Positions 1-64,000 of a stretch of 64,000 nt of DNA are shown here, piece by piece. How positions within the stretch are numbered: position 1 is the first letter of the stretch; each line of letters opens with the position of its first letter. Location of the stretch: positions 82,616,097 through 82,680,096 of the forward strand of contig CM037590.1 of the NCBI GenBank assembly GCA_021018995.1. Direction: 5' to 3'. The notes under the pieces are model-generated. The model had not been told where the DNA came from and searched no databases. It saw only the letters and a program-made list of their open reading frames with translations. The position numbers were made by a program, and so were the translations under genes. Source of the stretch: Chloranthus sessilifolius (lineage: Eukaryota > Streptophyta > Magnoliopsida > Chloranthales > Chloranthaceae).

Positions 1-395
1 TGCAATCCGATTGCTCATCTGCTTTCAGACGTGTGATCGAGTCTCGAATAGGTCTGGGAAAGGAAGTTTGGTCTGAAAGAGGGACTGATTGTGCGTTTGT
101 GGTCTGGCGTGTAATCGAATTATGCGTGGGGTTTCAAGCGCTTAATTTGGGGTTGTCTGGGTCTGGTCTCTAGACTGAAATACAAGACTATTATTTCAGT
201 CTGCATTCTGACTATATACTATTATTTTAGTATATAGTCTCCCTACGTTGGGATCTGAACCACAGAGCTATTATTTTAGCCTGTGTTCAGCCATGTACTA
301 TTATTTCAGTGCCTAGTTCCCACATCAGGGTTATGAGATCAAAGGTTGACCGAACAAAATATATATTTCGAGAGGGCAAAATGGGGGTGTCTACA
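1..395 (-). repeat. Partial LTR of Tat-like element A
   Basis: On the minus strand the LTR begins at 395 with TGTAGACACCCCC, directly after a purine-rich tract (396-411). TGTAGACACC is a familiar start for Tat-like plant LTRs. Only the first 395 bp are inside the window. The LTR contains a cluster of hairpins (185-312) and copies of the gcgtgtaatcgaattatgcg-type motif around 107-125 that recurs in the antisense promoters of this family. Confidence 0.65.
185..312. repeat. Cluster of four hairpins with a common ATTATTTY loop
   Basis: Four inverted repeats share the loop ATTATTTC or ATTATTTT: 185-202 (arms AGACT/AGTCT), 210-239 (perfect 11-bp arms GACTATATACT/AGTATATAGTC), 261-285 (CACAGAGCT/AGCCTGTG, imperfect) and 295-312 (weak arms). 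The loop is conserved while the stems differ completely, so this is not a simple tandem duplication. The cluster lies 80-210 bp inside the LTR start. Confidence 0.7.
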
Positions 396-411
396 GATGC
401 CCTTCTTTGGT
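396..411 (-). other. Polypurine tract of element A
   Basis: The minus-strand sequence ACCAAAGAAGGGCATC abuts the LTR start TGTAGACACC. A purine-rich stretch ending at the 3' LTR is the plus-strand primer site of LTR retrotransposons. This fixes both the LTR boundary and the minus orientation of element A. Confidence 0.65.
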
Positions 412-924
412 GCGCTCTTGCGAAGTAAGAACGCGTCGAAGAAGTAGACACCCCTCATTCGAGGTGTCTTCTCGTTTCTCTTGGAATATCACAAATGTGA
501 AATGTTGACATGATATGCTGAGCTTTCTTATCTATTAGTGCAAGCTCAAATAGAGTATTTATAGGGCAAATGGTAACTGTCAAAGGGCACATTTCGGGTC
601 TGTGGGTGCATGGTGCATCCCGTTGTAAGGCGCGAGCTAACAAAGGGATTTTACACAATCGAGGGACCGGGGCATCAATCAAATCTCCAAAATAAGGTCC
701 AAGGGCCGATAATAATAAAATAAAGTATCATGTAATTTCGAAGGCTTTTGCAAGTCATGTTAGACCGGGGCCGTCATTTCTCACACCAATGCGTGTTAGG
801 TGTTCCTTTTCTAATATGCGTTTATAAGTTCTTAGATTGAATATACTTAATATTTAGTTTTTCAGGGGAATGGTCGATTTATACTGGTAATTGAAGTATG
901 GGTCTTGTGAAGTGTGCTCAATTG

Positions 925-1190
925 AATTCTGTGCAGTGGCGCGTGCGCTTGATTCATCTGGAGTCAGCCTCTAAGTTGAGAATTCTAGTGCTAATGTATT
1001 TGAATAAATAATTCTATGCAGTGGAGTATGCGCTCGATCGCGAGTTCAGGGGTTGGTCTGTAAATTGAGAATTCTAGTCCTAATGTGTCTAAACTAATGA
1101 TTCTGCGCAGTGGAGTATGTGCTTGATTACAAGTTCATGCGGTCTTAGGAGTTGCAGGTCAGGCTTAAGTGTAATTTATTATGCGCGGGT
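925..1190. repeat. Tandem repeat, unit about 85-89 bp, about three copies
   Basis: The string aattctRYGCAGTGG recurs at 925, 1010 and 1099, each followed by a GYGCTTGAT/GCGCTCGAT segment and then, 60-70 bp on, by GAGAATTCTAGT before the next unit. Units are diverged, with the third incomplete. Confidence 0.75.
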
Positions 1191-1738
1191 GATGGGGTGC
1201 TTAATCAATTTTTTTTTGTATTTAAAGAAAGGTGGGTTGGGTCTATTTATCTTATTGCTTTGTTCTTCTCTTCTTCTCTTTTGCTTTATTTTATTTATTT
1301 TTTCTTTTTGTTTTGTTTTGTGAAGTAAAGGTTTTTTTTTTTTAAATAAAGGGGGTTTTGAAAATTTAAAATTTTAAGGATTTTAACTTAAGATCAATTC
1401 TGTGGTAAAATGGTGGAAAACATGGCTTTCAAAACGTCACTGAGCAGATCCACCGATACGAGATTTGTGGACCCGACCGTTATTGTGGTTGTCAAGACAA
1501 CACTTGGCATGCCGGATACTCCGTCTAACCTTCTCGGTGAGTACTAATGATTGTCTCTTATGAGAGGACTACAGTGATTCAAGAGTTGAGAGAGACGAGT
1601 TTTGAAAATATTTGACTTAATCATAACTAACTATATATATACGAGGAATATCGAGTAATTGAAAGGAAAAATTGGTAGTACTTACCTGGGGGTGAGACTT
1701 ACCTAGGTTGTGCGTAGCTTGTGGTAGGATTGGTGATG

Positions 1739-2480
1739 TTGTAGTGTTATTATGGTACTGTGATGGGACTTTATGGCTATTACTATGGTGCAGTGCTCAG
1801 GATGTGATATCACGATAGGACTTGGGGATTTCTTCCATCCCTTTGGCTGATATGGCAGGGCTTGGCGGTTGTGATACGATGTCTTAGGAGAAATGATATT
1901 ACGATGGGACCTGGGGATTCTCCCTTTCTTTGGCTGCGTGCTGGGTGAGTCCTAGTGGGATGTGGGGATCAATTCGGGAGAGAGAGAGAGACTTTTGCCT
2001 TAGTGATGGAACATGATCAATCTTTCCCCCTTTTCGTCATATGGCGTGGCATGTTGTTTGAGCTTTTTTTTTCTTTTCAGGTAGTAATGCTTGCGATGGG
2101 ATGTCGACTGAGTGTAGCTAGTGGTGGTGTGCTGGTGGGATATTGGCGCGATGGGACGTTGGTGCCTTTCTTTGGTAGATCTTGGGTTATAAAAGAGATC
2201 ATGTTATGGTTGCATCGTGACTGACTTTGTCTTAGGTAGTTTACTTTTGGCTTTTCTCGATGGGTTATGAGGGTATGGTTAATTTACTGTTATGGGACTG
2301 GGTATTGAAGTGATATCGCATGTGTACACGTTATTGCGATGGGGATGGGTGTTGTCAAAGCTTCCTTCTCGTGTAAGGGGTACAAGATGGGACGGGTGAG
2401 TAAGTCTTTATTTTTCGGCAGGAGCAGCCTGTGAGGCTACGCGATGGGACAAAATAATTCTGGCCGCGATGGGACAAAAG
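1739..2480. repeat. Diverged interspersed GATGGGAC repeats
   Basis: A block reading ..gatatYACGATRGGACYTGGGGATT..CCYTTYTTTGGCTG occurs at about 1806-1853 and 1888-1935, with partial copies near 2150-2180, 2337, 2388, 2442 and 2466. The same motif in inverse orientation appears at 62150-62480, which ties that segment to element B. No coding function is supported. Confidence 0.55.
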
Positions 2481-2555
2481 AATCTAGAGGGCGTAGATTT
2501 CATCCAAAGTCGAGTATTATGCACCTAATTTCGGTTACTCAATACGATTGCGTGC

Positions 2556-2894
2556 CTGTTTCCAGGCGTGCGATCTCAGGCTTGAGGGGTCGTTTACGCA
2601 CGTGTAGATATGCGCGTGATTGTATTATGCGTTATAATGGAAGCGTGTGATCGGAGTGTCACCAGGTTAGTGTACGGGTGACGGTTCAGGTCGCGTGGTG
2701 GCAGTGTGTCGTTTGATTGGTTTGCACGATTCATGGAGCGTGTGCGATCAGAGCATCGCGCAGTTGGTGCGGGCGATGGTTTATTTATGCGTTTGGGTCA
2801 CAACGCGTGTTTTGAATTGTGCGCAACATGCGTAGCGTGTGATTGAGTTAAGCGCATGTTTTTTGGCACGTGATTAAGTCCGTACTCTATTTAA
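2556..2894 (+). promoter_or_regulatory. Antisense promoter i of element A (motif array plus TATA)
   Basis: Several degenerate copies of a GCGCGTGATT-n-ATTATGCG-like dyad motif occur, for example around 2608-2632, 2745-2765 and 2836-2880, then a TATTTAA box at 2888-2894 and, about 125 bp on, the ATG of a small ORF at 3019. The same order (array, TATATATA, ATG) is found on the minus strand of element B at 30080-29515. The position argues for a promoter; transcription cannot be shown from sequence. Confidence 0.5.
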
Positions 2895-3018
2895 GTGAGA
2901 GATCTTTCATTTAATTTTCATTCTTTGGTTTAGGCTTAAGTTTTAACCTTTTCCTGTATATCTGGTGTTCTAAAATTCATGCTTTAAGGATATCGAGCGA
3001 TCTAACCATTCGATTGGG

Positions 3019-3147
3019 ATGTCGTCTCTTCCTATATTTGTTATTTCACATGATCTTCATCATGAGGTGATGCTCGTGGATGGAATTGTTCTAGGAATGG
3101 GTGATATTGGGAATGGGAGTGCTTGTCTTCACATCGATCCTTTTTAG
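3019..3147 (+). CDS. Small conserved ORF of antisense unit i (copy A)
   Basis: A 42-residue ORF starts MSSLPIFVISHDL and ends at TAG. Element B has a matching ORF at 29515-29381 whose first 13 residues read MSFLPMFVISRDL; both ATGs are preceded by the same TTGGG. Further along, the pairs VDG/SDG and GMGDI/RMGSI hint at continuing similarity. The following sequence to 3360 is also related to B, including an SDW/SPIGY-type stretch, so this may be only the first exon of a longer product. No family recognised. It could also be a conserved leader rather than a translated gene. Confidence 0.4.
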   Translation: MSSLPIFVISHDLHHEVMLVDGIVLGMGDIGNGSACLHIDPF

Positions 3148-3372
3148 GGGGCAGTGAAGGCAGCGTTGAGGAGGCGATTATGGAGGAGCTAAAAATAGCA
3201 GAAGAGAAGGAGTAAAAAGTGGAGGGATTTATTTCCCAACCAATGCTCCCTGAAGTCTCCGATTGGATACTCCAAGCGGAATCTGCTCCTTGCTTCGTCT
3301 CTGTTTTAAACCTAGTCTTCATTTTGGGTTGTAGGTTAAAGTTTTAGGTTTTCATTTTGGGTTATAAATTCA

Positions 3373-3412
3373 GGAGGTATGCCTTCGGTGATACTTGTAA
3401 AATTTTAAATTA
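3373..3412 (+). terminator. Conserved hairpin and 3'-end motif, unit i (copy A)
   Basis: GGAGGTATGCC-TTC palindrome followed by GGTGATACTTGTAAAATTTT. The same arrangement ends unit ii (4625) and the three antisense units of element B (29212, 28022 and 23259 on the minus strand). A stable stem before a TGTAAA-type polyadenylation context suggests a transcript 3' end. Confidence 0.45.
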
Positions 3413-4205
3413 CAAATGAAAGGGTATTTTTTTTTTGTTTCGTTCTTGTTTGCTTGTTTATTCGTTTAAGCTTATTAGCGGATTAGTTGGATTTACCTGA
3501 CTTGTTTGACTTGTTTTAGGATTTAGTTTAGAGTTTGAGGATTCATCCTGAATTTATTTAGGGCTTATCCCGAGGTTAATTTGCTCTATTGAGCTTGGTT
3601 TAGAAGGTTTACTTAGTTCTGTTCAGTTTGTTGGGGGTATTTTTTTTTTAGTCCTAAACCAGTCAGGTCTCATTCTAGAGAGTTGTTTTTTTTTTAATTA
3701 TAAAGTTTTATCTGGTTTAAGGTTTGATTTTAACTTGATTTTTGGTCTTTTGTTTGATTCAACATGAGACTTAAATGGTGTGAGTTTTCAAAAGGTTCTA
3801 GATGGGTGTTGGGTGTTTAAATCCTATTGGTTTATCCATTTTACTTTGGATATGTGTTTCTTAGGGGGTTAAGTGTTGTATGATTATTGGCCCATCTAGG
3901 TTTGTAATGGATTGTGGTCTTTCAAAGGGGTATGTGTTTGGTTTAGATTTAGATTAGATTGGAATGATTTAAAGGCGTGACACTTGCCATTCTATGGTTT
4001 AGGGAGGTATAGCTTATAAATGTGTGAGTTAAAAGTTTCGGATTCTTATTATTTTAAATTTTATTCCAAGTTTAGGATTAAAAGTTTTGGGGCATTTTTT
4101 TGTGATTTAGGGCATTTTTTTTTTATTAATGTCTTTTCTTCCTTTCTCTTTTGTATCCCGAGTGTTGGACCCGAAGAATTGTGTTTATGGCGTAGATTAT
4201 TGAGA

Positions 4206-4660
4206 ATGGACGGGATTGGGAACACAGGGTAGTGGTCGAACTGCTACCATGCTAAGGGAAGAGATGGAGGAGAAAAAGGTGATAGAAAGGAAACTCAAGG
4301 ATAAGGCAAGGTCAGAATTCTCATGACTGATGCCTATTTTTCCTCGATAGGCTCTGCAGATCTCGTATTAGTTGTTCTTCCTTTTTAGGGTTTCCAAGGC
4401 GAGCTTCTAAGGGCGGATCTCGCAGGTCCTGGGTAGCTTTCCGTGAGCCACTCTTTCTTTTCTACCGGCTTGGGGCAAGGGGAAGAGGTCACTAAGGTTA
4501 GAATTTGTTCAAGGTGCCCATTTTCTCTGGGTTTCTCCGAGATTTCTAGTTTCCCGAATAAATCCAGATTCAGGGATTGCCTGAACGTGTTGATTTTAAG
4601 TTTCTTGTTTTAAGTTGTATAATTAGAGGGTATGCCCTCTGTGCATTTTGTAATTATTTT
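4206..4660 (+). other. Conserved antisense block ii (copy A) with terminal hairpin
   Basis: The block begins with an ATG reading MDGIGNTG and contains a stretch encoding SWVAFREPLFLFYRLGA at about 4428-4478; element B has MSGIGNTG and SWVAFCEPLFLFCQLGA on the minus strand at 28557-28260. Stops interrupt the frame in both. The block ends with the hairpin AGAGGGTATGCCCTCT (4625-4640) followed by a TTTTGTAAT context. Amino-acid conservation over a third-position-divergent segment suggests a former coding exon. No domain recognised. Confidence 0.4.
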
Positions 4661-5164
4661 ATTTGTTTATGAAGAGGTTACGATTTTAATTTCTTTCGTA
4701 AATTCAGGCTTAGTTTGTTTTGTAGCTTATTTGATTTATTTTGAGTGCTAGGTTTACTTGTTTAATTTATTTATTTTGGATCGGGGCATGTTAGGAGCAA
4801 TTTTTTTTGTTTTGACTGAGTTTGGGCTTAGTTGGAATGCATGAACGATGGGGGTATTTTTCTTATTTAGTTTCGCCTTAGTTGGGGCAAGTTTTTTTTG
4901 GTTTGTTTAGTTTTGCTTTAAATGAATGGATGATGGGGGCATTTTTTTTGGTTTGGTATTAGTTGGAGTGTATTGGTATTGTTGGAGCATTTTTTTTGTT
5001 TGGCTGGGTGCATTTTCTTTTAGTTATCGGGGTGGATATTTTTTTAGGTCTGAAATGTTTTGGATCAGCCTTAACAAGGGCGTGGTTTAGGCTGATAATT
5101 AGCGTCGGAGATTACTTATTTTTGCCTATGAATGTGCTGTTCTAGGCATTTTTTTTGTTTTGTG

Positions 5165-5552
5165 TTTCTGGGGAATTGCGCGTTTCAATCCGAGTGCATA
5201 AATTAATTACGCGCTAGAGAATGGAAGCATGTTCAGAGCGTCAGAATGTAATTACGTGCCAGTTTTCGACCGTTTGATCGATTCAAATGCAAGATAATGG
5301 GTGCGCAATGAAGGCAGTGGATGGTCACTGTACAGGTGACCGTTGGCATTCGCGCACCACTGTATGGGTGCTTGATGTGATTACGCGCTGAGTAGACTGT
5401 GTGCAACTAGATAGTCGGGTTTGTTTGAGCGGCCGACGATTAGATCACGCACTCAAAGCCGGTCGTGTAATCTGAATTAAGCGCTATGATGGTGGGGCGT
5501 GATTAGTTGGCACGCCAAGATTTATGCGCGCGATTCAGCTGTCTTATAAATA
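5165..5552 (+). promoter_or_regulatory. Promoter of the antisense PMD gene, copy A
   Basis: Between 5170 and 5540 there are about eight copies of motifs such as AATTAATTACGCGC (5209), GTAATTACGTGCC, GTGATTACGCGC (5379), TGTAATCTGAATTAAGCGC and GCGCGCGATTC. TATAAATA lies at 5545-5552, 170 nt before the PMD ATG (5722). Copy B has the equivalent array and a TATATAAG box on the minus strand at 27620-27253 with a leader of similar length. The shared order is the evidence for a promoter. Confidence 0.55.
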
Positions 5553-5721
5553 GTTCAAAATTTTTATTTTTTTCACGCGATCCGTGTTAATCTTCGAGTC
5601 TCTGTTTACTTGTTTCTTTGTGCTCTAATTTTCATGTTTTCATGATATCTCACGATCCAGTCATCCATTTCAGGCGTTGTTTCTTCCGTTCTCTTCAGTT
5701 TTTCAAGCTCTTCGTTCTAGG

Positions 5722-8700
5722 ATGGATTTTGAGGGTGGTGGTAGGTACGATATTACCATTTCTGATTTGGAGAGAATGTTAGGGGCAGAGATAGGTGAGA
5801 CTTCTGAGGCTTGGACCGAGATTGTCGGGGAGGTAGTTGGAGAGGAGGTATTAGAGGTTGACTAGCCTGGGGTCAGGGAGGAGGAGCTCGAGATTGAGGG
5901 GGTCGATGAGGATGAGGGTGAGAGGGTTGAGGGTGCGGCTTCAGAGCACCAGGGCGAGGAGCATCGAGATCGCAGACACTTCCCACTGGAGGATTTCTTC
6001 GCTCGAGGCCAGGTAAGCATTCATGAGCAAGGGTTCTTCCATCTTCTTAGCCATGTAGGTTATGGCATAGGCTTATTAGGATATGAAAACCCCTCTAATT
6101 TATGTCAAACCTGCATTGATCCTTGTGTGCTCACTCATGCATCATGATGGCATCTAGACATAGGTCATGTTTCTATTCAGTCATTCTTATTATGTTTTAT
6201 GTGTTTGTTATAAATTGTTATTGTGTTTGGGGCATATTTGACTTGCTTTTAGTTTTAAATTCATCTGTCTTTCGACATAAGTATGTGTTAGTCTTACTAT
6301 TATTATTTGTATTTCGTTCAATAGGAGCCCCCCACAGCCGCCTATCAGCTCGGCATGGGCCTAGTCTCATACTTGGTACCGTGCCTTGCCGGAGTTTCAG
6401 TGGGTGCGACTGGTGTCTTTAAGTTTTGGATTGATCTTAGAGCTGGAGCCCTTTTAGGTCGATCGTGGCCTGATCACGATGATCTTGGAGAGGTGGAGGG
6501 AGGAGCATCAGTCGCTTATCTTTTCAGTTGGCATGATGTTACCAACTCTAGAGGACTGGGTCTGCATCACCGATCTTCGTTTTAAGGTGAGCTGATTATG
6601 GGGCGGATGGAGGGGCATTATCTAGAGGTGTGTGAGGAGATCTTTGTTGTGCCATATTGGTCAAGCGGCTCAGGGCCAGGTGTAGTTCGGGTCACTTAGT
6701 TTTTTGATACGTTTGCGAGTGGCTTCGTCCCCCCGAGGCGCCATTCGGAGGTGAAGGTGACCTATGAGGCACGTTGTGCAGTAGTGATGAGCCGAGAGCC
6801 CGTGGTGGAGCTAGGTTTGGTTGCGGATAGGGTGCTCCGAGCATTCCTGATGCACTTCCTTGGTGCGGTACTCTTCTCTTCTTCGACTCTGAGATGCGTC
6901 ACCGGGTTATTTTTGATGGTTCTTGAGGATTTGGATCGAGTCCCCTCCTATGCATGGGGTCCGACCACGTTGACGCATCTCTATGAGTAGCTTTACCGTC
7001 AAGGACAAGGCATCACGTCGATCGAAGGTTTCCTTCCATTCATCCAGGTGAGTTTTAGTTAATTGGCATCATGATGTCTTTAGCTTGGTAAATTTTTGGT
7101 CGTTTAATGGTAACATCTATTTAGCATTTCTTCTTGTGTGTCGTTGTTGTTGTTATTTTTCTTTTCAGTTTTGGGCGTATGATCATCTCACCTTTCTTTG
7201 TTCGGGAGATCTGTTGGAGGTGACTTTCACGTTCTCGTGGATGCACGTGTGGAGGGAGGCGCTGAGGGGTCACCGTTGTTCTTCGAATCTTTAGATCGCG
7301 TGAGGCATCTTTGAGGATATGCATGCGGGGCAGGTATAGATCGTCATGCGTATGTTTTTTTTTATTTCGGTCTTTTAGGATATGAGTCTTTGTTGTGGGG
7401 TCGGCTTGTTTGCTTGATTGTAAGTGATTTGGAGGCCGTATGCGGGCAAGGAGGACGCGGAGGTACCAGTGAGGGAGTCGATGTCGGCCTTGAGGGAGAG
7501 GTTGGCTGCATTAGAGCAGGGCCACCTCACCGCGAGCGTGCGGGGGGCATTAGACGCTCTCCATAGGGCGATGGAGCGGATGGGGTGCGCTCCTCGTCTA
7601 GATGAGGAGATGCTGCAGTCTTTAGCCTCTTCGGTTGCTAAGGCTAGGGCAGTGGAGGATGAGTTAGGGGTTCGGCTAGCGGAGACTCGACGACTCCTTG
7701 TGAGTTAATTTATATATATATTTTTATATTATGTGGACTCAGTACTTTTGTTGTTCTGACATGGTTGTGGTGTCTCATTTTATTTTGGACAGTCTGCGAG
7801 GGAGGGTGAGGTTGCTCATCAGGTGGCAATGATCGAGTTTTTATGCAGTCAGCAGCAGGCCGGTCGAGAGGTGGAGGCCAGCTTACGATCTGAGATTGAT
7901 CGATTGGTAGGTGTCTTTACAAATATGGTTTCATTAATTGTTAGCATTGTGGGCTTGCCAACTGATGTGTTTATTGCTATTCGTAGAGAGCCGAGCTCGG
8001 TGCCGGAGGTTTCGTTCCGACATTTGATCCATCTTTAGTTGCTTCCTTTAGTTGGGAGGATCCAACGATGGCTCAGCTTCGAGCCAAGCTAGATCATTGG
8101 GTAAGTTGCATTCAATCTTTTTCCTTGTTTGTGTCATCGCATTAGTTTGTCGAATGTCATTGTTTTGCTTTCTTAGTAGCTTACTAATATCATGCGATAT
8201 TTCAGCGTCAGGTTGCTAAGGATCTTCAGACGAGGGGAGGCGACTGCTGCCTCTCTACACCTAGAGAGCCAGGCAAAGTTTCCTGGTTTGGTGTAATTTA
8301 GTTTAGGTGATTTCATCTTTATTTTGGTTCTGACATATCTTGTGTTGGTTTATTTGGTTCTTTGTGCAGGCTGTTCCAGACTCTGCTCCTGAGGCTCCCC
8401 CTCAGGAGTCAGTTCCTATTCCTACTCAGGTATGTTTTAGTTTTTATGTTCGTAGTTTATTTGTCATTATAGTATTTCTCTGACGTGTTTGTTTGTTCTT
8501 ATTATAGATGCCTATGTTTGCTATTCCTTCCGTGCCTCTTGCTGATCCAGTGACTGCTGAGACGATTGGGCGACTCCTGGAGGAGCGGCAAGATCTGCTA
8601 TGATTATTTCCTTTTCAAAATTCCTTATTTTGTTCATGTATACATTAGTTTTCCTTTGACTTGGCATGGTTATGCAAGTCCGTTAGCTTGAAGAGGCGTG

Positions 8701-8839
8701 TCTAGAGGCGGCGTGAGCTCGAGCCACTCCCGAGGTGAGACGGATCCTTGGGGAGATGCAGAGTCGGGAGAACTTGTTTGTCGAGATGATGGCTGCACAG
8801 AGGACTCAGACTGAGGTGTTGGAGGTGGCACGTCGGACG
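5722..8839 (+). pseudogene. Antisense multi-exon PMD-like gene, copy A (truncated)
   Basis: Encodes a plant mobile domain protein (aminotransferase-like PMD, a family of MAIN/MAIL1-type and transposon-borne proteins). Exons inferred from GT-AG borders and comparison with copy B: 5722-6012, 6325-7047, 7169-7333, 7435-7699, 7793-7906, 7987-8100, 8206-8272, 8370-8429, 8508-about 8600, 8689-8839. PMD hallmarks are in exon 2 (ILERWREEHQ; then LMHFLGAVLFSSST, YAWGPTTLTHLY) and exon 3 (FWAYDHLTFL). Exon 4 lacks about 0.35 kb present in copy B that carries the C-terminal PMD part. The rest is helical and Pro-rich. Defects: TAG at codon 48 (5863), further stops and frameshifts in exons 2, 3 and 10, a GC donor at 8273, and loss of the C terminus at 8839. 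Introns are T-rich with good acceptors. Not functional as it stands. Confidence 0.7.
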
Positions 8840-9177
8840 TGTTTGACTTACTTGTTTAACTTAAGTTAGATACGTCATATGTGAAATGTAGAGTGTGTGT
8901 GTTATAAGAGTTAGTTTGATTGGGTCACGTATACCTATCTTGGTATGTAGGCTTTACACCCAAGTCATGAGTGAGTTATAAGGAATTGGGTGACTTAAAT
9001 TCTCATTGACATTATGTCTTGGTTGTTGAGAAATTTATGAGGAAGTGAATGAGAGGAGTGTGATTTTGCTTGTATTAAAGGCTGTGTATTAAATGTGCAT
9101 GATTGTGTATGGATCGGAAAGCATACGGATTAAAGGCTTCGTATCGAATAGAGATCGGAGACTTGGAGTTGTGAAAC
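8840..9177. repeat. LTR-like fragment, left of the solo LTR
   Basis: Non-coding sequence beginning TGTTTGACTTACTTG immediately where the PMD gene of element A breaks off. It contains no protein similarity I recognise. It probably belongs with 11638-13649 as one LTR of a third family split by the solo LTR, because the two flanks are similar in composition and the solo LTR lies between them. No target duplication was found for this outer LTR. Confidence 0.3.
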
Positions 9178-11637
9178 TGTTAAGTAGTGAAAAATACCAT
9201 TTTTCACCTCTTAACCTTACCTTTGTTGGACCTTTGAGCTGACTAATAATGTGTTTTAAGTATGTTTTATAGTTAAGCAATAAATTGCAAGCTTAATACA
9301 GATTTCCACTTAAAAGAGCCCAAGAAGCACTGTGCTACCTAATTGGAAAGGCCAGAGACCAAGTCCAGCTATAAGAAATAAAGTTTGAACCTACTAAGGA
9401 GTTGTTGAGTGCTGAACAATGGAAGAACAACACACCCTAGAGGTGTGCCAGCTGTGGAAGCACTGAAAATAAGCTGCCGAGAGGTTCCTTAAAGTTATTG
9501 AGAGCTTCCCAGCACCTGTCGAGAAGTTCTGAGAGCAAGGAGTGAAGCAGTTGAGAGGTTGAACATGGGTAAAAGAAGCTGTCGAGAGTTACTGAGTTAA
9601 AAGATAAAGATCTCGAGAGGTTCCAGCACCTACCGAGAGGTTGGAAGTATAGACGTGGATCCTGTCGAGAGGATACTTCAAGGTGCAGATAAAGTCGAGA
9701 GGTTCCAGTCACTTATCGCGAGGTTCAATTGAACCTGTCGAGCAGTATAAAGCAACCTATCGGTAACTTACCTGAAGCAACGTTCAGTCTCGCGAGGATT
9801 GAGCCAACCTGTCGAGCACTTCACTAAAGATTGTACAAACTGTCGACAGGATTGTCTATAACTTGTCGAGAGGATGAGTGTGGAACTAAGCAGAACGAAG
9901 AAATAAGCTTGCAATCCTTTTGACAAGTTCAAACCAACCTCTTGAGACGTTCTCCCAAGCTGTCCTATCGGTAACTTACCTGAAGCAACGTTCAGTCTCG
10001 CGAGGATTGAGCCAACCTGTCGAGCACTTCACTAAAGATTGTACAAACCGTCGATAGGATTGTCTATAACTTGTCGAGAGGATGAGTGTGGAACTAAGCA
10101 GAACGAAGAAATAAGCCTGCAATCCTTTTGACAAGTTCAAACCAACCTCTTGAGACGTTCTCCTAAGCTGTCGACAGGATCTCCATCAACCTGTCGAGAT
10201 GTGTTCAAACCTATCGAGAGCCATTCCAAAGCTATTGACTAGTACTTCAATCCTGTCGAGAAGTCGGCAAAGCTGTTAGAAGCCAATGCAACCTATTGAC
10301 ATGATTATAATGCAGATTCAGAACTTGTCAAGAGGATCCTCTAAACCTCTCGACACTCATTTTAGCAACTTCTCAGCATCTTCTTTCAGTAGCTGCCAAT
10401 TCCAGATTTCTGTGCACGAGTTCCAAAGCACTTCAGTGACCCTTGGGGGTATTTTTGATATATGTTTGGGCATGCATGAAAACCCTAACTACTTCACATG
10501 TACTTGCCAGTTGAGAGCCAATGGGAAGAGAGCTTCTAGAAGAGAAATCGGCCACATCAGTTGCCTAGAATAACAGAATTATTCTCTTGAGCTCTGATTG
10601 GTTAAAATGGATCTGAGGATAGAGGAGGAGAGTATAAAAGCATGAAGAAAATATAAACCAAACATCCAAAATTTGAGAGAACCAGAGCCTAGAGCGAGAT
10701 CCATTTTTCCCTCTAAATTCTTCCTCCTTCTTCCTTCTTCTCCCATTCTCTCTTTAGCTAATCATGAGTGGCTAAACTCTTCTCAGTAGATAGGGTGAGG
10801 TCTTAAGCTATAAATTGAGAGATTTAGAGGCTTATAATAGACTGTATATTACACAGATTGTAGATCTGGGTGCAATAGTATTGTAAGCTTACAATATAAT
10901 TGTGGAGTTTAAAGGTTATTCTGATCTACATTTCACTTTTTCGTATTTGATTTCCCTGGATTTGATACTCCTGCAGATGCTAGTCGAAAATGGGAAGCTG
11001 GTAGCCTGACATCTGTAGCATCTACAATGGTTTTCCTGTTCTAATTAAGATCCTTGAAGTGGAACAATCTCTAGGATAGTTTGTGACCATTAAAGTGGAC
11101 AGATTATAGCCTTAGGATTGCTTCAATTCTCTGGTTGAGATTGGATCCTTATACCTTGCATTTGCTAGAAATGGGGAGGTTATAGCCAGATGGAGGATTG
11201 TAGCAAATCAGATCTATTCAAGACCTTTGATTTCTTTGATTTTCAGTGAAAGACCAATACCCCTAGCTGTTGTTCTCACCTTTTGAATTTTTCATCTCTA
11301 CTATATCTCCTCTATTCTTTGTGTTGGACTAGATCTGGATCAATAGCATTTAATTCTGTAGTTTGTAGTTAAAGTGACAAAATCATAAAACCTCTCATCT
11401 TTCCTGCTTTAGTTTATTTAAAATTAGGATAGAGTGCCAGATCTAATTTGGATCTGGAGATTTACCATCCTTTAGAACACATTTCCTTGTGGTCATACCC
11501 TTACTCTTTAAAACTTGCTACAACAGCCCTGGATCTTGCAGTACTGGCTGCTCACCTTGATTCCATTTCTCTGTAATTTTTGCCTTTTAATTGGCTGATT
11601 TTAATTCTTTAATAATCACAAGGTGGGCTGCACAACA
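9178..11637 (+). repeat. Solo LTR, diverged relative of the Athila-like LTRs
   Basis: Starts TGTTAAGTAGTGAAAAATACC, like the Athila-like LTRs at 32188 and 35658, and ends ..CACAACA. The 3' part matches their LTR ends (CCCTGGATCTTGCAG near 11530; ACTTGCTACAA just before). A TATAAAAG box lies at 10633-10640 below an array of TGTCGAGAGG-like motifs (9470-10340). No primer-binding site follows, so it is a solo LTR. AAAC occurs at both borders (9174-9177, 11638-11641), but a clean 5-bp duplication is ambiguous. Confidence 0.65.
9756..10171 (+). repeat. 208-bp tandem duplication in the solo LTR
   Basis: Two adjacent units, 9756-9963 and 9964-10171, both begin CCTATCGGTAACTTACC and differ at only a few positions (for example AACTGTCGACAGG against AACCGTCGATAGG). 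Each unit carries several TGTCGAG motifs, so the duplication extends the upstream motif array. Confidence 0.9.
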
Positions 11638-13649
11638 AAACCCCTTGTTGTGAATGAGGGCTTAGGATCAAGAGATCTAACCGATTATAAAGGTAAGCTT
11701 CATTATCTTTGTGAAATTATAGCTGTCATACTAGTAATTTCACTGTGTGAAAAATGAGTAAGAAAGGAGAATAGGTGTTGAAGAGGATGAGTTCTAGAAG
11801 TTGGAACTCGCCCTATTCTAAAATTGGCAAAACCGATCGAACGGAATTAGTGATCGTTCAATCGATTTGGCCAAAGAAGAAAGAACTGTAGTGCTGTTTT
11901 TATGAGGAAACCGATCGAACGAAATTATTTCATTTAATCGATTTTTGGAAATCGTTCAAATGATTTAAAACCGTTTGATCGATTTGGCAAACCATTCGAA
12001 TGAAATTAGTGATCGTTCGATTGGTTTTGCAAATGGATGAAAGTAGATAATGATGGGTTATGAGGAAACCGATTGAACGGAATTAATTCGTTCGATCGAA
12101 TTTGGGAAATCTTTCAAACGATTTAGAATCGTTCGATCGATTTGAGCTGATTTAGGCTTTTATTGAGTTTTAACTTTATGAACAGTAATTAGGCTTCCAC
12201 ACTCATTGCTTTACACCATTTATGATATGTTGCATGTGTTTTGGCCATGCCTAGGTTGAGCCGGACCTTGGGTGGTTAAGGTTATCTCGGATTGAGGAAT
12301 CCTTGGAATAATTTTGAGTGAGGTAGGGAATACTCTGAACATGTACACTTGATTACGAAAGTATGTATGTAGTGATGTGAATAAGTATGTGCGTGTGTTG
12401 ACATCATAGTGATGTGCTTGTGTTTTAAAATGTTGAGTTAAGCAAGTGAATTTAAGATATGTATGTGTGTGTACACTAAATAAGAAACCAGTAAGCATAT
12501 GAGATGTGACATCTCAGGGATGTATATGTGATGTGAGCATCTAGTGACGCATGTGAGCATATGACATCCCAGGGATGTGTAATCATTCTGAATATCCAAG
12601 TGATATGATCTATGTGGAAGAGACTTGAACAAGCTTTGAATTATTATATTTGGCATAATTTCACGGTGAATAACTATATGTATTTTGCACAATTGATTTA
12701 AGGTTCGGAGAATACCCCACAGACGCGGTGGTATACTTGTGACTGACTCGACAAGATATCAGTGACCGGTATAGCGGGATATCCGTACACTAGTTTGACA
12801 TCCCAGGGATGTATGTGAGTTATGTATCCCGTCGCCTATGTGAAAGGGACTTGGGTTATATTACATGAAAAATAATCTGATTAGATGACGATGGAGGGTA
12901 TTCCATCGGGGCTCGACGCTAGATTGCTCGAGAATTATTTAAGTTACTTGATTTAAGTCCTGAGACCATCCTGTTGTGTTATGTGAACAAGTTGAGAAAA
13001 AGATAACATGTGTAGTGCAACAGATGCATTCAGTTCATACTTCCAATAACTTAGACTGTTTTCTAATGATAGATCATGCTTCGATTATGTAATGAAATGT
13101 ATGTAAGTAAGATAGCTTTATATGGTCAGATATTTTCTCCTATTGAGCTAGGATGTAGCTCACCCTTTTTTACTATACGTCACAGGTTCTGAGATAGTGG
13201 ATGCTTCTGGAGATGTTGATCCAGAGGATACTAATTACGTTCCCTTGGAGGAGTCGGAGCCTCCTCTTGAGGAGTTCTTTTAGAAGACCCTCTGCGTACT
13301 TTTTGATTATTTTGTGAGTGATTGTATAGCTTGATATGTCCAGCCTTATTTTTGAGATAATGTAATTATGTGAGATATTCTTTTGGTGAACCATCGGAGG
13401 TGACCTTTGTTTTGTCACCGATGATTCAGGTTGGTTCTTTTGCTCATGCAGTGGCATGGGATTAGAACTATCTTTTGGGCATTATGTTATGACATACTTT
13501 TACTTAGAACTAGAGTTTTAGTTTAATTATTTACGCTTTACTTTTGCTTTTGTATGGATATACCAAGTATTCTGTGTAGGTATATGGGGCACAACCTCGA
13601 GGGTCGTACCGACGGCACGGGTTTCGGGGTATCAAAATCTGGGCTGTCA
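11638..13649 (+). repeat. LTR-like fragment of a Tekay-like family (right part)
   Basis: Non-coding sequence with recurrent CATCCCAGGGATGT segments (12512, 12568, 12801) and an ending GGCACGGGTTTCGGGG..GGGCTGTCA that resembles the 3' end of Tekay/Del-type chromovirus LTRs. Short open frames on the minus strand show no recognisable family. The 5' start of this LTR could not be fixed and no target duplication was found. The family assignment is tentative. Confidence 0.35.
11816..12150. repeat. Array of GATCGTTCGATCGATTTGG-like motifs
   Basis: About ten copies, in both orientations, of a motif built on CCGATCGAACG or CGTTCGATCGATTTGG lie between 11830 and 12145, separated by 15-50 bp. They are interspersed with ordinary sequence rather than head to tail. 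Confidence 0.65.
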
Positions 13650-14300
13650 TAATAACTCTACTTCTAATTTTACCTTTCCTTGTTATCTTTAGTTGATATG
13701 CTTCTAGAATGTTCTTTAATTTCAGCAACAGAGTCCTTCAGAATATATCTTCATTAATCTTCTCAAATCTGTGATCATCAGAACTTCCAATTCAAAGAGT
13801 CTTCTAATTTTGTTTATGGTAGTGATAGTTCTCACGTAATCGGCAACAATATTAGTAAATAGAAAAGTTTCTATTTATATAGTCGTAGATAACAATTATC
13901 TCTCTTTATCTGGAAAATCATAAATTACGGTTTTCTACTCTTTGGCTTTTATACTAGACTATTTTCTATTCAAACGATCGCTTTTGTTCTGTATTGTCTT
14001 TACTCTTTTATCGCTTCTGAAGAATCGTCTTTTTAAAGAATCGTAAAATTACAATTTCTTATTTTTTTCTTTCTTCTTTTCACTTTAGTAGTAGCGCAAA
14101 ATCATTAAATACTATTTCTCATCTTTCTTGTATTGGCAAATCGTCTTTACATACTCAGTCGTCATTCTTATTGCTATTTGACTTCATTTTGATGAATATT
14201 ATGACTTAGGCTCTCTTTTACTATTTTTCCTTAATATCTGTACATCAGTAGCTTATTAGTAGCAATTTAAAGCCTAGCATCACTAAGTTAAGGGTGATAA
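13650..14300. other. AT-rich stretch without a recognisable gene
   Basis: I see no coding, RNA or LTR signal here. A few AATCGT.. strings recur (13975, 14022, 14036). It may be the decayed 5' leader of element B, since gag-like sequence of B begins shortly after, or unrelated filler. Confidence 0.3.
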
Positions 14301-14589
14301 ATTGGTAAATTAAGTGACTAATCACAAGTCAACACTGTTGCCAATCAAAATCCAGGCAACGAGAGTAATCAGTAAAGGAACTCCGGTCAGGGTCAGTACC
14401 AGAATCATCAACGATACGCCAATCAAAATTAGAATCAATATTCAAATTGAAACCAATACCCTAACTAGAACCATAACGCTGCTCAAAACCGTCTCGCTAA
14501 TACCTAGGGCTACAACAATGTACCCCCGCTCAAAATTTCAATCAACAGACCCGAGGTCCTTATTAGCCTAGACGAGGCCATTATCCCCC

Positions 14590-15310
14590 ATTACCCAATA
14601 CCATCCCTAATATTTTTAACCTCCTAAGTGATCAGAACCTCATTCGCTTCCCACCAGAGCGGCCACGGCCCTGGCCTGCTAACCTCGACTACACCAAGTT
14701 CTACGCTTTCCATCGATACGTGGGACACAACTTGGAAGATTGCTCGGTGTTGCGAGATATGATATACGACATGAATGGTCAAAACCAAATTGACTAGGTG
14801 TCCCTTTGAAATGCTAACCAAAATAACCAACAACCTCCACATAACCTCGGGATTGTCAACGACCCGATGCCAAACCATAATCAAGGACAGGTCACCCATG
14901 TCACCACAGTAGACCTCTCGGGCCGAGCCCCTTTTCACCCGTCCATCCTCATCACACGAGTTAGTCTTCCCGACACTACAACCAGTCCAGATGACCCTCT
15001 GAGACCTATCATCATTCACCCTCACCCTTCTGCCTTCGTAACTTGTGTTAAAACATCGATTCCTCCATCGTACCCTAACTTTACTCAAATTCGAATCCAG
15101 TCCTTCCAAGCCCAAAGATCGATTCTCTGGTCCATAAAGCCTTCTACACCTTTGAGCGTCGATGTGGGTCCCTGTGACGCCAAGCCTGAATACGAGGGCC
15201 ATGTCCTTCAGACTGTAGAACAAATTGCGGCTTGGGTCGATAGCCTTAGCACTACCAGTCAACAACACAAGATGACTGAGGAACACCCATCAGGAGTAGA
15301 GATAAGATAG
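14590..15310 (+). pseudogene. Gag C-terminal region, element B
   Basis: Nucleocapsid-like part of gag. The segment at about 14690-14760 reads FYAFHRYVGHNLEDC, the FHR..GH..EDC pattern common in Tat/Ogre gag, followed by LRDMIYDM. Two stops follow, then an open stretch to 15310 rich in Pro, Thr and His (147 residues from 14867) with no known domain. The N-terminal capsid-like part is absent. The long minus-strand frame opposite (15286-14624) is not conserved and is taken as a shadow. Confidence 0.55.
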
Positions 15311-15752
15311 CATGAGGAGGAATCTGTCAAGGAGGAGGCGCTAATCTCCGCCTTCCTCGAAAGAAGAGGACTACACTCAATACCTCCCACCCTGGAATGG
15401 CATAGCTCCATTACGCATTCCTTCATCGAATTTCACTCCATTCACAACAAGTACTGTAGTGGGACATACAACTTCCCAAGGTCAACAAGAAACATGCCCA
15501 ATCCTCAAATCTGAGACTAACTATCTGCCACCGCCATTCCCTCGGGAGAAATAGTGCAACAACGCCCAACGGTCTGACCGGATGACCAAGGAACGAGGAG
15601 TGAACTTGCCTCCTCCACCTCACATAATCCCTCCCCCTCCAGCACCAGTGCCTCAACCATCTCAATCGAACTGGTGTAGAGCTCACAGACCTAGCAAAGA
15701 ACCTACCCTGGAGACAGGCCAGGAATATGATCTTCTCTGACATCTCGCTAAG

Positions 15753-16568
15753 GTGCCAATGCAAATATCGATCCTTGAGCTCATCAAGAAGTCACCGGAG
15801 CATCTTCGATTGCTTGTGGAGACGTTGGATGAGACGCACATAAACAAAGATACTACCCTGGATCAGTTGCATGAGATCACCTCGGTTATGACTCAACCCA
15901 CTGCGCTCACCTTCACTGAAGCTGACATGCCTAAAGAATCGTTACGTGGAAGCTTGGCTCCCATCTATCTGACCATCATGATTAGAGGATTCTCAGTACC
16001 TCATGCATTGGTTGACAATGGAGCGGGACTTAACATCTGTCCTATAACGACACTAAAGATCCTTGAATACACCAAGTTGGATAGAAGGCCTTCGTCCTTA
16101 TCCCTCATTGTCTATGATGGTTCTCGGTGCTTTGTCAAGGGGACCATCAAGTTGCAAGTTTGCCTCGGACTGGTCACCAAGGATGTCACGTTCCATGTCT
16201 CCGACTCCTCAAGCACTTATAACTTGATATTAGGGAGAAAGTGGTTGGAATCCATGAAGGTAGTAGCATCGACGTATCACCAATGCGTCAAATTCCCACA
16301 CGGAGATTCCATTTTCAGGATATATGCCGACTTGCCTCTTAAAGAAATAGACATAGACTACGCGATGAGTATTCCAACAACACATGACTTAGTACTAAAC
16401 ACAGGCCATATCATAAGAGTGCAAGACCCTGAAGAACCAAATAAGGAGTCTACAGCAATCGAGCTGCACGAAGAATACTGGGGATCAACGGATGAGGAAG
16501 ATTTCCTCATCGCTGCCCTTAGAGACGCAGAAGAACCAGAGTCATCCCAATCGCTCGAGTCACAATGA
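15753..16568 (+). pseudogene. Aspartic protease region, element B
   Basis: An open stretch of 271 residues. The retropepsin-like core reads VPHALVDNGAGLNICP at about 15990-16040, the D-N-G-[AS] variant of the D-S/T-G active site seen in Tat/Ogre proteases. A hydrophobic segment (YNLILGRKWL) corresponds to the second conserved protease block. The C-terminal part becomes acidic (EEYWGSTDEEDF) and leads into the repeated linker. No stop lies within this stretch, but neighbouring frames are broken, so it can only be a piece of a former polyprotein. Confidence 0.65.
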
Positions 16569-16583
16569 AAGGACCCGTTCTCG

Positions 16584-17360
16584 ATGTCAAGTGAGGAAGA
16601 GGACAACTGGACGAGCCTTCCCGACATAGAGCTTGAAAACCGCCTGAGAACAGATCATTTAGAATGGTTCGGACAAGAGAATCACTCCCGAGTTGAGAGT
16701 CTAGACTTCGATGATAGCTTTGACTACCAGTACATACTTGACAACTGGCAATGCCCATTTCAATGCTCCTACCTGAAACTACCATATTGTGGCCGATGCA
16801 CAATTATGGCGCTGCGATTCCAGAAGGCGACCATGGATGTAATTTGGAAAATGATTAGGTCAGAAGAGTCCCACATCACCTTCATAGAAGTTGAAGAGGA
16901 GTTAGAACTTGATGCACCTCAATCCCCAAAAACACCTCAGTTCTAGATCTTCTGGATGTCCTTAGAGGAAGAATAACATCCCCCTCCGAGCGATGATGAA
17001 GATTATTGGATAGATCTCCCTGCACTCGAGTTGGTGGAACAACTGGAACAAGGCTTCCAGGGATAATCAGATGAAGAAGATAATCTTGACCCTAACGATA
17101 ACAACCTTGGCTCTGAGAACCAAGGATGGGAATGCCCCTGGGAATATCCCTGCATCTCTCACTCATATCAGCCTTGCTGTCGGGCTTGCATACTTCTCAC
17201 CGCACCCAAAGGAAGGAGTTCCCAGATTCTGACTTTGATGATGATACTTTCGAGCATTTCTTCACTACATGGGAGTACCCAAGAGAATTTCCATGCATTA
17301 TTCGGCCATATCAGTGTTATTGCCAGACTTTCATTATGATAATAGAAGACTTCGAATGAG
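16584..17360 (+). pseudogene. Repeated acidic/Cys-rich linker between protease and RT
   Basis: The stretch holds at least two, probably three, diverged copies of a module. An acidic opening (SEEEDNWTSLPDIEL at 16587; SDDEDYWIDLPALEL at 16990) and an acidic DFDDSF-type segment lead to a W-x-[CY]-P core with Cys pairs: WQCPFQCSYLKLPYCGRC (16747), WECPWEYPCISHSYQPCC (17127), WEYPREFPCIIRPYQCYC (17270). Spacing is about 380 bp then 143 bp, so the last copy is shortened. Cys placement resembles a small metal-binding unit, but no named family is recognised. Frame changes separate the copies. Confidence 0.5.
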
Positions 17361-18380
17361 AAGGGCGGACCAATCCCCTTCCCGCGCCATGGAGGATGGT
17401 TGAAAACAACCTAGAGTCGGTGATTAAATTCATCGAACCATATATACGGTTAATACAAAGAGAAGAATCTCAATTAGACTCATCTGAGGAAGAGCATCGG
17501 TAATTAGCGTATCATTGGTTTGATTCCGAAGATGAAAGTTTGGACGACTATTACCTCTAAACTCTCTTCGACGACGAAGCACTTCACGTAGTAGAGGAGG
17601 AAGAGGAATTATTCGATAGGCTGTAACTAGTGTCACTCATCAGGAGGATAACCTCAGACGAAGATCATACAAAAAAAAATGCCAAATTCAGAATGAGTCC
17701 ACATCATCCGAAGACTCGCCTGAACGACTTCAACAACTGTCACACTTCCCCAACTAGGAGAAGCAACCTCGCCGATTCTGCCTCAGGAAACTGACCCTGT
17801 ACCATACTTATTATCAAAAATAAAAAAATAGAAAATCCCAAAACACCTAAAAATATAAAAATGGAAAACCCAACAAAATTAGAAGACCTCAGAAAAGACA
17901 GGGAGCCCTTTATCCTAGACCCATTCAACAATCAACAGGGGGACCTCTCCCCTAAGGCTACAAGTAGCGATTACGTCGAAGAAGCTAAAGAAGAGCCAAC
18001 TAATCTACCGAGACTTGCTGACGCCTTTGACGTCATTAAGTCACATCTCAAGTCCACTCGGCACAACTCTACTAACTCTCTCTCGTAAGGACGCAAGGCT
18101 ACCCAATGTAATAACAAGCCAGTCATCATACCTGACGAGATACTCTGTGACTTTGAGAGGAGGATGAACATCCTCGACCTACACCCTACTAAGGATGCCA
18201 CGGTTATCAACTACACTGATGGAGGGCAACCTCTCACAAAATTAACCCCCCAATGTAGTGTTTTGTAGTGTACGAGTTCACAGATGATGAAGAAGGAGAA
18301 CCAGTCGTTGAGGAGACATAGGACTTCCATTGGGCCATCAAGCGCTTCGATGAGCAAACTTAAGCCACCGCAGAACCTAC
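17361..18380 (+). pseudogene. Decayed linker upstream of RT, element B
   Basis: Continues the acidic, Glu/Asp-rich character (for example DSEDESLDDYYL near 17520) with many stops. An AT-rich low-complexity tract (17810-17865) interrupts it. From 17860 a 75-residue frame (ENPTKLEDLRKDREPF..) may be the residue of the pre-RT region. No catalytic motif is present. Confidence 0.35.
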
Positions 18381-19440
18381 CGAAGAAATCAATTTCGGTA
18401 CCGAGGAGAAGCCCAAGAAGCTATTGATCAGCGTAATGCTCAACCCTAAGGAATGACAACAGATTATCCAAGTCCTCCAAGATCACCTTAGCTCTTTCGC
18501 ATGGTCCTACGAGGATATGCCTGGACTGGACCCAAGCTTAGTAGAACATCGATTGGGTCCTGGAGACTGATGCGAAACCTGTCAAGCAGAAACTCAGGAG
18601 AATGCACCCCTAAACGGCACTACAAGTCAGAGGAAGTTGACAAACTACATAAAGCCAAATTCATCTGAGTCGTCCTCTACCCTGAGTGGGTTGCAAACAT
18701 AGTACCTGTTGCCAAGAAGGACGACAAAGTACTGGTATGCATTGATTTCCAGAATCTCAATAAGGCGTGCCCAAAAAATGATTTCCCACTACCGCACATC
18801 AACACTCTGGTCGACAATACTGTGATGTTATCCTTTATGAACGGCTTCTCCAGATATAACCAGATTAGATTAGCAAAATCAGACCAAGAAAAGACTTCGT
18901 GTACCATGCCATGGGGAACTTATTGCTACGTCGTCATGCCTTTCAGGCTCAAGAACGCAGGAGCCATGTATCAATGCGCCATGATGGCTATCTTCTATGA
19001 CATGATGCACAAATGTGCCGAAGTCTATGTCGATGGCATACTAGTGAAGTCTTAGACCCGAGTAGGACATGCTGAAGCACTACGACAGGTACTACAAAGA
19101 TTTGAACAATATCAATTGAAGAAGAATCCAAAGGAATGAGTATTTGGAGAAACCTCCAGAAAATTTTTGGGATTCATAGTTAGCAAACGAGGAATCGAAG
19201 TCGACCCTGTGAAGGTCAGAGCCATTCTCGAGATGCCACCTCCCAACAACATCAAGGAACTACGAGGCTTGATAGGAAGACTGCAGTTTATTAGGAGATA
19301 CATCTCCCAACACTTAGATCGATGCGACCCTTTCTAGGAGCTACTTAAAGGAGGAGCTAAGTATAAATGGGATGACCAGTGCCAGCATCCCTTCGACAAT
19401 ATTAAGAAGTACCTCCTCAACCCACCAATATTATCGCTAC
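18381..19440 (+). pseudogene. Reverse transcriptase, element B
   Basis: RNA-dependent DNA polymerase of Tat/Ogre type. The sequence FAWSYEDMPGLDPSLVEHRL (18499-18558) is the characteristic pre-RT block. Downstream come YPEWVANIVPVAKKDDKVLV, the NDFPLPHIN motif, LSFMNGFSRYNQI (canonical D replaced by N in the catalytic block), TPWGTYCY-like MPWGTYCYVVMPF and YVDG in place of YVDD at about 19026. The connection region reads FLGFIVSKRGIEVDP. At least four frameshifts or stops occur. Two altered catalytic aspartates mean it could not work even if read through. Confidence 0.8.
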
Positions 19441-19830
19441 TAGTTCCCGAAAGACCCCTGATCCTCTATGTGTCGGCAAACGATAAGGCGATGGGAGTAA
19501 TTCTTGGACAGTATGAAGAAGACGACAAGAGAGAGAAGGCTACTACTACCTCAGTAGAACGATGGTCGAGTATGAGCAAAAATACACACCAACGGAGAAG
19601 ACCTGCCTCACACTAGTATGGGCCTCGACAAAACTAAGACACTACTTTGGAGCGCATAAAATATTAGTACTAACATGCATGAATCCTCTGAAGTACATCT
19701 TCGAGAAGCCTGCTACTTCCGAAAATATCGCTTGATGGCATATGCTACTATAAGAGTTTGACATTACCTATGTCATGTAGAAGTCTGTCAAAGGACAGGC
19801 GATCGCCGATTACCTCGTCGACTTACCACT
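19441..19830 (+). pseudogene. RNase H (first), element B
   Basis: Degrades the RNA strand during reverse transcription. Blocks in order: RPLILYVSANDKAMGVILGQ (19456-19515), then in a shifted frame YYLSRTMVEYEQKYTPTEK with the second acidic residue, LTLVWASTKLRHYF, and IFEKPATSENIA. It ends with GQAIADYLVDLPLP, the typical end of the Tat first RNase H. One frameshift near 19545 and stops near 19735 and 19775 are visible. Confidence 0.7.
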
Positions 19831-19904
19831 CCCAAAAGACGAACTTGTGCATGCAGACTTTCCCGACGAAGACTTACTCTCGATTCACAACGAAGAGCCT
19901 GATA

Positions 19905-20290
19905 ACACCTCATTGACCCTCTACTTTGATGACACTCTCAATCAAAATGGGAAAAGTATTAGGATAGTCCTACTAAGCCCGGAATGAGTCATCACACCAA
20001 AAGCCTTCCGGCTCGACTTCCCAGTCACCAACAACATTGCAAAAAGCCTTCATCGTCGGATTACGAGCAGTGCTACAACTGGGTGTTAAGTAGTTGAAGA
20101 CAATCGGCGACTCCAGGCTTGTGATATCACAAGTCATAGGAGAGTGGAAAACCAAGGAAAGAAGACTGATGGCCTAATTAGAAATAGCTCAATTTCTGAT
20201 AAAATTTTGAAAGAATCTCTTTCATGCACATCCCTAGATTAGAGAATGAGCTCGCAGATTCTCTCGCCACACTAGCCTCAGTCATACAGG
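19905..20290 (+). pseudogene. Second RNase H-like domain (aRH), element B
   Basis: An additional RNase H domain downstream of the first is a hallmark of the Tat lineage. Visible: LTLYFDDTLNQNGKSIRIVL (19915-19974), a fragment TNNIA where the family has NNMAEYEA, and HIPRLENELADSLATLAS at about 20225-20278 with the final conserved Asp. The middle is broken by frameshifts. Confidence 0.6.
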
Positions 20291-20409
20291 TACTAGTCGA
20301 ACAAAATACAAAATCCTTCTTCATCAAAAGATTGACAAAACTGGCTCACAAGGTCACTTGGCAAGTGAAACTGGAACTGCCAACTAGACCAGAAGCTCAC
20401 ACAAACGAC

Positions 20410-21762
20410 GGGTAACCTGCCCTAAGTATTACCATGGAGAAAAAGGCCACCATTGCCACCTTTAGATTCGAGAGATCACCAACTGACGATAGAAATCTAT
20501 GGTACTTCGATATATGGAACTTCCTGAAGCATCAACATATCCCTCCTTACGCTACAAAGATCGAACAAAAGACTATAAGGAATTGATGCGCGAGATTCTT
20601 CATCCTCGGTGAAATCTTATACAAAGAAGCCTTCACCAAAGGAGTACTACTATGATGCGTCACGCAGCCGAAGGACAATACATCATCTGAGAAATACACG
20701 CCAGTGCTTGTGGCGCCCACACTGGTAGATAGAGACTCACAGATAAGATCAGATGATAAGGCTATTTCTGGTCGACGATGATATGGAATTGCCACCTCTA
20801 TGTCCAATGCTGCAAATAGTAACCAGAACACATTGCACTTATCAAAGCCCCATCAGTTGCATTGAACCCTATAACTTCACCATGTCCATTCTCGATGTGG
20901 ACCTTCGATATCATCGGATCCGTCACGGACACCGTTGGGAGTACTCACAAGCACGCGTTCATACTCACTACGACCAAATACTATACCAAGTGGGCAGAAG
21001 TTGAATCGTACATCAGAATCACCGCTTCGACACTCATGAGGTTTATTATTCAAAATATTATCACCCGGTTTGGAGTACCTAGAATGTTCGTCACCGACAA
21101 TGGACCATAATTCATCGCAAAAAAGATGAAGAAACTATGCAAGAAATTAGGCATCGACTTACATCACTCATCGCCATTCTACCCTCAGGAAAATGGACAA
21201 GCAGAAGCCACGATTAAAACACTGATCTAAATTTTGAAATGAACAGTGGAGATGAGCAATGGTGTCGACTTACCTGAACGACTACCAGAAGCATTCTGGG
21301 CCTATAGGACTTCTATTCGTATAGCCACTGGCAAAACTCCCTACCTCCTCACATATGGGATGGAAGAAATCCTATCCTACGAGATGCAAATACCATCCTT
21401 ATGAATCCAACTCGATGGTGAGTTATCCTTAGATGAAAGTAGAATTGCTCTGCTCACCGAGCTAGAATAACATGATGAGACGCGTCTAAGGGCAGTTGAT
21501 CACGCTCAGGTATATCAGAGGAGAGTGGCTAGGGTTTACAATAAGAAAGTCCTTGAGTGAACTTTCGACATTGAGAATTAGTCTTGAAGAAAATCATGCC
21601 CTCTAAACATACCCATCTGAAAGGGAAACTGAAGCCAAATTGGGAAGGCCCATATGTTATAGCAGCTGCATACCCAAGGAATGCATACAAGCTGGTGGAC
21701 CAGGACAGGGAAGAACTCCCTAGCCCTTGGAACGCCATGTACCTTAGAAAATATTACCCTTA
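20410..21762 (+). pseudogene. Integrase and C-terminal tail, element B
   Basis: Catalyses insertion of the cDNA. The zinc-binding N-terminal part is badly decayed. The catalytic core is partly readable: FSMWTFDIIG (first Asp, about 20897), RFGVPRMFVTDNGP (second Asp, 21069-21110), FYPQENGQAEATIK (Glu, 21178-21216). AFWAYRTSIRIATGKTPY and a C-terminal block LKPNWEGPYVIAAAYP (21626-21675) with NAMYLRKYYP before the TAA at 21760-21762 match the normal end of Tat pol. Several stops and at least two frame changes. Confidence 0.72.
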
Positions 21763-23239
21763 ACCAGATGATCATCACATCCCGTAATCATGCACTTATA
21801 TCTACCACCCCGATTTACCATCCACCTCCTTATTTGGGTAATTTGATCAAAGGACTAGTGACATACCTGACCACTTTCAAAAGCATGAGTAACGCCTGAT
21901 TCTCATCCCTTTCTCCCATCATTAGAGAAGACGTTAGAGCGCAAAAAATGAAGATGCTAGGCTCAATCAAAACTCACCATTCTTGCGTTAGTAGGTTGCT
22001 TGAAAAAAAAAAAATATATAGATATATTTATATACAAAAAAAAATTGAGTGAGAGCAATATGACGAATGAACAAGCCAATGAGCTCAGGGAAGCATAAGC
22101 AAGCTGTGAGGACATCTCTGGTAACTCTACTAGAAATGTATAAGTAAGTTGTAAGGGCATCCCTAATGTCCCGATACTACTAGACGTCGTTGTAAGGTGG
22201 CGGGAGGAGGACAAACTCCTGCTAACCATAGAATGTGAGACTTTGATGGTGCTGAAACATGACGGAGAGCTCAATCATGGCACCCCATACCCCCTTCTGA
22301 GAAAATGACTGTTACTCATCCCTTTTAGAAATCGTCCGAAACAAACTATTCCCCTACGTCACTGACCCTTATCCCTCTTTCTCCCTTAATTTTTACTTTC
22401 AGACGATAAGTCAGAAGCCTCCTGTGATATTCCTAAAACTAAAATTGAAAACTAGTGAATGACGACTAATGCAATCACTTACTATACCTACCACACACCC
22501 TCCCTAATAATGACCATGGGATAGGATGACCACCACCAAAGGTAGACCCCTAATATATGACTGATAGGACTAGACGACCTCCCCCTGATTCGATGACAGT
22601 ATCAAAAGGCTTTTCTTCGAAACCAACTCACCATATACACATGGCCCCCTGTAGACCCAAAGTACTTATCAAAAACCTAGATAAGCTCCATTGCACCTCG
22701 ACACTAGGGCATTTTTTTTAGAAGAGGAGTCACATTAAAGGCCCCTGCTTGCCCATAGAGAAGATGTAGAACAATGAAGTTACCACCCAAGGAATACTAC
22801 TGAAGATACTACACTAATGACTCTACTACGCTCCTACACTGGGGCATTTTTTTAGTTTAGGATTTTTCTTTTAGTTATTTGCTTTCCCTGTTGCACTATT
22901 TCCCTTTTCTTTGTAATATAATAAAAATAAAGAAAGAAAAAGACAAAATATATCTACCTTTACTACGAGACCCCGGTCTGAGACACCTCCCCCCTTGACG
23001 ATTAGCAAGGGGGAAAATAAAAATTACTAATAACTTTACTCTCATGTGCAGATACATAGCAACCTTCAACTATTATTGGGCCAACTCGAGTAGAATCCAA
23101 GTCCCAGTAATAGGCGACGGTATCAAAGATAGGCAACCAAAGTATAGAAGGTAACAAGAGAAAAGGAAGCGAAGTCAGGTATATCTACACCAAAAATCTC
23201 TTTATATATATATATATATCAAAATTTCTTTTACATCTG
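21763..23239 (+). other. Spacer between pol and the antisense genes of element B
   Basis: Non-coding, AT-rich sequence. Two GGGGCATTTTTTT motifs (22706 and 22845) and A/T-rich simple repeats (22003-22043; 23203-23220) are visible. The ORF-like stretches on either strand show no domain. The minus strand from about 23239 inward would be sequence downstream of the PMD gene's 3' end. Confidence 0.5.
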
Positions 23240-23259
23240 TCACTAGGGGCATACCCCCT
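23216..23259 (-). terminator. Hairpin and 3'-end motif of the PMD gene, copy B
   Basis: On the minus strand, 48 nt after the PMD stop (23309-23307), AGGGGGTATGCCCCT is followed by AGTGACAGATGTAAAAG. This is the same arrangement as at 3373 and 4625 in element A, and as the ends of units i and ii in B. A conserved stem and TGTAAA context suggest the transcript 3' end. Confidence 0.5.
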
Positions 23260-23306
23260 GTATATATAATGAGTAAAAATAAAATAAAAATTCCCTACTC
23301 CCTCCA

Positions 23307-26300
23307 CTACCTCTGCGAGGGACGCTCGTCACCATCTCCCATATCCTCGACCCCCGGATCTGGGGTCTGGTCCTCCGATATGTCGATCCTAGCACCAGGA
23401 CTCGATGAACACTCCCTAGGAGGAGAAGGCCTAGCTATAGATCCTCCCTCACTCGCCTGACTGGAGACTCGTCGAGAATGTGAACGTAGAGGGCCAAAAG
23501 CAAGTATAGGCCTAAGAGTCGAGTTAGCCTGGGCATAGGCCCTCATACGCTCACTGGTCTCTCGACAGATCTCTGCTAGTGAAGTAGTAGCCCTCGACCC
23601 AGACCTAGGAAGGTGATCGAGCATCCCTTTCACTCTCCCTCCTGCTCTTATCAACTCGTGCTGTAAACGATCTATCGTCGATTGCTTCTCAACACAAGCC
23701 ACGACTTGAGCACTCTCTAACTCTGCCGTCCGAATCCTCCGCTTGACCAGCAGATCTACTATCACCTCTTGGAGGTGGCACTTCGTCATATCAGGAGGAA
23801 TCTCATGAACCTCCTGACGAGCTAAGACGTGCTACATCTCTAGACGTGACTGCTCCAGCTCACGTACCTGCATAAGGCAAGGGCTAAGAAGACGGATATG
23901 CATAACAGGATAAAGAGCATGGACAATGAACACATTAAGTCAGAATGTTCCTGCAGAAGATGCTCCACGATTGCAGTAGTCACTGGATTGATAGGTAGTG
24001 GAGGAGGAGCCCCGAATACAGATGGCTGTAATAAAAAATAATAAAAATATACATAAGAAATCTTACCATTAAAAAATATAAAATGAAATAAAACTATACT
24101 AACTAAACATACCTGAGTAGGAGTAGGAGTTGACTCCTGAGGAGGAGCCTTGGGAGCAGAATCAGGAATAACCTGCGCGTGAACCAAATAAACACACACA
24201 AAACTTGTTAGTTGAAACTTGTTAATGAACAAGATAAAAACTAAACAAACCAACATCCACATTATACCTGACTCTCAGGGCTTAGAGAGGCAGCTGTCGC
24301 CTCCCTCGTCTAAAGGTCCTTAGCAAGGTGACGCTGAAAAGGCATAACACGACATCAACAAACCGCTTGATAATAAAAGACCGGATAACTCAGAAGATCG
24401 AAGAAACTTACCCAATGCTCTAGCTTGGCCTAGAGCTGGGCCATCGTTGGATCCTCCCGACTGGAAGAGGCGACTGAAGATGGATCGAATGTTGGAGTAG
24501 ATGCCCCAGCAGCAGAAAGCTCCACTCTCGACAAATATCAATAAACACATAAGATGCGATGAAGTCAACAAATGCTAATGATTAATAAAACAAAACAAAA
24601 CAAGCACTCACCAGTAAATCAACCTCGGATTGTAGGCTCGCCTCGACCACCCGGCCAACTTGCTATTGACTACTGTATGACTCGAGGAACGCCGCCTGCC
24701 TGGCGATCTCGCTCTCTCTTTAAGTCTGACAAACAGGAACCAAATAAGACCATTAAACTAAGATGACTAAAAATAGGAATGAATAAAACTTACAAGTATG
24801 AATAAACTCACCAGAGATCGTCGGGTCTCTGCAAGCTGAATCCTCAGCTCATCCTCCGAGGCCTTGGCCTGGAAGACAGAATTTGTCACAGACCACAGCA
24901 TCTCCTCATCTGGATGAGAAGCGCATCCTGTCCGCTCCATCGATCTACGGAGTGTGTCTAGTGCTCCGCAGACACTTGCACCTAGGTGGCCCTGCTCTGA
25001 TGCAACCAGTCTCTCCCTTAGAGCTAAGGTAGACTCGAGACCACCAACCGCAAAGGAACCACTCCCATGGAAAGGGAGAGTGAAGAGCTGACCACCGCCC
25101 AAGTCTTGAAACCATCTCAAGAACTCTCGGGCATTCGCCTCATCGCGTGCCCTAGTTACCCTGGTTCCCCCAGCTCTAAAATCCTCAATCTAAGCTGCCA
25201 TCCTAGATGAAAAGATGCGACTAGAGGGACTAGTCATCCTCCTCGCTACTCGATGGCGAATCTCTGGGGGACTCCTTGAGGAAGCCCCAACTGACAGGTC
25301 GCTCGAGAAAGGTGGATATGCTCCACCTTCTCAAAATAATGGACCCAAATGTCCACATCGAAGAAGAAACAACCAGACTAGATCACTGACTGCGCCACAT
25401 CCTCCTCAACCCCATAGGGCCTCCAAATCACCTGTGACTAGAAATAAGCAAAACAACTTGTCAAATCTATGACCTAAACACTTAAGACACCATGACAACA
25501 TAAACAACATGTACCTGCCCTGCATGCATGACCTCAAACAAACCCTGTGCAGTTTGAAGATCTAAAGACTGGCAGCAGGCATCCCAATGTCCTCCTCCAC
25601 ACGTGCATCCATGCAAATGTGAAAGTAACCTCCACGGAACCCGCGGGCGCAAGAATGCGAAGTGATCATACGCCTAGAACTAAACACATGGCGTCAGAAA
25701 TTATCACTAAAATAAACTCCAAAAATACTAAGATATTACCAACGAAACCAACTAAAAAGTCACCTAGAGGAAAGAGAGGAAACCCCCGATGTTCGCGACG
25801 CTTCTCCCTCTTCTGTAAAGTTGCTCATAGAGGTGTTCCAACGCTGTCGCACCCCAAGCGTAGGTGGGCACCTGATCTAATTCCCTTAGCAAGGTCAAGA
25901 ATAGACCCGTCACACACCCTCGGGTCGAGGACGAGAAGAGGACCACGCCGAAGAAGTGCATCAAGAATGCTCAGAGTATTCGATCTGCTGCCACTCCCGG
26001 CTCCATCACCAGTGCTCGACACGCCATCACCTTGTTGTGTGCCTCGAATGCCGCCCTCGCCTCCAAGTGAGGTCTCGAAGGGACGAATCCACTCGTAAAA
26101 GTGTCAAAGAACCAGGTGACCCAGACAACCCCGGTCCCGGATCCATTGTACTGATACTCGACACCGAGCACCTCCAAACACACGACCTGATAGTCACTCT
26201 CCATTTGCCTCGTGATCAACACCCCCTCAAACCGTAGCCCGGTGATACGAATGCAGTCCTTAGGGGTAGGCAACAACATACCTATTAGGAAGAGCAGTGC

Positions 26301-27084
26301 CTACTACTCCTCCCTCCATCTTTCCAGAATCACCCTGATCAACCCACGGTCGATCGTAAAGGCCTCCAACTCCAAAATTGGCCCAAAGCTGAAAGCCGCC
26401 ATTGCGCCTGTTGGAATTCAGGTAGAGCACGGTACTAGGCGTGAGACTTCGACCACGCCATACTAATTGCTAACGCCGGAGGCTCTTAACGAACGACGAA
26501 ACAAGTAAAAAAAAAAGATACATTAACCTATGCCTACACTAATACTGATCACAACTACAGGCAATGACCAAACCTACAAAATAATGATAACAATAACAAT
26601 AATAATAACAAAAGTAATAAAAATGACAACTTACAGCAAGCACGCAAAACATGGTAAAAACTAACATAGAGCAATAAAATAACATGACCTAAAGCTATAT
26701 ACAAATATGATGCATGGATGCGCACACCCTAAAAGTAAATGCAGGTTCAACGTAAAATTAGAAAATTTTTCCATCCTAAGAAGTTCTATGTTATAACTTA
26801 AATGCCTAGAAATGAAGGAGGAAATCTTGCTTATGGATACCTACCTGATCTCGTCTAAAGAACTCCTCCAGTGAGATCTGGATTGTAGGCTCATGCGGAG
26901 CAGCACCATCCTCGCCGGCCCTGTCATCAGCCTCAGGGACCTAATCCCTGACAACCATCTCAACATCTCCCTCGGCTACAACACCAGCACTAGTGCGGAC
27001 CTCAGAGGCCTCACCTCCCTCCTCAACCAACCGCTCTAGCTCAGATGCAGTCAGGAGAAGTCTATCACTACCCTTAGACTCCAT
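23307..27084 (-). pseudogene. Antisense multi-exon PMD-like gene, copy B
   Basis: Encodes a plant mobile domain protein from the strand opposite gag-pol. Exons (5' to 3' on minus): 27084-26845, 26484-25764, 25673-25515, 25431-24812, 24725-24612, 24526-24412, 24333-24268, 24172-24113, 24025-about 23935, 23867-23307. Exon 2 carries VILERWREE, MLLPTPKDCIRITGLRF, MHFFGVVLFSSSTRGC and YAWGATALEHLYEQLYRR. Exon 3 has AYDHFAFL; exon 4 keeps the C-terminal PMD part (HYFEKVEHIHLSRATCQLGL), lost in copy A. Exons 4-5 are predicted helical, exon 8 is Pro-rich, and exon 10 (187 codons) ends SQR-stop. The start ATG follows a leader of about 165 nt. Stops include TAG in exons 1, 2 (at its very end), 4, 6, 7 and 10. 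Distinct from MULE-borne PMD because it is embedded in a Tat element. Confidence 0.75.
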
Positions 27085-27249
27085 CTAAGATCGAAGAGCT
27101 TGAAAAACTAAAGAGATCGCAAGAAATGACGTCCAAAATGGATGGGTAGATTGCAAGATATCTCGAAGACATGGAATTCAGGGAGCAAGGAAGAGGAGAG
27201 CTCGGAATTGCAAAAGATTTAAGAAGTGCGAGTTTGAAACGAAAATCTC

Positions 27250-27625
27250 AAGCTTATATAGAGCAAGATCTAATCGCGCGCCTGACTATGGGCGCGCAAT
27301 TGAATCGTGCGCATTGTCCATCGTGCTCAAAGTAAAATATGCGCCATAGAATGGGCACGTAATCAAATCGTCACCCGCCCAAATGCTGATCGCCTGTTCT
27401 GGATAGAACCCGCAATTAGATTATGCACCCTGTATCAGGTGCACAAATCCAAGCATCACCCGTACATTGAACGGGAGACGAGTGCATTGCGTGCACTAAG
27501 CAAAGCGCCCAATAATTTTGTACGCATTTTAACTCTCGCATAATAGACCCTTGGGTTCATTACTCCCGTGCACCTAACCGGACGCGCAATTGTATTAAGC
27601 GCTTCGGACCCTACGTGCAATTACC
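27250..27625 (-). promoter_or_regulatory. Promoter of the antisense PMD gene, copy B
   Basis: TATATAAG lies on the minus strand at 27260-27253. Upstream of it (higher coordinates) the dyad motif recurs: GGGCGCGCAATTGAATCGTG (27290), GGCACGTAATCAAATCG, CCGCAATTAGATTATGC (27410), GGACGCGCAATTGTATTAAG (27581). The order array, TATA, leader, ATG matches copy A at 5165-5722. Confidence 0.55.
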
Positions 27626-27984
27626 CAGGTTGAACAAAAAAAAATAATATATGTGCCAACCATCAGTAGCCAAAATTGGAATCCCAGACTTAGAAACCAA
27701 CCCCAAAACACCATACACAGTCCAAATTTCACACACATGCCCTGATTTAACCCCCCAAAACTAAAAAATTCACCCATACTTAAGCGCTTAAGATCATTAG
27801 GGCCCATCCAAAACTTACACCCAATCAGGACCAAACCGAATTAAAATACTTACGGAATATTCCAAACTTAATTTGAGCAAAATAATAAGAATATATACCA
27901 CCCAACCAAATAGGGATGCACCCGATAAAATAAGGCCATACTAAATTCAGATAATCATAAATAACTAAATCTTTCATAAAAATG

Positions 27985-28557
27985 GTAAAAGTTATTACAA
28001 ATTACACCAAGGGCATACCCTTTGAAAATACAAAATTACAACTTTGAAATGAAAGATGAATTTGAATTTAGAAGAGGCACCCATAAAAGAAATGCCCAAG
28101 TAATTATAATACATAAAAGGGGAAGTTGATGGAAAAGCCCGGAGACGAAGCACGCCCTGAAAGAATACCAACAAGAATATCATCTTCCCCACCTTTTCTT
28201 TTGGAGATACTGCCTATGATGCAATCTTTTAAGTTACACAGTAGAATACCCGCATCGCAGAGCCCCGAGTTGGCAGAAAAGAAAGAGTGGCTCACAGAAA
28301 GCTACCCAGGATATGATGGATACGCTAATTGAAAGCCGATCTTGGAAATTCCTGAGAGAGGGCCGACCAGCAGTCAATCCGCAAAGCCTCCCAAAGGAGG
28401 AACTGGCTTCGATCACGTGAACTCTGACGCAGCTCTATCCTTTGGTTTTCTTTCCCCCACCTTTAAGTCTTCCATCTCTTCCCCCAATGGGATGGCACTT
28501 CGGGTCAGATTAACATCATCGACCATAGCACCACCCCGTATTCCCAATGCCGCTCAT
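27985..28557 (-). other. Conserved antisense block ii (copy B) with terminal hairpin
   Basis: Starts with an ATG reading MSGIGNTG (28557) and contains SWVAFCEPLFLFCQLGA near 28308-28258, both shared with copy A. It ends with the palindrome AAGGGTATGCCCTT (28022-28009, minus strand) followed by GGTGTAATTTGTAATAAC. Frames are interrupted by stops. No separate promoter array was seen directly upstream, unlike units i and iii, so units i and ii may share a transcript. Confidence 0.4.
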
Positions 28558-28559
28558 TC

Positions 28560-29160
28560 TCAATAACAAACAAAATAATTACAAGTCGCTTTAGGGTCTA
28601 ACACTCGGGATACAAAATAAAAAGGACGAAAACACATTAAAATAATAAAACACTACAAATCAAATATGCCCCAAAATCCTAAGTTAGAAACAAAATTCAA
28701 AATAGAACCAAGCCCCTTAACCCCTACTTATAACATACACTCTCTAAGTCACAAATGCAACAAGTGTCACATTCCCAAGCACTCTCCATCTAACTGAATC
28801 TAGACCAGACACATACCCCTTGGAAGAAAAAACCATAGTCCATGACAAACCTAGATGAACCAATAATAATCCAACACTTACCCCCCTAAGAAAACACCAA
28901 TCCACCCAAGAATAGATAAGCCAATAGGATTAAAACACCTAACACCCATCTAGAACTTAAAAAAATTAAACCCTAAATTCATACATTTCTAACACGTGTC
29001 ATCCAAAATCAAACATAAGATCAAAACAAAATACTTTAAACCTTAAACATGGGACTCTCCCTCTCACCATGACAAAATCAAAACCCCTTAACCCCAAAAA
29101 TTAAATAATAAGGTTTAAACAAAATAAATGCCCATTCAAACCAAGTACTGAAAAAAATAA
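28560..29160. other. Spacer between antisense blocks i and ii, nothing recognised
   Basis: AT-rich sequence corresponding by position to 3420-4200 of element A. Similar phrases (ACTTGTTGCATTTGTGACTTAG-like stretches and CCAATAGG near 28920 versus CCTATTGG near 3826) indicate common ancestry. No frame is conserved. Confidence 0.4.
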
Positions 29161-29171
29161 GCATCTCTTTA

Positions 29172-29212
29172 TTTAATGAAAATTTGTACAATATCAACGG
29201 AGGCATACCTCC
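29172..29212 (-). terminator. Hairpin and 3'-end motif, unit i (copy B)
   Basis: Minus strand: GGAGGTATGCCTCC (perfect 5-bp arms) then GTTGATATTGTACAAATTTT and AATAAAG at about 29172. Counterpart of 3373-3412. Confidence 0.45.
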
Positions 29213-29380
29213 TAAATTTACAACCCAAAACCCTAACTTACAACCCAAAATGAAAATTGAACCCCAAAATGGACACAAAGCCCCAGCATGGAGCATCCAA
29301 TCAGAAGCAACAGAAGGCGAGATGGAGGATTGGTTGGGTAACACCTTTCCCTCCATTTGGAGGACTTCCCTTCCATCACT

Positions 29381-29515
29381 TCACCTTCTAACAATAATGA
29401 AGGGTGTGTAGGACACCTCCTTCGCAATACTGCCCATCCTCAAAGTCACTCCACCATCAGAAGCCGCGTCAAGCTAAAGATCACGCGAAATGACAAACAT
29501 AGGAAGGAACGACAT
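29381..29515 (-). pseudogene. Small conserved ORF of antisense unit i (copy B)
   Basis: Starts MSFLPMFVISRDL, then an in-frame TAG at codon 14, then continues to a TGA at codon 45; copy A is 42 codons plus stop with the same first block. The ATG is preceded by CAATTGGG as in copy A and lies 92 nt after a TATATATA box (29614-29607). Function unknown. See the copy A entry for alternatives. Confidence 0.4.
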
Positions 29516-29606
29516 CCCAATTGAATGGCTGGATCACAAGATATCAGTAAAGCATTAAAATTAGAGTAAAACAGGAAGGAATAAACAAAAATAAAAGAAA
29601 CTCAGA

Positions 29607-30085
29607 TATATATAGACACCCGCTTGATTAAGTGCCAGAAAAGGAACGCGCAATTCAATTATGCTCATTGGAAGAAGTGCGAAATCACAATCACTCACAG
29701 GTCAATGTGTGCGCAATTGACCTTTTGTCTGCTCAGATGTTTTGATAAACTAATCGCACGCACTGATCAGAGCACGCAATCAAATTACATGCCAAGGCTA
29801 CTGCACAGAATCTAAAAGGTCACCCAGATAGTGACCTGGTGACGCTTCGATTGCCCGCACTGAACCGAGTACATAATTGGATTACACGCTAATTCTAATG
29901 CATGAAATCCGAATAGACACCTGAACACCTCTGCTTTACGAACTCGACGATGCTTCGATTGCATGCCATTCACCCTGCATACAATTGGATTGTACGCGAC
30001 CACGTAAGTGCATAATTAACATAATCATGTGTGCCCTTTCTGGAGTGTAATTTAATTAAATGCCCGATACCCTGCCCGCAATACT
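29607..30085 (-). promoter_or_regulatory. Antisense promoter i of element B (motif array plus TATA)
   Basis: TATATATA at 29614-29607 (minus strand), preceded by about nine dyad-like motifs: ACGCGCAATTCAATTATGC (29646), GTGTGCGCAATTGACC, GCACGCAATCAAATTACATG (29772), CATAATTGGATTACACGC, ATACAATTGGATTGTACGCG (29979), GTGTAATTTAATTAAATGCC. Matches 2556-2894 of element A in arrangement. Confidence 0.5.
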
Positions 30086-30145
30086 CAGCTATGACACACA
30101 CCTCAGATAGAACACACGTCCCTAACACACACAAACATGTGCTCT

Positions 30146-32187
30146 TGTTGTGGTTTTTTATTCTAGTGTGCTGATTATTGTGTGGTGAAAATAAATTAAA
30201 ATCAAAGTAAAATAAAGAATGGATTCAGCACAGCTAAAATAATCTTAGACCTACAAGATACAGGGCCTATTGTAGTAAGTTTTGATAAGTAAGAGCTTGT
30301 CCCACAGAGAAATTGATCTAGAATCCAAAATGGGCTATAATAGTATGCCTCCAGATCTGGCTACAGATTTGACAATCCTAAAGAAAGGGAGTTGGGTGCC
30401 ACGACTACACTAAATTAACCCTAACAAAAGAGAAATAAAGTGCAGCCCTATCCTAAAGAAAGGGTTAAGAAGAAGATGGTGATGGTGTGTGCCAAAATAA
30501 AATATATAAATGATGGGAAGTAAGCAGGTTGAGCTAGAGTTAATACAGTAATGTAACTAAGATTTAAACTGTCTCTATAGTGATCCTTACTGAGATGCTA
30601 TTACTAACCTCAACAAGGTAGAAATATCTAACTTAACCAATGCCATTTGGGGTGCTCTTAAGGCTATAGGCTGTCCACTTAAATGGCCATAACCTATCCT
30701 ATAGAGTCTGTCAAATCCCATTGATCAAGTCAGAAGTTGCTAATCTAATCAAGAGGAGTGGACTTATCATTTCCTCATCCACTAGACCAGATTAGGCAAT
30801 GAATACTATTGCAATACTATGTAATGCCAGTGCTACAAGCTCCCCAGATCTGCGCACAGATCTGACTGACATCCATAGGTATTCCAACTCATAAAGTCCT
30901 AAGTACTTTGCCAAGGCCAACGGCTCACTGTGCCCACAAAAAGGACCAGCAATAGGTTGAATAAAGATTTAGATTTAGCCGATCATTGCTACAAAAGGCG
31001 TATAATGACTCAGCCTCAAGCTGTAATTACTACAGAGGAATCAGATCTAACATCTAATATCGATAAAGTAAAATAGAGGAGAGCTAGTTCCTGCACAAAC
31101 CTCCTCACAAGGATCTAGCAGCTCATGTGCAGAGGAGAAGAATCCTTCTCAGACATGTGGCTGGACACCACCTTAGGGTTATACTCTATCCATACCATAG
31201 AGATCTGAGAAAGAATATGTAAACTCTTGCTGCCACCAGAGTCCCAGGGCTACGAGCTCTCCAGATCTGGCTACAAATCCAGCTTGCTATCCATGTGGCT
31301 ATCAAACTAAGGAAAATTAGATGGTAAACATTAGATCTACTAGAAACTGAATGGGCTAGTCCCAAAGCACGGATCTTATAGACATCTAAGGAAATCATAA
31401 GATCTGTAGATTTAATTAGTCATTAAAACAACAATCCATTGATGAAAGCAAAACTTACAATGGACTGCCTCAAGGCTGTAGCCTGTACACAACTGCTCAT
31501 CCAAAATATCCTAATGTATACAAAGCCTATTATAAAACTGAAATAAAACTAAACCTAGCTACTTACAGAGGGATTAGCCAGCCAATGTTGGGCTAAGAGA
31601 GAAGAAAAATGAGAAAAAGAGATGATCAAACCCTAACCCTAGCCTGCTGGAGCTCACAGTCGATAGAGGATGAAAAGAAGGGCTGATGATAAAACTAAAT
31701 TCTAAGTGTGGCTTATATACTCTGTCCATACGGCCTTGGCTCTGAAAAGATTAACCCTAATTTTTCTAGCAGACGTGATACTGTTACAACTCTTGAATGC
31801 TTTGAGATGTGTGCCTCAAAATTTATACCTTAAGAAGTGTGCCCTAGCTTTGGAAAATTCCTAAAAGGTCCTTGAGTTAGGGTTGAGAAGTGGAGAACCC
31901 AAGCTTCACGGGGCTGGCATCTGCATTAATTCACTCGCACAGTTGCTTTGCCTTCGCGAAGAAGCGTTTGGTTTAGGAGGTTTGTTCACTGACGCAGAAG
32001 ATCCTCAATTGATCGCGCAGTTGCTTTACCCTGCAGTGTTGTCACAGAGGTGACTTGGAAATGCCAGGATTTCTCATGCAGTAGAGCTTCAGTAGTTCTC
32101 TCTCGCTGGGTACTCGCACAGGTAGGCTCCTACGCTCGCATAGTAACTGGTTAGGCTCCAGAGTGCGCGAGGAAAATTGTGGGTGTC
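30146..32187 (-). repeat. Athila-like solo LTR (LTR0), left part
   Basis: Reverse complement of the LTR family at 32188 and 58825, from its 3' end (..CCACAACA at 30146) to a point about 600 bp from its 5' end. It continues at 61478-62076 on the other side of element 1, giving about 2.64 kb in total, the full LTR length. Flanks of the joined LTR are GCTCT (30141-30145) and ACTCT (62077-62081), a one-mismatch target duplication. A TATATAAG box lies on the minus strand at 31719-31712. No internal sequence is attached, so it is a solo LTR sitting in the 3' region of element B. Confidence 0.85.
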
Positions 32188-34658
32188 TGTTATTCACTGA
32201 AAAGTACCACTTTTCACCTCTTAACCTAGCCTTTGATAGACCTTAAAGCAGACTAATAATCATTTGTTAAGTGTGTTTTATAGTTAGCAATAATTTGTGC
32301 AGCTTAATATGAAATCCATCCTTTTTGGCCCAAAGAAGAGAAAGAAGACATGCAAAGATGATAGCTGAGCCAAAGCCTAATGGCACACCCTGGTAGTGCT
32401 CACCATGGTGACTCATTTCCTAGTCATCATTGACCAAAGGCCTAGCAGATGGATAAAGTTGGCTGAGAATGGAGAAAATATAACAGCAGCAAGTGTAATG
32501 CATCAGAGCATAGAAAGACAAATCTCGCAGAGTTGAGAAGCTCCCTCGCGAAGCTAAGGATGTAATGGAAGATGTCCTCGCACAGATAGGACACACAATC
32601 AAGAGGAGAGCTGTAAAGACAATGTGAAGATCTCACGGATAAAATCCTCAGAATTTGTAGTCGCCAAGCTCTCGCGAAGATCAAGCTTTAAAGAGCCATG
32701 CGAAGAACATAGCGAGTCTAGGCAATCCAGTTCATCTCAGTGATAGAATTGCAGTGCAAAGGAACTGTGCGATGGACTGAAGATTCACTACGCGAGTGAG
32801 CACTTCCCACCAACCAAAAGCTACACCACGAAGGCTCTGAAACTGCATGAATGAATTAATGCATACGCCAGCCCCACGAAGCATGGGCTTCCCACTTCTC
32901 AGTTTTAACTCAAGAACCTTTTGGGAATTTCCCAAGGCTAGGGTACACATCTCGAGGCATGAATTACAAGGCACATGTCTCAAGGCATTTAAGGGTTGTA
33001 ACAGTGTCACGTCTGCTAGAAAAATTAGGGTTAATCTCTTCAGAGCTAAGGCTGTATGGACAGAGTATATAAGCCACACTTAGAGTTTAGTTTTATCATC
33101 AGCCCTTCTTTTCATCCTCTATCGGCTGTGAGCTCCAGCAGGCTAGGGTTAGGGTTTGAACATCTCTTTTTCTCATTTTTCTTCTCTCTTAGCCAAGCAC
33201 TTGCTGGCTAATCCCACTGTAAGTAGTTAGGTTTAGTTTATTTCAGTTTGTGATAGGTTTTATATACATTGGGATCTTGGATGAGCAGTTGTATACAGGC
33301 TGCAACCTGGAGGCAGTTCATTATAAGGTTTGCTTTTATTAATGGATTGCTGCTTTAAATGACTAATTGAATCTAAAGATCTTACGGTTTCCTTAGATGT
33401 CTATAGGATCCATGTATTGGGGCTAGCCCATTCAGTTTCTAGTAGATCTATTATTTACCATCTAATTTCCCCTGGTTTGATAGCCCCATGGAAAGCAATG
33501 CTAGATCTGTAGTGAGATCTAGGGAGCTCGGAGGCTTGTGGACCATGGTGGTTGCAGCAGTTTTCATGCTCTTTCTTAGAGCTTTGTGGTATTGACAGAC
33601 CAATGGGATACCCTGTGACTATTTGAGTGGACATAGTATAGCCCAAAGGTGGTGTCCAGCCACAAGTTTGAGGAAGATTCTTCTCCCCTGCACATGAGCT
33701 TTTAGAGCCTTGTGAGGAGGTTTGTACAAGAACTGGGTGTCCTCTGTTTTACCTAACCAACATTAGATGTTAGATCTGATCTCTCTGTAGTAATTACAGC
33801 TTGAGGCTGAGTCATTGTAGGCCTGTTATAGCAACGACCAGCTAGATTTAAAGCCCTATTCAACCTATTCCAAGGCCCTTTTTATGGGCATTAGTGAGCC
33901 GTTGGCCTTGGCAAAGCACTTAGGATCTTATGGGATGGAATACCTATGGATGTCAGCCCAATTTGTGCGCAGATTTGGGGAGCTTGTAGCACTGGCATTA
34001 CATAGTGATGCAATAGTATTAATCGCTTGATCTGGTCCAGTGGCTGGGAAAATGATCAGTCCACTCCTCTGGACTAACTAATGGGATTTGACAGACTCTA
34101 TAGGATAGGCTGTGAGCATTTGAGTGGACAACCTATAGCCTTAAGAGCACCCCAAATGGCATGGGTTAAACTAGATATTTCTACCTTGTTGAGGCTTTTG
34201 ATAGCGTCTCAGCAAGGAGCACTGCAGAGACAGACTAAATCTGAGTTACATTACTGCTTTAACTTTGAACTTAACTTGCTTACTTCTCACTAATTTTTTT
34301 ATTTTATTTTGGTACACACCGTCACCATCTTCTTCTTAACCCTTTCTTCAGGATAGGGCTATATTTTATTTCTCTATTTTTAGGATTAATTTAGTGTAGT
34401 TGTGACACCCAGCTCCCTTTCTTTAAGATTGTCAGATCTGTAGTCAGATCTGGAGGCCTACTATTATAGCTCATTTTGGGTTCTAGATCAATTTCTCTGT
34501 GAGACAAACTCTTACTTATCGAAACTTGCTACAATAGGCCCTGTATCTTACAGGTCTAGGATTTCTTTGGTTGTGAAGAATTCATTCTTTTGTTTTACTT
34601 TGTCTTTAAATTTGTTTCCACCACAACACAATAAATAACACCAAGTAGTCCGACAATA
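32188..34658 (+). repeat. 5' LTR of element 1
   Basis: Starts TGTTATTCACTGAAAAGTACC and ends CCGACAATA (terminal CA mutated to TA; the 3' LTR ends GACAACA). TATATAAG at 33066-33073. A U3 array of CTCGCGAAGCT/CTCGCGCAG-like motifs lies at 32520-32880. Compared with the 3' LTR it lacks about 0.2 kb after AGCGAGTC (near 32718), a deletion bounded by GCGAG repeats in the intact copy. Confidence 0.88.
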
Positions 34659-34664
34659 AGTTTT

Positions 34665-34682
34665 TAGCGCCACTGTCGGGGA
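34665..34682 (+). other. Primer-binding site of element 1
   Basis: TAGCGCCACTGTCGGGGA, seven bases after the LTR end. It matches the Athila-type site TGGCGCCGTTGCCGGGGA (complement of the tRNA-Asp 3' end) with three differences. Element 2 has TGGCGCCGCTGTCGGGGA at the same place. Confidence 0.75.
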
Positions 34683-35003
34683 GATTGATCTTTTTAGTAG
34701 ACTTGAGTTGTACTATAATTTAGAGTTCCAAATTCTTTGTAGTTGTACCTAAACTAGAATAAAAGTACTACTGATTCTTTGTAGAATTTTGCAAAAATTA
34801 AAAGCAGAAGAAGGGAAAAGTTAGAGCTGTAGTTGGAGTGAAGCTAGCTCTATTTGCACTTACTTTCCCCTAAATCTTAGTCCATTTATGTTTACTTCCA
34901 TGTTGTTTGTTTAGTGTAAATTTGTGTAGTTATTAATTTTTGTTTGCAATATTCTTTGTATGTGCTTGTGAGCATTTTCTGTACTTACTGTGGGTGTGAG
35001 TAT

Positions 35004-35657
35004 ATGTATGGTAGAAGGTCTTTAAACCCTAAGCTAGAACTTCCAAATCTAGAGGTTGAAAGAATCCTTAGAACTAGACACATCCCACAGGGCCCTGCTA
35101 TTGAAACTGAGCCACCTATCAGGGCTGAGAGGCATAGAACATTAAAGGAGTACAATGCACCTAGGGAGTACACCTCTCCCTTCTGTATTCAATTCCCCTC
35201 TGTTGAAGGGAATTATGAGATTAAATTTTCCACCATCAATATGTTGCCTTCATTTCATGAGCTTAGTAAAGAAGATCCCTACAAGCATATAGACCAATTT
35301 TTGGTACTTTATACTACCTTCAATATTGCTGGCTTGGGACCTGAGGCTACCAAACTGAGGTTTTTTCCTTTCTCACTAAAGGACAAAGCTAGCACATGGC
35401 TATCAAAGCTCCCAGCCAACAACATACAGTCATGGAGTGACCTTCAAACTAAATTCCTGGACAAATTCTTTCCCATGAACAAAACCAGCCAGATGAGGAC
35501 AAATATTTTGTCATTCACTCAGTCCTCAATTGAGGATTTTTATGAAGCTTGGGAAAGATTCCAGGAGATGTTAAAACAATGCCCCCAAATATCAATGTAG
35601 CAGCTTGTCCAAATATTTTATCAAGGAATTAATTCCAAGAGCAGGGATATGGTGGAT
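35004..35657 (+). pseudogene. Gag of element 1, 5' part
   Basis: Capsid-type gag of Athila elements. The start at 35004 (MYGRRSLNP) is preferred over upstream ATGs because element 2 starts MLGRRSLSP at the equivalent place. Conserved blocks: FCIQFPSVEGNYEIKFSTIN, SKEDPYKHIDQFLVLYTTF, LRFFPFSLKDKASTWLSKLP, YEAWERFQEMLKQCPQ. A TAG at 35598 replaces a Trp codon found in element 2 (EWQLVQ). The frame then continues to SRDMVD, where element 2 is inserted; it resumes at 49111 with ASCGGSYLHKTVEEAWELF after the duplicated TGGAT. Confidence 0.82.
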
Positions 35658-38213
35658 TGTTAAGACCTAAAAAGTACCACTTTTCACCCCTTAACTTAAC
35701 CATTGATTAGACCCTTAGCCACCTAATAAGTTCTTGTTAAGTGTTTTGTGTAGGTATTAATCAACAGTGAAATAAGGCGAATAATCCTGTTAAGGAGCCT
35801 GCTTTGGCACCAGATATCCCTCAGAAGAATGAACTCTGAATTCAAACCTGAAATGAGCCTCGCGTAGCTGACCCAAGCTTTAGAGGAATCAGGAGATATA
35901 TGCCTTGCGCAGTTCAACTGAGCTTCCCAAGGCTTTACAGCAACCTCTCGCGCAGATGAATGACTGAAGAGCTTCAGAAACTCAAACTCACGTAGCTCTC
36001 GCGAAGCTCAAGAGTAGAACACATCGCACAGTGTCACGCAGTTCAAAGCAAACCTCTCTCAATCTCGCGCAGTTCTCTCAGAATGGCTGAGGAGAGAGAG
36101 CTTCAGAAGATTCTTCGCGTAGCTATCGCGCAGTCGCCGCGGGATGTAATTATCAAAAGAAGAACGCCTCACGCAGTTCTCACACCATTCAAGAAAGAAA
36201 ACATCCTGGCGAAGGCAAAGCCAATCTCGCGAAGACCAAGTGAGGCATAAAACCTCGCGCAGCTTAGAACTCAGTAGAGCCTCGTGAGGTAACTCGCGAA
36301 GTCCAAGTAAAGAGAAGTGCTCGCGAAGTTCTCGCACTGCTGCCCAGTGAAGACCGATCGACCGTGCGACTGCTTGAATTACAACCCCGCGACACTTGAG
36401 ACTGTGTTTTCTATTCAACCTCGCGAAGCCCAACCCAGCGAGAGCGCAACTCTCTACCACGCGACTGCCAGAAGAGCAAACCAAGGCAACCTCGCGACAG
36501 CTGAAGCTTCAGTGTCAAATCATCCTAGCGAAGAGTAAAGAGCTACCACGCGACAAGTCTGGGAAACTACAACTACCTAGTGAAGCTCTGACCCTAAACT
36601 TCCATCTCTTCAGCAGAGGACCTTCTGGGTATTTCCAGCGATTAGGGCACGCACTCCCATGCTCAAATCTATGTGCACGTGCCCTGAGGCATTCAAGGAT
36701 CATTATCAGGCCACATGGCATTGTTAAAATTAGGGTTTCCTAACCCTAATGCACCGCCACCCCACTGTTATATAAACCCATACCTGAGCTTAGGTTTAGG
36801 TATCTGGGAACCCATCTCAGATCGTTTTTCTTTTCTCTTTCTTTTTAGCAGTAAGTAGTTTTCTTTTTCTTCCTTCCCTCCATAGTCCAGCACTTGCTGG
36901 CTATGCCTTTGTATGTGTTTTTGAATTAGATCAATGGAAGTTCTGTAATAGGATTCGTACTTTGTGGGATTGTTGTTTGTGTGTGAGATGCTCTGTGCAA
37001 GGCTGTTGCCTTGTGATCCGCCATTGCTTTGGCTGTGTTTCAAAGCAATGGAGGACTGATTCTAAAGGCCACTCAGATCCAAGTGACTTGTGTGTCTGGG
37101 CTATCATGGTCCTACAGCCTTAGCCCCACCACAGGACCCACTAGATCTGAAATCCCCATGGGAGCTCGAGCTGGTAGCCTTGTGAGCATGGTGGTAGCAG
37201 CGATAATCTTGTTTTGTTTTAGACTTCGTGAGGAGGATAACCTCTGGGATAGTCTGTGACCATTTAAGTGGACAAATTATAGCCTTAGGGTGATTCTGAT
37301 CCACCGATCCAAGATGGATCCTTCTTCTTTACACCTGAGCTTGTAGAAGCCTGGTGAGAGATTGTACAGAGGTAGACTCCCCCATATTTGTATAGATCCG
37401 CCATCAGATGTTGGATCTGATCTGGTTATAGAGATTGTAGGCTGGTGACTGGACCATTATAGCCTCGCTCAAGCAATGGACAGCTAGATCGAAGGTTGTA
37501 CTCAATCTCTTGCTGGTTCTATGTGTCTGGGCTATCATGGTCCTACAGCCTTAGCCCCACATATAGAACTTTAGAGGTTGAGGTTCCCTATGGATTCTTG
37601 AGCTGGTAGCCTGGATGAAATAGTGCCTGCAACGATTTACTTGTTATGTTTTGACCCATCCTTGGATAGTGGCTCCCCTATGGGATAATTTGTGACTATT
37701 CAAGTGGACAGGTTATAGCCTTAAGGGTGGAATCATGGCAGAGTGATGGGTTAGATCCTTTCTCCTCAGAGGTGATAATGTAGCCTCTAGACAGGATTTC
37801 TATAACATCAGATCTAAATCTGAGTTATAAAATTTCTCTGACCTTGGCTCAATAACATACTTCTCACCCTTTTTATACTCATTTTCCACACTCCATCCAT
37901 CCTCTCAACACTTTCTGTAGTTTAGATATTAGAATACTTAGAATAAGTGACCTTAAACTCCCCTCCTTCTAGGACTGCCAGATCTGTAGACAGATCTAGA
38001 GGGACTACTAGAGATGGCTCCCTTGGAGCTTTAGATCACCTTTCCCAGTGGGACAAACTCTTACTTATCAAAACTTGCTACAAAGGACACTGTATCTTGC
38101 AGGTCTAGGACTTCTGAGTTGTGCTGGATTCACCCCCTGTTTTACTCTGTCTTTGATTTTTAAATAACTTTCATCACCAACCAATAATCAAAGCACACCA
38201 GAACCAGTCAACA
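35658..38213 (+). repeat. 5' LTR of element 2
   Basis: Starts TGTTAAGACCTAAAAAGTACC, ends CCAGTCAACA. The U3 region at 35860-36550 contains about 25 degenerate CTCGCGCAGTTC/CTCGCGAAGCC motifs; TATATAAA follows at 36769-36776. A downstream part repeats the phrase GGGCTATCATGGTCCTACAG at 37098 and 37522. Confidence 0.92.
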
Positions 38214-38219
38214 AGTTTT

Positions 38220-38237
38220 TGGCGCCGCTGTCGGGGA
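38220..38237 (+). other. Primer-binding site of element 2
   Basis: TGGCGCCGCTGTCGGGGA, six bases after the LTR. Two differences from the Athila/tRNA-Asp-type site. Confidence 0.8.
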
Positions 38238-38571
38238 CTGATGATCTATTAGTAGACCCTTAGTTTTTGTGTTCTTAGTATTCTTTGCACATGAGAATAA
38301 TTGATACTGCTGACATAATTTTGAACCTTTCTTGCAGATCTAGGCGTGAGTGAAGGATAGTTGATGCCAATTGGAGCTTAGCTACCTACGTTTGTAAACT
38401 CTCGACTTTTAAAACTCATGCATCTTTCTTAAACAATTTTTTTAGCGATATCTAGGATAGTTTAAATGTATTCTTTGAATAGCCGTAAACTAGTAAGATA
38501 AATTTGTAAGTGTACAATTATTCTTTTGCAATGTGCCTGCAAGAAGCTTTCCTTGCTGTTGGTGTGCTTGT

Positions 38572-40116
38572 ATGCTAGGGAGGAGATCCCTCAGCCCTGC
38601 TTTAGAGCCTCTTAACCCTGAGTTAGAAAGGGGAAGAAGACTTAGAAGAGACATGCACACCACAGGAGAGCCCCCAAGTGAATCTGTGGCAGCAATTATG
38701 GGTGAAGAACAACCCAGAACCCTCAAGGAGTTGAATGCTCCGGATGACTATAACTCCCCTTTTAGCATTCAATTCCCTGATGTTCAGGGGAACTATGAGA
38801 TAAAAACTTCAATCATCCAGATGCTGCCAGCTTTCCATGGGCTTAGCAAAGAAGACCCTTACAAGCATATTGACCAGTTCTTGGCCTTGTGCACCACTTT
38901 TAATAGCACTAGTTTGGGACCTGAGGCTACTAGGCTCAGACTCTTTCCCATCTCTCTGAAGGATAGGGCCAGTACCTGGCTGACCACTCTTCCCAACAAT
39001 AGCATTGCTTCATGGAAAGACCTGCAGACCAGATTCCTAACCAAATTCTTCCTTGAGACCAAAACTAGCCAGTTGAGGAAAGAGATTCTTGCATTTTCTC
39101 AATCCCCAACTGAGGATTTTAACCAGTCTTGGGATAGGTTTAAAGAGATGCTCAAACAATGCCCCCACCACAAGATCCCTGAGTGGCAGCTTGTACAAAG
39201 CTTTTATAATGGGATTGATGAGAAAAATAGAGATATGGTCGATGCATCTTGCGGTGGATCCTACATGCACAAGACTACTGAGGAGGCATGGGAATTGTTT
39301 GAGGTGATTAGTGAGAATGCTTTTCAAAAGCCATCCCTGGCAAGAACTAGTCAGGAATCTGAGTCAAAGGTGGGGCCTGCTGCTGGATCAAAAGGAAAAA
39401 TTTATGAGGTGTCTGGGAACAATGACCTGCAGCTGCAGATGGCAAACCTCTCTATGAAGTTCGATAAATTATTGACTGTGATGCAACCCAGAAGGGCTGC
39501 TCATGTGGTGGAGGCATGTCTGATATGCCAGTCCCCACAGCACACAGTGGAGGAATGTCCATCTGTAAGACAATTTCCTGAATTAATATTGGAACATGCT
39601 GCTGCTGCTCAATCTTATGGCTAGCAACAATCTGGGGGCTACAATAGGCAGCCATATGGATACCAGCACCAAAATGCTGGTTACCAATGGAGAGACCACC
39701 CAAATCTGAGGTGGAAGCAAGACAACTACATGCAGCCCCAACAGATGTTGGCCTTACCACAAAGGCCACATCAGCGGTTCAATCAAGGGAATGCCCCTAG
39801 GTCTACCTTCCAGCACCATCAGTAGCCCCATTAGCAGCAAAATCAGTTGGTCTTACCCCCTTCTCAGCCTAGAAATGTTTCTTTTGAGGACCAAGTCTTG
39901 ACTTCATTGCAAAACTTGGGTTCCTTGGCTCAGACTGTGGACTCTCATGGTCAGAGCCTCCAGAAAATGGAAGAGCAACTGAGCCAAATGTCAAAAACCT
40001 TGGCTAGGAGAGATGAAGGCAGATTGCCCTGCCAGCCAATTGCTAACCCCAAGGGTCAGTTTTTAATTGAGGAAGCTTCCTCAAAGTTTGAGGACACCAA
40101 TCGTCATACTACCTAA
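38572..40116 (+). pseudogene. Gag of element 2
   Basis: Structural protein of the virus-like particle. Start MLGRRSLSP at 38572 is supported by element 1. Capsid-like blocks: FSIQFPDVQGNYEIKTSIIQ, SKEDPYKHIDQFLALCTTF, LRLFPISLKDRASTWLTTLP, FKEMLKQCPHHKIPEWQLVQ. A zinc knuckle of CX2CX4HX4C form, CLICQSPQHTVEEC, lies at about 39517-39558. TAG stops at 39622, 39823 and 39832 all sit in Gln-rich sequence where CAG is expected; the frame otherwise continues to 40116. A helical segment (FEDQVLTSLQNLGSLAQTVD) follows. The first open part is 351 codons. Confidence 0.85.
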
Positions 40117-40512
40117 GGTGCAGGGTGGTAAACAACAGTGGAGTAGCAGATCGAGGCAATTTCCACAGATGATGCAAATGATCATGATAGGGAAGTTGTG
40201 GGACCACAAAGCCAAGAAGTGCCTGCCATCTTGCAGCAGGAGAAAAATAATAAGGCTATAGTTGAGCCGTAGCAGGGAGCAAAACATGAAAAAAGAAAGA
40301 AACAGAAGTTTAGTCATGGGCTAGCAGCTGAGGAACTAGCAGAACCTCAGCTGCCATTTCCTCAGGCTTTGGATGGTCCTATCCCTTTTGATAAAGGGAA
40401 TGCTCAGATGGAGGAAATGATGGAGACCTTCAAGCAGGTAAAAATCAATTTACCCCTGCTTGAGGCAATTAAACAAGTCCCAGCCTATGCAAAGTTCCTG
40501 AAAGACCTCTGG
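40117..40512 (+). pseudogene. Gag-protease linker of element 2
   Basis: Lys-rich linker then ELAEPQLPFPQALDGPIPF, KGNAQMEEMMETFKQVKINL and QVPAYAKFLKDL, all shared with element 1 (50150-50350). The conserved FLKDL block ends abruptly at the deletion that removes the protease active site. Confidence 0.6.
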
Positions 40513-41114
40513 GAATGGTTGAGGATGTCTTAGTAGGTGTGGATAAGTTTTTCTACCCTGCTGACTTCTTAGTTTTGGATATGGGCTGCAGCACTAGCCC
40601 AAACCCCATACCCATTATACTGGGCAGGCCTTTCTTGGCCACTGCCAATGCCTGCATCCAATGCAGGTCTGGAGTAATGGAGGTAACTTTTGGACATATG
40701 AAAGTTGAGCTGAATGTGTACAACAGTGAAAAGTACCCTCAGATGGACAATGAGGAGAGCTTTGCAGTGGATGTACTAGAGGAGATTGTGGAAGAAGAAT
40801 TGCCCACTCTGCTGGAGTGGGGCAACATTATCAGGAATTTAGTTAAAATTTGGGACATGGTGGAGGAAGAGAGCCCAGATGGGAGATCAAAAGACATGAC
40901 CATATCGACGTCTCCTATGGGCTCAGTGTACCACTCCAGTTGGAAACCTACATTGCTACCTCTTCCTCCAACCTCCAATGCACCAATTTTGCCATCCACC
41001 CAACAGGCCCCTGATCTGGAACTCAAGAAGCTTCCAGAAATATTAAAATATGCTTTTCTTGAGAAAGGTGATAAGCTTCCTGTGATTATCTCTTCCTCCC
41101 TTACCAATGAGTAG
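40513..41114 (+). pseudogene. Protease C-terminal part of element 2, active site deleted
   Basis: Begins VEDVLVGVDKFFYPADFLVL and continues IPIILGRPFLATANACI, the second half of the retropepsin fold. Element 1 has about 93 codons between FLKEL and GVVEDV, including the catalytic DLGASVN; these are absent here, so the frame also shifts. The downstream acidic linker runs to a TAG at 41112 where element 1 has CAG (SEQEEKLL). Confidence 0.8.
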
Positions 41115-43915
41115 GAAGAGGAATTACTCACAGTTTTGAGGAAGCACAAGAAGGAAATTGGCTGGACCATTGCCGATCCTGGAGGAATTGATGCATCAAT
41201 TTGCATGCATAGGATTCATCTTGAGGAGGGAGCACTACCCTCCAGGGAAATGCAGAGGAAGCTAAATCCTCACATGCAGGAAGTGGTCCTTAAGGAAATC
41301 ATTAAATTGCTAGATGCAGGGTGATTTACCCCATCTCTGATTCTCATTGGGTGGCACCTATCCAAGTGGTGCCCAAGAAATCTGGCATAACAGTGATTAA
41401 GACTGAAACTGGAGAGTTGAGGCCAGCCAGGGCAACCACTGGCTGGAGAGTGTGCATTGATTATAGGAAGCTCAACTCTAAAACTAGAAAGGACCATTTC
41501 CCTTTCCCCTTCATTGATCAAATTCTGGACAAATTGGCTAGAAAAGCTTTTTACTGTTTTCTTGATGGGTACTCAGGGTACAACCAAATCCCTGTGCATC
41601 CTCAAGACCAAGAGAAAACCACCTTTACCTGTCCTTTTGGCACCTTCGCTTACAGAAGGATGCCTTTTGGACTCTGTAATGCGCCGGCCACTTTCCAGAG
41701 GTGTATGTATGCCATATTCTCTGACATGATTGACAAGTTTTTGGAGATTTTTATGGATGACTTTTCTGTCTATGGGGACAGCTTTGGCCAGTGTCTACAG
41801 CACCTCAGCCTAGTTTTGCAAAGATGTGAGGAAACCAATTTGGTTTTAAGCTGGGAAAAGAGCCACTTCATGGTAACACAAGGCATTGTGTTGGGCCATG
41901 TAGTCTCTAAAGAAGGGCTTGAGGTAGACAAGGCCAAAGTGGACCTCATTGCCAATTTGCCCCCTCCAAAAATAGTCAAGCAAATCAGATCCTTCCTGGG
42001 GCATGCAGGATTTTACAGGAGGTTCATTAAGGACTTCAGCAAAATTGCTAAGCCATTGTGCCACCTGCTCTGTCAGGATGTCCCCTTTAACTTTTCTGCT
42101 GAATGTCTGAAGGCTTTTGAAACATTGAAAATATGCCTCACCTCTACTCCCGTACTCCAAACACCGGACTATATCCTACCTTTTGAGCTGATGTGTGATG
42201 CATCAGACCTGGCAATAGGTGCTGTGTTGGGCCAAAGAAAAGATAAACTGCCTGTGGTCATTGCTTATAGCAGCAAATCACTTGCTGAAGCTCAGCTGAA
42301 CTATACCACAACTGAGAAAGAGCTTCTAGCAGTGGTTTACGCTATTGACAAATTTAGAGCCTACCTACTAGGATCTAAAACTGTGATTTTCACTAACCAT
42401 TCGGCATTGAAGTACCTACTGTCCAAGAGAGATACTAAGCCGAGGCTGATTAGATGGATACTCCTATTACAAGAGTTTGACATCGAAATCAAGGACAAAA
42501 AGGTTGTGGAGAATGTGGTGGCTGACCACTTGTCCAGAATTATCTGGGAGAAATGCCTGGATGGCCCTACAAATGATGCCTTCCCTGATGAGCAATTATT
42601 TACCATCCAATCCTTAGTCCCTTGGTTTGCACACATTGTCAATTATCTGGTTATAGGAAAGATTCCTCTCCACTGGACCAAAATGGATAAAGACCTGTTC
42701 TTCTCAAGGGTCAAGTATTTTTTCTGGGAGGAACCTTGCCTATACAAGTACTGTGCCGACCAGATCATCCGAAGATGTGTTCCCGAAAGTGATATCCCCA
42801 GTATTCTGGCCATGTGCCATGAAAATGCCTGTGGAGGCCACTTTAGTGGGAGAAAAACTGCTGACAAGGTCCTGCAGTGTGGTTTTTACTGGCCATCCTT
42901 ATTCAAGGATGCATACACACACTGCAAGGCATGTGAGAGATGTCAGAAATTAGGAGGGTTGTCCAAAAGAAATTCAATGCCATTACAGCCCATCCTTGTT
43001 GTAGAACTGTTTGATGTATGGGGAATAGACTTCATGGGCCCCTTTCCCCCCTCCAATGGTTACCACTTCATCTTAGTGGCAGTGGACTATGTTTCCAAAT
43101 GGATAGAAGCCATTGCCACAAGAACCAATGATAACCAGGTGGTCCTCAAATTCGTAAAGCACAACATTTTCTCAAGATTTGGAACCCCTAGAGCTATTAT
43201 CAGTGATGGGGGTAGCCACTTCTGCAACAGGAATCTCGAGAGCTTGCTCAAGAAATATTCTGTGACCCATAGGATTGCTACTCCCTACCACCCACAAACA
43301 AGTGGGCAAGTTGAAATTTCCAATAGGGAGATTAAGCACATCCTTGAGAAAACAGTTAGGACTGACAGGAAAGATTGGGCTGAGAAACTGGATGATGCAC
43401 TGTGGGCCTATAGGACTGCCTATAAGACTCCTATTGGAATGTCCCCATTCAGACTAGTCTATGGCAAGGCCTGCCATCTCCCAGTAGAGTTAGAACACAG
43501 GGCCTACTGGCCCATTAAGAACTTGAACATGGACCTAACTTCTGCTGGTCAACACAAGTCATTATAACAATCGGAATTGGATGAGCTGAGGATGGATGCT
43601 TACACCAATGCTAGGATCTACAAGGAACGGGCTAAAGCTTTCTTTGACAAAGGTTTGCTGAGAAAAAGCCTTGAACCGGGTGGTAAGGTTTGGTTATTCA
43701 ACTCCAAACTAAAATTCTTTCCTGGCAAATTAAAATCCAGATGGGATGGTCCCTATGTTGTCGTGAATGTTTCCCCATCTGGTGCTACGGAAGTCAAGGA
43801 CCCCAAATCTGGGAGGACCTTCAAAGTGAATGGTCAGAGGATGAAGCCTTGCATTGAACGACCTACAGATCCTATGTGCACTATTCATTTTCATGGGACC
43901 CCTACATCTACCTGA
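41115..43915 (+). pseudogene. Pol (RT, RNase H, integrase) of element 2
   Basis: A 748-residue open stretch (41321-43564) after a one-base deletion at about 41320. [32 protein letters not shown]-like [26 protein letters not shown] (both Asp kept). RNase [30 protein letters not shown], then [11 protein letters not shown], with Asn for the usual Asp. Integrase: HHCC finger ([12 protein letters not shown].. HCKACERC), [35 protein letters not shown] (D, D, E present). TAA at 43565-43567 precedes the C-terminal tail (43568-43915) with WLFNSKLKFFPGKLKSRW and DGPYVV (GPY/F module). Normal Athila pol is one frame. Confidence 0.9.
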
Positions 43916-44094
43916 CCCGCAATTGAGTCCATGTTGTACTATACTACTTTTGTTTCTACCTTAAGTTTTAGGAAATTTTAGGGGATATGTGGAGTTTGAT
44001 ATTGTTGAGCTTGATAAAGTTTATGTGGGATCGGTATGACTTATTCTTCTTCTTCTGTGAATTGCTGATTTGGCCCTCGTGCATTCCAAATTGT

Positions 44095-44443
44095 GATTTG
44101 GGAAGACTCGCGTAATTCGCATGGACCATTTCTTTCGCTGTCGCGAGTTTCAATGCTGTAGAATCTCTCGTGCACTTTCAGCGCTAACTCCCATAATCAC
44201 GCGATTCTGATTTCTCGTGATTCCCTTACCCAGCTGCGCGAGCCTAACGCATTTGTCATTTCCCACGCTGACTGCTGGGACTTGACGTTTCCCAACTCAC
44301 TCTCATTTAATGGTGGCGACTTGGATGTTATTCAACCGTTTCATCTTCCACCATCCCTCGCCTTTAAATACACAGGGAGGCCCTATTCATCTTCATCGCA
44401 TCCTATCTCCTCTCACCCTAGCGGTCCTTCCCTAATCCTAATC
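44095..44443 (+). promoter_or_regulatory. Putative internal promoter, element 2
   Basis: CTCGCG-type motifs like those in the LTR (GACTCGCGTAATTCGC 44105, CTGTCGCGAGTTTC, CTCTCGTGCACTTTC, CACGCGATTCTG, GCTGCGCGAGCC 44236) are followed by TTTAAATA at 44363-44370 and, 73 nt on, the ATG of a small conserved ORF. Element 1 has the same order at 56065-56555. Promoter function is inferred from this shared layout. Confidence 0.45.
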
Positions 44444-44707
44444 ATGGCAGATGACAAGCCAACCGCACTGCCTAACAAGTTTTACCCGATGTGGTTGGAC
44501 CCGCCGCCCCCTAAAGAGCCAGATCCCCTCCAACCCCTCTGGGATGAATACGAGGAGGTTCTGCAAACCCTTGCCAAGGAGGAGGAGGAAAAGCTCCAGC
44601 CGCAGAAGAAGAAGCGAAAGACAGAGCCATCCCTTGCCCCCTCCACTCCACCCCCTCCCTCGCCTTCTCCTCCCCCTCCCCCTCCTTCTCAACCCCCTCA
44701 CCCCTAA
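44444..44707 (+). CDS. Conserved small Pro-rich ORF downstream of pol, element 2
   Basis: An intact 87-codon ORF in the position of the env-like ORF of some Athila elements. It begins MADDKPTALPNKFYPMWLD, then an acidic helix (WDEYEEVLQTLAKEEEEKL), a basic cluster (KKKRK, reminiscent of a nuclear localisation signal) and a Pro/Ser-rich tail. No signal peptide or membrane segment, so it is not an envelope-like protein. Element 1 carries a frameshifted homologue at 56556. The start is set by conservation and by the TATA-like box 73 nt upstream. Function unknown. Confidence 0.6.
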   Translation: MADDKPTALPNKFYPMWLDPPPPKEPDPLQPLWDEYEEVLQTLAKEEEEKLQPQKKKRKTEPSLAPSTPPPPSPSPPPPPPSQPPHP

Positions 44708-46537
44708 TCTTTCTCCCTTTCCCTCCTTTTTTGTAATTTTCTTTTAAGCTTAATGATATCTTCCTTTTCTGATATGCTGTACAGTTTTCTGTTGTTGGTT
44801 ACTTTATTTCTTGTTCTTATCTTTTATGCTGTAATAACTCTGCTGCACATTCACCTTGAACCAGTGAGGACACTGCTCCTCATAGGTTTGGGGGTATGTG
44901 TGCAGACCACCAATGGAATAGTTAACATAAGTGCAGCAGATTCATCTGAGCAATATGGAAATGGACCTCTGTTCACTTCAGAATCATGAAATTAAGAAGT
45001 TTAAAATTTATGCAAACCTTGGACATCATAAACTTCTAATATTCCACATTTCCATGATAATATCACCAAGGAAACCTACTTGTATCAACACTTAGTGAAT
45101 CATTAGAGAGAGAAAAAGGTGAGGACATACTTGAAAGTTTAAAGGATGACCATAACCAGTGAGAATTGGGCCTACAAAATTTTTCTATTCTTTGAGGAGT
45201 AACTAAGGCATTTCTTTTAAGTTCTAAAATTTGGTGAGTCCTTTGTGCTCACTAGAAGTTAGGTAACTCCAAGTTGAAACAACCGACAGTACTCATGAGA
45301 CCTAGGAAAGGATCAAGGCCTTCTCTTAGACAGTTTGAGCCTAAAAGACCAATCCTAAAGCAACTGCCCTTGTCCATACCCCCTTTGAGCTTTAAATCCT
45401 AAATTTCTTCAAAATACACCTGAGTACTTGAACTTGAACCTATGAACCTGATTCAACCTACCCTCACTCTGAGAATTCAGAAGGTAAAGGAGAAAGAGTT
45501 GAAGATGGACTAGCTATGGTCAACATTAGGTGAATGGAGAAGAAGGATCTCAAAAATCTGGCATATAGGTAACCGAGAACATGGTGGCATTTCGAAAAGC
45601 AAAACAAAATAAAAAGAAGGAAACTCGGTAAAAGAAACAAAAATAATAATGAAGAGGAATAAGAGAGAAGTCAAGAGGAACTTTCATTGGAAAATCAAAA
45701 TCAAGAAGAGAAATTGATCACTTCAAATCGGAAAATCTCAAAGAAGATGAAGGGAGCTGAATTATGCAAGGTGAAGTCATGAACCACCTCTGTGACCTAC
45801 TGATTTCTCAAATTGGAACCCCTCTTCAACCTTCCATTCTTTTTAACCCTACTCCATAAGCCACATTACAGCCCAGTTAAAAGTCCTTGTGATCCAAAGT
45901 TGAGTGAGCTGTCATGTGAAGATAAGGAATTATCCAATCTATGGTGAGGAACTGACAATGATGTCAGCACTTAAGAACTCTGCCTATGCTCATGCTTACA
46001 AACCCAATTGGGGGATGTAACTGCTCTTGAGCCTATGAGAAACTGAACCCCTCAACAAACCTTTATGAGAGTATACCCTGCAAAGCTTTCTTTTGGGTCT
46101 GAACTTGAATGCATTATGTATGACCTTAACCTAATTTTTTAACATAAGGATAAGCTCAGTGCTGACACACACTTGTGCAGTTTTCTGTGATTGCAAACTA
46201 TTTGGAAATGCTATGCAATCATGAGAGTTTATGTTGTTTAAGTTACTGTGCAACCAATGAATTAAATTTCTTTTATGTGTACTGATTCAAGAGTAGACTA
46301 AATCTGATTCCTTAACTGCTCATGGGATGACATTGCACTTTTGTATACTATTTCATTTGAGAAGTTTGTGGGTGTCTTCACTGAAAACCCTCAGGAGACT
46401 TCACTCCTCCACTAGGGATCACCTAGGGGTTTAAAAGGCTTGGTACATATGTTAAATGTATCCGTGCTCCCTACGAAAGTGGCATTTAATTTTTAGAGTA
46501 GATTTAATGTAGCTTTGCTAAGGGACTAGCAAAGATT
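44708..46537 (+). other. Non-coding region between small ORF and 3' LTR, element 2
   Basis: No coding frame is conserved. It is nonetheless similar along its length to 56846-58811 of element 1 (for example CTGAGAATTCAGAAGGTAAA at about 45469 and its counterpart at 57740; TTGGGCCTACAAA). Near its start lies a second copy of the polypurine tract (44884-44896). Ends with a near-identical ..CACTGAAAACCCT.. block before the LTR. Confidence 0.6.
44884..44896 (+). other. Internal polypurine-tract-like copy, element 2
   Basis: AGGTTTGGGGGTA, identical in its first 12 bases to the polypurine tract at 46538-46550 (AGGTTTGGGGGTG). Element 1 has AGGTTTGGGGGTG at 57138-57150 in the same position. Confidence 0.6.
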
Positions 46538-46550
46538 AGGTTTGGGGGTG
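46538..46550 (+). other. Polypurine tract of element 2
   Basis: AGGTTTGGGGGTG abutting the 3' LTR start TGTTAAGACC; the plus-strand primer site. Confidence 0.85.
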
Positions 46551-49110
46551 TGTTAAGACCTGAAAAGTACCACTTTTCACTTCTTAACTTAACCTTTGAT
46601 TAGACCCTTAGCCACCTAATAAGTTCTTGTTAAGTGTTTTGTGTAGGTAATAATCAGTAGTGAAATAAGGCCAAGAATCCTGTTAAGGAGCCTGCTTTGG
46701 CACCAGATATCCCTTAGAAGAATGAACTCTGAATCCAGACCTGAAATGAGCTTCGCGCAGCTGACCCAAGCTTTAGAGGATTCAGGAGAAATATGTCTCG
46801 CGTAGTTCAACTGAGCTTCCGAAGGCTTTACAGCAACCTCTTGCGTAGATGAATGACTGAAGAGCTTCAGAAACTCAAACTCGCGTAGCTCTCATGAAGC
46901 TCAAGAGTAGAATACATTGCACAGTGTCGCGCAGTTCAAAGTAGACCTCTCTCAATCTCGCGCAATTCTCTTAGAATGGCTGAGGAGAGAGAGCTTCAGA
47001 AGATTCCTCACGCAGCTGTTGCGCAGTCGCCGCGGGATGCAATTATAAAAAAAAGAATGCCTCACGCAGTTCTTGCGCCATTCAAGAAAGAAAACATCCT
47101 GGCGAAGGCAAAGCCAATCTCGCGAAGACCAAGTGAGGCATAGAACCTCGCACAGTTCAAAACTCAGTAGAGCCTCGCGAGGTACCTCGCGAAGTCCAAG
47201 TAAAGAGAAGTGCTCGCGCTGCTGCCCAGCGAAGACCGATCAACCGCGCGACTACTTGAATTACAACCCAGCGACACTTGAGACTGTGTTTTCTATTCAA
47301 CCTCGTGAAGCCCAACCCAGCGAGAGTGCAACTCTCTACCACGCGACTGCCTGAAGAGCAAACCAAGGCAATCTCGCGACTGCCTGAAGAGCAAACCAAG
47401 GCAAGCTCGTGATGACTGAAGCTTCAGTGTCAAATCATCCTAGTGAAGAGCAAAGAGCCATCACGTGACAAGTCTGGGAAACTACAGCTACCTAGCAAAT
47501 CTCTGACCCTAAACTTCCATCTCTTTAGCAGAGGACCTTCTGGGTATTTCCAGCGATTAGGGCACGCACTCCCATGCTCAAATCTCCATGCATGTGCCCC
47601 GAGGCATCCAAGGATCATTATCAGGCCATCTGGCATCGTTAAAATTAGGGTTTCCTAACCCCACTGCTATATAAACCCATACCTGAGCTTAGGTTTAGGT
47701 ATCTGGGAACCCATCTCAGATCATTTTTCTTTTCTCTTTCTTTTTAACAGTAAGTAGTTTTCTTTTTCTTTCCTTCTCTCCATAGTCCAGCACTTGCTGG
47801 CTATGCCTTTGTATGTGTTTTTGAATTAGATCAATGGAAGTTCTGTAATAGGATCTGTACTTTGTGGGATTTTTGTTTGTGTGTGAGATGCTTTGTGCAA
47901 GGCTGCTGCCTTGTGATCTGCCATCGCTTTGGCTGTCTTTCAAAGCCATGGAGGACTGATTCTAAAGGCCACTTAGATCCAAGTGACTTGTGTGTCTGGG
48001 CTATCATGGTCCTACAGCCTTAGCCCCACCACAGGACCCACTAGATCTGAAATCCCCATGGGAGCTCGAGCTGGTAGCCTTGTGAGCATGGTGGTAGCAG
48101 CGATAATCTTGTTTTATTTTGGACTCCATGAGGAGGATAACCTCTGGGATAGTCTGTGACTATTTAAGTGGACAGATTATAGCCTTAGGGTGATTCTGAT
48201 CCACCGATCCAAGATGGATCCTTCTTCTTTACACCTGAGCTTGTAGAAGCCTGGTGAGAGATTATCTGAGAGACTCCCCCATATTTGTATAGATCTGCCA
48301 TCAGATGTTGGATCTGATCTGGTTATAGAGATTGTAGGCTGGTGACTGGACCATTGTAGCCTCACTCAAGCAATGGACAACTAGATCGAAGGTTGTACTC
48401 AATCTCTTGCTGGTTCTATGTGTCTGGGCTATCATGGTCCTACAGCCTTAGCCCCACATATAGAACTTTAGAGGTTGAGGTTCCCTATGGATTCTTGAGC
48501 TGGTAGCCTGGATGAAATAGTGCCTGCAATGATTTACTTGTTATGTTTTGACCCATCCCTGGATAGTGGCTCCCCTATGGGATAATTTGTGACCATTCAA
48601 GTGGACAGGTTATAGCCTTAAGGGTGGAATCATGGCAGAGTGATCGGTTGGATCCTTTCTCCTCAGAGGTGATAATGTAGCCTCTGGACAGGATTTCTAT
48701 AACATCATATCTAAATCTGAGTTACAAAACTTCTCTGACCTTGGCTCAATAACATACTTCTCACCCTTTTTATACTCATTTTCCACACTCCATCCATCCT
48801 CTCAACACTTTCTGTAGTTTAGATATTAGAATATTTAGAATAAGTGACCTTAAACTCCCCTCCTTCTAGGACTGCCAGATCTGTAGACAGATCTAGAGGG
48901 ACTACTAGAGATGGCTCCCTTGGAGCTTTAGATCACCTTTCCCTGTGGGATAAACTCTTACTTATCAAAACTTGCTACAAAGGACCCTGTATCTTGTAGG
49001 TCTAGGACTTCTGAGTTGTGCTGGATTCACCCCTTATTTTACTCTGTCTTTGATTTTTAAATAACTTTCATCACCAACCAATAATCAAAGCACACCGGAA
49101 CCAGTCAACA
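46551..49110 (+). repeat. 3' LTR of element 2
   Basis: Starts TGTTAAGACCTGAAAAGTACC and ends CCAGTCAACA before TGGAT. TATATAAA at 47668-47675. Differs from the 5' LTR by scattered substitutions and by a short tandem duplication around 47341-47405 (GCGACTGCCTGAAGAGCAAA twice). Confidence 0.93.
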
Positions 49111-50087
49111 TGGATGCTTCATGTGGTGGTAGTTACCTCCACAAGACAGTTGAGGAAGCTTGGGAGCTATTTGACATAATAGGGGAAAATTTCATGCAAC
49201 AGGGGTCTCTGTCACGCAATGATAGCCAGACTCCAACTAAGATGGTAAAAGAGGCTACCCCTAGAGGTGGAATATTTGAAGTGAAGGTGCAAGGTGATAT
49301 GGAGAGGAAGGTGGACAACCTGAGCTTGAAATTTGATAAACTCATGAATGTGATGCAGCCCCGGGTGGTTGTATAGGTGGAGGAGGCATGTCTTATATGC
49401 CAATCTCCCCCACATTTTATTAATGATTGTCCATCTGCCACCCAGTTTCCAGATTTTATTATGGAGCAAGCCAATGCTACTCAAACTTTTGGGCAGCAGC
49501 CTGCTGGGTATTCTTAGAGGAACCACCCAAATATGAGGTGGAGACAAGATTCATATCCTCAACCTTAACAGCAGCAAATGATAACTCCTTACAAACCCTA
49601 ACACCAGTTTAAGCAAGGTTACCCACCAAGGCAAATTTTTTTGTTACCTGCCCCACCATCCAACCAGTTGGCCCTGCCCCCACAACAGACTAGATCCTCT
49701 TCATTTGAAGAGCATATGTTGGCTTCAATGGAAAACTTGGGGAGCTTGGTGAAGATTGTCAATTCTCATGGACAGAGCATTAAGAAGATTGAGGACCAGT
49801 TGGGCCAGATTTGTAATGCTTTGCATAGGAGGGAGGAAGGTAAATTTCTTGGTCAGACCTTGACCAACCCCAGAGGGTAATATATGATTAAAGAAGCACC
49901 CTTTTCCAATAAGGATGCCAATGCTATTACTATCCTTAGTAGTGGGAGAGTGGTTGATAATCCGGTGGGCAAGATAATAGAAGAGGTCACGAAAAATGAA
50001 GATAAAAATAAAAGGAGTGTTAGTGTTAAAGAGCTAAGGATTATACCCCCTGCTGTAGATCAGTAAGGGCAAAATAAGGGGACTGAT
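49111..50087 (+). pseudogene. Gag of element 1, 3' part
   Basis: Continues gag after the element 2 insertion: ASCGGSYLHKTVEEAWELF, a zinc knuckle CLICQSPPHFINDC (about 49388-49429) and the helical FEEHMLASMENLGSLVKIVN segment. TAG or TAA stops near 49372, 49515, 49566, 49602 and 49878 mostly replace Gln codons. The Lys-rich tail runs into the protease linker. Confidence 0.8.
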
Positions 50088-50149
50088 GTTAAGCCCCAAC
50101 ATAAAGAAATAAATAAAGATAAAAGAAAAAGATAAAAATATGACCATGA

Positions 50150-50882
50150 GGTCAATGGGCATGCAGCAGTGGCACCAGCAGTGTCACAACTGTCATTTCC
50201 TCAAGCTCTAGCTGGCCCATCCCCTCCTGATAAAGGGAATGCTCAGATGGTGGAAATGTTGGAGACTTTCAAGCAGGTTAGAATTAATTTGCCTTTGCTT
50301 GATGCCATAAAATAAGTCCCTACCTATGTTAAGTTTTTAAAGGAACTCTGCACCCAAAAGAGGAAAGCAAGGGTACAGTTGTCTAAAAGAGTTTTTGCTA
50401 TTGAGCATGTTGAGTCAGTCTTGTCCATTGCCACACTAGAAAAATTACAAGACCCAGGGGTACCTACTATCCCTTGCATAATCGAAAACCACACCATTGG
50501 TAAAGCCCTTTTGGACTTAGGGGCCAGTGTGAACTTACTCCCCTTCTCAGTGTATGAAGAGCTAGGTTTGGGAGAGCTTAAACCTACCTCAGTTGTCCTC
50601 CAATTGGCTGACAGGTTTGAGAGGAGGCATGTGGGTGTGGTAGAGGATGTCTTGGTGGGGGTGGACAAATTCTATTATCCAGCTGATTTTCTTGTTTTAG
50701 ACATGGACCCTTGCAAAAGTAAAAAGCCAATCCCTATTATCCTTGGCAGGCCATTCTTGGCTACTGCAAATGCTTGCATACAATATAGGTCCGGGGTAAT
50801 GGAGGTTATCTTTGAGAATATGAAGGCCCATTTAAATGTGTACCGTGTTGGTACAGTGCCTCAGATTGACATTGAGGACTGA
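50150..50882 (+). pseudogene. Protease of element 1
   Basis: Retains the catalytic block missing in element 2: ALLDLGASVNLLPFSVYEEL at about 50509-50568 with the D-x-G-A active-site pattern, then VEDVLVGVDKFYYPADFLVL and PIPIILGRPFLATANACI. Open from 50379 to 50882. Upstream linker blocks (FPQALAGPSPPDKGNAQM) match element 2. Confidence 0.8.
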
Positions 50883-50984
50883 TGTGCAGTAGATGTACTA
50901 GATGGCCTGGTAGAAGGAGAATTATCTAATCTGCTGGATTAGGATAATCTAACTGAAAGCCTGGAAAGTGTTTGGAGTCTGGTT

Positions 50985-53564
50985 GTGAAGGAGCCCCAAA
51001 TTCCCATGACAGAAGATAGCACAAATGCTGAGTTTTCTGTGGGCCTAGTGCAATACATATTGCTGCCCCTTCCTCAAACCACTAAGGCACCTTTGTTGCA
51101 CTCAATTGAAAGTCCCCCTGAGCTGGAGTTGAAACAGCTCCCAGCCACATTGAAATATGCCTTCTTGGGGCAAGACAACAAGCTTTCCGTGATTATCTCC
51201 TCCTCTCTCACTAGTGAGCAGGAGGAGAAACTATTGATTGTTCTTAAGAAGCACAAGAAACCAATTGGGTGGACAATAACTGACCTTAGAGGCATTGATG
51301 CCTCAGTTTGCATGCACAGGATTCACCTGGATGAGGGTGCAAAACCCTTAAGGGAGATGTAGAGGAAATTAAATCCACACATGCAGGAGGTGGTCCTCAA
51401 AGAAATAGTGAAACTATTGGATGCAGGGGTTATTTACCCCATTTCAGATTCTGAATGGGTGTCACCTATCCAGGTGGTACCTAAAAAGTCAGGCATCACA
51501 GTTGTTGCTTCTGATTCTGAGGAGTTGATGCCAGCAAGAGAGACCACTGGTTGGAGAGTGTGCATTGATTATAGGAAGCACAACTCCAGAACCAGAAAGG
51601 ACCATTTCCCTCTCCCTTTCATTGAACAAATTCTAGACAAGTTGGCTGGGAAGGCTTATTACTGTTTTCTTTATGGATACTCAGGGTATAACCAAATCCC
51701 TGTGGATCCTCAAGATCAAGAGAAAACTACTTTCACATCTCCCTTTGGCACCTTTGCTTATACAAGGATGCCTTTTGGACTGTGAAATGCCCCAGCCACT
51801 TTTCAGAGGTGCATGTATGCAATTTTCTCTAATATGATTAACAAATTCTTGAAAATCTTCATGGATGATTTATCAATGTACGGGGATAACTTTAGCCAGT
51901 GTCTGAGTCACCTTGAAAGATTTTTACAAAGATGTGAGGAGACCAACTTGGTCCTAAGTTGAGAAAAGAGTCACTTTATGGTGACACAAGGTATTGTTCT
52001 AGGCCATGTGATCTCTCACAAGAGAATTGAGGTTGACAAGGCTAAAGTAGACTTGATCTCACATCTGCCCCCACCCAAGACTGTCAAGCAAATTAGATCA
52101 TTTCTTAGACATGCTGGATTTTACAGGAGGTTCATCAAGGACTTCAGCAAGATCGCAAAACCATTGTGCCACCTGCTTTCTCAGGATGTGCCATTTGTAT
52201 TTTCTGCTGAGTGCCTTGAGGCCTTTGAGGCTTTGCAAAAGTACCTTACTACTGCCCCTGTAATCCAAGCTCCAGATTACTCTCTCTCCTTTGAGCTGAT
52301 GTGTGATGCATCAGACTTGGCCATAGGTGCTGTCTTAGGACAAAGGAGAGATAAGCTCCCTGCAGTGATATATTATGCCAGTAAAACACTAGCTGAAGCT
52401 CAATTGAACTACACCACAATTGAGAAGGAGCTCCTTGCAGTAGTGTTTGTTGTGGATAAGTTTAGACCATACTTGTTGGGGTGTAAGATTATAGTTTTTA
52501 CAGATCACTCAGCCCTGAAATACCTACTGGCTAAGAAGGATGCAAAACCTAGGTTGATCAGATGGATCCTCCTCTTGCAAGAGTTTGATCTAGAGATAAA
52601 AGATAAGAAGAGAGTTGAGAATGTGGTGACTGACCACCTCTCTAGGATTATTCTGGATGATTGTGCAGCAACACCTGTTAATGAGTTGCTCCCTGATGAG
52701 CAGCTTTATGCTTTTCAATCTTGTATGCCTTGGTTTGCACACATTATCAATTTTCTTACTACTGGTAGGATCCCTCCACACTGGTGTAATATAGACAAAG
52801 ATCTATTATTCTCTCAGGTTAGACATTTTCTGTGGCAGGATCCATACCTTTACAAGCATTGTGCAGATCAGGTCATTAGGAGATGTGTGCCTGAAAGTGA
52901 CTTCCACAACATTCTTTCATTGTGCCATGAGCAAGCTTGTGGAAGTCACTTCAGTGGCAGAAAAACTGCAGCAAAAGTGCTCCAATGTGGTTTGTTTTGG
53001 CCTTCTTTATTCAGAGATGCATACTTACATTGCAAGGCCTGTGAGAGATTTTAAAGGACGGGAGATATTTCCAAGAGAGACTCCATGCCATTGCAGCTCA
53101 TCCTAGTTGTTGAACTTTTTGACATTTGGGGCATTGATTTTATGGGCTCTTTTTTTTCATCTATTGGATTTAACTTCATACTTGTGGCAGTGGACTATGT
53201 GTCCAAATGGGTGGAAGCCATTGCCACAAGGACTAATGACCACACAGTTGTCCTTAACTTCTTAAAGGACAATATCTTCTCACGATTTAGCATTCTCAGA
53301 GCTATCATCAGTGATGCGGGGAGCCACTTCTGTAATAGACCTTTTGAGAACCTGCTCAAGAAGTATTTTGTTGTACATAGAATTACAACTCCCTACCACC
53401 CACAAACTAATGGGCAAGTTGAAATTTCCAATAAGGAGATTAAGCATATTCTGGAGAAGACTGTGAGGACTGATAGGAAGGATTGGGCATAAAAAATGAA
53501 TGATGCTTTGTGTGCTTATAGGATTGCCTATAAGACCTCTATTGGCATGTCCCTATTTTGGCGG
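50985..53564 (+). pseudogene. Pol (RT, RNase H, integrase core) of element 1
   Basis: RT blocks: [22 protein letters not shown] (the first catalytic Asp is Tyr), TSPFGTFAYTRMPFGL then TGA at 51783, IFMDDLSMYG. TGA at 51960 replaces Trp (LSWEKS). RNase [39 protein letters not shown] (intact). Integrase: [12 protein letters not shown] finger, [36 protein letters not shown] frameshift lies in the finger near 53055 (ACERF) and a TAA at 53491. The Tat-type solo LTR is inserted at 53565, within the region after the catalytic core. Confidence 0.85.
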
Positions 53565-55192
53565 TGTGCGAGAATGGATCCTCTCGAACCCGTCGCGGCG
53601 GTGCACTCACGATGGAATAAAATGTAGAGTCGCCACCCAGAGCTTTTGGTGACCTAGGAAACCTTTAAATCGATATTTTGAGCATCGAAGTGCTAAATAT
53701 GACTCTGATTTACCGGTTTTTGCCAAAGGCTCTAGGGTAGGGACTTCGGTTATCGATCGGGAAGGGTTTAGGCACTCGATCAACCCGCATGTAGCAGTCT
53801 CTATCTATGGCCAAAAATAAAAAATAAATGGGCGGAGCTTCCCCTTGCCCGAAGGCAATACGGTCCTATCAAGCTTTGACCCAAACCGAAATTTCGGTGG
53901 CGTAACGGCTTGAATCCTTGGATGGAGGAAACACCAAGAAGGTAGAGGAAGAGAGGGGTGAGCCGAAGCTCACGGGCTCTTGTTGCACCGTGGAAGACCT
54001 TCGCTTTGGCATGCTTCCGATGGCTTTAAATTGCTTGAATGGTAAAGGAATAGGTTTTAATGCTAGGATTCGGTAGATAAGAAGGGTAGGATGTAGCTAG
54101 GGACTAATCTTTAACAAAAAGGGGTGATCTAATGGTTGAAAAGGGTTAAAAAAAAATGATATATGCATGCTGGAATTCAGGTTGAAAATATAAGAAAAGA
54201 ACTTTCTCTCACTAGGGCTCTCTCTCTCCTAACTCAAGCTTTCACCCTAATCTTTTCAACCTTGATTTTTTCAACCCTTTTAGGAAGAGGGGGGGTCTCT
54301 CTATTTATAGAGAAGAGGTGGGTTAGAGGGTTACTTAAGAGATAATTGGTTTAGCAATTAGGTAATCCCCCATCTAAGGGTTTCTAGGTTTTTAGGGTCC
54401 TAGAGGTTTGGGAAATTGGTTTTAATGGCGGATGATGGGGTGAGACCATGGGTGACTTAAGGGTTGCCAATAAGCTCAAAAGTGGGTGCAACCAATATCA
54501 AGACACCCACCCTAACCAAGGGGATGGTCAAAGGGTCAAACTAGATGGAGGAAATTTGAGCATTTAATGACAGATATTGTAGCTAAGCTGGGCGTATATA
54601 TTACATACGCCCAGCTTATGCACAGTAAAACTCAAGAAAACTAGGGGGGATCTGAGAAGATGGGTGCCCGTGTTGGTGGCCACCTATGCTGGGCGTATGT
54701 ATTATATGCGCCCGACCAAATTTGGCCCAAAAATGCCAAGCGTATATAATATATATGCCTGACCAATCTGGGGCCAAATTGGCTGGGCGTATGTAATACA
54801 TACGCCTGAGCAAAAGTTGTCATTTTATGTGAAACTTCAAACGGCCATAACGTTTAAACCACAACTCCAAATTGGGTGATCTTTGGCTCGTTGGGAAGCT
54901 GGAGAAGTCCTCTTTCCAATGGTATGTGGCTCATCCTCAGAAGTGGTCTATATAAAAATTTGTAGCTCTCCTCCCATCAAATGCTCAGAAGAGTTTAAAT
55001 TGTGTTTGGGGAGGGATCCTAGGGTTTAGGGGTGATCTCTAAGGATTGGGGGAATGATTATAATGAGTTTTAGGTGATTCCTAAAGGTCTGGATAGATTT
55101 CCAAGGGTTCAGGGATGCCATTGGAGGCACAGGGGTGCATTTCTCTCGGAGTATAGACTGATCGGGCCTTGGGCCAAATTTGGGTGTCTACA
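53565..55192 (-). repeat. Solo LTR of Tat type inserted in integrase of element 1
   Basis: Bordered by GGCGG (53560-53564) and GGCAG (55193-55197), a 4/5 target duplication; integrase reading resumes at 55198 (VYGKACHL). On the minus strand it runs from TGTAGACACCC to ..CTCGCACA and has a TATAAATA box at 54309-54302 followed by a CT/GA-rich leader. The plus strand carries the AGAGTCGCCACCCAG phrase common in such LTRs. Orientation is inferred from the TGTAGACACC start, as in element A, and the TATA context. Small ORFs inside are not conserved. Confidence 0.75.
54587..54806. repeat. Four GGGCGTATGTAATACATACGCCC-type hairpins
   Basis: Inverted repeats at 54587-54615 (11-bp arms GCTGGGCGTAT/ATACGCCCAGC), 54691-54713, 54740-54758 and 54786-54806 (9-bp arms GGCGTATGT/ACATACGCC). 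Each copy differs slightly, but stems remain largely paired. Confidence 0.8.
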
Positions 55193-55197
55193 GGCAG

Positions 55198-55655
55198 TGT
55201 ATGGAAAGGCCTGCCACCTAGATGTGGAGTTTGAACATAGAGCCGATTGGGCTATCAAAGCAATGAATTTAGATCTAACTTCTGTTGGTTCTCACAGGAA
55301 GTTGTAAATGGCAGAACTTGATGAAATGAGGCTAGAAGCCTATGCAAATGCCAGAATGTACAAGGAGAGATCAAAGGCATTCTTTGACAAGAGGCTGCTT
55401 AGGAAGAACTTCAATGCTAGCACTAAGGTTTGGCTTTTCAACTCTAGACTTAAATTTTTTTCAGGGAAGTTGAAATCCAGATGGGATGGACTTTACACTG
55501 TCATCAAAGCCTCCCCATCTGGTGCTGTGGAAATCCTTGATCCATTGTCAAGGCAGATCATGAAAGTAAATGATCAGAGGCTCAAGATTTGTCTAAAACA
55601 ACTAGTGGAACTTCCTCAGACCATTCACCTACATGAACCTCCTACTGCTCAGTGA
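55198..55655 (+). pseudogene. Integrase C-terminal part of element 1
   Basis: Resumes as [20 protein letters not shown], stops at TAA 55305-55307, then MAELDEMRLEAYANARMYKE, WLFNSRLKFFSGKLKSRW and DGLYTVI (GPY/F module with Pro replaced) to TGA at 55653. The internal TAA is at the same position as the TAA in element 2 (43565). Confidence 0.82.
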
Positions 55656-56061
55656 TCCACAACTTTGTATTATGTGTGTCATATCTGTTTAAAATTATTG
55701 TATGTTTTTATTTGATTAAAAACCTGTCATTTACTGTTTTATCATGGAGATTTGTTTCTTTTAATATGCTTTGTTTATTCTGTCTGGAGTACTCGCTCAT
55801 TTCTGTCAGTAACATGGGAGATGCATGCTTATTGCTATTGGGTGATTGAAGAACTAGCACTGTAACTGTGTAGAATTTGTTTTCATGAAGGAATTTTATC
55901 ATTTTAAATTTTTTATATGCATGTGCTGGTATGAGGGAGGTCATTATCATTTGGGAAGGGGATACATGTAAAAGGGTGGATGCAGATGGCTGCTGAATGG
56001 GTGCATGACACTGTACATGCGCAGGCCAGGGCACAAATTGTGAAAAGAATTTGAGTGTTGG

Positions 56062-56555
56062 TCTCTCGCGGGGTTAAATGGCCTAATTTTCATAATTGTG
56101 AGCCATCTCAAAGCTTTCTCGCGGAGTTAAGAGGGTGCGAAAAGCATAATTCAAAATATTCTATTGCGCGAGATCACCAGTTAAGCCGCGTGAGAAATGA
56201 GAAACTACTTCGCGCACTCTGTTCCAACGTCTACTCCACGAAGTAACTTCACGAGGCACAAATTTCTTCGATTTCCTATCTCTTCGCCTTAACTCTTAGT
56301 GCTAAAAATAGACCAACATTTATTGTGTGCTCCCATTCCCCATAATAAATTGTGCAATTTATTAGTTCCCATAACAATCACAATTCATTACCAACTAACC
56401 TTTCTTAATTTCTTTTCAGCAACTGACCTTCGAAGGAGGCGATATTTAATTTGCTGATTCATATCCCACCATCCAGGCATTTTAAATACAAGGGTAGTTC
56501 ATCTTCTTCACATTGACTCTCCTCTACTCTCAACAGTCCTTCCCTTCTCTCAACT
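56062..56555 (+). promoter_or_regulatory. Putative internal promoter, element 1
   Basis: Motifs GTCTCTCGCGGGGTT (56070), TTTCTCGCGGAGTT, TTGCGCGAGATCACC, CCGCGTGAGAAATG, TTCGCGCACTCTG (56209) precede a TTTTAAATA box at 56480-56488 and the ATG at 56556 (leader about 70 nt). Same order as 44095-44444 in element 2. Confidence 0.42.
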
Positions 56556-56800
56556 ATGGCGGACGATAAACCCACCGATCATCCCAACAAATTCTATCCA
56601 ATGTGGTTGGACCGCCACCACCTAAAGAGTCGAACCCACTACAATTCCTCTTGGATGAATACAAGGAGGTGCAGAGGATCCTCGCCGAGGAGGAGAAGAA
56701 AAAGATTAAGCAAAAGACCGAACCACCTGCATTCCCCCCCCATCCTCTTCAATCCCCCCACCACCTGCTCAACATCCTTCTCCTTGATCCCCATTCTTCC
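56556..56800 (+). pseudogene. Conserved small ORF downstream of pol, element 1
   Basis: MADDKPTDHPNKFYPMWLD matches the start of the element 2 ORF. A one-base deletion right after (about 56611) shifts the frame; in the second frame PPPPKESNPLQFLLDEYKEV and EEEKKKIKQKTEPPA continue the similarity, including the acidic helix and basic cluster. The Pro-rich tail is diverged. Confidence 0.6.
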
Positions 56801-56845
56801 CCCCTCTCCTGGCATGCAGTTCCTCTTCCACATTCAGCAGGTTGA

Positions 56846-58811
56846 GGATATCCCTGAGCCAGGAGGAAGAACCATTTTGTTTTCCCTAGGGTGTTTTGTT
56901 GATGTGTGTCAAGATTGTTCTTAGGTTTATAATTTTCTATCTCTTTGTAATCTTTTTGTTTTGTAATTATAATGAAATGTCTGTTCCTGATATTCTTTCT
57001 TTATTTCTGTGTGTTTATTTTTATATTGTTTGTTATGTGTTTTTCTCTCTTGTAATTTTTGTTTTGTTAATGTCTATGTCTTAAGCCTGCTGCACATCAA
57101 CATATAACTTTGAATCAGTGAGGGCACTACTCCTCATAGGTTTGGGGGTGTGGCAGGCTCTGCCAATGAAGCAGTTAACCTAAGTGCAGCAGAATCAAGC
57201 GAGTAAGATAGAACTGGATCCATGTTCACTTAAGAATCATAGAAAAAAAAAAAACTTTGAGAAATTTAAAAAATATTTTGCAGACCTTGAGGCATCACAA
57301 GCTTTTAAAATTTAGCATTTCCATGATGTGAACAGCAAGAAAACTCACTTGCATCAGTACTTAGTGAATCATTAAAGAGATAAAAAGGTAAGGACATGCC
57401 TAAGAGCTCAATGGAAGACCATAACTAGTGAGATTTGGGCCTACAAATTTTTTTCCTTTCTTTGAGGAGTAACTGAGGTAATTCTTCTAGCCCTAAAAGT
57501 TGGCTGAGTCTGTTCCCTCACTAAAAGTTAGGCACCTCCAAGTTGAAACAATTGACAGCACTCATGATACTTAGGAAAGGATCAAGGCCTTCTCTTGGAC
57601 AGTTTGAGCTTAAACAGACCAAACCTTAATTAATTGCCCTTGTGTAGACACTTTTTGAGCCTTAATTTTCAATTTTCTTCAAAATATACCTGAGTACTTG
57701 TACCTGAACTTATGGACCTGATTCAAGCCTACCCTCACTCAGAGAATTCAGAAGGTAAAGGAGAAGGAGCTGAAAATGGACAAGATAAGGTCAACATTGG
57801 GTGAATGGAGAAGAAATACTTAAAGCTTAGCAGTGTAGGAGCTGAGGAGAGAGGTGGCAAGTTAAAAAAATAAAAACAAAAAGAAAAATGCATCCAAAAG
57901 AAAGAAAAATAATAATGAAGATGAATAAGAGAGGAGTTAAGAGGAAAAGTTCATTGAAAAAATAAAAATAAGAGGAGAAGCTGGCCACTTCAAGTCTGAA
58001 GAATTTTAAAGAAAATGAAAGGTGCTGAATTACAGAAGGTGAAGTCATGAATCACCTCCTTCACCTACTGATTTCTCAACTTTGAATCCCTTTTCAACCA
58101 CCCATTCTGTATAACCTACCCCATAAGCCACATTACAACCTAGTTAAAAGACCCTGTGATGGAAAGTTGAATGAGTTGTCATGCAGAGACAAAGAGCTAC
58201 CCAATCTATGGTAAGGATTAGCCAATGATGCCAGAACGTAGATGTTATGCATATGCCCATGCTTACAGACCCATTTGGGGCCTGTAACTGCTCTTGAGCT
58301 TGAGAGAAAATGGAAACCCTCAAAGTTCCTTGTGAGAAGTATGCCCTGGTAGCATTGAGTCTGATGTTGAATGTATTAGGCATGACCTATAACCTAATTT
58401 TTGAATTAATGATGAACTCAGCACTGACCTACTTGTGATTTTTTCCCCTGCTGTGAGCTAATTGGAAATGATGTGCACCTATGTAGAAGCTGTGATGAGT
58501 AAATGTCTGTGCATAATCATATGTTCAAATTCCTCATATATTTTATTTTGTGGAATAAAAGGTGAACTAATGCTCTATTTCTTGATAGCTAACTTGATAA
58601 TTTTGCACTTCTATTAACCGTTTTATTGAGAAGTTTGTGGGCATCTTCACTGAAAACCCTTAGGAGACTTTACTCCTCCACTAGGGATCACCTAGGGGTT
58701 TAAAAAGCTTGGTACATATGCTAAATGTATCCGTGCTCCCTACGAAAGTGGCATTCAAATTCTTAAAATAGTTGTTTTAAAATTTCCTTTGCTCAGGGAC
58801 TAGCAAAGATT
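56846..58811 (+). other. Non-coding region between small ORF and 3' LTR, element 1
   Basis: Homologous to 44708-46537 of element 2. Contains the internal AGGTTTGGGGGTG copy at 57138-57150 and ends with the shared CACTGAAAACCCTTAGGAG block (about 58648). No conserved frame. Confidence 0.6.
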
Positions 58812-58824
58812 AGGTTTAGGGGTG
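58812..58824 (+). other. Polypurine tract of element 1
   Basis: AGGTTTAGGGGTG directly before the 3' LTR start TGTTATTCAATG. One base differs from the element 2 tract. Confidence 0.8.
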
Positions 58825-61477
58825 TGTTATTCAATGAAAAGTACCACTTTTCACCTCTTAACCTAGCCTTTGATAGACCTTGAAGCAGACTCATAATCAT
58901 TTGTTAAGTGTGTTTTGTAGTTAGCAATAATTTGTGTAGCTTAATATGAAATCCATCCTTTTTGGCCCAAAGAAGAGGAAGAAGACATGCAAAGATGACA
59001 GCTGAGCTAAAGCCTAATGGAGCACCCTGGTAGTGCTCACCATGGTGACTCATTTGCTGGTTATCATTGACCAAAAGCCTAGCAGATGGATAAAGTTGGG
59101 TGAGAATGGAGAAACTGTAATAGCAGTAAGTGCAATGCATCAAAGCATAGAAAGACAGATCTCACAGAGTTGAGAAGCTCCCTCATGAAGCTAAGGATGC
59201 AATGGAAGATGTCCTCGCACAGATAGGATGCACAGTCAAGAGAAGAGCTGTAAAGACATCACGAAGATCTCGCAAATTAAAATCCTCAGAATTTATAGTC
59301 GCAAAGTTGTCACGGAGATCAAGCTTCAAAGCAACTGCGTGAAGAACATAGCGAGTCCATGTGTGTACTGAACAAAATTCCACCTCGCAGAGTTCGTGCG
59401 TGGCCCTGAAAGAGAGAGACGCCCAAAATTCTCGTCGCACAGATCTCGCACACTCTGAAGCCTTACCAATTACTATGCGAGCGTGGGAGCATAACTATGC
59501 GAGTACCCAATGAGAGAGAGAGAGAGCTTCTGAAGCTCTACTACGCGAGAAGTCTAGGCACTCCAGTTCATCTCAGCGACATAATAACAGTGTAAAGGAA
59601 GTGCGTGATGGGTTGAAGATTCACTACGCGAGTGAGCACTTCCCACCAACCAAAAGCCACATTGTGAAGGATCTGAAACTGTGTGAATGAATGAATGCAA
59701 AAGCCAGCCCCACGAAGCACGGGCTCCCCACTTCTCAGTTTTAACTCATGGACCTTTTGGAATTTTTCCAAGGCTAGGGCACACATCTTGAGGTGCAAAT
59801 TTCAAGGCATTCAAGGGTTGTAACAGTGCCACGTCTGTCAGAAAAATTACGGTTAATCTCTTCAGAGCCAAGGCCGTATGGATAGAGTATATAAGCTACA
59901 CTTAGAGTTTAGTTTTATCATCGACCCTTTCATCCTCTGTCGTCTGCGAGCTCCAACAAGCTAGGGTTAGGGTTTGATCATCTCTTTTTCTCATTTTTCT
60001 TCTCTCTTAGCCCAACACTTATTGGCTAATCCCCCTGTAAGCAGTTAGGTTTAGTTTATTTCAGTTTGTAATAGGTTTTGTATACATTGGGATCTTGGAT
60101 GAGCAGTTGTGTATAGGCTGCAGCCTGGAGGCAGTTCATTGTAAGGTTTGCTTTTATTAATGGATTGCTGCTTTAAATGACTAATTGAATCTAAAGATCT
60201 TATGGTTTCTTTAGATGTCTATAGGATCGATGTATTTGGGGCTAGCCCATTCAGTTTCCAGTAGATCTATTATTTGCCATCTGATTTCCCTTGGTTTGAT
60301 AGTCCCATGGCAAGCAATGCTGGATCTGTAGTGAGATCTAGGGAGCTCGGAGGCCTGTGGACCATGGTGGTTGCAGCAGTTTTCATGCTCTTTCTCAGAC
60401 CTCTGTGGGATGGGCAGACCAATGGGATACCATGTGACCATTTGAGTGGACAGAGTATAGCCCTAAGGTGGTGTCCAACCACATGTTTGAGGAAGATTCT
60501 TCTCCCTTAAACATGAGCTTCTAGAGCCTTGTGAGGAGGTTTGTACAGGAACTGGCTCCCCTCTGTTTTACCTAACTGACATCAGATGTTAGATCCGATC
60601 TCTCTGTAGTAAGGCTAAGTCATTCCAAGCCTATTGTAGCAATGACCAGCTAGATTTAGAGCCCTATTCAACCTGTTGCATGGTCCTTTTTGTGGGCACC
60701 AGTGAGTTGTTGGTCTTGGCAAAGCACTTAGAATCTTATGGGATGGAATACCTATGGATGTCAGCCAGATTTGTGTGCAGATCTGGGGAGCTTGTAGCAC
60801 TGATATTACATAGTGCTGCAATAGTATTCATGGCTTGATCAGGTCTAGTGGCTGGGGAAATGATCTGTCCACTCCTCTGGACTAGATTGGCAATTTCTGG
60901 TTTAACTAATGGGATTTGATAGACTCTATAGGATAGGCTGTGACCATTTGAGTGGACAACCTATAGCCTTAAGAGCACCCCAAATGGCATGGGTTAAACT
61001 AAATATTTCTACCTTGTTGAGGCTTTTGATAGCGTCTCAGCAAGGAGCACTACAGAGACAAGCTAAATCTGAGTTACATTACTGCTTCAACTCTGAACTT
61101 AACCTTCTTACTTCTCACCAATTTTTATATTTTATTTTGGTACACACCATCACCATCTTCTTCTTAACCCATTCTTCAGGATAGGGTTATATTTTATTTC
61201 TCTATTTTTAGGATTAATTTAGTGTAGTTGTGACACCCAGCTCCCTTTCTTTAGGATTGTCAGATCTCTAGCCAGATCTGGAGGCCTACTATTATAGCCC
61301 ATTTTGGGTTCTAGATCAATTTCTCTATGGGACAAACTCTTACTTATCAAAACTTGCTACAATAGGCCCTGTATCTTGCAGGTCTTTTGTTGTGTTGAAT
61401 CTATTCTTTTGTTTTACTTTGTCTTTAAATTTGTTTCCACCAAAACACAATAAACAACACCAAGTAGTCTGACAACA
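58825..61477 (+). repeat. 3' LTR of element 1
   Basis: Starts TGTTATTCAATGAAAAGTACC and ends TCTGACAACA. TATATAAG at 59888-59895. U3 motif array at about 59155-59700, including the roughly 0.2 kb (59356-59552) missing from the 5' LTR. Followed directly by the inverted right part of LTR0. Confidence 0.9.
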
Positions 61478-62076
61478 GCGTCTCTCTCTTTCAGGGCTAC
61501 GCAAGAACTCCGTTAGATGACAAATTGTTCTTTATGCATATGGATTCGCTATGTTCTACGTGCGGCTGCTTTAAGGCTCTATCTCCGCAAGAGCTTCACA
61601 AGCACAAATTCTGAGGATCTTAGGATGCGAGATCTTTGCAATGTCTTTACTGCTCTCCTCTTGATTGCGCATCCCATCTGTGCGAGGGCATCTTCTACTG
61701 CATCCTTAGATCCATGGAAAAGTTCCTCAACTCTGCAAGATGATTCTTTTGATCCTCTGATGCCATGCACTTGCTGCTGTTGCAGCTTCCTCCATTCTCA
61801 GCTAACTTCTTTCATCTGCTAGACTTTTGGTCAATGATGAACAACAAATGAGTCACCATGGTGAGCACTACCAAGGTGTTCCATTAGGCTTTGGCTTAGC
61901 TGTCATCTTTGTATGTCTTCTCTCTCTTCTTTGGACTAAAAAGCAGGGATTTTGTATTAAGCTGCATAGTTTATTGCTAACTACAAAACACACTTAACAG
62001 ATGATTATTAGTGAGCTTCAAGGTCCAGCAAAGGCTAGGTTAAGAGGTGAAAAGTGGTACTTTTTAGTGAATAACA
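61478..62076 (-). repeat. Athila-like solo LTR (LTR0), right part
   Basis: Reverse complement of the first 600 bp of the LTR, ending at 62076 with the LTR start TGTTATTCAC read on the minus strand. Together with 30146-32187 it forms one LTR interrupted by element 1. A 101-codon plus-strand frame here is a by-product of the inverted LTR. Confidence 0.87.
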
Positions 62077-62500
62077 ACTCTCAATAAAGACTTGAAACAA
62101 AATAAGTATGCGATAAGACATGATGTTCAGCTACAGTCCGTTGTGGTACACAATAAAAGGGGAGAACCACCAAGTCCCATTGCCAATAACGCCTCCCCAA
62201 AATCCCATTGCGTGATTTCATGTGGTAAGCAGAAGGGAAGGTTCGATCAGGCCCCATCACAAAAATAGAGAGCCTAATCACCAATGCCCCATTGCACAAC
62301 AGTCACCTCACTCCACCGCAGCAGAAGCATGTGTTCACTGACAGAAGAAGGAAGAAATTCCCCTGACATTCTGTCACACCCTATCACTATCAAATCCCAT
62401 TATGAACCTCTCATCAGAGTCCCCTTATGTCTCATCGCATATGCAACCAGCGGGACTCATTGCGAACCTCACCTCCCTAAGACATCTCATCTCATTGTGA
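62077..62500 (+). repeat. Continuation of the 3' region of element B
   Basis: Contains inverse-orientation copies of the GATGGGAC repeat (GTCCCATTGCCAATAACG at 62176, then near 62202, 62253, 62389), the counterpart of 1739-2480 in element A. This supports element B resuming after LTR0. No TGTAGACACC LTR start is found to the right within the window. Confidence 0.45.
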
Positions 62501-63687
62501 ACCAAATTTCTGAAAGATTGCTTATTAGTATAAATCTGTGTTGAGGAAACCTAGTTTTTGATTGATGCCCAAATTCTAGAGGACTGATATACAGAGTAAC
62601 GGTATTTTACTTTTGTAAGCATCCGAGAACTGAAGGATTGCGATTGATGACCATAATATGGAAGTAGATTTAGATTTACTTTTCTCGTAATTAGTTTAAC
62701 AACGTTTCTTTTATTCATGTTTCTCAACCTTTAAAAGACAAATAAAAGTTTTCTCAAGAAGAAGGAAAAATAAAGATTGACCTTCCCTATGGGAATGATC
62801 CTATACTAGTGCTACAATTTCCATTGTGTGCTTGTAATAGGTTAAGGCTAAGTACAATTAAAAGCCTCATCATCTGCCAATAATATTGGATTTATAGGCT
62901 GATAATATCAATTTCTTTTTTGATGCAATCAAGGTTTTGATGATCACGAGAGGCCAATACCTTGAGATATGTATATACAACTAAACAAGGATAGAAATCT
63001 GTGCATGCCTCAAAGTCCAAATGAATGGACGGTTAACGAGAGATCAATGCAATTGTCTAGGATGAGTTTGCAATGGCCCATGTGCTAAATGTAGGCAAAA
63101 TTCTCTGAGCTGACCTAAGCATTGGCACTATAGTACTCGGGTCACCATTTTGGGATTGTGCCCTACATCCCTGGTACCAATCTCTGCATGCCTCAGAGTC
63201 AAGGGGCTCGTTCGAGAGTTGGGGAAAGCACAGAAAGAGGGTTTATGTGCACAAAGCGTCCAAAAGCGGACGATTTCTGAGGGTTTCTGCCGTTCGCAAG
63301 TTTTGATGGGTCACACATTAAAGAGGCCACTTTTCGAGCGAAAGCGACAGCTCCAATTCCTCCGTTCCTACACAGAAAAGCTCTGAATTAGGGGTTTCAT
63401 TTGTATACTTCTCTTGTAGATATACAGTATACCAAGCCTCCTTCCAACAGTCAGTTTGAGCAATGGCTATGAAGGTATATAAACAAATATTAGCAAGCGT
63501 TTGTTCTCATTTTTGAATTGTGTTCATTGTGCCACTTGCAGGGAGATTGAGAGAACTCACAACCATGTCAGAAAGCTCTTCACAAGCTGAATAGTAAGGT
63601 ATGAGCAGAAGTAGATTGAACCCTGTTTGTTGTGTAGCTAGTACATTTTTTTACCCTGTTTGTTGTGTAGCTTGCAGGGAGATTGAG
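62500..63687. other. Unassigned sequence, no gene supported
   Basis: AT-rich and without a recognisable domain. A phrase CCCTATGGGAATGATCCTA (62786) resembles non-coding leader phrases of other plant retroelements, so it may be a TE remnant. A short open frame at 63150-63386 has no known similarity. Direct repeats at 63538-63690 are listed separately. Confidence 0.3.
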
Positions 63688-63690
63688 TGT
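63535..63690. repeat. Short interleaved direct repeats
   Basis: TTGCAGGGAGATTGAG occurs at 63537 and 63672; ACCCTGTTTGTTGTGTAGCT occurs at 63619 and 63653. They look like local slippage or duplication. Confidence 0.75.
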
Positions 63691-64000
63691 GACGTCTCGA
63701 TAAATTTTGATTTCCGAATAGGTCCAACTTGGTATGCGTGTCTGACAGGTCACTTGACTGATATTATAAATTTTGAGAAGTAAATTAAATTATGAGAATA
63801 AGTCTCAAGTGAAAAAGAAGAAGTTAGTGATAAGATGAGCCATTAGATGAAGTACCATACACCAGCGTGCGGTGTATCGCCTCAACACCCAAAATTGTGA
63901 TTTTTGTATAAAAGCAAATTGGATAGAAATTTTCAATTTCTGACTTGGTTTGTTTAGAGAAGAGAAAGCTTGAAACTTCTTCCACCCTTATCGTGTGATC
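63688..64000 (+). repeat. Start of another LTR (chromovirus-like), cut by window edge
   Basis: Begins TGTGACGTCTCGATAAATTT, similar to Tekay-type LTR starts, and has a TATAAAAG box at about 63908. The remainder lies outside the window, so the identification is tentative. Confidence 0.35.

Follow-up and report, generated by a model that had tools for sequence, protein, structure and literature searches.

How can a gene split by many introns persist in an element that is copied through RNA? Plant LTR-retrotransposons are generally without introns, Ogre and EVADE being the exceptions named in the available text of PMC12786077. The window analysed here, 64,000 nucleotides of Chloranthus sessilifolius (contig CM037590.1), raises this question with two copies, A and B, of what an initial annotation had described as an intron-rich PMD gene carried antisense in a Tat-like retrotransposon. 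Both genes lie where that annotation had put them (Table 1) and both are dead, each with several stops and frame breaks. We conclude that A and B are very probably decayed members of an abundant Tat family with an antisense ten-exon PMD gene, the introns of which probably survived by virtue of their orientation.

Ten exons and nine introns can be counted in both copies, where about ten exons with matching borders had been reported, and the sizes originally given for exons 5 to 8 are correct. The introns of A and B are in phase 0 wherever the reading frame can be traced in both flanking exons; in B, the start of exon 6 is off by one. Seven GT and one GC are found among the nine donors of A, and eight GT among the nine of B; the intron 9 donor is gone in both, while GTATG stands at the same place in all three other copies aligned (L029, L030 and L031). 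At the aligned columns of these five copies, 37 of the 45 donors are GT and one is GC, and 39 of the 45 acceptors are AG. By consensus scoring, which is partly circular in that the sites were picked with GT-AG in mind, those donors that can be read rank on average at the 96th-97th percentile among the region's GT sites, and the acceptors at the 84th-88th among its AG sites; neither average was reached in 20,000 random draws. The frame break in exon 4, which each of the four copies with a complete exon 4 shows, was considered as a hidden intron or a programmed shift; however, the breaks sit at three different places among the four copies, which favours separate decay. We also considered the exon pattern as a gene of the sense strand, since Athila-like LTRs of matching orientation adjoin both loci and a polypurine run begins at 22996 on the minus strand, but this was rejected because these LTRs belong to other elements and because of the position of pol in four loci (B, L029, L030 and L031).

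Table 1. Positions in the window of the two PMD gene copies and of neighbouring features
Feature	Position	Strand	Evidence or remark
Copy A gene	start 5722, traced to 8839	+	exon frames and alignment
A TATA-like motif	5545..5552	+	170 nt before start codon
A exon 1	5722..6012	+	
A exon 2, PMD	6325..7047	+	PMD profile match
A exon 3, PMD	7169..7333	+	PMD profile match
A exon 4	7425..7699	+	internal deletion, about 345 nt shorter than that of B
A exon 5 (114 nt)	7793..7906	+	
A exon 6 (114 nt)	7987..8100	+	
A exon 7 (67 nt)	8206..8272	+	
A exon 8 (60 nt)	8370..8429	+	
A exon 9, donor lost	8508..8597	+	five-copy alignment
A exon 10	8679..8839	+	beginning only traced
A second conserved unit	2969..4490	+	counterpart of the B upstream unit
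Athila-like LTR sequence adjoining A	9177	+	
Copy B gene	27084-23307	-	exon frames and alignment
B TATA-like motif	27254..27260	-	170 nt before start codon
B exon 1	26845..27084	-	frame, donor, alignment with A and L029-L031
B exon 2, first half of PMD	25764..26485	-	PF10536 profile 7-180, 61.7 bits unspliced
B exon 3, PMD	25515..25679	-	frame and alignment; spliced PMD match
B exon 4, PMD end and tail start	24812..25431	-	620 nt, likewise in L029, L030, L031
B exon 5 (114 nt)	24612..24725	-	frame and alignment
B exon 6 (115 nt)	24412..24526	-	frame and alignment
B exon 7 (66 nt)	24268..24333	-	frame and alignment
B exon 8 (60 nt)	24113..24172	-	frame and alignment
B exon 9 (90 nt), donor lost	23936..24025	-	five-copy alignment
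B exon 10 and stop	23307..23867	-	
B second conserved unit, upstream of gene	28250..29587	-	related promoter and leader at head
Athila-like LTR sequence adjoining B	30168-32171	-	
Polypurine run, start	22996	-	
RT of element carrying B	18741..19181	+	Pfam RVT_1, E 2.3e-11
Native RNase H	19368..19759	+	Pfam RT_RNaseH_2 and RT_RNaseH
Second RNase H (aRH, mark of Tat)	20043..20207	+	Pfam RVT_3, 22.7 bits, cut-off 21.6
Integrase core	20883..21185	+	Pfam rve, E 9.1e-10

The identity of the gene as PMD was borne out by profile searches. Against PF10536, for which the Pfam cut-off is 34.9 bits, the match of B covers half of the profile when unspliced and rises to 99.8 bits over positions 7-346 of 347 when the exons are joined; the joined exons of A score 94.0 bits. 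PMD is the sole match in the joined exons of B, Transposase_28 (PF04195) giving none at E 0.1. Between A and B the dN/dS, which the initial annotation had proposed to compare exon by exon, is 0.22 (bootstrap 0.16-0.28) across 609 codons that align in frame, codons with a stop being excluded from the rates. When the same substitutions were scattered at random, 300 trials gave a mean of 0.69 and a minimum of 0.51, while the two shifted frames gave 1.24 and 0.78. All six between-subfamily pairs of the five copies lie at 0.23-0.27. The protein encoded by this gene has been under selection in the past. Its introns had also been described as diverged, and exon similarity no higher than that of the introns had been named as an observation that would speak against the gene. 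In a piecewise alignment of A and B the introns are indeed no more diverged (70.7% identity, exons 68.3%), although gap openings are 3.5 times as many in introns; in the five-copy alignment the divergence is seen, with A/B identities of 68.1% in exons 2-10, 65.6% in intron 1 and 59.0% in introns 2-9, and 0.5, 3.0 and 4.4 gap openings per 100 columns, respectively, and the codon comparison favours a real frame. Among public proteins, no homologue of a 588-residue query was found at E 0.001 in 7996 candidates, and the PMD part used as query retrieved, from 3943 candidates, a single weak match to a PMD protein of Vitis (E 0.03); the viral contigs searched held no relatives.

The element carrying B has its pol domains on the plus strand (18741-21185) and the PMD gene on the minus strand. 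This copy is 5'-truncated and degraded, with the RT frame starting at 18669 and, before it, a frame ending at 16565, which from its motif we take to be protease-like and which has no Pfam match. The order RT-RH-aRH-INT is found in B and in L029. An aRH between RH and INT is the position described for angiosperm Ogre/Retand elements and serves as the criterion for Tat in the available part of PMC6317226, and by its domain order the carrier is assigned to the Tat-type Ty3/gypsy elements. By analogy with the order in known Tat elements, the gene would be placed between the integrase and the 3' LTR. A possible continuation of the B element beyond the Athila insertion, at 62.1 kb, scored 26.8 bits, where shuffled sequences reached up to 25.4, and continuity is not claimed. 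No pol was found beside A within the window; L030, a close relative of A (82.5% over the exons), has an integrase on the opposite strand. The search for the same antisense exon order, suggested at the outset and run here in the window's own genome, found the PMD exons in order on one strand and the integrase on the other in all three copies fetched with flanks (L029, L030 and L031), and in each of the five PMD/integrase pairs that lie within 30 kb of one another, B being among them, the two are on opposite strands, at a distance of 4.2-5.3 kb in four of the pairs. The antisense placement in a Tat-like element thus holds for B and beyond the window.

The family is abundant in this genome of 2.17 Gb: scoring of the best 150 of 9116 first-look candidates for the PMD exon gave, in addition to B, 149 matches at 63-76% identity. 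Each of the five copies, which represent two subfamilies, has all nine introns, as expected from the earlier claim that many introns were kept through retrotransposition. Related elements with a continuous intronless frame, which had been named as evidence to the contrary, were sought genome-wide at introns 2 and 3, the two PMD introns: among the best 150 of 9013 candidates for a 178-residue query spanning exons 2-4, none matched over both junctions, and in none of 24 copies inspected, 19 of which had been chosen for matches running past a junction, had either intron been precisely lost.

The best Pfam PMD matches of the genome belong to a different, MULE-linked PMD family (20 loci, L009-L028), in which the PMD strand is opposite to MULE transposase sequence in 14 loci, the other six being without a transposase match. 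Introns 2 and 3, the introns compared outside the family, lie at the same alignment column and in phase 0 in the Tat-borne and the MULE-linked PMD genes, whereas three PMD genes with an open frame lack both. The suggested capture of a cellular-type gene therefore needs refining. The shared introns argue that the gene was acquired, or passed on, as DNA and not from mRNA, and we suggest that the PMD gene has probably moved between such elements in its intron-bearing form.

Taken together, a family member would carry the ten-exon PMD gene and its long tail on the antisense strand, downstream of the integrase, and the gene would have its own TATA promoter, TATA-like motifs being present at the same columns in four of four aligned promoter regions. 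The conserved unit further upstream, in both A and B, matches neither Pfam nor Rfam families and shows no clear coding frame. From its own promoter the PMD gene may give rise to a separate antisense mRNA, which would be spliced. The sense genomic RNA, which is reverse transcribed, would hold only the reverse complement of the introns, which the spliceosome would not read, and for this reason the introns would survive copying. The product may be a nuclear factor which modulates the silencing of the element by the host or transcription from the element; this is a guess by analogy with the PMD family members MAIN/MAIL1 and the weakest step of the model. More tentatively, a Tat element may have gained the whole PMD gene, introns included, as DNA, for example by insertion of a MULE-borne PMD gene or by recombination, and fixed it in antisense with all nine introns kept in use. 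If this were so, the introns would enable export and translation of a second mRNA, separate from the genomic RNA of the element, and would perhaps mark the locus as gene-like to a silencing system that prefers intronless transcripts; antisense orientation would be a general rule for retroelements owning intron-rich genes, and ORF-based surveys would systematically miss such genes.

Other explanations have to be weighed against this model. That the exon pattern arose by chance from reading two decayed sequences could be imagined from the stops and frame breaks in both copies and from the similar piecewise identities of exons and introns, but the codon test with its shifted-frame and random controls, the profile match and the three further flanked copies refute it, and we regard its probability as negligible. 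It is very unlikely that the PMD gene lies outside a retrotransposon, as a host or MULE-borne gene that by chance stands beside Tat remnants. MULE-linked PMD genes with the same two introns do occur in this genome, and A is without a neighbouring pol in the window; against this stands the consistent antisense arrangement of PMD and integrase described above, and around B no MULE domain was found in the frames scanned (minus strand 22001-31000, plus strand 12800-22801), and the longest inverted repeats found around B are of 34 nt and imperfect.

The direction of transfer is less easily settled. The PMD gene of the MULE could have come from a Tat element, or a later gene conversion could have produced the shared introns, so that the Tat gene would not derive from a MULE-like source. 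The shared positions of introns 2 and 3 leave the direction undecided; however, identity between the Tat-borne and the MULE-linked PMD is only about one quarter (70 identities), which makes a recent conversion unlikely. A transfer from Tat to MULE may have taken place, but we consider this explanation as a whole rather unlikely. An improbable alternative is that the antisense unit acts as RNA, pairing with the genomic RNA and yielding small RNAs or blocking copying. Antisense RNAs of retrotransposons are capable of such action according to the available text of PMC7264820 and PMC12786077, and phasiRNAs made from PMD genes of tea are described in that of PMC10673657. Selection over the joined frame and the nearly full-length PMD match point instead to a protein, to which a role of the RNA could be additional.

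The HBZ mRNA of HTLV-1 is spliced and has few introns. HBZ resembles the gene described here as an accessory gene read antisense from the provirus (PMC11963269, available text), but its protein is unrelated to the PMD product. Closer parallels are found within plants, for which we draw on the available parts of the papers cited. In Retand elements, which are also of the Tat clade, antisense TRP28 ORFs (Transposase_28, PF04195) lie in the long region between pol and the 3' LTR (PMC11963269); here the antisense accessory gene downstream of pol is PMD instead of PF04195 and is split by nine introns. Ogre elements share the Tat clade, the aRH between RH and INT and PMD in an extra gene, with PMD extra ORFs in 57% of elements, but the available text of PMC6317226 describes no antisense PMD gene that is split by introns, and leaves the usual place and strand of the PMD in Ogre unstated. 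The maize Grande gene23 is likewise antisense and downstream of pol and has its own promoter, which is predicted in our case, whereas neither PMD nor introns are mentioned in the available text of PMC7264820. MULE-borne PMD genes are on record (PMC5418596) and, besides the two introns, share with the Tat gene its residence in a mobile element; as MULEs are DNA transposons, their keeping of introns needs no explanation. Tat elements are already known to carry PMD genes and antisense accessory genes, while an antisense PMD gene with nine introns was not found in the literature searched.

A nine-intron gene that has passed through a long series of retrotranspositions in an abundant family provides a natural test of the rule by which introns antisense to the genomic RNA would survive. 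The intron positions also bear on a question left open in the available part of PMC5418596, namely whether plant PMD genes came from Gypsy elements or the reverse. Finally, the survey in PMC11963269 looked at uninterrupted ORFs, for the most part 600 bp or longer, and the one in PMC6317226 set a minimum of 250 codons for the uninterrupted ORFs that it predicted, again as far as the available texts state. Surveys of extra ORFs that need long unbroken frames would mostly miss genes such as this one, and antisense genes of Tat elements may therefore be commoner and larger than has been counted.

In this study, we aligned the regions of copies A and B, derived their exons, tested the reading frame and examined the neighbourhood on both strands. 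PMD genes of about ten exons had been claimed at 5722-8839 (plus strand) and 27084-23307 (minus strand), antisense within a Tat-like retrotransposon, and ten exons could be mapped in each, with the claimed lengths of exons 5 to 8 correct in both copies. Stops and frame breaks interrupt A and B, and the intron 9 donor is lost in both; compared with the region's GT and AG sites as a whole, the donors and acceptors that are still readable rank high. The introns are low in G+C, which resembles plant genes, and contain 47.4% T in A and 48.7% in B, against 26.1% and 25.3% in the exons. On the unspliced minus strand of B, the Pfam PMD profile hits exon 2 only (profile 7-180, 61.7 bits); with the exons joined (X at breaks) the match covers 7-346 of 347 at 99.8 bits. 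Copy A, whose exon 4 is internally deleted, scores 94.0 bits over 12-251.

Features of copies A and B and of the element carrying B (exons from the A/B alignment)
Feature	Position	Strand	Remark
A exon 1	5722-6012	+	
A exon 2	6325-7047	+	
A exon 3	7169-7333	+	
A exon 4	7425-7699	+	internally deleted
A exon 5	7793-7906	+	
A exon 6	7987-8100	+	
A exon 7	8206-8272	+	
A exon 8	8370-8429	+	
A exon 9	8508-8597	+	
A exon 10	8679-8839 and on	+	
B exon 1	27084-26845	-	
B exon 2	26485-25764	-	
B exon 3	25679-25515	-	
B exon 4	25431-24812	-	
B exon 5	24725-24612	-	
B exon 6	24526-24412	-	
B exon 7	24333-24268	-	
B exon 8	24172-24113	-	
B exon 9	24025-23936	-	
B exon 10	23867-23307	-	
Reverse transcriptase (RT)	18741-19181	+	B element
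RNase H (RH)	19368-19759	+	B element
Second RNase H (aRH)	20043-20207	+	B element
Integrase (INT)	20883-21185	+	B element
Second conserved unit, A	2969-4490	+	upstream of PMD gene; related TATA region and leader
Second conserved unit, B	28250-29587	-	upstream of PMD gene; related TATA region and leader

A and B can be aligned in a common frame over 609 codons. With stops (8 in A, 12 in B) excluded from the rates, the first, second and third codon positions diverge by 0.282, 0.228 and 0.442, and dN/dS comes to 0.22 (bootstrap 0.16-0.28). In 300 trials that placed the same substitutions at random, dN/dS averaged 0.69 and never fell below 0.51; the two shifted frames gave 1.24 and 0.78. Exon 2 has the lowest ratio (0.10), and exons 1, 7-8 and 9-10 lie at about 0.5. 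The frame was thus selected for its protein while the A and B lineages parted; together with the spliced profile match, this shows the PMD gene to be real. The accompanying claim that the introns have diverged depends on the alignment used. Aligned piecewise, introns are as similar as exons or more so (70.7% versus 68.3%), but introns still align better once both are shuffled, and their gap openings number 4.9 per 100 columns versus 1.4 in exons. In an alignment of five copies, the divergence is seen, A/B identity being 68.1% in exons 2-10, 65.6% in intron 1 and 59.0% in introns 2-9. Intron 1, at 312 nt in A (6013-6324) and 359 nt in B (26844-26486), exceeds the other introns in length and is also more similar than introns 2-9 between the two subfamilies described below, a likeness that could reflect a regulatory element near the promoter.

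The element carrying B has a second RNase H, and two RNase H domains are a hallmark of Tat elements (PMC6317226); its position between RH and INT is likewise the arrangement of Ogre and Retand in flowering plants (PMC6317226). With the integrase frame end put at 21760 by motif, the minus-strand PMD gene ends about 1.5 kb beyond it. All along 16-30 kb the plus strand has an excess of A (AT skew 0.11 to 0.26), and over 2-8 kb, around copy A, the sign is reversed (-0.26 to -0.28), which fits two oppositely oriented elements. The B element is 5'-truncated, an Athila-like LTR at 30168 cuts its right flank, and another at 9177 cuts copy A. Athila-like elements are also nested in one another; two of their LTRs are followed by sequence similar to a tRNA-Asp primer site, which is the basis for the name Athila. 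An inner one (35650-49110; LTRs 35650-38213 and 46543-49110, 92.7% identical) is enclosed by an outer one (32182-61475; LTRs 32182-34656 and 58819-61475), itself nested in a minus-strand Athila-like LTR (30168-32171, 61478-62076). Elsewhere, a 208-bp unit is tandemly duplicated at 9756-10172 (98% identical), adjoining Athila-like LTR sequence, and at 11824-12144 a stretch of about 160 nt is directly repeated, the two repeats being 78.7% identical and also matching each other weakly when inverted.

The genome to which the window belongs (2,168,743,587 bases, 32 contigs) holds many relatives. An exon-2 peptide search, in which the 150 best of 9116 first-look candidates were scored, found B and at least 149 others at 63-76% identity. 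Combined with an integrase list (150 of 34338 candidates scored), it yields at least five PMD-integrase pairs no more than 30 kb apart, one of them B; with each list limited to 150 scored candidates, most loci occur in just one of the two. In 5/5 pairs the strands are opposite and the integrase lies downstream of the PMD gene, at 4.2-5.3 kb in four and 19.5 kb in one. Three further copies (L029-L031) were fetched with flanks, and in all three the queried exons (1-8 and 10, exon 9 being absent from this query set) follow one another on a single strand, with an integrase on the other. L029 also matches aRH, RH and RT in order, and the fetched stretches of L030 and L031 gave no match to these. 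Aligning A, B and L029-L031 puts exon 9 and each of the nine introns at matching places, with GT at 37/45 and GC at 1/45 donors and AG at 39/45 acceptors. These copies form two subfamilies: A groups with L030 (82.5% exon identity), and B groups with L029 and L031 (76-81%). Between subfamilies dN/dS is 0.23-0.27 (6/6 pairs) and within them 0.31-0.40 (4/4 pairs), the higher values being expected since dead copies add neutral change.

Related elements with a continuous intronless frame were looked for with a 178-residue query spanning exons 2, 3 and 4, against which an intronless copy should score highest. From 150 of 9013 candidates scored, 440 matches were obtained, and none of the best ones listed runs over both junctions (introns 2 and 3), the longest being 123 residues. 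From the listing we fetched the six matches that reach over a junction and through most of the following exon, and the 13 that continue for 12 to 28 residues past exon 2; adding A, B and L029-L031 gives 24 copies. Both introns are present from donor to acceptor side in 19, and the other five (L032, L034-L037) have a ragged deletion or break in intron 2 or 3 or a neighbouring exon, with intron sequence remaining. Precise excision of either intron was seen in 0/24 copies and, as these were picked as the nearest to intronless, introns 2 and 3 have been put to a strict test; for introns 1 and 4-9 the comparison covered five copies.

The strongest Pfam PMD matches in the genome belong to two groups other than the Tat-borne family. 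Three loci (L001-L003), which resemble host genes, contain the entire PMD within a single open frame (641-739 residues). The next 20 matches fetched (L009-L028) are members of a separate repeat family, the second abundant PMD family in this genome; where they match B they are 20-32% identical to it. MULE transposase sequence occurs in 14 of the 20, always on the strand opposite to PMD, including a transposase domain in L025; the stretches fetched for the other six gave no match. In L012, an integrase fragment (8383-8832, 40% identical to that of B) sits just upstream of, and on the same strand as, a PMD exon of this MULE-linked family, perhaps as a nested insertion. The MULE-linked family has introns inside PMD after '..GLLTLVE' and before 'VTWDPY'. 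A free global alignment with B scores 121.5 (best of 200 shuffles -26.0) and places each of the two junctions in one shared column for the two families, in phase 0. The two PMD introns therefore appear to predate the split between the MULE-linked and the Tat-borne gene, and the gene probably passed between such elements as DNA with its introns in place, in either direction. The ancestry of the Gypsy-borne PMD was left open by Ikeda et al. (PMC5418596).

A TATA-like motif lies 170 nt upstream of the start codon in both A and B, and the promoter and leader align with those of the second conserved unit farther upstream. Some stretches of this unit are 82-88% identical between copies, exceeding the PMD exons overall, and neither copy has a clear reading frame or an Rfam match. 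From its own predicted promoter the PMD gene would give a separate antisense mRNA, of the kind reported for Grande gene23 (PMC7264820). Splicing would take the introns out of this mRNA alone, and the genomic RNA from the 5' LTR would hold them reversed and pass them on. Since silencing involves MAIN and MAIL1, which are PMD proteins (PMC5418596, PMC7156037), our guess is that the product has a nuclear role countering or tuning silencing.

No antisense many-intron PMD gene was found in the literature searched, whose coverage was partial for extra ORFs, Grande and Ogre splicing. Published surveys sought unbroken ORFs, of 250 codons or more (PMC6317226) or mainly of 600 bp or more (PMC11963269), and an antisense ten-exon PMD gene would mostly escape them.
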